A stretch of 33,562 bases of DNA from Oscillibacter sp. (GTDB taxonomy: Bacteria; Bacillota; Clostridia; Oscillospirales; Oscillospiraceae). Below the pieces are notes generated by a model. It worked only from the letters and a program-made list of their open reading frames with translations, searched no databases and had not been told where the DNA came from. The stretch's first letter is position 1. The number at the start of each line of letters is the position of its first letter. Below, one piece after another: positions 1 to 33,562 of the stretch. The stretch is from positions 1 through 33,562 of the forward strand of contig JALCRR010000017.1 of NCBI GenBank assembly GCA_022652815.1, in the 5' to 3' direction. A program made the translations under genes and the position numbers.

Positions 1-172
1 CGGTCCGGGCTTTTTCCTCCAGCTCCACCGTCCGCTGCTGCTTTGCGTAGTGATAGCTCAGGGAGAAGAAGGAGGCGCCCAGCAGCGCCAGCGTCAGCAT
101 CACCGTTCCCGCGGTGACAAACAGCTGCCGCCAGTACAGCCCCTGAAAGCGTGCGCTGAATTTCTTTTTCAT
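1..172 (-). CDS. sensor histidine kinase, N-terminal fragment (runs off window)
   Basis: Only the first 57 codons are in the window, reading leftward from an ATG at 172-170. They begin MKKKFSARFQ, followed by a hydrophobic segment (LFVTAGTVMLTLALLGASFF) that looks like the first membrane helix of a two-component sensor kinase. A charged helix rich in Gln, Glu, Lys and Arg then starts the extracytoplasmic part. An AAGAGG ribosome binding site precedes the ATG. It lies 36 bases downstream of the OmpR-type response regulator on the same strand, the usual regulator-then-kinase operon order. No catalytic domain is visible, so the kinase call is inferred from context and the N-terminal architecture. 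Confidence 0.72.
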   Translation of the reverse strand, partial: MKKKFSARFQGLYWRQLFVTAGTVMLTLALLGASFFSLSYHYAKQQRTVELEEKART

Positions 173-208
173 ATTCACGCCTCTTAGAAAATTTTACGCG
201 GATGGCGG

Positions 209-913
209 TCAGCCCCTGGAGGGCTGGGCGGCGCCGGTGACCTCGAATTTGTAGCCCACGCCCCAGACGGTTTTCAGCGCCCACTGATCCGAGATGTTCT
301 CCACCTTTTCCCGCAGGCGCTTGATGTGTACGTCCACCGTCCGGGAATCGCCGAAGTAGTCGAAGCCCCAGACCTCGTCCAGAAGCTGGTTGCGGGTGTA
401 GACCCGGTTGGGGGTGGCGGCCAGGTGATAGAGCAGCTCCAGCTCCTTGGGGGGCGTGTCGATCTGCCTGCCGTCCACGATCAGCTCGTAGGAGTCCAGG
501 TCGATGACCAGCTTGTCGAACACCAGCCGTTTTTTCGTATCGGAGGGAATCTCCGTCCGGCGCAGCACCGCGTTGATCCGCGCCAGAAGCTCCTTCATTT
601 CAAAGGGCTTGACCAGATAGTCGTCCGCGCCCATCTCCAGGCCCTGGATCCGATCCAGCACCTCGCTTTTGGCGGTGAGCATGATGATGGGCACCTTGCT
701 GGTCTCCCGGATTTTGGCGCACACCGACCAGCCGTCCATTACGGGCAGCATAATGTCCAGGAGAATGAGGTCGGGCACCTGCTTTTTGAATTCCTCGATG
801 GCCTTCCCGCCGTCGGCGGCGATGCGGACGTCGAAGCCCTCCTTCACAAGGTACATATGGATGAGGTCGGAGATGTTGCCGTCATCCTCCACCACCAGAA
901 TATTTCGCGCCAT
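209..913 (-). CDS. OmpR/PhoB-family response regulator
   Basis: This 234-residue protein is a DNA-binding response regulator of a two-component system. The receiver domain (about 3-115) has the acidic pair D10/D11, phospho-acceptor D53 in LLDIMLP, T80 and K102 in LVKPF. The C-terminal winged helix (about 128-228) carries the OmpR-type signatures PPKELELL, SRTVDVHIKRLREK and VWGVGYKF. The ATG at 913 has GGAGG seven bases upstream. The gene precedes the truncated membrane kinase at 172, its likely partner. The stimulus cannot be told from the sequence. A VanR/PhoP-like cell-envelope role is possible but unproven. Confidence 0.95.
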   Translation of the reverse strand: MARNILVVEDDGNISDLIHMYLVKEGFDVRIAADGGKAIEEFKKQVPDLILLDIMLPVMDGWSVCAKIRETSKVPIIMLTAKSEVLDRIQGLEMGADDYLVKPFEMKELLARINAVLRRTEIPSDTKKRLVFDKLVIDLDSYELIVDGRQIDTPPKELELLYHLAATPNRVYTRNQLLDEVWGFDYFGDSRTVDVHIKRLREKVENISDQWALKTVWGVGYKFEVTGAAQPSRG

Positions 914-939
914 CGTGATTCCTCCCGTGTCGTCATTTA

Positions 940-953
940 CAGGGTATTCCCTG
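940..953. promoter_or_regulatory. short inverted repeat upstream of the response regulator
   Basis: CAGGG-TATT-CCCTG is a perfect 5-bp inverted repeat about 27 bases before the regulator start codon. It could be an operator or a small leader hairpin. No convincing -35/-10 pair was found beside it. Confidence 0.25.
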
Positions 954-1001
954 AATATCTTACCGTTCTTTTGCTGGAAAATGTTGAAATTTCCGTGAAT
1001 T

Positions 1002-2141
1002 TCACGACGTCTCCGTCAGAACCGAAAGCCGGCCGCCGGCGCTTTGCACCCCGGAGAGGAACGTCCGCAGGGCGGAGGCGGTGACGGGGCCGCCCTGCCA
1101 CACGGTTACGGCGCCGGAGCGGGCGGCGACATTCCGCAGCAGCGTCCGGGCGCCGGAGGAGGTGCGCAGCGGCGCGGTAGGACGGTTGATGTCCGGAGCA
1201 AGGACGCAGTAACCCGCGGCCTCCGCGGCGGCAACGTCATCCCGGGCGGCGTTTTCGATTCGGCACAGCCGGGTTTTAAGACCTGCCGCGGCGAACAGAG
1301 CCTCATTGGCGGAGCGGAGCTGCCGGTCGGGAGACACTTCCGCCGACCCGTCGGCGATGAGGCCCACGCCCTGCCCCGCCGCGCACATCCGGCGCAGCAG
1401 ATCCCCGTTTTCGCGGATCTGGGTCTCCGTCATGTAAAAGGTGGCGTACGCGCCGCCGGTTCCGGCGCCGGAGCTCAGGGCGCTCAGCACCGCCCCGGCG
1501 GATTGGGCGTCGGACATGCGGATGCACAGGCGCACGGTTTTTCCGGCGGGAACCGCATCCGGCGTCTCCTGAACGGAGGGGGCGGCCGGTGTGGACGCGG
1601 TTCCGCCCCGGGATTTGAGATATTTGCTGTACCGGCTAGCAAGAAGCCCCGCGCCGGCGTCGATGAGATCCGCGTCGGACAAAGAGGCGCGGCTGCTCCG
1701 CAGCCGGATCAGATAGCCGTGGGGGACCTTGGCGGTGGAGTAGGTGAGACCGAAGAAGCTGGCGATCAGCGAGACGGGGACGAAGGCGTTCCCGTTTCGG
1801 GTGACGGCGGAGGGGAAGTAGTTGTTTCCCTTGCCGTCGGAGACCATGTTGTCACCCAGCGTAAAGATCAGCGCCATGTCCGGCTTGTCCGTCCGCCAGA
1901 CAGCCGCCCGCTGCTTGTAGCGGTTATAGGAGGCGGCGACGCCCAGCTCCTGATTGGAGAAAAGCGTGGTACACACGTAGAGGTAGCCGCCGGACCAGAA
2001 GGGCATAGTGGCGTCGGTCACCTCCAGCAGCGTCTCGTTGACCGCCGGGAAATAGACGTTTTCCACGGCCCGGGCCGGGACGGGAACCAGCTCCGCCAGC
2101 AGAATTACCGCGCAGAGCAGCGCGGCTGTTTTTCGTCTCAC
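1002..2141 (-). CDS. secreted protein with a degenerate polysaccharide-deacetylase-like (NodB) domain
   Basis: This 379-residue protein starts at a GTG with GGAGGTGGGG upstream. Residues 1-25 are a Sec signal peptide (LLCAVILLAELVPVPARA), so it is exported. Residues about 27-150 resemble the copper-amine-oxidase N-terminal-like repeats of Firmicute wall proteins (AFVPVSLIASFFGL). After a Pro/Ala linker near 180-200, the C-terminal half follows the NodB fold: ATFYMTETQIRENGDLLRRM matches the usual ATFFV...LVRRI segment. However, the metal-binding HxxxH motif is replaced by GVGLIADGS, so deacetylase activity looks lost. It lies between spoIID and a two-component system on the same strand and may act in envelope or spore biology. 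The fold call is by motif only. Confidence 0.6.
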   Translation of the reverse strand: MRRKTAALLCAVILLAELVPVPARAVENVYFPAVNETLLEVTDATMPFWSGGYLYVCTTLFSNQELGVAASYNRYKQRAAVWRTDKPDMALIFTLGDNMVSDGKGNNYFPSAVTRNGNAFVPVSLIASFFGLTYSTAKVPHGYLIRLRSSRASLSDADLIDAGAGLLASRYSKYLKSRGGTASTPAAPSVQETPDAVPAGKTVRLCIRMSDAQSAGAVLSALSSGAGTGGAYATFYMTETQIRENGDLLRRMCAAGQGVGLIADGSAEVSPDRQLRSANEALFAAAGLKTRLCRIENAARDDVAAAEAAGYCVLAPDINRPTAPLRTSSGARTLLRNVAARSGAVTVWQGGPVTASALRTFLSGVQSAGGRLSVLTETS

Positions 2142-2163
2142 AGGGTCCCCACCTCCGTTTCGC

Positions 2164-2357
2164 GGCGGCCTTCCGGCCGCCTGTGGGCAGAATCGCGGTA
2201 CTTAAGATGATTATACCATAAATTGCAGGCAATTTATGGTATGCCGTCACCCCCGCCGGTTGCCCCGCAAGGGGCGAGGCGGCGGACGATTGCAATGCGC
2301 CAAAGCGCACAGCGCTTTGATGCGCAGGTATAATGGCCGCTTTGCGGTCATTATACC
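2164..2357. repeat. cluster of palindromic hairpins between spoIID and the next gene
   Basis: Four hairpins lie within 194 bases. They are GGCGGCC-TTCC-GGCCGCC (2164-2181); a perfect 14-bp-arm palindrome ATACCATAAATTGC/AG/GCAATTTATGGTAT (2213-2242); an imperfect GCGCCAAAGCGC-type hairpin (about 2297-2326); and GGTATAATGGCCGC/TTT/GCGGTCATTATACC (2327-2357) with one wobble. Both flanks carry TTATACCAT. This looks like a small palindromic repeat element. Part may also act as a spoIID terminator, though no U-tract is obvious. Confidence 0.5.
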
Positions 2358-2383
2358 ATTTCTCTATGGAAAAAGTAAAGCGC

Positions 2384-3397
2384 TTAGGCAGCTCCTCCCC
2401 GGGACCAGGAGCGGATGGATACGCCGGTATAATAGTGCTCCAGAATTTCCCGCCAGGTTTTCCCGCCCTTGGCCATGGCGTTGGCGCCGTACTGGCTCAT
2501 CCCCACGCCGTGGCCGTAGCCGGTGACAAAAAACACGATTTTCCCCTTCTGCACCTCTGTTTCAAAGGACGCGGAGCGGAGGGAGAAAATGGCCCGCACC
2601 GCCGGGCCCCGGACGGTGACGCCGCCGATGGTGACGGTGTTCACATTGGTGCCCTCCGTGACGGTGAGATTCTGAATCCAGGTGTCGATGCCGCCTGAAA
2701 AATCCGCCTCCGGATGGGAGGCCAGGAATTTCTTCTTGAATTCCTCCGCCGTGAACTCCACCCGGCTGTAATAGTTGGGGATCTTGCTCCCATCCTCCGG
2801 ACTGGTGACGCTCTGAAGATACGGCAGATCCTGGCTCCAGACCTCTCCGGCACTCTTGGTGCGTCCGGCGGAGGAGGAGTGAAACACCGCCAGAATGGGG
2901 GCGTTGTCGTAGAGAAGCGTCTGGGCGTCCGTGGCGGCTACGGCGTTTTCAATTTTTGCCTCGTAGAGCTTACTCCGGCTGCCCCAGTTGGACGCGGCGG
3001 CCGCCTTGCTCAAAAACGCCTGGCAGCACTTGGGATCCGTGCACACATCGGCCTCCGCGCCGTGATTGCTGCCGGTGGAAATTTTATAGAGGGTGTAGGT
3101 TCGGGCAGCCACCGCCTGGGCGCAGAGGGCCTCCTGCTCAAAGGACGCGGGCATCTCCGCCCGCACGACGCCCTGGAGGTATTCGCTCATGCTCATCTGC
3201 TGGACCTTGCCGTCCGCCAGAACCCGAATGGTTTCGGCGCTGTCCACCTCTCCGGGCGGGAGAATTTCAATGGCCTCGGGCTCCTGTTCGCCTGCCTTTT
3301 CCCGGCGGATGACCGTTACCGTGATCAGCGGCAGCAAAAACAGCAGGCATGCCAGCAGCACGGAGATTCTCACGCAGGATTTCGCAGGGTGTTTCAT
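2384..3397 (-). CDS. spoIID: stage II sporulation protein D (SpoIID/LytB domain)
   Basis: SpoIID is a membrane-anchored lytic transglycosylase that cleaves denuded glycan strands during forespore engulfment. The N-terminal segment VRISVLLACLLFLLPLITVTV is the single membrane anchor. The SpoIID domain covers most of the remainder, with the conserved EYLQGVVRAEMP motif whose Glu is the known catalytic acid. Later come AVAARTYTLY and the C-terminal GYGHGVGMSQYGANAMA. The length of about 340 aa is normal for the family. Two in-frame ATGs exist at 3409 and 3397. AAGGA directly abuts the first, which is too close to work, so I prefer 3397, though spacing there is long. The gene may be transcribed from the minus-strand promoter at 3547-3575. 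In the family it is usually a mother-cell (sigma E) gene. Confidence 0.93.
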   Translation of the reverse strand: MKHPAKSCVRISVLLACLLFLLPLITVTVIRREKAGEQEPEAIEILPPGEVDSAETIRVLADGKVQQMSMSEYLQGVVRAEMPASFEQEALCAQAVAARTYTLYKISTGSNHGAEADVCTDPKCCQAFLSKAAAASNWGSRSKLYEAKIENAVAATDAQTLLYDNAPILAVFHSSSAGRTKSAGEVWSQDLPYLQSVTSPEDGSKIPNYYSRVEFTAEEFKKKFLASHPEADFSGGIDTWIQNLTVTEGTNVNTVTIGGVTVRGPAVRAIFSLRSASFETEVQKGKIVFFVTGYGHGVGMSQYGANAMAKGGKTWREILEHYYTGVSIRSWSRGGAA

Positions 3398-3546
3398 CTT
3401 CTTTTCCATTCCTTCCGCCGCGAGCGGAGCCGGGAGCTTCCCGGGGCGGCCGCCCTTGTAGATTTGGCCCGGGGACGGGCCCTGTCAGCAGTCTATGTCC
3501 CGGACGGCCCAAAGATGAACGGCGGGAAAAGCAGACGCTTTTCGAC

Positions 3547-3575
3547 AGTTTAGCACAAACCGTTCGGATAGACAA
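3547..3575 (-). promoter_or_regulatory. putative promoter facing spoIID
   Basis: On the minus strand, TTGTCT (3575-3570), a 17-bp spacer and TAAACT (3552-3547) form a plausible sigma-A-type promoter, 4/6 at each box. Its -35 overlaps the -35 of the plus-strand promoter at 3569-3597. A sigma E promoter would be expected for spoIID, so this may not be its only start. Confidence 0.4.
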
Positions 3576-3597
3576 ATCCGAAGGACCGTGGTATAAT
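3569..3597 (+). promoter_or_regulatory. promoter for the membrane-protein gene
   Basis: TAGACA (3569-3574), a 17-bp spacer and a perfect TATAAT (3592-3597) form a strong vegetative-type promoter pointing toward the gene at 3837. The predicted start near 3604 leaves an unusually long leader of about 230 bases. Confidence 0.7.
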
Positions 3598-3603
3598 CAT
3601 ATC

Positions 3604-3836
3604 CTGCTGAAAACCGGCGGATTTTTTGGCAAAGGACTTGGCTTGCTCCGCCGGCGGCATTTTATCGCTGCCCGCTCTGCGGGTGAAAACAGCGAAATTT
3701 TGTTTGCCGCTTTCGCAGCGGGACGCGGCGAGCCTTCTTCGGCAGGCTGACCGGTGTGAGACCACAGCCTAGGATGCCCACATTCGCCGCTGCGGCGGCA
3801 GGCGTTTATGAAAATCCTCCGAAAGGATTCCTGAAT
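3604..3836 (+). other. long GC-rich leader, no gene recognised
   Basis: This is the inferred 5' untranslated region. It holds several GC-rich inverted segments (for example CCGGCGG near 3612 against CCGCCGG near 3649, and GCCGCTGCGGCGGC near 3786). There is no matching riboswitch core and no convincing coding sequence. It could be a repeat element or a structured leader. Confidence 0.35.
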
Positions 3837-4640
3837 ATGAAAAAATATCTGGCGTTTCCCATTCTGGCGGCGGCGGGCGGAGCCGGGGGCTTTGCCCTGC
3901 GGCTGGCGCAGAACCGCACGGGGTTTGAATCGGATACCGGCCTTCCCATCGCCGGAAATCCGTACGCGCCTGTGCTGATCGGGCTGCTGGTGGTTCTGGC
4001 GGCGGTGTTTGTCTTTCTGGCCCGGATGCTTCCCGGGGAGCGCACGGCGGAGCCGCGGCCGTTTGAGACGTATTTCCGCGGCGGAACCGGAGCGCGGATG
4101 ATGCTGGCACTGGGAATTTTTACCTGGCTTTTTTCCGGTGTGCTGGGACTCTATGCCGGCGTGACGCAGCCCGCCTCCCGGGCGGAACTCATTTTGGGCG
4201 TGCTGACGCTGGCGTCGGCCCTGTGCCTGTTCCCCCTGATTGCCGTCTCCCGCCCGGACGGGGATCGGACGGTGTCCGGCGGGGCGCTGCTGACGCCGGT
4301 GATCTGCCTTGTGATCCGGCTGGTGATCACCTATCGGGAGGATTCCGTCAATCCGGCGCTCTCCGCCTATTATGTGGATCTGCTGGCGCTGGCGCTGCTG
4401 CTGCTGTGCCTCTACCGCACGGCCTCCTTCGCCTTCGGCGACGGGAAGACCCGGCGTCTGACGGTGTATGCGTCCATGGGGGCGGTGCTGTCCATGACCA
4501 CACTGGGCGACAGCCGCTCCGCGGCCGGACTGCTGTTCTACGCCGGCGGGGCGCTGCTCTGCCTGGGCCTTTTGTGCCTGCGCCTCCAGAGCGGGAGCCG
4601 GGCCGCATCCGCCCAGGACGCGCCGGGGGAGGAGCGGTAA
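3837..4640 (+). CDS. multi-pass membrane protein, unknown function
   Basis: This 267-residue hydrophobic protein has about eight predicted membrane helices, including APVLIGLLVVLAAVFVFLA, MMLALGIFTWLFSGVLGLYA and YVDLLALALLLLCLY. Its cytoplasmic tail is short, polar and Ala/Gly/Glu-rich. The ATG at 3837 follows AAAGGA at normal spacing. Upstream in-frame codons back to 3756 have no ribosome binding site and are left out. I recognise no catalytic motif and assign no function. It is monocistronic: its own promoter lies 240 bases upstream and a strong terminator directly follows. Its neighbours are spoIID and tadA, both on the opposite strand. Confidence 0.8.
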   Translation: MKKYLAFPILAAAGGAGGFALRLAQNRTGFESDTGLPIAGNPYAPVLIGLLVVLAAVFVFLARMLPGERTAEPRPFETYFRGGTGARMMLALGIFTWLFSGVLGLYAGVTQPASRAELILGVLTLASALCLFPLIAVSRPDGDRTVSGGALLTPVICLVIRLVITYREDSVNPALSAYYVDLLALALLLLCLYRTASFAFGDGKTRRLTVYASMGAVLSMTTLGDSRSAAGLLFYAGGALLCLGLLCLRLQSGSRAASAQDAPGEER

Positions 4641-4667
4641 CCCGGCAGCGGGGCAATGAAGAAGAAA

Positions 4668-4710
4668 GAGCAGCGGGTCAGCCATTAGGCTGACCCGCTG
4701 CTCCTATTTT
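4668..4710 (+). terminator. intrinsic terminator
   Basis: A perfect 16-bp stem (GAGCAGCGGGTCAGCC with its complement) closes on an ATTA loop and is followed by CTATTTT. On the other strand the stem is followed by TTTCTTC, so it may work weakly in both directions. It ends the membrane-protein transcript. Confidence 0.88.
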
Positions 4711-4856
4711 GGAAGATTGGATGAAAAGAAGTTTTGTCTCTTGCAATTCTTAAGATACAGGATGTTTGTTAAAGAAAACAGCCTGAATTGTTACATTTCC
4801 TTTAAATCTATCCCAATGTCGAAAAAAATCGAACTTGTCCGGCCGGCTCCGGGCGC

Positions 4857-5357
<501 letters not shown>

Positions 5358-5436
5358 TCATTTTTCCGCAACACGGTAATAAAATATGGAATAACTGGAA
5401 ACACTTCCCGTAAGAATAAAGACAGGAGGGAATTCC

Positions 5437-5706
5437 ATGAAAACCATTCTTTTTTCAAAAAAGCCCCCCCGCGATCCCGAGCTGGAGCTTCTGAAGGGGG
5501 AATTGGACACGGCCAGAGAAGACCTCCAGCAGGCGTACCGCCTTTTCAATCAGGCGGTGGATCCGGAATTGGTTGAGTCCTGCATTTACGAAATCAACGC
5601 CGTTAAATCGCGGTGCAATTATCTCATTCGCGCCATCAAGACCCACAGCCCGGAGGAGAGCGCCGCGCTGGGGACTGAGGGAAAGGAGGAAATTACATGG
5701 ACCTGA
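5437..5706 (+). CDS. DUF2508 family protein (YaaL-like)
   Basis: This small 89-residue, mostly helical and charged protein has the DUF2508 pattern: an N-terminal ELELLKGELDTAREDLQQAY helix, then DPELVESCIYEINAVKSRCNYLIR. No catalytic residues are apparent and the biochemical role of the family is unknown. The ATG at 5437 follows AGGAGGG. Its 3' end overlaps bofA by ten bases, so the two are translationally coupled. The same neighbour pair (yaaL-bofA) occurs in Bacillus subtilis, which supports the assignment. Confidence 0.85.
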   Translation: MKTILFSKKPPRDPELELLKGELDTAREDLQQAYRLFNQAVDPELVESCIYEINAVKSRCNYLIRAIKTHSPEESAALGTEGKEEITWT

Positions 5707-5960
5707 GCCAAAAGCTGGCTGTGGGACTGCTGGCGGTCTTTCTGCTTCTGGCGCTGGTGCGGGTGTTCCGGACGCCGCTGAAGCTGGCCGTGAAGCTCCT
5801 GGTGAACACGCTGCTGGGCTTTTTAGCGCTCTGGGCGGTAAACCTCACGGCCGGCATCACGGGCTTTGCCCTGGGACTGAATATCTGGAACGCCCTGACA
5901 GTGGGCGTTCTGGGGCTGCCGGGCTTTCTCCTTCTGCTGCTGGTGCAATGGGTGCTGTAG
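5697..5960 (+). CDS. bofA: pro-sigma-K processing inhibitor BofA family protein
   Basis: BofA is a small mother-cell membrane protein that holds the SpoIVFB protease inactive until a forespore signal arrives, timing sigma K activation during sporulation. This 87-residue protein is almost wholly hydrophobic, with two to three membrane segments. It carries the family's C-terminal pattern NxLTVGVLGLPGFLLLLL (here NALTVGVLGLPGFLLLLL). The ATG at 5697 is preceded by GGAGG and overlaps the DUF2508 reading frame. With spoIID nearby, it shows that the organism comes from a spore-forming lineage. Many Clostridia have bofA without a full sigma K checkpoint, so its exact role here is inferred. Confidence 0.88.
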   Translation: MDLSQKLAVGLLAVFLLLALVRVFRTPLKLAVKLLVNTLLGFLALWAVNLTAGITGFALGLNIWNALTVGVLGLPGFLLLLLVQWVL

Positions 5961-6069
5961 CGGCATACATAGCGATGAATAAAAAACAAAATTGAAGATG
6001 AGATATAAAGAGATAAAAAGAGAAAAACAGCGATATAAAGAGGTTTGACCGAATCGGATGAAAACGATG

Positions 6070-6098
6070 TTGACAGCGTTTTCCGGGTATGGTATAAA
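6070..6098 (+). promoter_or_regulatory. promoter of the rplM-rpsI operon
   Basis: A consensus TTGACA (6070-6075), a 17-bp spacer and TATAAA (6093-6098) place transcription start near 6105, 75 bases before rplM. The 110 bases between bofA and this promoter are A-rich, contain two copies of GATATAAAGAG, and show no terminator. Confidence 0.88.
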
Positions 6099-6105
6099 TA
6101 GTCTT

Positions 6106-6126
6106 GCTCCGATTTTAACCCGGAGC
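6106..6126 (+). promoter_or_regulatory. leader hairpin upstream of rplM (possible L13 autoregulatory leader)
   Basis: GCTCCG (6106-6111) pairs with CGGAGC (6121-6126) right at the predicted transcript start, and a smaller CTTTG/CAAAG hairpin follows. Position and size fit the L13 leader known in Firmicutes, which is thought to bind L13. I have not matched it to the covariance model. Confidence 0.5.
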
Positions 6127-6178
6127 CTTTGAATTGTAAAGCAAAGCTACGAAATATAGAAGTTACGGAGGAAACACC

Positions 6179-6610
6179 ATGTCCACTTTTATGGCAAACA
6201 AGGCCAACATTGAGCGCAAGTGGTACATTCTGGACGCGGCCGGCAAGCCCCTGGGCAAGACGGCGGTCCGCGCCGCAGATCTGCTGCGCGGCAAGACTAA
6301 GACCACTTATACCCCCCATGCCGACTGCGGCGACAACGTGGTCATCATTAACGCCGCCCAGGCGGTTCTGACCGGCCGTAAGGGCGTTCAGAAGATTTAC
6401 CGCACACATTCCGGCTGGGTGGGCGGTCTGCATGAGACTCCCTATCACATCCTGATGAAGGAGAAGCCGGAACTGGCCATGCGCGTGGCTGTCCGCGGTA
6501 TGATGCCCCGCAATACCGTGACGAAGGATTCTCTTAAGCGCCTGCACATTTACGCCGACGCAAACTATGAGCAGCAGGCCCAGAAGCCCGTCGCTCTGGA
6601 CGTTGAATAA
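6179..6610 (+). CDS. rplM: 50S ribosomal protein L13
   Basis: L13 is an early-assembling protein of the large ribosomal subunit. The 143-residue protein matches the usual family length and has the conserved segments [39 protein letters not shown] and VRGMMPRNT. The ATG at 6179 follows GGAGG with seven-base spacing. It heads the standard rplM-rpsI operon, with rpsI 14 bases downstream. A strong promoter and a short hairpin leader precede it. Confidence 0.98.
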
Positions 6611-6624
6611 GGAGGAGCAAGAGA

Positions 6625-7029
6625 ATGTATCAGTCTAAGAAACCGTACCTGTATGGCACCGGCCGCAGAAAGTCCTCTGTTGCCCGTGTTCATCTGTTCC
6701 CCAACGGAACCGGCTCCATCACTGTCAACGGCCGCAGCATTGACGACTATTTTGGCCTGGATACGCTGAAGATGGTTGTCCGTCAGCCCCTGGAGGCGAC
6801 GGAAAATGCCGCGAAAATGGACGTGGTGGCCACGGTTGTCGGCGGCGGCGTCTCCGGACAGGCCGGCGCTCTGCGCCATGGCATTGCCCGCGCCCTGCTG
6901 CTGGCCTCTGAGGAGTACCGTCCCATTTTGAAGAAGGCCGGGTTCCTGACCCGTGATCCCCGCATGAAGGAACGCAAGAAGTACGGCCTCAAAGCCGCAC
7001 GTCGTGCACCTCAGTTCTCCAAGAGATAA
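6625..7029 (+). CDS. rpsI: 30S ribosomal protein S9
   Basis: S9 is a small-subunit protein whose C-terminal tail reaches the P-site tRNA anticodon. The 134-residue protein has the expected [13 protein letters not shown] start, [19 protein letters not shown] in the middle, and the basic tail ending in the family-typical QFSKR. The ATG follows GGAGG. It is the second and last gene of the rplM operon. A long hairpin lies 32 bases after the stop codon. Confidence 0.98.
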
Positions 7030-7060
7030 AAAGGCCTCAAAAAATCTGATAGCTCAACGG

Positions 7061-7100
7061 TTAAGCCCCATAGGTACACTTTGTGACCTATGGGGCTTAA
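7061..7100 (+). terminator. long hairpin downstream of rpsI, weak terminator
   Basis: TTAAGCCCCATAGGT (7061-7075) pairs perfectly with ACCTATGGGGCTTAA (7086-7100), and CAC/GTG extends the stem inside the loop. There is no clear U-tract after it (TGCCGTG). It may still end the ribosomal operon, or mark the edge of the accessory stretch that follows. Confidence 0.45.
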
Positions 7101-7334
7101 TGCCGTGTACGGGGGAAGCTCTTTAGCTGCAACGCTTGCGGAATTGTTTGAGCGAACCAGGGGGCCTGCCGAAATCAGGATGGGCGAATGCGTAGAGCCA
7201 TCGGGCGGAGAGAAGACACGGCGGCGCCTGAGAGTGCGGACACACCGGCTGCCGAGTTGACAGCCTGCTCCTTGCTGCTTTTATCCCAATCATATCAATA
7301 TGGGACGATCAATTTCGCAATGATCGGAACTGAT
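7101..7334. other. gene-free stretch, possible decayed coding DNA
   Basis: No start-to-stop gene with a ribosome binding site is present. One plus frame stays open across much of the stretch without recognisable domains. The region looks like leftover coding DNA, but I cannot identify a parent gene. Confidence 0.3.
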
Positions 7335-7690
7335 TCATTGCGGAGAGCTGAGACGGTTTAAGGCTGCTTTTGCCCGATCCTCACCGGCCATTGCAGCCAT
7401 GCGATACCAGTTCAATGCTTCATTGACATCCTTTTTAACACCCTGCCCCTTTTCATACAGATAGCCAATGTTCGTATATGCAAGGGCGTCACCAAGTTTT
7501 GCCGCGCTCAGATAGTAGTCTATTGCGGCATGCACATCTTCATGCCTGCGTCGGTGGCTGCACCGCTTCCAGCTGCACTTCCCGCCATGCTTCCGGCGGA
7601 GGAGGCAGCGCCTTTGCCCGAACTGCCGCAGCCTGCGCACAGTCCGACCAGCATCAGCGCGGTAAGCAGAATCGCAATTACTCTTTTCAT
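7335..7690 (-). pseudogene. Sel1-repeat lipoprotein, frame-disrupted
   Basis: Two overlapping minus-strand frames make up one gene. The first, from ATG 7690 (AGGAG seven bases upstream), encodes a lipoprotein signal peptide, MKRVIAILLTALMLVGLCAGC, then a Gly/Ser/Ala linker, and stops near 7520. The second frame contributes a Sel1/TPR-like repeat (AIDYYLSAAKLGD, NIGYLYEKGQGVKKD, ALNWYRMAAMAGE) and ends at 7335. The frame change falls around 7525-7545 where the repeat should begin. An internal deletion or single-base slip would explain it. If intact, it would be a surface lipoprotein with helical repeats for protein contacts. A sequencing error is the main alternative. Confidence 0.7.
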
Positions 7691-7821
7691 CTTAGTTCTC
7701 CTTCTCATGATTTTATATCCAGCCAGTTTGGCTTGATAACTTCTACAAAAACATGATCAGTTTTATGGCGAAATAACTAAAAAACGAGGGTCTGTGCGAT
7801 TTCCATTGATGCTTTTAACCA

Positions 7822-7850
7822 ATTGTACCAACTGTACGGGCAAATGTCAA
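7822..7850 (-). promoter_or_regulatory. promoter for the Sel1 lipoprotein gene
   Basis: On the minus strand, TTGACA (7850-7845), a 17-bp spacer and TACAAT (7827-7822) form a near-consensus promoter. Transcription would start near 7815, giving a leader of about 125 bases. The AT-rich 7709-7995 stretch holds no other recognisable feature. Confidence 0.8.
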
Positions 7851-7995
7851 TAAAGTCCTCTCACCTTTTTTCAAAAATATGACAAGCACATTCATCAATC
7901 TCTGCCGTTTGTCTCTTAAATGTTCTTCTTTTGAGCATATGTTAAAAAAATACTCTAATTATATGCCGTAATCGATTCATCTGTGCAGGAGGCGG

Positions 7996-8660
7996 TTAAA
8001 CCGTCTCCTGCTTTTTGCGGATTTCCGCAGCCAAATTCTCACGGCTGATCGGCAGGCGGTTGATGCGCACGCCCACCGCATTGTACACGGCGTTGAGAAT
8101 AGCGGGTGCCGTAGCGTTGAGAGGCAGCTCACCCATACCCTTAGCGCCAAAAGGTCCGTAAGGGTGGCCCTCCTCCACCATGATGGGCTGGATATCCAGG
8201 GGGATGTCAGTGAACTTCGGCACGTGCAGACTGGCCAAATCCTTGGTGATGACGACGCCATCCTTCTGGACGAAGTTCTCCTGCAGCGCCATACCGATGC
8301 CCATGGCGACACCGCCTTCAATCTGGCCTTCCACCAGAGCGGGGTTCACAGCACGGCCCACGTCGTTAGCGGCGTAAACACGCAGCACCTTCACCTGCCC
8401 GGTCAGCTCATCCACTTCCACTACAACGACCTGCGCGCAGAAGCAGTAGGAGAAATGCAGGCGGTTTTCCACCATCTTGTTGTCAAAGTTGTCGGAGCAG
8501 GCGTGGTAGGGATGTGTCTCGGGTGCCTCATAGAAAAATTTCTCATAGACCTCAATGCCGGCGGCCTTGGCCTTTTGGGCAAGCTCAGAAAACGACATAC
8601 GGAAAGGCTCATCTGCCCGCACGCCATAAATACCGTCCTTGTTGGAGTCAACGGCATCAA
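7996..8660 (-). pseudogene. molybdenum hydroxylase large subunit (xanthine dehydrogenase family), C-terminal remnant
   Basis: The minus strand encodes about 220 residues from the C-terminal end of a molybdopterin-binding xanthine dehydrogenase/aldehyde oxidase-type subunit. Diagnostic segments are NDVGRAVNP, GQIEGGVAMGIGMALQE, GPFGAKGMGELP (holding the catalytic Glu of the family) and APAILNAVYNAVGVRI. The end at 7996 is natural, but the upstream side breaks off near 8660, where plus-strand GAPDH coding begins. The first 500 or so residues, including the first molybdopterin-binding region, are absent, and no start codon or RBS exists. Members of this family oxidise purines or aldehydes. This copy cannot be functional as seen. 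Confidence 0.85.
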
Positions 8661-9165
8661 GTATAATCTCTATTTGGTAAACGGAGCAGATCCCGCCGCG
8701 TTTGCCGCCAAGGACATTCCTGTCGCGGGCACATTTGAAGAGCTGGTCGGGAAAGTGGATGTCATGCTGGACTCCTCCCCCGGCGGCGTGGGTGCCAAGA
8801 ACAAGGAGCTCTATGAGAAGGTGGGCGTCAAGGCCATTTTCCAGGGCGGGGAGAAAAACTCTGTGGCAGATGTGTTTTTCCATGGCTATGCCAACTATGA
8901 AAAGGGTGTGGGTAAGGATTACCTGAAACTTACCTCCTGCAATACAACGGGACTGATCCGGACGGTGGACTGCCTGGACCGCGCCTGCGGCGTGGAGAAG
9001 GTTGCCATTACTATCATCCGGCGCGTGGCCGATCCCGGCGATTATCACCGCGGACTGACCAATGCGCTGCAGATGGATAAGGCACCTACCCATCAGGCGG
9101 TGGACCTTATGACCATCATGCCGCATGTGGAGGCCACCGGCATTCTGGTACATACACCCGTTACC
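8661..9165 (+). pseudogene. type II glyceraldehyde-3-phosphate dehydrogenase, internal fragment
   Basis: This open plus-strand segment of about 165 residues matches the archaeal-type (class II) GAPDH family. It has VAGTFEELVGKVDVMLDSSPGG, GAKNKELYEKVGVKAIFQGG, the SCNTTGL active-site cysteine segment, and MPHVEATGILVHTP. Missing are the N-terminal Rossmann GxGRIG segment and the true C-terminus. Its left edge meets the molybdenum-hydroxylase scrap head-on, and its right edge runs directly into an SDR fragment. No start codon or ribosome binding site is present. It is a relic, or a product of a joined assembly. Edges are estimates to about 15 bases. Confidence 0.85.
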
Positions 9166-9427
9166 CATTGCCATCGACTACGCGCCCTATAACATCCGCG
9201 CCAACTTTATCTGCCCCGGCGTAATTCTCACGGAGATGACGGAGAAGATTATCCAGTCCAAGCCCAATCCCGACGAGTATCGGGAGTGGTATCGGACGGC
9301 CCGGCCCATGGGCCGGTTCGGTGATCCGGTGGAAATTGCCAACGCGGCAGTGTTTCTGGCGTCGGATGAAGCGACGTTTATGACGGGCACCTCCATTGTC
9401 GCCGACGGCGGCTTTACGGAGCAATAA
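9166..9427 (+). pseudogene. short-chain dehydrogenase/reductase, C-terminal fragment
   Basis: About 87 residues of an SDR family enzyme are present, from AIDYAPYNIRANFICPG to the natural stop after VADGGFTEQ. The segments PMGRFGDPVEIANAAVFLASDEATFMTG and ADGG are typical of FabG-like enzymes. The Rossmann nucleotide-binding motif and the catalytic Tyr-x3-Lys lie upstream in the family and are missing here. It begins abruptly where the GAPDH fragment stops. The intact 2-hydroxyacid dehydrogenase starts 34 bases after its stop, with its own RBS, so the two may once have formed an operon. Confidence 0.85.
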
Positions 9428-9460
9428 GGCGCAAAAGCGCCGCAGCAATGGGAGGCAACT

Positions 9461-10411
9461 ATGAAAATCTATATGCCGATTGAGTTCCCGGCTCCGCTGA
9501 TGACCGGCTGGGACAAGGACATCACGCTGGATGTCAATCGCACGGGATATTCCGTTTCCCGGGACGAGTTCAAGCGTCATCTGAAGGACGCGGATATAGC
9601 GGTTATCAATCTAGACGATGTATTCGACCGGGAGATGATCGATGCCGCGCCGAAACTGAAGATCTTGTGCCTGTTCGCGGAGAGCACTTATAATATCGAC
9701 GTGGAGTATGCCAAATCCAAGGGCGTCGTCATCTGCACCACGCCAGGGGAGATTTTTGAAAACACCGCAGATCTCACATTTGCCATTTTGATGGCGGCGG
9801 CCCGCCGGATTCCTGAGGCGGACGCCTACATCCGGGCGGGAAAATACCATGCCTGGGGCCCGGACGTCCTGCTGGGCGGCGACATCTACGGTAAGACGCT
9901 GGGCATTTTGGGCCTGGGCAAAATCGGACAGTGTGTGGCCCGCAGAGCATCAGGTTTCGGAATGAAGATCCTCTATACCGCGCAGCACGGCCGCAAGCTG
10001 GAGGCTGAGGGGGAACTGGGCGCAACATTTGTGGAGAAGGACGAGCTTCTCCGCCGGTCTGATTTTCTGTGCCTCCACTGCAAGCTTACGCCTGATACGA
10101 TTCACATCATTGGTCGGGAGGAATTGGCGTCCATGAAGCCTACGGCCTATCTGATCAATACAGGCCGCGGCAAACTGGTGGATGAGACTGCTTTGGCAGA
10201 CGCTCTGGAAAATCACGTGATCGCGGGTGCGGCCCTGGATGTTTTTGAAGAGGAGCCGGCTGTGACGCAAAAGTTGTTGAAACTGCCCAACGTGGTGTTG
10301 ACGCCGCATTTGGGCGCGTCGTCTCTGGAAAACCGCCTGCGCATGTCGGAAATCGCGGCCTGCGGAATCCGTACGGCTCTCTCCGGCGGAGTGCCGGAAT
10401 ATCACGCATGA
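9461..10411 (+). CDS. D-isomer-specific 2-hydroxyacid dehydrogenase
   Basis: This 316-residue protein belongs to the NAD(P)-dependent D-2-hydroxyacid dehydrogenase family (phosphoglycerate, glyoxylate/hydroxypyruvate or lactate substrates). The nucleotide-binding motif is GLGKIG at 151-156. The catalytic triad is R236 (NTGRG), E265 (FEEEP) and H283 (LTPHLGAS). The length fits forms without the ACT regulatory domain of SerA. The residue after the second Rossmann strand (YTAQHGRK) is not the usual Asp, so NADP use is possible. The ATG follows GGGAGG. No promoter is visible between the SDR fragment and this gene, so transcription probably entered from the now-broken upstream DNA. The exact substrate is unknown. 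Confidence 0.92.
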   Translation: MKIYMPIEFPAPLMTGWDKDITLDVNRTGYSVSRDEFKRHLKDADIAVINLDDVFDREMIDAAPKLKILCLFAESTYNIDVEYAKSKGVVICTTPGEIFENTADLTFAILMAAARRIPEADAYIRAGKYHAWGPDVLLGGDIYGKTLGILGLGKIGQCVARRASGFGMKILYTAQHGRKLEAEGELGATFVEKDELLRRSDFLCLHCKLTPDTIHIIGREELASMKPTAYLINTGRGKLVDETALADALENHVIAGAALDVFEEEPAVTQKLLKLPNVVLTPHLGASSLENRLRMSEIAACGIRTALSGGVPEYHA

Positions 10412-10417
10412 TGTAGC

Positions 10418-10463
10418 TGACAGCGGAGCGGAATATGCCCTCGGGCAATCCGCTCCGCTGTCA
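10418..10463 (+). terminator. stable hairpin after the 2-hydroxyacid dehydrogenase gene
   Basis: TGACAGCGGAGCGGA pairs perfectly with TCCGCTCCGCTGTCA (15 bp), and the loop contains a nested GCCC/GGGC. No U-tract follows, so it may work as a transcript-end stabiliser or a factor-dependent terminator rather than a classical intrinsic one. Confidence 0.5.
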
Positions 10464-10640
10464 AGCGCAATGTTGGAACGGAACAGCAGGGGATGGCTTT
10501 GATTGTGCGCGCCACACAGCTGCAAATCCAATTTTTGCCGTTATCAGATACACATATTTGCAAAAGAAGAAAAAGGTGGTTTAAAAGTACGCAAAAAGCG
10601 TCCAATTTTAAACAAAAAATGAAAAATTCGCAAAATACTG

Positions 10641-10668
10641 TGGAAATATGACCAGTTTATGGTAAGAT
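10641..10668 (+). promoter_or_regulatory. putative extended -10 promoter of the deoR-type gene
   Basis: TGG-TAAGAT at 10660-10668 is an extended -10, with a weak TGGAAA (10641-10646) as -35. The AT-rich 10510-10680 stretch before it contains no coding sequence. Confidence 0.4.
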
Positions 10669-10703
10669 AGGGGCGTTGAAACTCTTTGAAAGGAAACGAC
10701 AAG

Positions 10704-11498
10704 ATGAGATTAGACAGGCTCAATGAGATGGAGCATTATATTTATCGCTGTGGGAATGTGTCGCTGGAAAATTTGTCGGAACATTTTGGCGTGTCCATCA
10801 ACACTGTCCGCAGGGATGTGGGGGAGCTCCTGAAAAACGGGACCATCAGGAAGGTTTATGGCGGGGTTATTGCCACGCCCGCCGCGGAATTGATTCCCAT
10901 TTCCCATAGGGAGGAGGCCAATCTGGACGCAAAAAAGACGATCGCACGTCTGGCGGCGGAGCAGATTCAGGATAACACCACGCTGTATCTGGATACCGGC
11001 ACCACCGTGAGTGAGATTGTCCCCTACCTGATCAACCGGCAGAATCTCACGATTATTACCAACAGCCTGCGGGTCATTGAAGGGGTTTCCCAGCATCCCA
11101 ATATCAACCTCTTTACATTGGGCGGTTTTTATAATGGGGAGATCTCCGGCTTTGTGGGCATCACGGTAATCGACAGCCTCAACAGGCTGGCTTTCGACAC
11201 AGCGGTCATCAGCACCACCGGCATCTCGCTGGACAGCGGACTGACAATCGGCGGCTATTTTGAAGACCCCATTAAAAGGCATGTGCTGGAGCACAGCCGC
11301 AAGCGGGTCATTTTGGTGGCGGATTCGGGCAAGTTTGACCGGACGGCGCTGTTTTCCTTTGGTGACATCAAGGACATCAACTGTATTATCACGGAAAAGG
11401 AACCGCCCCGTCCGTATCGGGAGAAATTTCAGCAGTTGAATGTTGAGATGATCTACCCGCAGGATTTGGGAGCGAAAAGGAATGAAGAGACTGATTAA
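10704..11498 (+). CDS. DeoR/GlpR-family transcriptional regulator
   Basis: This 264-residue regulator has an N-terminal winged helix-turn-helix (about 3-57) with NTVRRDVGELLKNGTIRKVYGG, the DeoR signature. The C-terminal effector domain (about 75-235) resembles ribose-5-phosphate isomerase-like folds and has LDTGTTVSEI and ITNSLRVI, the usual phosphosugar-sensing motifs. The ATG at 10704 has AAAGGA nine bases upstream. A TTG at 10686 would overlap that site and is rejected. Its stop overlaps the start of the dihydropyrimidinase-like gene by 17 bases, so the two are co-transcribed and coupled. It probably controls this operon in response to a phosphorylated metabolite, but the ligand is unknown. 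Confidence 0.93.
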   Translation: MRLDRLNEMEHYIYRCGNVSLENLSEHFGVSINTVRRDVGELLKNGTIRKVYGGVIATPAAELIPISHREEANLDAKKTIARLAAEQIQDNTTLYLDTGTTVSEIVPYLINRQNLTIITNSLRVIEGVSQHPNINLFTLGGFYNGEISGFVGITVIDSLNRLAFDTAVISTTGISLDSGLTIGGYFEDPIKRHVLEHSRKRVILVADSGKFDRTALFSFGDIKDINCIITEKEPPRPYREKFQQLNVEMIYPQDLGAKRNEETD

Positions 11499-12837
11499 AA
11501 ACGGCACGCTGCTGCTTCCGGGAGGGCGGCAAAAGGCAAACCTTCTGCTGGAAGGCGGCCGGATTGCTCAGATAGGAACGGAGGAATTTGAGGCGGATCA
11601 GGTCGTGGATGCCGAGGGCTGCTTTGTGCTGCCCGGTTTTATTGACCCGCATACGCATTTGGAGCTGTCCCCGGATCACTTTGGCAGGGATACGGAGGCA
11701 GCCGCACTGGGTGGGTGCACCAGCGTTTTGGAATTTGCAAATCAGTTCCGAGGCGAGTCCATGATGCAGGGCTTTGAAAAATGGATGGACTGGGCTATCG
11801 ACAGCACCGTCAACTACGGCTTTCACATGTCGCTCTCCGCTTGGGATGAGGCACATCTGCGGGAGCTGGACAAGATGGATGAGGTGGGGGTCGCCTCCTA
11901 TAAGATGTACATGGTGTACGATGACCTCCGGGTCAATGACGGGGAGATCTATGGCGCGCTGCGGGGGATTCGGGCCCACGGAGGGATTCTGGGCGTTCAC
12001 TGTGAAAACTGGGATCTGCTGAAGGTCATTACAGAGGAGGTGTACCGTTCCGGCATTACTTCCGCTGAGGGGCATCCGCTGTCCCGTCCCGTCCCGGTGG
12101 AGGCCGAAGCGGTGGCGCGGTTTTTGCGCATTGCACAGCTGGCGGAGTCGCCGGCGTATGTGGTGCATCTTTCTTCCCGGGAGGGGCTGGAGGAGATTCG
12201 CCGCGCCCGGGCACGGGGACAGGAGGTCTATGTGGAGACCTGTCCCCAGTATCTGCTGCTCACGGATGATTGCTACAACCGGGAGGACGGCGTAAAGTAT
12301 ATGATGAGTCCTCCGCTGCGCAAGGCGAAGGATACCGCCGCTCTGTGGGAAGCACTGGCAGCCGGTGAGATCGACACGGTGGGCACTGATCACTGCTCTT
12401 TCCCGCTGGCGGACCGGCTGGCACACCGGGATGATTTTCGAAAGGTGCCCAATGGCTGTGCGGGACTGCAGCATCGGGGCCAGCTGCTGTATACATACGG
12501 CGTGTGCGAAAATCGCATCACACTCGAGCAGATGGTTTCCGTACTTTCCGCCCATCCTGCACGGATATTCGGCGTGTCGGACCGGGGAGAGCTGGTACCG
12601 GGTAAGGCGGCCGATGTGGTGGTCTGGGATCCGTCCTACAGGGGGATCATTACGGATACCAACCACCACCATGCCTGCGATTCGTCCGTCTATGCGGGTT
12701 TTGCGGTGAAGGGCCGGGCACGGGATGTGTTTATCAACGGCGCACAGGTCGTTGAAAACGGTGAGCTGATCCGCTCCGGCGGAGGCAGATATCTCAGATG
12801 CGGACCGGGATTGCATTACAGGGAGACCCAGAAATAA
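11482..12837 (+). CDS. dihydropyrimidinase / D-hydantoinase-like amidohydrolase
   Basis: This 451-residue cyclic amidohydrolase hydrolyses amide rings such as dihydropyrimidines, hydantoins or allantoin-like compounds. The dinuclear metal site is complete: H57 and H59 (DPHTHLE), carboxylated K141 (SYKMYMVYDD, with substrate-binding Y146), H173 (GVHCEN), H229 (VVHLSS) and D303 (GTDHCSF). The length matches the dihydropyrimidinase branch, and Y146 fits it better than allantoinase or dihydroorotase. It overlaps the DeoR-type regulator gene. Near it are only a 2-hydroxyacid dehydrogenase and a broken molybdenum hydroxylase, which suggests the remains of a purine or hydantoin catabolic island. No beta-ureidopropionase or carbamoylase gene is present. 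Confidence 0.92.
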   Translation: MKRLIKNGTLLLPGGRQKANLLLEGGRIAQIGTEEFEADQVVDAEGCFVLPGFIDPHTHLELSPDHFGRDTEAAALGGCTSVLEFANQFRGESMMQGFEKWMDWAIDSTVNYGFHMSLSAWDEAHLRELDKMDEVGVASYKMYMVYDDLRVNDGEIYGALRGIRAHGGILGVHCENWDLLKVITEEVYRSGITSAEGHPLSRPVPVEAEAVARFLRIAQLAESPAYVVHLSSREGLEEIRRARARGQEVYVETCPQYLLLTDDCYNREDGVKYMMSPPLRKAKDTAALWEALAAGEIDTVGTDHCSFPLADRLAHRDDFRKVPNGCAGLQHRGQLLYTYGVCENRITLEQMVSVLSAHPARIFGVSDRGELVPGKAADVVVWDPSYRGIITDTNHHHACDSSVYAGFAVKGRARDVFINGAQVVENGELIRSGGGRYLRCGPGLHYRETQK

Positions 12838-13368
12838 AGCGAGTATTCCAGAGCGGAAGCAATTGGCATTTTCCCTGTTCCCCCGCCGGAAATGCTCACG
12901 GATTTTATCAGATCACCGCTGTGGGCTCCCTTTATTTTGAGGAGCGGACTGAGCTGAGTGGATGCGGCACATGCTGTGGAGCTGTTGCGGGAGAGCCATA
13001 GCCCCAGGTAAGTAAGCTGAAAATGCCGCCGTGCCAGGCATGCGCGAGCTTTGCCTGCGAAATATATAACGCGGAAAAGGATATGCTGATGCAAAATGCA
13101 CCCGGTGGTCTTGTCTCAATTTGTCCCGTGTGCTTTGTGCACGCCGCTACCCTGCAATTGCCGGAAAGCCCGGCAGTGATGAAGCTGTGGGCTATACGGA
13201 GAAAAAGCTGTCCTGACCGCGCAGGTACTGGGACGTAACTCCTGCTGGGCGGCGATGAGCGATTCAAAGGGCAGGGTTTCCTGTAAGCTGGGCGCCGGGA
13301 AGGGTCACTTCCAGTGGGCGTGATGTTCAATTATATCTGATCAAAGCATTGCCTCGTGAATAGAAATT
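12838..13368. other. 531-base stretch with no recognisable gene
   Basis: All six frames are broken by stops or lack ribosome binding sites. A 71-codon plus frame (13023-13238) contains CQAC and CPVC but has no start signal and no family I recognise. GC content stays high, as in coding DNA, so this is probably a decayed gene or gene scraps between the amidohydrolase and its terminator. Confidence 0.35.
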
Positions 13369-13413
13369 CCAGCCGGGAGATTGTTGAATCATCTTTCGGC
13401 TGGGATTTTATTT
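13369..13413 (+). terminator. intrinsic terminator
   Basis: CCAGCCGGGAGAT (13369-13381) pairs with ATCTTTCGGCTGG (13391-13403) through 13 positions, two of them G-U, and is followed by GATTTTATTT. It ends plus-strand transcription coming from the deoR-amidohydrolase operon and insulates the signalling island. Confidence 0.75.
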
Positions 13414-13810
13414 GACTTGAGAAAAGCAAGACATATCATGTCTGCCCTTTTTGGCTGAATCAGGGGATCATGTGCCAGGCTGTGGCTGCAGCAGCAATGA
13501 TCGTTGCTACTGCGTCGGCGCAAAGAACTGGAGCAGATACAAAAGCGTCCTCCGCTTTTCGTAGATCTTCGCTTTCATGCTGAGCAGCGTTTTGACCGTG
13601 CTCTGCTATATTTTTACAGGCCAAATCGTCAGCCTCTTTCCTTACTGCGTGCATCCGATAGCTGCCTTAAAAAAGCGTTACTGCCAGGTTTGCTTTTTCA
13701 CTTCGTTTTTCAAATAGCAAGCGATTTTTTTACTGAGAATTTAATGGGCCGGTGCTTACCGCGCCTGTTCTGTATAAAAAAAGATAACGGTACATCTTGC
13801 CGCTAATCCA
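13414..13810. other. gene-free AT-richer stretch
   Basis: No gene with a start signal is supported. A 64-codon minus-strand frame (13460-13654) is Ala-rich at its end but has no ribosome binding site or known motif. Runs of A and T increase toward the promoter at 13811. Confidence 0.3.
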
Positions 13811-13839
13811 TTGATATTGTCCGGGATTGAGAGTAAAAT
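13811..13839 (+). promoter_or_regulatory. promoter of the signalling-island kinase operon
   Basis: TTGATA (13811-13816), a 17-bp spacer and TAAAAT (13834-13839) are 5/6 matches to both boxes. The predicted start near 13846 lies just before the riboswitch aptamer, as expected for a riboswitch-controlled transcript. Confidence 0.82.
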
Positions 13840-13848
13840 CAATAAAAC

Positions 13849-13922
13849 GGAATGGCAAATCAGCTAAATGATACAACGCAATGCTATGGGGCTGACTATC
13901 GATGGCAGCCGACTGCAATCGT
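13849..13922 (+). promoter_or_regulatory. cyclic-di-GMP class I (GEMM-I) riboswitch aptamer
   Basis: The conserved GEMM-I blocks appear in order and spacing. GGCAAA lies at 13854-13859. A short hairpin, ATCA/TGAT with loop GCTAAA, fills the tetraloop-bearing stem. ACGCAATGC corresponds to the consensus ACGCAAAGC. GGGGCTGAC is then followed by GATGGCAGCCG, matching the consensus receptor stem and its AUGRCAGCCG strand. The closing stem is weak (about 6 bp with one mismatch and one bulge). The aptamer sits between a strong promoter and an intrinsic terminator and upstream of a histidine kinase gene. Known GEMM-I RNAs bind c-di-GMP. Binding here is inferred from sequence only. Confidence 0.82.
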
Positions 13923-13925
13923 GAT

Positions 13926-13954
13926 GAGCTCTGTGGGAATGCAGGGCTCTTTTT
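13926..13954 (+). terminator. riboswitch expression-platform terminator
   Basis: GAGCTCTG (13926-13933) pairs with CAGGGCTC (13942-13949), with one G-U, followed by five T. It lies between the aptamer and the RBS. CTGCA at 13913-13917, part of the aptamer closing stem, can instead pair with TGCAG at 13940-13944 in the terminator. That would make terminator formation depend on aptamer folding. Confidence 0.8.
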
Positions 13955-13991
13955 GTACATTTCTAAAAAGCCCATGAGGAGGGAACCCCCA

Positions 13992-16900
13992 ATGACAATC
14001 CAAACACAATTTCTGAAAATGTTGGATGCGATGCCCTGCGGTGTGGGAATTTACGAGGAAAGCGCAGAACTGCGAGAGCTTTATTTGAATGACGCTTTTT
14101 TTGAGCTGATTGGATATACCCGCCAGGAATATGCCCTGCTGAAAAGCCGCCCGGCGGAGTCCTATATTGCGCCGGAGGATCAGAAAATTTATGCAGAAAA
14201 TGTTCAGTTAATGCAGAAGCAGGGGTATATCTCTGACTGCGAGTATCGCGTCATCCGCCAGGACCAGACGATACGATGGGTTCAATTAAATATCTCTAAG
14301 ATCATTATGGACGGTGAAGCTGTGTATTTCGCCTCCTTTACCGATATCACCAGAGCGAAGGAGAGCGAACTTGCCAGCGCTTATGCGGAGGATCGGTTTC
14401 AGCTCGTTTTGGAAAATACCAACACGGCGGTTTTTGAGTGGAGTGATCAGACCGGCAATTATTACGGCTCAGGACTGTTTCAGAACTATGCGCTGTCATC
14501 CATTCACGCGGAAAACGCATTCAAAAAGGCCGCGTACAGCGCCGCCGTTCATCCCGGTGATCTTCCGGTTTTTTCTGAATTCTTTAAAAAAATCAGTTTG
14601 CGCCAGGGAAAAGCGGAGTGTGTGCTCCGCCTGAAAATGACCGACGGCAGTTATCGCTGGAGCAGGCTTGTCTGCGTGCTGCTTTCCAAAGAGAAAAAAG
14701 ATGATTTCCGTGTCGTGGGCGCCATCCTGGACATCAATGACGAAATGGAAAAAGCGGCGATTCATCAGGAACTGCTGAAGGCGCTTCCCGGCGGCGTCGC
14801 GGTTTTTAAAATAGCGGACAAGCTGGAGTGCCTTTACTTCAATGATACGCGTTCCTTCTGGAATCGCCGCCTGAACGATGGACTGCAAAAGGCCCTCAAG
14901 AGCGGCGAGCTGTTGAGCGCTATCGTCAAGGAGGATCGGGCGCGATTTGATCAGGAGGTCCTGCAGCGGGCAAGCAAAGGCCTGCCAATTAACATTACCT
15001 ACCGGTACATTCAATCCAGCGGCCATACACAGAACCGTTTTGAGTGGATGCATCTGTCTGCCACAAAGATCCGGGAGGAGGACGGCTGCCCGATTTATTA
15101 TGCCATCATGACGGAACCGCCGCAGGAGAACACCCTCTACCGCAGTATTGTGGAAGATTCTTTGACAGCCGCGATTGTCATGGAACGCGGCACGGGGGCA
15201 ATTTTATTTACCAATCAGGCGTTCCGTGAAATGTTCGGTCAGAGCAAAGATGTTTTGCTGGCTGGGAGGAGCGTACGAGAGGCGCTCGCTCCCGAAGTCG
15301 CCCAGAAGCTTGTGGATCAGGCGGCGCTGCTGGCGGAAGAAGGGATGCTGGAAAATGATTTGCAGACCAGGGAGGGCAGATATCTTCTTTTGAAGGGGAA
15401 GAAGCTATCTTGGAACGGCGTGAACGCCTGCCTTTTCTATATGCAGGATCAAACCGCCCTGCAGAAAAGAAACAACGATCTGCTGCAGCTGATTGACGAT
15501 ATCCCGGGCGGCATCGGCATCAACGAGATTATAGACGGCCATATGGCGCAGATCTACCTCAATGAGGGCTTTTTCCACATACTCGGCACGACCAGGGGCA
15601 CCATGTGCGATTTCACAGAGGAAAAGCATCTGGCCTTGGTTCATCCCGACGACGTACGCCTATTTGCCGAGGGAGTGGAGCGGCTCAATCATGGTGAAAC
15701 ACATATCGATGTCACCTATCGCATGAAGAATGTGGAGCAGGAGTATGTATGGCTCCGCATGATTGGCAAGAAGATTCGGCAGGCCGATGGGCGTACATTC
15801 GTTTATTGCAGCTATTTTGACGTGGATGAACAGACAAAAGGTCAAATTGCTCTTGATAAGGAGCGGACGATCCTGCAGCTTGCCATGCAGACAGCAAAGA
15901 TCAGCTCCTGGGAATATGATGTGCAGGCAAAATGTATCCACCAGGATGCCTCTGCCCAGTTCCAGCACGGGTATGGCGCGACAGTGGAAAATGTACCGGA
16001 CTCCGTGATTGCAGACGGTTTTGTAAACACGGACAGCGTGGAGCTTTACCGCGGACTGTTTCGCCCGATGGTAAAAGCGGATGAGATCATCGACAGCGAT
16101 ATCCATATCAGACGCGCCGACCGGGACGGCTGGTGGTGGGCGCGTGTGATCGTGGTTCCTATTTTCGATCGCAATGGGAAGCATGTCAGCTCCATCGGAG
16201 TGACGATCGACATTACCGAACAAAAAATCATTGAATCCAAGTATGTGCATCAGGTTGAAGCCTTTAACGCTGTAAACGCATCAAACCTTATTGCCAAGGG
16301 ATTCTATAATCTTACAGAAAACAATGCGGAATATTATTACGGCGAGACAGATGACGCTGTCAAGCTGGGCAAAACACATACCTATGATAACGCGCTGCGC
16401 TCCACGGCGACGAGATGCGCGATTCCTGAGGAGGAGCAGGAATTTCTGCGCAGGTTTGGCCGTCAGGAGATGCTGCGTCAGTTTAAGCTGGGCAATCTGG
16501 AAACGGCTTTTGAGTATCAGCGAAAAGCGGAAAACGGCGGCATTATCTGGGTGCAGACCATCGGCAAGCTCTATGCGGGCTTGGATTCCGAAGATGTGAT
16601 GTGTTTTATCTATTCTTACAACATCGACGAGCAGCGGACTGCACGGGAAATGATTGACACGGTGGTCAGGGCGGATTACGACTATCTGGCGCTGCTGGAT
16701 TGCAGAACCGGGGATTATCAGGTGTTTTCCAATCAGGAAGACACAAAAACCCCTCTGCCCCCGTTCCACTCCTCGGATTATGAGCATGAAGTGGCGGACT
16801 ATGCCAGAGCTTACCTGCTTCCGGAAGATGTTGACCGGAATATTCAGGACATGTCCGTTGAAAACATTAAAAAACAACTTGAAAAACAGAATATGTTCGC

Positions 16901-18215
16901 AGCCTACGCCGCCGTCCGGGAAAATGACGGCGGGATCAGCCGAAAAAAGATTCAGTTTTCCTATCTGGACCGCACGCAGGAAAGAGTGCTGATTACACGG
17001 GTGGATATCACCGATGTATATGAACGAGAACAGCAGCAGCTGAAAATCATTCAGGAGGCAAGCCGCGCAAAAAACGACTTCCTCTCTCATATGAGCCATG
17101 ATCTGCGCACACCCATGAATGCGATTATCGGCCTTTCAGAACTGGCGCAGAATGAGCTGAGCGATGCGGAGGCGATGCGGACGTATGTCTCCAATATCCA
17201 GTCCGCCGGTCAGTTCCTGCTGGGACTGGTAAACGACTGCCTTGACTTTGAAAAGCTGGCGTCGCGCAAGATGAAGCTCAAGCCGGTGCCCTATCCCTAT
17301 CAGGAGTTTAGAAACAATATCCTTTTAATGATCGAACCGCTTTGCAGGCAGAAGAAGATTGATTTCTCCTTTAGTGAGGCCGCACCTTATACCGTGTGCA
17401 TCGACAAGGTTCGTTTTGAGCAGATTTTTTTCAATCTTCTTTCAAACGCTGTCAAGTATACGCCGAACGGCGGAAAAATCGAGTTCATTGCCGCCAGCCA
17501 CCTCAGCGAGGACGAAAGCCTTGTGGTCTGCGACTTCTATGTCCGGGACAACGGCATCGGCATGAGCGAAGAATTTCAAAAGCGGCTGTTTGATCCGTTT
17601 GAGCAGGAAAACGAAAGTGAAAATTTCAGACAGCAAGGTACTGGCCTGGGCCTTTCCATCGTAAAAGAGCTGATTGATCTGATGGGCGGCACCATATCGA
17701 TCAAGAGCCGGCAGGGCGAGGGCACAGAGGTAAAAGTACATCTGGATATGCCGAATATCACCGGCCGGGAGTCAAGCCCGCCGGTCAATCGGCCGGCGGC
17801 CGAAAAAGGTCCGCTCACGGGCAAAACCGTCCTGCTGCTGGAGGATCAGCCGCTCAATATGATGATCGCAAAAAAGCTGCTGGAAAACCAGGGCATGAGC
17901 GTCGTCTGCGGAGAAAATGGAGCGCAGGGGCTTGAACTGTTCCAAGGCTCTGCCCCAGGTACATTTGACGCAATCCTTACGGATATTCGTATGCCGGTAA
18001 TGGATGGGCTGGAACTGGCGCGGCAAATTCGCGCATTATCGCGCGGCGACGCACATTCGATCCCAATCATCGCTATGACCGCCAACGCTTTTGAGGAGGA
18101 TGTGCAGGAGTCACGCCGTGCGGGAATGAACGCACACCTTTCAAAACCGATTGAGCCGGAACTGCTGTATCAGACGCTGCGGGACTGGATCTTTCATACC
18201 GGAGAACAAGACTGA
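13992..18215 (+). CDS. hybrid sensor histidine kinase/response regulator with about eight PAS-like domains (HK1)
   Basis: This 1407-residue protein has no signal peptide or membrane helix, so it should be cytosolic. About eight PAS-like modules fill residues 1-1010 (for example MPCGVGIYEE, LPGGVAVFKI, IPGGIGINEI, ISSWEYDV). They are followed by a HisKA dimerisation domain with H1036 in SHDLRTP, then HATPase_c with LLSNAVKYT, DNGIGM and GTGLGLSI, and a C-terminal receiver with D1331 in LTDIRMP. Such hybrids sense small ligands or redox state and pass phosphate His to Asp. The ATG at 13992 has GAGGAGGG eight bases upstream, and in-frame codons back to 13902 overlap the riboswitch. It is the first gene after that riboswitch, and HK2 follows 67 bases later. 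No HPt domain is present. Confidence 0.93.
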   Translation: MTIQTQFLKMLDAMPCGVGIYEESAELRELYLNDAFFELIGYTRQEYALLKSRPAESYIAPEDQKIYAENVQLMQKQGYISDCEYRVIRQDQTIRWVQLNISKIIMDGEAVYFASFTDITRAKESELASAYAEDRFQLVLENTNTAVFEWSDQTGNYYGSGLFQNYALSSIHAENAFKKAAYSAAVHPGDLPVFSEFFKKISLRQGKAECVLRLKMTDGSYRWSRLVCVLLSKEKKDDFRVVGAILDINDEMEKAAIHQELLKALPGGVAVFKIADKLECLYFNDTRSFWNRRLNDGLQKALKSGELLSAIVKEDRARFDQEVLQRASKGLPINITYRYIQSSGHTQNRFEWMHLSATKIREEDGCPIYYAIMTEPPQENTLYRSIVEDSLTAAIVMERGTGAILFTNQAFREMFGQSKDVLLAGRSVREALAPEVAQKLVDQAALLAEEGMLENDLQTREGRYLLLKGKKLSWNGVNACLFYMQDQTALQKRNNDLLQLIDDIPGGIGINEIIDGHMAQIYLNEGFFHILGTTRGTMCDFTEEKHLALVHPDDVRLFAEGVERLNHGETHIDVTYRMKNVEQEYVWLRMIGKKIRQADGRTFVYCSYFDVDEQTKGQIALDKERTILQLAMQTAKISSWEYDVQAKCIHQDASAQFQHGYGATVENVPDSVIADGFVNTDSVELYRGLFRPMVKADEIIDSDIHIRRADRDGWWWARVIVVPIFDRNGKHVSSIGVTIDITEQKIIESKYVHQVEAFNAVNASNLIAKGFYNLTENNAEYYYGETDDAVKLGKTHTYDNALRSTATRCAIPEEEQEFLRRFGRQEMLRQFKLGNLETAFEYQRKAENGGIIWVQTIGKLYAGLDSEDVMCFIYSYNIDEQRTAREMIDTVVRADYDYLALLDCRTGDYQVFSNQEDTKTPLPPFHSSDYEHEVADYARAYLLPEDVDRNIQDMSVENIKKQLEKQNMFAAYAAVRENDGGISRKKIQFSYLDRTQERVLITRVDITDVYEREQQQLKIIQEASRAKNDFLSHMSHDLRTPMNAIIGLSELAQNELSDAEAMRTYVSNIQSAGQFLLGLVNDCLDFEKLASRKMKLKPVPYPYQEFRNNILLMIEPLCRQKKIDFSFSEAAPYTVCIDKVRFEQIFFNLLSNAVKYTPNGGKIEFIAASHLSEDESLVVCDFYVRDNGIGMSEEFQKRLFDPFEQENESENFRQQGTGLGLSIVKELIDLMGGTISIKSRQGEGTEVKVHLDMPNITGRESSPPVNRPAAEKGPLTGKTVLLLEDQPLNMMIAKKLLENQGMSVVCGENGAQGLELFQGSAPGTFDAILTDIRMPVMDGLELARQIRALSRGDAHSIPIIAMTANAFEEDVQESRRAGMNAHLSKPIEPELLYQTLRDWIFHTGEQD

Positions 18216-18282
18216 GGAGAAAGCATAGCGTGTTGGTGCACATCAATTGATGGAACCGTCCTATGGGAAAGAGGAATAAAAA

Positions 18283-21200
18283 ATGGATGAGCAGAAGTAT
18301 TACCAAATAGAAGAACTGAAAAGCATTTTTTCCGCCGCGCCCTTCGGTATCGCGATATTTATTGCACAGACACGCCAGCCGCTTTTTCTCAATAACGCCT
18401 ATTATCATTTGGTTGGATACGCCCCGGATGAATATGCGAAGTTAATTGCCAATGAGGATCAGAAACTGCTCTATCCTGCTGACCTCCCAATCAGTCGGAA
18501 GAACACAGAGCAGTTTTCCAAAACGGGAAACGTCCCCAACGCACGGTTCCGTATTGTTCGAAAGAGCGGTGAAGTGCGTTGGGTGGCACTGCGCATGATT
18601 CCGGTCACCGTGGATGACGCTGCATGCGCGCTTTGCTTTTTTGATGATATTACCATGGAAAGAGAGCAGTCCGCACAGCTGAAGCTGGTTTCGGAGAGTA
18701 TCGGCAGCAGCATCTGTGTCATGCGTGTCAAAGAGGGAAAAGAACAAATCCTGTACGCAAACGACACGTTTTTCAAGCTGATCGGCATAGATCGGGAACG
18801 CTACCTTGAAAATCCTTCTGTCTTTGACGGCACCTTTACCACGGAGGAGGACCGGATCAGAACGCGCAATGCCATCAAAGAATCCCTGCATACTGGAAAG
18901 CCGCAGGAGCTGACCTATCGTTTCCTGCGGCCGGGATCCGACCCCGTGTGGATGCAGCGGCGTCTATCTGTCCTTCGGGGGGATGGAGAAAACACCTACC
19001 TGATGGCCTCCATCGCAACGGACATCTCCGAGAAGAAAAAAGCTGAGATGGCTCTTGCGCTGAAGCAAAGCCGATACCAACTGGTGGTAGACGAGATGAA
19101 AGCTGCTGTGTTTGAGTGGGATCTCCAGTCCGGCACATTTTACTGCTCGGACAGTTATCGGGAATATGCCATGAGCGCTGTGCCTTCCAATGTGATCCTT
19201 GCCAACAAAGGCCCGGCGGACGTGATTCATCCTGACGATCAGCAAGCGGTGCGGCAGTTTTTCGCCGATACCATGAGCGGAGCACATCGAGCGGAAGCCG
19301 TCCTGCGGATGAGACTGACCGCGGGCGGCTACCGCTGGTGCAAATTGGTGGGTATTTTTTACAGGGATAAAGACGGGAATCCCACGCGCACGCTCGGTAT
19401 GATTATCAACATCAATGAGGAGCGGGAGAAGAGCTTCATGCTGGACAGTCTGCTCAATGAGCTGCCCGGCGGCGTAGCTGTGTTCAAAGTTGGAAAAGTG
19501 CTGAAATGTCAATATTTCAACGACGGTTTCGCAAGACTCTCCAACAGGACGCGGAAGGAATTGAACGCGGTGCTGCAAAGCGGTCAGCTGCTGGAGGCCT
19601 CCATTGCTCCGTCCGATTGGGATCGCTTTCATGAAACGCTTAGAACCAGTCTTGCGCTGGGGGGCCAAATTAACATTACGTTCCGGTTTTTTAATAAGGC
19701 CGGAGAGCTCAGCTGGCTGCATATGAACGCCAGCAAACTGCGGGAGGAGGACGGCTGCCCGGTCTATTACTGTATTTTTACCCGTCCTTCGGACGAAGCA
19801 ACCCTATACCGCAGCGTTGTGGAGGACTCCGCGACCGGTGTATTCATTGGGGAGCGGAAAACACGCCGGATCGTATACCGGAATAAAACAATGCGCGGCT
19901 TCTTCCATGTTGAAGCCGGAACGCCTGTGCTCGGGCAGCCGCTGTTCGATGTCATTCCGCAGAGTTCCGCGCTTTTGAGCGACAACGAGATCGCCTCGCT
20001 TCCGACCGATCATTATGCGGAATACCACTGGCAGCATGAAGGCCGTTATTATAATGTCCGGGCAAAGGCCTTAATATGGAACGGCATAGATGCCTACATC
20101 CTTTATTTATCCGATGAAACACAGGAGCATCAAAAGCGTATCGAGCAGGAGACGCTGCTGAATCAGGTGCCTGTAGGGATTGGAATCTATGAGATCGCTC
20201 ATGGCAATATCCGGCAGCTCTATATGAACGACAGTTATTACCGGATGATCGGCGAACCGCGGGAGACGCGTGAGAAAAAACGTGACAACTTTTTGCTGTT
20301 GGTGCACCCGGATGATCTCGCTCAGGTACATACGCTTGCGGACAGGTGCGCAGCGGGCAGCGAGCAGGAAGTGATCGACCACCGTGTTTTGTGCGGAGAC
20401 GGAAGCTATCGCTGGTTCCGGCTTACCGCATCTGTAGTCAAGCGGGAAAGCGATAAGATCACCGTGTATTGCAGCTACGGCGATATTGACGACGCGATAA
20501 AAACACATCAGGAATTGGAAAGTGCAAACAGCGAGCTGCAAAAGCAGTATCATCAGGAGCTTTCCCAGCGCAAAATGCTGGAGAAAGACAGTATGATAGC
20601 CGTCCAGTTCAACGTCACGCAGGACAGGCTGGTTTCCTATCGAGTCAATCAGGGGATGATAACCCACTTCAGCGACGGGACTGCCGGGATCGACATTCGC
20701 CCCGGTATCGCCGAAAACATCCCAACAGAGGCAGAGCGCCGTGTGGCAAAGGATTTCTTCGACAGGGACAAGGCGCTGGAGCGTTATCGGAACGGCACGA
20801 AGGAGTTCTCAGCTGTATACCGGCGCCGTTTGAACAATGGCCGCCTTTGCTGGCTCCACTCTACCTGCCGCCTGGCGCAGGACGAGGAGAACGGCGATAT
20901 CATCTCCTACACCTATATGCGCAATATCGATATTGAACGCAAAAAGGAACTGACCGCCGAGAGCGTGATTGATGAAGAGACGGACTTTGTTATGCTGCTC
21001 AACACCGTCTCCGACACGGCCATGCTGCTGCGGCTGCAAAACGATTATCAGGGCTTCAGCGGTAAATTGTATCAGGAGTTCCCGTTTGAAAACGCGCTGG
21101 ATATGGGAGAGCTCGACATGATTGAAACGGAGGACCGGCCGATTGTCCGGGCTTTCTTCCGGGAAGAGCCTCTGATCGAGAAGCTGAAAAAGAATCCGGT

Positions 21201-22524
21201 TGTCACTGTCACATACCGGCATTGTCATGCCGACGGCACGGTTCGCTGGAAAAAAACCCGGGCCTTTTATCTGGATGACACACACGAGGATATTGTCATC
21301 GCCCGCAGAGATATTACCGACCTCTATGAGGAAGAAAGGCAGCAGCAGCTTGTTTTGAAAAAGGCGCTTGACGAGGCAAACGCTGCCAACATTGCAAAAA
21401 GCGAATTTCTATCGCGGATGAGCCATGATCTGCGCACGCCGATGAACGTGATCATCGGGCTCACCTCTCTGGCAATGGACATGGCGGGTCAGACCGGGGA
21501 GATGAAGGAAACACTTTCCAATATTGCATACTCTTCAAATTATCTGCTCAGCCTGATCAACGATTGCCTTGACATTGAAAAGATCACCAGCGGGAAAATT
21601 GAGCTGCACCCGGCGCCATATCCCTATTCGGAATTTCGCAGCAGCATTCAATCCGTGATTGCACCGCTGTGCCGGGAAAAGAATATTACGCTGGTTATGG
21701 ATGAACCGTCCGATGTTACGGCGGTAATCGTTGCAGACAGAATACGCCTGTATCAGATTTTTTATAACCTCCTGTCAAACGCCGTCAAGTTCACGCCAAA
21801 CGGCGGAAAGGTCGAAATGCTGACGCGGACGGTTTCCTGTGAAAACGGATATGTGACAAACGAATGTATCGTACGTGACAATGGAATCGGCATGAGCGAG
21901 GAATTCCAGAAACACATGTTTGAAGAATTTTCGCAGGAATCAACCAGCGTTACCGCGGAGTCTCAGGGCACGGGACTTGGGCTGGCCATAGTAAAGCAGC
22001 TGACTGAGCTGATGGGCGCCGAGATGACTGTCAAAAGCAAGCCGCACGAGGGCACAGAGTTCAAGATCCGCTTTCATTTCCCTGAGGGGCAGGAGGCGGC
22101 AGATACGGTCAAAGAGAAGGCCCCTGTTCCCATGGAACGGCTGCGGGGAAAACGCGTGCTGCTGGCGGAGGATCATCCCCTCAACGCGGTGATCGCCCAA
22201 AAATTGCTGGAGAAGGCCGGCATCACTGTGGCGGTGACGAACAATGGTCAGGATGCGGTTGACTGCTTCAAATCCACCCGGGAGGGCTCCTTTGATGCCG
22301 TCCTGATGGATATCCGCATGCCGGTTATGAACGGACTGGACGCGACTCGGGCAATCCGAGGGCTTGATCGATCGGACGCCAAGACGGTGCCGATTATTGC
22401 CATGACCGCAAACGCATTTGATACCGACGTGGAGGGGTCTTTGCACGCCGGCATGAATGCACACCTCTCCAAGCCCATCGAGCCGGAGAAACTGTATGAA
22501 ACGCTTGCCAAATTGATCCGGTGA
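18283..22524 (+). CDS. hybrid sensor histidine kinase/response regulator with about eight PAS-like domains (HK2)
   Basis: This 1413-residue cytosolic hybrid kinase is clearly paralogous to HK1. About eight PAS-like modules occupy residues 10-1020. The HisKA histidine is H1048 (SHDLRTPMNV), then HATPase_c (LLSNAVKFT, DNGIGM, GTGLGLAI) and a receiver with D1343 ([11 protein letters not shown]). Several sensor modules line up with HK1 modules: LPGGVAVFK, INITFRF, LREEDGCPVYY and VEDSATGVF recur in the same order. The N-terminus differs by an additional PAS. The ATG at 18283 follows AGAGGA. The 67-base gap after HK1 holds a CATCAATTGATG palindrome but no promoter or terminator I can support, so it is probably co-transcribed and under the same riboswitch. 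Confidence 0.93.
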   Translation: MDEQKYYQIEELKSIFSAAPFGIAIFIAQTRQPLFLNNAYYHLVGYAPDEYAKLIANEDQKLLYPADLPISRKNTEQFSKTGNVPNARFRIVRKSGEVRWVALRMIPVTVDDAACALCFFDDITMEREQSAQLKLVSESIGSSICVMRVKEGKEQILYANDTFFKLIGIDRERYLENPSVFDGTFTTEEDRIRTRNAIKESLHTGKPQELTYRFLRPGSDPVWMQRRLSVLRGDGENTYLMASIATDISEKKKAEMALALKQSRYQLVVDEMKAAVFEWDLQSGTFYCSDSYREYAMSAVPSNVILANKGPADVIHPDDQQAVRQFFADTMSGAHRAEAVLRMRLTAGGYRWCKLVGIFYRDKDGNPTRTLGMIININEEREKSFMLDSLLNELPGGVAVFKVGKVLKCQYFNDGFARLSNRTRKELNAVLQSGQLLEASIAPSDWDRFHETLRTSLALGGQINITFRFFNKAGELSWLHMNASKLREEDGCPVYYCIFTRPSDEATLYRSVVEDSATGVFIGERKTRRIVYRNKTMRGFFHVEAGTPVLGQPLFDVIPQSSALLSDNEIASLPTDHYAEYHWQHEGRYYNVRAKALIWNGIDAYILYLSDETQEHQKRIEQETLLNQVPVGIGIYEIAHGNIRQLYMNDSYYRMIGEPRETREKKRDNFLLLVHPDDLAQVHTLADRCAAGSEQEVIDHRVLCGDGSYRWFRLTASVVKRESDKITVYCSYGDIDDAIKTHQELESANSELQKQYHQELSQRKMLEKDSMIAVQFNVTQDRLVSYRVNQGMITHFSDGTAGIDIRPGIAENIPTEAERRVAKDFFDRDKALERYRNGTKEFSAVYRRRLNNGRLCWLHSTCRLAQDEENGDIISYTYMRNIDIERKKELTAESVIDEETDFVMLLNTVSDTAMLLRLQNDYQGFSGKLYQEFPFENALDMGELDMIETEDRPIVRAFFREEPLIEKLKKNPVVTVTYRHCHADGTVRWKKTRAFYLDDTHEDIVIARRDITDLYEEERQQQLVLKKALDEANAANIAKSEFLSRMSHDLRTPMNVIIGLTSLAMDMAGQTGEMKETLSNIAYSSNYLLSLINDCLDIEKITSGKIELHPAPYPYSEFRSSIQSVIAPLCREKNITLVMDEPSDVTAVIVADRIRLYQIFYNLLSNAVKFTPNGGKVEMLTRTVSCENGYVTNECIVRDNGIGMSEEFQKHMFEEFSQESTSVTAESQGTGLGLAIVKQLTELMGAEMTVKSKPHEGTEFKIRFHFPEGQEAADTVKEKAPVPMERLRGKRVLLAEDHPLNAVIAQKLLEKAGITVAVTNNGQDAVDCFKSTREGSFDAVLMDIRMPVMNGLDATRAIRGLDRSDAKTVPIIAMTANAFDTDVEGSLHAGMNAHLSKPIEPEKLYETLAKLIR

Positions 22525-22689
22525 CTCCCGCTGCCCTAATCGGCACTTTGTACGGCACATGTCAGCCCCTGTAAAAAAGACTGCGCGGGCACATGCGCCA
22601 GAACTTTTCGGAAATTGCGTCCAAGAGTGTTCGCCAATACTCGGAATTGGGTTCCGGCTCCTATAGGGGCAGGAAACGGAGGCGGTATT

Positions 22690-24354
22690 ATGTTGAAGCG
22701 TGGGGACAGCAGCAAGGAACAGCAGGATCTTCTCTGGTCACTGATTCAAAACTATAACGCGATCTACTATATCAATTTGGAAACGGACCGTTTCACAGTC
22801 CTCTATGCCAATCATGTGGTCAATCAGGACGTCCGCATGGACGGCTTTGAAAAAAAGTTCTTTCATCAGGCAATGGAGGAGTTTGCGGAAACCTACGTTC
22901 GGGACGAGGACAAGGAACCGCTCCTGAGGCTCACAGATTGCGATTATGTCAGAAAACGGCTGAAGAAGGAGGACACCTACGCCTTTCGCTATCGGGTCAA
23001 TCCTCTGAACGGGCTGGAGTTTTTTGAGGTCTGCATGGCGAAGCCCGATGAGGCTTCCAATGAGAATTATGCCATTATGACCGTGCGAAACTGCAACAAG
23101 CAGGCGCGGGAGGAGATGGCGTATCAACTTGAAATTGAGAAACGGAATACAGAGCTCAGCGCAGCCCTCAAAGCCGCAAGCGAGGCAAACAAGTCCAGAA
23201 CAGACTTTTTCGCCCGGATGAGTCACGATCTCCGCACCCCCATGAATGTGATATTGGGGCTGACCGATCTGTCCGCGGATGAAGCGGATTTGGCGCGGAT
23301 GCGTGAAAACATGAAGAAAATCCACACTGCCGGTGAGTATCTGCTCAGCGTCATTAACGACAGCCTGGATTTCCAAAAGATTGAGGCGGGCGGTCTGAGG
23401 CTGAAGCCGGAGATTGTTCGTACGCGGGAGCTGGTCGGGGGAATCACCGATCTGGCAATCCAGGCTAACGGAGGCAAAAACGTAGATGTCAGGCTGCGGA
23501 GCAAGGGCGTGAAGGACGACTCCTATCTGCTGGTGGATCCCATCCGGATCAAGCAGATATTTGTCAATCTTCTCTCCAACGCGATCAAATTCACTCCGGA
23601 GGGAGGGACTGTTGAGATCACCATCGAGGTGGTCGAGCGGGAATCGGCCAGGGTGCATGACCGGATTACCATTGCGGATACCGGAATCGGCATGAGCGAG
23701 GATTTTCTGAAGAACGGGCTTTTCAAGCCCTTCGCACAGGAGTACAACGCACTTACCGCCGGCTACGCGGGGACTGGCCTGGGCCTGTCCATCGCCAAGC
23801 AGCTTTTGGATCTGATGGGGGGAACCATCCGGGTAGAGAGCGAGTTGGGCGAGGGCACGCAATTTACGGTCGATATTGATTTTGCCATCGTGGCGGATGA
23901 GAAAGCGAAGGATCTCATCCGGTCAAAGGCAGAAAAGACGCGTACGCTCGCTCCTGAGCTGGAGGGAATCAGGGTGTTGCTGGTGGAGGATCACCCACTG
24001 AATGCGGAGATCGCCGCAAAGCTGCTAGACAGGGCAGGCTGCGCTGTCACCTGGGCGGAAAACGGAAAACTGGGAGCCGATGCGTTTCGCTGTTCCGATC
24101 TGTTCCATTTTGACGCTGTATTAATGGATGTCCGAATGCCCGTGATGAATGGGGTGGAGGCGGCGAAAGAGATCCGCGGAATGGATCGGAAAGACGCAAA
24201 AGCTGTCCCCATCATCGCCATGACGGCAAACGCCTATGAGGAGGACAGGAAAGCTTCCCTGGAAGCCGGAATGAACGCGCATCTGGCCAAGCCCTTCAAC
24301 CCGCAGGAACTGTATGAAACAATAGAGAAATGTGTGCGGCAGACGAAGCGCTGA
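22690..24354 (+). CDS. short hybrid histidine kinase/response regulator (HK3)
   Basis: This 554-residue cytosolic hybrid kinase has one degenerate PAS-like sensor domain (about 20-145, from YYINLETDRFTVLYANHV to MTVRNCN). A coiled helix leads to HisKA with H179 (SHDLRTPMNV). HATPase_c follows, with LLSNAIKFT, DTGIGM and GTGLGLSI, then a receiver with D480 (LMDVRMPVMNG). It is the minimal member of the four-kinase array and lacks the stacked PAS modules of its neighbours. The ATG at 22690 has GGAGG seven bases upstream. An in-frame TTG at 22615 has no such site. The 165-base gap after HK2 shows no promoter or terminator I can support. Confidence 0.92.
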   Translation: MLKRGDSSKEQQDLLWSLIQNYNAIYYINLETDRFTVLYANHVVNQDVRMDGFEKKFFHQAMEEFAETYVRDEDKEPLLRLTDCDYVRKRLKKEDTYAFRYRVNPLNGLEFFEVCMAKPDEASNENYAIMTVRNCNKQAREEMAYQLEIEKRNTELSAALKAASEANKSRTDFFARMSHDLRTPMNVILGLTDLSADEADLARMRENMKKIHTAGEYLLSVINDSLDFQKIEAGGLRLKPEIVRTRELVGGITDLAIQANGGKNVDVRLRSKGVKDDSYLLVDPIRIKQIFVNLLSNAIKFTPEGGTVEITIEVVERESARVHDRITIADTGIGMSEDFLKNGLFKPFAQEYNALTAGYAGTGLGLSIAKQLLDLMGGTIRVESELGEGTQFTVDIDFAIVADEKAKDLIRSKAEKTRTLAPELEGIRVLLVEDHPLNAEIAAKLLDRAGCAVTWAENGKLGADAFRCSDLFHFDAVLMDVRMPVMNGVEAAKEIRGMDRKDAKAVPIIAMTANAYEEDRKASLEAGMNAHLAKPFNPQELYETIEKCVRQTKR

Positions 24355-24505
24355 CCCTGTCACGACCGGCGACGCATTCGTAAATGCACCGAATAACGGT
24401 GGAATAGCGAACAGCGAATTGTTTAGTGAAGAAAAAACTGTGTATGCAGTGCGAAAATCGAAATTCCGGCATATTACGGCCGACTGAGAAATGGAGGCAG
24501 TGCAT

Positions 24506-27500
24506 ATGAACAGGCAGGATACGGAAAAATGCTATCGCAGCCTCGTGGATCATTTGGGCGGCGGGCTGACCATAACGGAAATTCGAGACGACGGCACACT
24601 TGTCAATCGATTTACCAGCGACGGAATGCTGCGGCTGCTGCATATGACAAGGGAACAGTGGGAGGAGCACCGCGGCGAGAACCTATATGCTAAAGTATAT
24701 CCGGACGATAGGGGCATTGCGCGTGCTTTTTTTGAAAAGCTGCGGGATAATGGCGAAATCCAGTCTGCCATTTATCGCCTCGTATGCGCGGATGGCAGCG
24801 CCGCCTGGGCAAGTATGACCGGTACCTGTACCATTGATCATGGAAAGACGTATATCTACACCGTTCATACGGATATTTCGCAGCAGAAGGAAAGCGAGCA
24901 AAAGGAACGTAATGCAAAGGAGCAACTCGAATCGGTTCTGAGTAGCATCACGTGCGGAATCTGTGCGTATGAGTATTCAGAATCAGAGCAAATAGCGAGA
25001 GTCCTATTCGCAAACCAAAGCTATTATTCCATGTTTGGCTATACAAAGGCACAGTTTGACAGCGAGGTCGCTGATACGCTTTCCCTGGTTTATCCGGAGG
25101 ATTTGCCTAAATTGATGGAACGAATCAGGAAAGCCTATCAGACCGGAGAAATGCAGACACTGGAGTATCGCTGCAGGAAGCGCGTCGGCGAGGTTATCTG
25201 GGTCTCGGCCAATGCCCGGCCGACCAGTATTTTTAGCTCTTCCGAAAAGGTTTTGCTGTGCGAAACAACAGACATCACGCAGCACAAGCAAATGGGGGTT
25301 GAAACAGCCGCAATGCTGGAACAGATCACATTTCTGAACCATGCTGCGGGAGATCTGCTCTCTGGCACAGACGCAGATCCGGCTGTAGATGTCGTTTTGA
25401 TGGATATACTTTGCTTTTTTTCCGGAAAGCGTGCCTATGTCTTTGAATTTGACACGGCGAAGAAAACAGCGTCCAACACCTATGAGGTCTGCGCGCCCGG
25501 AACGGAACCGGCGAAGGATATTCTGCAGGAAGTTCCGTACGCTTCTTTTTCGGTATGGTTCGATCTTTTTGACAGGGATGGCTGCATTGCCATCTCCGAC
25601 GTTTCCGCCTTGGGGAAAGATCGCGTAGTAGAGCGCGGGCTGCTTGAAATGCAGAACATTTCATCGCTGATTGTTGTACCGATGAAAGAGAAGGGGAGAC
25701 TCATCGGCATGATGGGTGTGGATGACCCGGCCAAAAATGTCGACCAGCTTCCGCGGCTGCAGGCAATCGGAGACTATATTTCGGTTATGCTTGCCCGCCG
25801 CAATATGACGAGAGAGCTGCATGACAGCAACTTGCGCATGAAGGCCATGATGAACGACACCCCCGGCGGCTTTGCACAGATGCTGGTCCATGCCGACAAC
25901 AGCATCACCCCGGTTTTTTTCAACGATGGCTTCAGTCAGCTCCTTGGTATGACAAACGAGGAGACGCATCGGCTTTTTGATATGGACGCCTATGCCGGGC
26001 TGCATCCGGAGGACTGTGCCCGGATCGACGGCCTGCTGCGCGATACGATCGAAAAGCGCGGCGCAATAACGACCCGCGTGAGATTATTGACCGGAACAGG
26101 CAGTTATATCACAGTTGAGGTGCATTACTGCGTCTGGGAGAACCCGGATGGCAAATTATTTGTCAATGGCTATTACCGCGATATCAGTGACAGGCTGGCA
26201 CAGGAGGAGGAATACCGCCGCAATATTGCCTACCGGGATATTACAGGCAAAAGCGCCATCGACTCTTATCACCTGAACGTGACGCAGAATATCATTGACG
26301 ACTGCGTGTCTGAGGAACCCCGTATCAGGGCGCTTGGCGAAGAAGGCACCATAGACGGCTTTTTGAATCGCTGCGCAGCGGTGCAGATTGAAAAAGAGCA
26401 TGAAGCGTTTATAGCTCTGTTCTCCCGCAAATCGCTGCTTACATCGATAGCGCAAGGCAACAATCAGATATCACTGGAGCATTACCTGCTTCTGCCGCCG
26501 GATAAAACGATTTGGCTCCGTACGACTGTTGACCTTTTTAAAAACCCGGAGACCAACGATGTGGAAGGCTTCATTTACGACCGTGATCTGACTGAAGAAC
26601 ATATGCTGCATGAAATGATGAGTACCGTTGTGAATGTCAGTTACGATTTCATCATCTCAATCTGCGTAAAGACGAAGCTTTACCGCACGTTTATCGCCAG
26701 TTCCGGCATTGTTACCGCCCTTCACGAGACAGGGGTTTACGATGATGATCATACCATCCACGCGCTGCTGGCCATTGTCCATCCCGATGACAGAGAAATA
26801 ACATATAGCGCGATGCGCATTGAAAACCTTGTACATCAGCTGGAGGACAAAAACAGCGCCGAATTCCGGTATCGCGTTGTGATTGACGGCGAAACAAAGC
26901 ATAAGCGCTGCACCTACGCATATTTAAATGACAATCGGGAGTATATCATTCTCTCCCGCGTAGATGAAACGGAGACGGTGCAGCAGATGCAGGCGGCACT
27001 GGAAAAGGCGAAAAGCGCCAGCCGTGCCAAGAGCACCTTCCTTTCCAACATGAGCCATGAGATTCGCACGCCGATGAACGCAATCATCGGGCTGACGCAG
27101 CTTACTCTTGACGATGGGGCGCTCAGTGCTGATGCAAGGGGGAATCTGGAGAGTATCCGGGATTCCAGTAATTATTTATTGAGTATCATCAACGAGATCC
27201 TTGATATGAGCCGTATTGAAAGCGGGACATTCACACTGAACTGCGCCTGGACGCCCATCAATGAAATACTGAGCCAATGCGTGGAGATGATGCTTCCCGC
27301 TATGGAGGCGAAGCATATCACCTTTGAATACCCCTCCGGCACCAATGCTTTGAACTATGAGTATTATGTGGACGGGCTGAAGACCAAACAGATGCTCATG
27401 AACCTGCTCAACAACGCCTGCAAATTCACCGGGGAGAACGGGCATATTCGACTGAGTTTCAAGAACAAATGCCACGACGACAACACTTCCACCGACTACG

Positions 27501-28195
27501 TAATTGTGGAGGACGATGGCTGCGGCATGAGTGAAGCGTTTCTCAAGCGGATTTTCACCCCATTTGCCCAGGAGCGCAGTACCTTTTCAGCCTCTGCGCA
27601 GGGAACGGGCCTTGGACTTGCGCTTGCCCGCCAGATTGCCCGCGCCATGGGCGGCGATATCACCGTGGAGAGCAAGCTGGGTATCGGCTCCACATTTACG
27701 ATTGAGTTCCCTTATCAATACAGGAGAAGTGACAAACTGGCGGCGGCTGCCGGCGCCGGGATGATAGAAAGCCAGGCAGCACTGGAAGGGTGCCGCATCC
27801 TGCTCTGTGAGGATAATTATCTCAACACCGTTATTGCCCGGAAACTACTGGAACAGCAAGGCTGCATCGTGGATACTGCTGAAAATGGACGTCTCGGCGT
27901 GGAGCAATTTGCCGCCTCAAAACAGGGGAAGTACGACGCCATCCTGATGGATATCCGGATGCCGGAGATGGACGGGCTTCAGGCAGCAAGAGCGATCCGT
28001 GCACTGGACAGACCCGATGCGAAGGCCGTGCCCATTATCGCTATGAGTGCCAACGCTTTTTACGAGGATGTACAGGAGAGCATTGAGGCGGGAATGAACG
28101 CTCATTTGACCAAACCAGTAGATCCGCAGAAGATGTATCATACGCTGAAAGAAAACATTAGCCGCGCAAAGCAGAGGGGTGGATATAAGCGATAG
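24506..28195 (+). CDS. hybrid histidine kinase/response regulator with PAS and GAF domains (HK4)
   Basis: This 1229-residue cytosolic hybrid kinase has PAS-like modules at about 5-120 and 135-250. A GAF domain follows at about 260-440 (SSLIVVPMKEKGRLIGMMGVDDP), then three more PAS-like modules to about 820. HisKA has H851 in SHEIRTPMNA, unlike the SHDLRTP of HK1-HK3. HATPase_c has LLNNACKFT, DDGCGM and GTGLGLAL, and the receiver has D1149 (LMDIRMPEMDG). GAF domains often bind cyclic nucleotides, haem or other small ligands, and the ligand here is unknown. The ATG at 24506 has GGAGG eight bases upstream and is preferred to the ATG at 24491. The last gene of the array, it is followed by a weak AAGCCC/GGGCTT hairpin near 28310. 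Confidence 0.92.
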   Translation: MNRQDTEKCYRSLVDHLGGGLTITEIRDDGTLVNRFTSDGMLRLLHMTREQWEEHRGENLYAKVYPDDRGIARAFFEKLRDNGEIQSAIYRLVCADGSAAWASMTGTCTIDHGKTYIYTVHTDISQQKESEQKERNAKEQLESVLSSITCGICAYEYSESEQIARVLFANQSYYSMFGYTKAQFDSEVADTLSLVYPEDLPKLMERIRKAYQTGEMQTLEYRCRKRVGEVIWVSANARPTSIFSSSEKVLLCETTDITQHKQMGVETAAMLEQITFLNHAAGDLLSGTDADPAVDVVLMDILCFFSGKRAYVFEFDTAKKTASNTYEVCAPGTEPAKDILQEVPYASFSVWFDLFDRDGCIAISDVSALGKDRVVERGLLEMQNISSLIVVPMKEKGRLIGMMGVDDPAKNVDQLPRLQAIGDYISVMLARRNMTRELHDSNLRMKAMMNDTPGGFAQMLVHADNSITPVFFNDGFSQLLGMTNEETHRLFDMDAYAGLHPEDCARIDGLLRDTIEKRGAITTRVRLLTGTGSYITVEVHYCVWENPDGKLFVNGYYRDISDRLAQEEEYRRNIAYRDITGKSAIDSYHLNVTQNIIDDCVSEEPRIRALGEEGTIDGFLNRCAAVQIEKEHEAFIALFSRKSLLTSIAQGNNQISLEHYLLLPPDKTIWLRTTVDLFKNPETNDVEGFIYDRDLTEEHMLHEMMSTVVNVSYDFIISICVKTKLYRTFIASSGIVTALHETGVYDDDHTIHALLAIVHPDDREITYSAMRIENLVHQLEDKNSAEFRYRVVIDGETKHKRCTYAYLNDNREYIILSRVDETETVQQMQAALEKAKSASRAKSTFLSNMSHEIRTPMNAIIGLTQLTLDDGALSADARGNLESIRDSSNYLLSIINEILDMSRIESGTFTLNCAWTPINEILSQCVEMMLPAMEAKHITFEYPSGTNALNYEYYVDGLKTKQMLMNLLNNACKFTGENGHIRLSFKNKCHDDNTSTDYVIVEDDGCGMSEAFLKRIFTPFAQERSTFSASAQGTGLGLALARQIARAMGGDITVESKLGIGSTFTIEFPYQYRRSDKLAAAAGAGMIESQAALEGCRILLCEDNYLNTVIARKLLEQQGCIVDTAENGRLGVEQFAASKQGKYDAILMDIRMPEMDGLQAARAIRALDRPDAKAVPIIAMSANAFYEDVQESIEAGMNAHLTKPVDPQKMYHTLKENISRAKQRGGYKR

Positions 28196-28351
28196 GCAGG
28201 AACCGCTGGGCTGTCGATCTCAATATAACGAAACGCAGTTTCCCCAGTGCTTTCGCCGCTGCAGACTGGGGGGCGGTAAAGTCCGATATGACGGGCGGGT
28301 TGGCCTTGAAGCCCACATAAGGGCTTTCCCGTTTCATCCGACGGATTTTGC

Positions 28352-28380
28352 TTTACAGCACGACCGGGTTATGCCATAAT
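28352..28380 (+). promoter_or_regulatory. promoter of the small basic protein gene
   Basis: TTTACA (28352-28357), a 17-bp spacer and CATAAT (28375-28380) with an upstream TG form an extended -10 promoter. This gives the 76-residue protein its own start, independent of HK4. The rest of 28196-28351 holds a CCCCAGT/ACTGGGG hairpin and nothing else recognised. Confidence 0.7.
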
Positions 28381-28426
28381 CGGCTTAAATAAGACCGCGT
28401 GAAGATGCCGAAGAGGAGTAGGGAAT

Positions 28427-28657
28427 ATGGCTGATAAACGAGTAAGAAGAACGGCTGAGGAATTGGCGGCGGAGGCAGATCGAAAGATCGAGCTCCACAA
28501 GCACGCGATTGCGGAGCTGGAGCAGCGAAAGAAAAAACTGCTCAACCCCAAGCCCCGCATTTCCAAAGCGGCGCAAATGAAAAAGCTTCTGGACAAGGCC
28601 AGAAAATCCGGCATGAGTCCCGACGAGATCGCGCAGAAGCTGGGCTTCGGGGACTGA
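28427..28657 (+). CDS. small basic helical protein, unknown function
   Basis: This 76-residue protein is rich in Lys, Arg, Glu and Ala. The N-terminal 40 residues form a likely coiled coil (EELAAEADRKIELHKHAIAE), then a basic linker (KLLNPKPR). The C-terminal helix pair is KARKSGMSPDEIAQKLGFGD, which resembles a small helix-turn-helix tail. This could bind nucleic acid or act as an adaptor, but I recognise no family. The ATG at 28427 follows GAGGAG with eight-base spacing. It has its own promoter and a strong terminator, so it is monocistronic, placed between the kinase array and the c-di-GMP enzyme. Confidence 0.82.
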   Translation: MADKRVRRTAEELAAEADRKIELHKHAIAELEQRKKKLLNPKPRISKAAQMKKLLDKARKSGMSPDEIAQKLGFGD

Positions 28658-28672
28658 CAGGACTGCTGTATG

Positions 28673-28718
28673 AAAGAGCAGGGACGCAGGCTAATTTGCC
28701 TGCGTCCCTGCTCTTTTT
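28673..28718 (+). terminator. intrinsic terminator
   Basis: AAAGAGCAGGGACGCAGGC (28673-28691) pairs perfectly with its complement at 28698-28716 across a TAATTT loop and runs into further T. It ends the small basic protein transcript and separates it from the c-di-GMP enzyme gene. Confidence 0.92.
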
Positions 28719-28793
28719 GCGTCAGAGCGCGATCATATCTGCCGGAGTAAGACGGGACGGAGCGCTCCGGGGCAGACGATCCGGCTGTTTTTC

Positions 28794-28822
28794 TTGTTAT
28801 TTCCCCAAAAGAGCACTATAAT
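28794..28822 (+). promoter_or_regulatory. promoter of the REC-GGDEF-EAL-REC-GGDEF-PAS gene
   Basis: TTGTTA (28794-28799), a 17-bp spacer and a perfect TATAAT (28817-28822) predict a start near 28829, with a leader of about 140 bases. No GEMM-I core (GGCAAA...ACGCAAAGC...CAGCCG) is present in that leader. Confidence 0.72.
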
Positions 28823-28968
28823 CAAGTTAAACCTACCGATTTACCAAGACACGCGGCGGCTGGCGGAATCTTCCGGGCGCTTCAACATTCCTGCATCTGA
28901 GCGGAGAGCGTTCAGACCCATTCGCATTAGATTCGCATGATAAGACGGACGGGCAAGGAGGTCGGGCA

Positions 28969-31900
28969 ATGAAGCAGACAGTTCTCATTGTGGATGATCA
29001 GGCGGTAAACCGCAGGATTCTGGCCAGAATCCTGTCGGACACCTACGATTTGCTGGAGGCGGACGACGGCCGGACGGCGCTCCGCGTTCTGGAGGAGAAG
29101 GGACCGTCGGTGGATGCGGTTCTGCTGGATCTGGTGATGCCCAACCTGGACGGCTTCGGCGTGCTGGACGCCATAAAGGCCCATCCGCGGCTGAGCGGCA
29201 TTCCGGTGATTGTGACGACGCAGGCCGAGAAGGACGAGGCGGAGGAGAAGGCGCTGGCCCACGGGGCCGAGGATTTCGTCAGCAAGCCCTATAACGCCAG
29301 CGTCCTGCGCAAACGGCTGCACAATCTGATTTCGCTGCACCGCTCCACGGAACGGATTCAGCGGATCGAGCGGGACGAGCTCACGGGGCTGTACACCAAG
29401 GACGCCTTCTGCCAGAACGCGGCCCAGCGCCTGGCCGGAGATCCGGCCGGCGAGTATCTCATCGTCGTGACCAACGTGGAGAAGTTCAAGCTGATTAACG
29501 ACAGCTTCGGCGCCCAGGAGGGCGACCGTCTGCTGCAGTTTATGGCGCGGCGGCTGACCGGGGAGATGGCAGCGGTGGGCGGCATCTGCGGCCGGATGAT
29601 GGCAGACCGCTTTATCGCCCTGGTCCCCCGAAGCGTGGACGACGGGGAGCTGCACTCCGTGGTGGAGCAGGCGCAGAGGGATTTTGCGGATTATCCGCTG
29701 AACACCAAGATCAGCGTGAAGTTCGGCGTCTATCCCGTGGAGGAACGGGAGCTGCCCATTACGCTGATGTGCGACCGCGCCATGCTGGCGGCCAACAGCA
29801 TCAGGGGCCAATATAACTGCGCCTGCGCGTACTACAACGACACCATCCGCCAGAGCCTTTTGAAGGAGCGGCAGATCACGGATTCCATGCGGGAGGCGCT
29901 GGAGCAGGGTCAGTTTTGCATTTATCTCCAGCCGAAGTACGACCTCAATTCCGAGTGTATTGCCGGGGCGGAGGCGCTGGCGCGCTGGATTCACCCCCAG
30001 TTCGGCTTCATGAATCCCGGCGAATTTATTCCGCTTTTTGAGCGCAACGGCTTTATTACTGAGCTGGACCGCTTTATCTGGGACGGCACCTGCGGCCTCA
30101 TTGAAGAATGGATGCGTGTCAGCGGCAGAGCCGTCCCGGTTTCCGTAAATGTCTCCCGCCGCGACATCTATCAGGAGAACCTGCCCAACATTCTGATGGA
30201 AATCGTGAAGAAGCACGGGCTTGAGCCCCGGCAGCTTCACCTGGAGATCACGGAGACCGCCTACACGGAAAACCCGGAGCAGCTGATCAGCGTGGTGGGC
30301 GCGCTGAAGAAGCTGGGCTTTGTCATCGAGATGGACGACTTCGGCAGCGGCTACTCCTCCCTGAACATGCTGTCGGCGCTCCCCATCGACATTCTCAAGC
30401 TGGATATGCGGTTTATCCAGCAGGAGAGCGACAGGCGCGACAGCAAAAATATTCTCAGCTTTATCATCAGCCTGGCCAAGTGGATGAATCTGCTGGTCAT
30501 CGCGGAGGGCGTGGAGACGCAGGAGCAGATCGATTTTCTGCGAAATATGGACTGCAACTATGTGCAGGGCTACTATTTTGCAAAGCCCATGTCCAGCGCC
30601 GATTTCTCCCGGCTGATAGCCACGGAGGAGCTGGCTGAGTCGATTCCCGCGATGGACAAGGACTGGAACGTCGGCTCCGTCCGGGAGAGCGGCCAGACCG
30701 GCGACCGGATGATGCTGATCGTGGACGATCAGGAGACGAACCGCGCCATACTCGCGGAGCTTTTCAAGAAATACTACACCATTGTGGAAGCGGACAACGG
30801 AAAGGTCGCGTTCCAGTATATCCGACAGCATTACGACAAGATTGCCGTCATCCTGCTGGATCTGATTATGCCGGTGATGGACGGATTTCAGGTTTTGGAG
30901 AAGCTGCGGGAAAACCCCTTCTATGCGGAGATCCCGGTGATCGTCACCTCCCAGGCGGGGCAGACCAGCGAGACCCGGGCCTTTGAGCTGGGCGCCAGCG
31001 ACTTTCTGCCCAAGCCCTACAATCTGGAGGTGGCGCTGCACCGGGTGCAGAACGCCGTCGCCCACAGCGCCATGCAGATGCTGGAGCAGGAGAAGCGGAT
31101 GATGAGCCGGATGCACGAGCTGGCCGCCGCCGCCAAATCGGATCCGCTGACGGGGCTTTTCAACCGCAGCGAGATGGAGCGGCAGGTGGATGCCTTTTTT
31201 GCCGGCGGGGAAAAAGGCCGGGCCATTTTCCTCATGCTGGACATCGACAATTTCAAGACCATCAATGACCTCTACGGCCACGACCGCGGCGACGAGGCCC
31301 TGTGCAGGGTGGCGGAGCGGCTCCGGAGCCTTTTCCGGAAGGAGGATCTGATCTGCCGCATGGGCGGAGACGAATTTGTGGTATTCATTACCATGCGGCC
31401 GGACACGGCTCACTTCCTGAACCGGCTGGACCGAATTCGCATGCGGCTGCACTTTTCCATCGAGGAGACGGAGATATCCTGCTCCATCGGCATCTGTCTG
31501 GCGCCGGAGAACGGCAGCAGCTATCAGGAGCTCTATCACAACGCCGACCGGGCACTGCTCACCGCCAAGCGCATGGGGAAAAACCGCTGCCAGGTCTACG
31601 GGGAATCGGATCAGCTGCCGGAGACCATTCTCTACCGCAATCTGGACTGGCTGCTGGATGAGACCAGCGATGTGGTGCTTGTCTGCGACGCGGAGACCTA
31701 TGAGCTCTACTACTTAAACGACATGGCCTGCCGCCTGGCGGGAAAGGATCGGGGGGTGTGTCTGGGGAAGCCCTGCTACGAGGCCATTTGGAATCGCAGC
31801 TCGCCCTGCGCCCACTGTATTCCCATCGGCGAGATGACCAAGGACTACTGCGAGCGGATCGTCCATCCGGAATCATCACCCCGGAGCTATGCTTTCAAAG

Positions 31901-32805
31901 GAAAGCTGATTTCCTGGGGTAAACGCCTCTCCCGGATTCAATACGCCCAGGACGACACGAACCGCGCCGCGCTGATGCAGCGGCTGCGGGAGATTTCCGC
32001 GGACCGCCAGACAATGCTGGATTTGCTGCCCGGCGGCATGCTGCGGTATGGCGCGGCCACGGATCAGCTGAGCTTTTACAGCGAAAATCTGCTCCATATG
32101 CTGCAGTACAGCCGGGAGGAATTTGAGGAAAAATTCCACAGGCATTTCTCCGAGCTGGTTTACGAGGAGGATCGGGACCGGGCGCTCCATGAAATCCACC
32201 GGCAGATCGCCCAGTCGGGCTGCAGCGTCTGCGATTACCGGATCCAGCGCAGGGACGGCTCCTTTTGCTGGGCGCATAATGTGGGCCGCCTGTATGAGGG
32301 GGAATTCTACGTCATTTTGGTGGACGTCTCGGAGCAAAAGCGTATGGAGAGGGAGAACGACCGACTGCTGCGCCAGCTGAAAACCGTCATCAACAATGTG
32401 CCGGGAGCCGTGTGCCTTTACAGCTGGAACGGCAGTACCCTGCAGGCGCTGCAGGTGGGCAGTCACTTCTCGCAGCTGTTCGGCATCAGCGCGGAGCAGG
32501 CGCTTTTGCAGGCGGGGAACCTGCTGACCGAGCAGGTGTACCCGGCGGATTTCGCAGAGGTGCGCGCTCTGACGCGCCGGCTTCTCTTTGAGGGGAAGCC
32601 CATGGATCATGTGTTTCGTGTCGCCAACGGCCGGGGGGCGTACCGCTGGCTGCGCATGCAGGCGGAGCGGATGCTGCTGGAGAGCGGGGAGACGCAGGTC
32701 TGCGCGCTCTATACCGACGTCACGGAGCTCTACCGGCTCAAAGCGGAGATCCGTCACCAGCAGGTTCCGCCGTCCGGCCCTGCCGGAACCGGGGCCGATT
32801 CGTGA
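28969..32805 (+). CDS. bifunctional c-di-GMP synthase/phosphodiesterase, REC-GGDEF-EAL-REC-GGDEF-PAS3
   Basis: This 1278-residue soluble protein has domains in the order REC1 (D54), GGDEF1 (about 134-300), EAL (about 315-555), REC2 (D631), GGDEF2 (about 720-880) and three PAS-like modules to the end. GGDEF1 reads MADRF (211-215) and should be inactive. The EAL domain keeps E335-A-L, SVNVSR, LEITET, DDFGSG, LKLD, AEGVET and QGYYFAKP, so it should hydrolyse c-di-GMP. GGDEF2 has an intact G799-GDEF and an RKED inhibition site (790-793) five residues before it, so it should make c-di-GMP with product feedback. PAS-A has C936, C947 and C950. The ATG follows AAGGAGG. Two receivers suggest input from the nearby kinases. 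Confidence 0.95.
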   Translation: MKQTVLIVDDQAVNRRILARILSDTYDLLEADDGRTALRVLEEKGPSVDAVLLDLVMPNLDGFGVLDAIKAHPRLSGIPVIVTTQAEKDEAEEKALAHGAEDFVSKPYNASVLRKRLHNLISLHRSTERIQRIERDELTGLYTKDAFCQNAAQRLAGDPAGEYLIVVTNVEKFKLINDSFGAQEGDRLLQFMARRLTGEMAAVGGICGRMMADRFIALVPRSVDDGELHSVVEQAQRDFADYPLNTKISVKFGVYPVEERELPITLMCDRAMLAANSIRGQYNCACAYYNDTIRQSLLKERQITDSMREALEQGQFCIYLQPKYDLNSECIAGAEALARWIHPQFGFMNPGEFIPLFERNGFITELDRFIWDGTCGLIEEWMRVSGRAVPVSVNVSRRDIYQENLPNILMEIVKKHGLEPRQLHLEITETAYTENPEQLISVVGALKKLGFVIEMDDFGSGYSSLNMLSALPIDILKLDMRFIQQESDRRDSKNILSFIISLAKWMNLLVIAEGVETQEQIDFLRNMDCNYVQGYYFAKPMSSADFSRLIATEELAESIPAMDKDWNVGSVRESGQTGDRMMLIVDDQETNRAILAELFKKYYTIVEADNGKVAFQYIRQHYDKIAVILLDLIMPVMDGFQVLEKLRENPFYAEIPVIVTSQAGQTSETRAFELGASDFLPKPYNLEVALHRVQNAVAHSAMQMLEQEKRMMSRMHELAAAAKSDPLTGLFNRSEMERQVDAFFAGGEKGRAIFLMLDIDNFKTINDLYGHDRGDEALCRVAERLRSLFRKEDLICRMGGDEFVVFITMRPDTAHFLNRLDRIRMRLHFSIEETEISCSIGICLAPENGSSYQELYHNADRALLTAKRMGKNRCQVYGESDQLPETILYRNLDWLLDETSDVVLVCDAETYELYYLNDMACRLAGKDRGVCLGKPCYEAIWNRSSPCAHCIPIGEMTKDYCERIVHPESSPRSYAFKGKLISWGKRLSRIQYAQDDTNRAALMQRLREISADRQTMLDLLPGGMLRYGAATDQLSFYSENLLHMLQYSREEFEEKFHRHFSELVYEEDRDRALHEIHRQIAQSGCSVCDYRIQRRDGSFCWAHNVGRLYEGEFYVILVDVSEQKRMERENDRLLRQLKTVINNVPGAVCLYSWNGSTLQALQVGSHFSQLFGISAEQALLQAGNLLTEQVYPADFAEVRALTRRLLFEGKPMDHVFRVANGRGAYRWLRMQAERMLLESGETQVCALYTDVTELYRLKAEIRHQQVPPSGPAGTGADS

Positions 32806-32814
32806 TCTGGCTGC

Positions 32815-32850
32815 AAAAGGGACGGCGCCGCGGCGCCGTCCCTTTTTTTA
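32815..32850 (+). terminator. intrinsic terminator, probably bidirectional
   Basis: AAAAGGGACGGCGCC (32815-32829) pairs with GGCGCCGTCCCTTTT (32832-32846), followed by more T. It sits ten bases after the plus-strand stop and just after the stop of the convergent minus-strand kinase, where the A-run becomes a U-tract, so it can serve both genes. Confidence 0.92.
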
Positions 32851-32873
32851 TAGATAGCCGGGCCCCTGGGCGG

Positions 32874-33562
32874 CTATGCGCCGATCAGCGCGCTCAGCGT
32901 CCGGTACAGCGTATCCGGGTTCACGGGCTTGGCCAGATGCGCGTTCATGCCGGCGTCCACGCTGCGCTGCAGATCCTCGTCCAGGGCGTTGGCCGTCATG
33001 GCGATAATGGGCACGGATTTTGCATCCGGCCGGTTCAGGGCGCGAATGGCCCGGGAGGCCTCCAGACCGTCCATCACGGGCATGCGGATATCCATCAGCA
33101 CGGCGTCATAGAAACCGGGAGCGGAGGCCCGGAACCGCTCCAGGCCGATCTTTCCGTTTTCGGCGGCCTCAGCGGTGACGCCGACGGCCTGCAGAAGCTT
33201 TTCGGCGATCTCCCGGTTCAGCGGATGATCCTCGCACAAAAGCACCCGCTTTCCGGCCAGGTGCGCGGTATCCGCCCGCTGTGCGGGCTTTTCGGGAGCG
33301 GCGGGGGGCGCTGCGGATTTCGTGGGCAGCGTTACATCGAATACGGTGCCCCGGCCCGGGGCGCTGCGGCAGACAATGGCGCCGCCCATAAGCTCCACGA
33401 GGTTTTTGACAATGGACAGGCCCAGGCCGGTGCCGCTCTCCTGCCCGCTGCCGCGGTACTCCTGCTCAAACGGCTGAAAGAGCTTCTCCCGCTGAAATTC
33501 CTCCGTCATGCCGATCCCGTTGTCAGCCACGGAGAAGCGGACGCTCAGAGCGCCGGTTTCCC
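32874..33562 (-). CDS. hybrid histidine kinase, C-terminal part (HK5, runs off window)
   Basis: The minus strand is open from the window edge to a TAG at 32874-32876 and encodes about 229 residues. The right-hand part is the end of a HATPase_c domain with DNGIGM, FQPFEQE and [19 protein letters not shown] Pro/Ala linker leads to a complete receiver domain ([39 protein letters not shown]). Its receiver closely resembles those of HK1-HK4, especially [22 protein letters not shown], so it is another member of the family. The kinase histidine and sensor part lie outside the window. It converges on the c-di-GMP enzyme gene. Confidence 0.93.

What the first reader, a model, noticed from the sequence alone, without database searches (positions are those of the whole stretch)
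13811..13992. A c-di-GMP riboswitch with a terminator controls a hybrid histidine kinase array
Promoter, GEMM-I-like aptamer, five-T terminator and RBS follow in order within 180 bases. The closing-stem strand CTGCA (13913-13917) can pair with TGCAG (13940-13944) inside the terminator. Formation of the aptamer would therefore free the terminator, which predicts an OFF switch: high c-di-GMP reduces kinase transcription. GEMM-I riboswitches are known before motility, adhesion and c-di-GMP enzyme genes. Control of a run of giant PAS hybrid kinases would be unusual. Order and motifs are seen; ligand and direction are inferred.
Basis: partly seen in the sequence, partly recalled or inferred. Interest (0 to 1): 0.88.

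Follow-up and report, generated by a model that had tools for sequence, protein, structure and literature searches.

The report
Terminator-controlled leader before sensor-kinase genes
A short untranslated stretch with a real stop signal for RNA synthesis sits in front of a run of large sensor-kinase genes and probably throttles them, but its sequence does not support the claim that it senses the signal molecule c-di-GMP.

Summary
The terminator (13926-13949 plus T5) is real: under a strict rule only three loci in the window qualify, against 0.07 expected. It stands 21 bases before the ribosome-binding site, so by position it is an attenuator. The stretch before it can form a competing antiterminator of equal energy (-31.7 against -31.5 kcal/mol), matched by 44 of 1000 shuffles.

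The c-di-GMP aptamer is not supported. RF01051 gives 14.6 bits against a cut-off of 35. A model of 26 GEMM-I aptamers from the same genus gives 16.7 bits: E 0.022 in the window, 1.44 in the genome. Apparent chance hits reach 20-22 bits. The GNRA loop is absent; in Cd1, mutating the tetraloop abolished binding (PMC9262584). No relative of the leader was found, and two homologous kinases have leaders without a hit. Core strings and position would fit a decayed or diverged GEMM-I; chance explains them about as well.

The parts
13811..13839 (+). promoter-like site TTGATA-17-TAAAAT
   Evidence: such sites are no more frequent than in shuffles, so weak alone
13844..13920 (+). GEMM-I-like stretch, sub-threshold: GGCAAA 13854-13859, ACGCAA 13876-13881
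   Evidence: RF01051 14.6 bits, cut-off 35; genus model R1 16.7 bits, E 0.022 in the window
13859..13872 (+). P2-like hairpin AUCA/UGAU with six-base loop GCUAAA, no GNRA
   Evidence: pairs listed
13884..13893 (+). 5' strand of the predicted antiterminator (partner 13927-13936)
   Evidence: pairs; probability 0.31 to 13955, 0.95 or more to 14030
13890..13910 (+). P3-like local hairpin GGCUG-CUA / UGGCAGCC that excludes the antiterminator
13926..13954 (+). intrinsic terminator, 10 pairs, then TTTTT
   Evidence: (-14.5 kcal/mol)
13944..13973 (+). possible post-terminator hairpin GGGC/GCCC; not above chance
   Evidence: 387 of 1000 downstream shuffles
13976..13983 (+). ribosome-binding site GAGGAGGG
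   Evidence: read
13992..18215 (+). hybrid histidine kinase 1 (PAS repeats, HisKA, HATPase_c, REC)
18283..22524 (+). hybrid histidine kinase 2 (PAS repeats, HisKA, HATPase_c, REC)
22615..24354 (+). hybrid histidine kinase 3 (HisKA, HATPase_c, REC)
24491..28195 (+). hybrid histidine kinase 4 (PAS repeats, HisKA, HATPase_c, REC)

Best explanation
13840-13990 is a transcription-attenuation leader. RNA polymerase starting upstream must cross a real intrinsic terminator (13926-13954) before it reaches the kinase genes. In the nascent RNA 13884-13893 can pair with 13927-13936 (antiterminator, read-through), or fold back as a local hairpin (13890-13910) that leaves the terminator free (stop). The two states are nearly equal in energy, so whatever stabilises or disturbs the upstream part could set kinase expression. 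The signal is unknown; the c-di-GMP-I resemblance is most likely chance or the relic of a decayed GEMM-I aptamer. Shown by computation: terminator, order of parts, two competing folds, sub-threshold aptamer score. Inferred: promoter, start point, regulation, one transcript for the four kinases.
For: Strict terminator scan: 3 loci in the window, shuffle mean 0.07. No promoter-like site between the one at 13811 and the one at 13992 on the + strand. Two folds of -31.7 and -31.5 kcal/mol; 44 of 1000 shuffles reach this balance; 41, 31 and 57 of 1000 in variants. RF01051 14.6 bits against 35; genome-wide E 3.2 for RF01051 and 1.44 for the genus model. The two short ORFs tested in the leader have codon usage of non-coding frames.
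Against: The antiterminator is only about 1 in 23 by chance, and no homologous leader was found to test it. The downstream hairpin is not above chance (387 of 1000). The promoter is no better than background. The genus model gives E 0.022 within the window, with no other hit there at E <= 10, exactly between promoter-like site and terminator, which favours a GEMM-I origin more than pure chance would.
Confidence: 0.6

Rival explanations
1. A diverged but working c-di-GMP-I (GEMM-I) riboswitch of the OFF type: ligand holds the P3-like hairpin, the antiterminator cannot form, and the terminator stops the kinase transcript.
For: Only Rfam family at E <= 10 in the leader; only hit of the genus model in the window, E 0.022. 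GGCAAA, ACGCAA and CUGC are kept, which by recalled Vc2 numbering include G20, A47 and C92; 15 of 18 columns invariant in the genus are kept in the fitted alignment (counted by hand). GEMM-I is common in the genus (28 of 61 genomes over the cut-off). Class I switches of C. difficile act as OFF switches (PMC6200980, passages).
Against: 14.6 bits against a cut-off of 35; weak hits that read as coding or as a plain hairpin reach 21.9, 20.7 and 22.6 bits. Loop GCUAAA instead of GNRA, mismatches in P2 and at the base of P3; in Cd1 the A24-26U mutant showed no binding (PMC9262584 section 17). Leaders of two homologous kinases lack it. None of 28 genus GEMM-I leaders examined was seen to precede a histidine kinase, though 4 of the 28 gave no clear gene.
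Confidence: 0.1
2. Terminator without a signal: it simply lowers kinase expression, or ends a short RNA made from the promoter-like site; both the antiterminator and the GEMM-I likeness are chance.
For: The antiterminator balance is reached by 44 of 1000 shuffles. No related leader was found, and no such leader was seen before the other kinases of the genome.
Against: A terminator directly before the ribosome-binding site of its own gene suggests control rather than waste (general knowledge); the two folds balance closely.
Confidence: 0.2
3. Antitermination by an ANTAR protein, or by ribosomes translating a short leader ORF.
For: The genome encodes an ANTAR domain (63.8 bits). A 41-codon ORF spans the terminator (13852-13977), and an 18-codon ORF (13868-13924, read by hand) stops just before it.
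Against: The six-base loop is GCUAAA, not the A1/G4 loop of ANTAR targets (pattern recalled). Codon scores of the two ORFs are -0.28 and -0.08, against about +0.41 to +0.43 in frame in known genes; the 41-codon ORF has no Pfam match; by eye the 18-codon ORF has no ribosome-binding site.
Confidence: 0.08

Closest known systems
c-di-GMP-I (GEMM-I) riboswitch, Rfam RF01051; OFF type such as Cd1 of C. difficile
   Same: GGCAAA and ACGCAA core strings in order, a P3-like hairpin, terminator as expression platform, predicted OFF direction
   Different: score far below the cut-off, no GNRA loop, mismatched P2 and base of P3, kinase genes downstream instead of the secreted-type proteins that dominate in this genus
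Transcription attenuators with mutually exclusive terminator and antiterminator
   Same: terminator between promoter-like site and ribosome-binding site, alternative fold of nearly equal energy
   Different: signal unknown; no conservation data

Membership tests
c-di-GMP-I riboswitch (RF01051) | covariance-model score at or above the gathering score (35 bits) | tested here: not met
   no match at gathering; 14.6 bits
c-di-GMP-I riboswitch (RF01051) | P2 hairpin with GNRA tetraloop | tested here: not met
   loop is GCUAAA; P2 columns mismatched
c-di-GMP-I riboswitch (RF01051) | tetraloop receptor in P3 | tested here: inconclusive
   P3 is short with loop UCGA; but L063 and L069, with an even shorter P3, score 63.3 and 59.8 bits, so by this count it is not obligatory
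c-di-GMP-I riboswitch (RF01051) | nucleotides that contact the ligand (G20, A47, C92 in Vc2 numbering, recalled) | tested here: met
   aligned as G, A and C; a fitted alignment, and the lower strings also recur in hits inside genes (L002)
c-di-GMP-I riboswitch (RF01051) | conserved pairs at the base of P3 | tested here: not met
   non-standard pairs marked; one base missing
c-di-GMP-I riboswitch (RF01051) | covariation among homologous leaders | not testable with these tools
   no homologous leader found
c-di-GMP-I riboswitch (RF01051) | c-di-GMP binding | not testable with these tools
   needs in-line probing
transcription attenuator leader | intrinsic terminator between promoter and first gene | tested here: met
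   for the terminator, position; the promoter itself is unproven
transcription attenuator leader | mutually exclusive antiterminator | tested here: inconclusive
   near-equal energies, 44 of 1000 shuffles; 41, 31 and 57 of 1000
ANTAR-regulated leader | hairpins with six-base loops having A at 1 and G at 4 (recalled) | tested here: not met
   the one six-base loop of the fold is GCUAAA

The most novel reading that the evidence does not exclude
A strongly diverged c-di-GMP-I aptamer without GNRA loop still works as an OFF switch, with the 5' strand of its P3 doubling as the antiterminator, and lets c-di-GMP shut down a run of four hybrid histidine kinases.
Probability: 0.1. Interest if true: 0.7.

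Novelty: new member of a known kind. Interest (0 to 1): 0.22.

Why it matters
A working c-di-GMP switch here would tie the second messenger to the supply of two-component sensors and show how far GEMM-I can drift. As it stands, the finding is a probable attenuator before sensor-kinase genes and a caution: GGCAA...ACGCAA occurs 53 times in this genome, against 31 for the reversed pattern, so the core strings alone do not identify the family.

Tried and rejected
Rejected: CTGCA/TGCAG as antiterminator (probability 0.0). N-terminal extension of the kinase from ATG 13902: codon score -0.14, and homologue L076 has an in-frame TGA eight codons before its start (read). Membership in the genus's A20 GEMM-I group: model R2 gave 12.0 bits, less than R1. 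A shared leader with other kinases of the genome: nine upstream stretches in L079-L082 were printed and no GEMM-like core was seen before a start; model R1 over 14 loci gave only the known C9 aptamer and a 10.9-bit match at L079:4548-4595 that overlaps a kinase start. DNA relatives: the best short match, G025 (E 4.2e-4), lies in what reads as a purL-like gene; L010 and L109 read as coding and L018 and L112 as unrelated sequence; L110 and L111 were only scanned with R1 (best 8.9 bits).

Limits and mended steps: 'reads as coding' is by eye except where Pfam is cited. The 15-of-18 count is by hand on an alignment fitted to the model. One search used a wrong constraint and is replaced; one search printed the antiterminator probabilities one base off register (zeros), and one search gives the right ones. 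The shuffle mean comes from 30 rounds of two shuffles of the + strand. My notebook calls all weak genus hits coding; that is too strong: the C42 hit is a plain hairpin (L106) and L150 is unclear.

Literature seen: search listings; passages of PMC9262584 and PMC6200980; section 17 of PMC9262584. In these listings I saw no title or abstract start that reports a c-di-GMP riboswitch before hybrid kinases; the one paper and the five were not opened.

Full report
What was checked. The leader was read, scanned against Rfam, searched for in its own genome and relatives, folded and compared with GEMM-I aptamers of the same genus through two covariance models built here.

The aptamer claim. No Rfam family reaches its gathering score in the window. 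With permissive filters on 13741-14040 RF01051 is the only family at E <= 10: 14.6 bits (cut-off 35), E 1.8, 13844-13920. In the own genome the same place has E 3.2; one real member exists at C9:52378-52462 (72.4 bits), and the other two weak matches, of 21.9 and 12.9 bits, read as lying inside genes (secG-like and livM-like). The genus is rich in GEMM-I: 28 of 61 genomes pass the cut-off. A model from 26 of these aptamers, the window left out, gives 16.7 bits and E 0.022, with no other hit in the window at E <= 10, but E 1.44 in the genome, behind a plain hairpin of 20.7 bits on C42.

Controls. I read 13 weak hits beside the window's own. The five of 23 bits or more (L099, L102, L103 twice, L104) sit in leaders or leader-like places and look like degraded GEMM-I copies. 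The other eight, 14.3 to 20.7 bits, read as coding, except the C42 hairpin. Of 16 weak R2 hits, 16.9 to 22.6 bits, most read as coding by eye; L150 is unclear. The E-value scan of the whole window lists a Glutamine riboswitch match antisense in a kinase ORF at E 0.64 and does not list RF01051. So the score of the window element lies within the noise, and only its place, between a promoter-like site and a terminator, speaks for it.

What is kept and what is lost. In the fitted alignment 15 of 18 columns that are invariant in the genus are kept (by hand): GCAAA, CGCAA, and single positions in P2 and P3 among them. Lost are the GNRA loop (a six-base loop GCUAAA instead), the G-rich 3' strand of P2, the A after ACGCAA, and one base at the foot of P3. 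In Cd1 the tetraloop mutant A24-26U showed no c-di-GMP binding (PMC9262584, section 17). The retained strings are those that a model rewards, and a hit inside a gene keeps much the same (L002).

The terminator and the competing folds. A strict scan (8-12 uninterrupted pairs, at least 5 G-C, T run directly after) finds three loci, all on the + strand: 7985-8011, 13926-13949 and 32816-32845; shuffle mean 0.07. The laxer scan gives 17 sites against 15.6 expected, so only the strict rule separates this site from background. Between the T run and the ribosome-binding site lie 21 bases, and one search lists no + strand promoter-like site between those at 13811 and 13992, so the kinase transcript must almost certainly cross the terminator. 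The leader has two near-equal folds: hairpin 13890-13910 plus terminator (-31.5 kcal/mol), or 13884-13893 paired with 13927-13936 (-31.7). For RNA up to 13955 the terminator has probability 0.68 and the antiterminator 0.31; up to 14030 these are 0.04 and about 0.95. With the upstream part shuffled, 44 of 1000 reach the energy balance, 41 of 1000 the probability at the T run and 31 of 1000 that of the longer leader; with both sides shuffled 57 of 1000; with only the downstream part shuffled 387 of 1000. The antiterminator is weakly supported, the downstream hairpin is not.

Conservation. No DNA relative of 13800-15800 at E <= 1e-8 was found in the other 85 of 86 genus genomes. Of 394 order genomes six match the leader at E <= 0.01, the own genome among them; the other five are short matches, three of which I read and found coding or unrelated. 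The first 500 residues of kinase 1 have no match at E <= 1e-40 outside the own genome in 394 genomes. Two named homologues of kinase 1 (best segments 45 and 46% identical, L075 and L076) have leaders without a GEMM-I hit; L075 keeps only 110 bases before the match. Covariation could not be tested.

Genes. Four hybrid histidine kinases follow on the same strand, with gaps of 67, 90 and 136 bases. A REC-EAL-GGDEF protein (28969-32805) comes 773 bases later, behind a hairpin of z-score -10.2 with a T run (28673-28718). Of 28 GEMM-I leaders of the genus (by eye) 21 precede secreted-type proteins, two HD-domain proteins (Pfam run for L063 only), one a GGDEF remnant (L066); three gave only short doubtful ORFs and one ran off its contig.

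Verdict. A real terminator and a probable attenuator before sensor kinases. A relic or a much diverged aptamer is not excluded.

Noticed in passing
L063:1501-1574 (+), L064:856-939 (-), L066:1501-1583 (-), L069:1501-1574 (-): 4 of 26 genus GEMM-I aptamers have A at the position equivalent to G20 (AGCAAA), recalled as a change that permits cGAMP. L063 precedes an HD-domain protein (Pfam HD_5), L069 a similar protein by eye, L066 a GGDEF remnant. The model of this group has six hits of 75.9 bits or more in 5 of 86 genus genomes. In L063, L066 and L069 the aptamer's 3' strand looks like the 5' arm of the terminator, which would predict ON switches (by eye).
   Followed up: partly
13810-13818 and 13835-13843: Inverted repeat ATTGATATT / AAAATCAAT, 89% complementary, overlaps both promoter-like hexamers; a possible operator.
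   Followed up: no
28427-28718: A 76-codon ORF without a significant Pfam match, followed by a very stable hairpin with a T run (z-score -10.2), between the kinases and the EAL-GGDEF gene.
   Followed up: partly
28969-32805: REC-EAL-GGDEF-PAS protein followed by a strong terminator at 32816-32845.
   Followed up: no
12838-13810: About 1 kb without a clear gene: five ORFs tested in this stretch (one of them starting at 12798) had no Pfam match at E <= 1.
   Followed up: partly
L103, L104, L102, L099: Sub-threshold GEMM-I copies of 23-34 bits in leaders or leader-like places of the genus, apparently degraded.
   Followed up: partly
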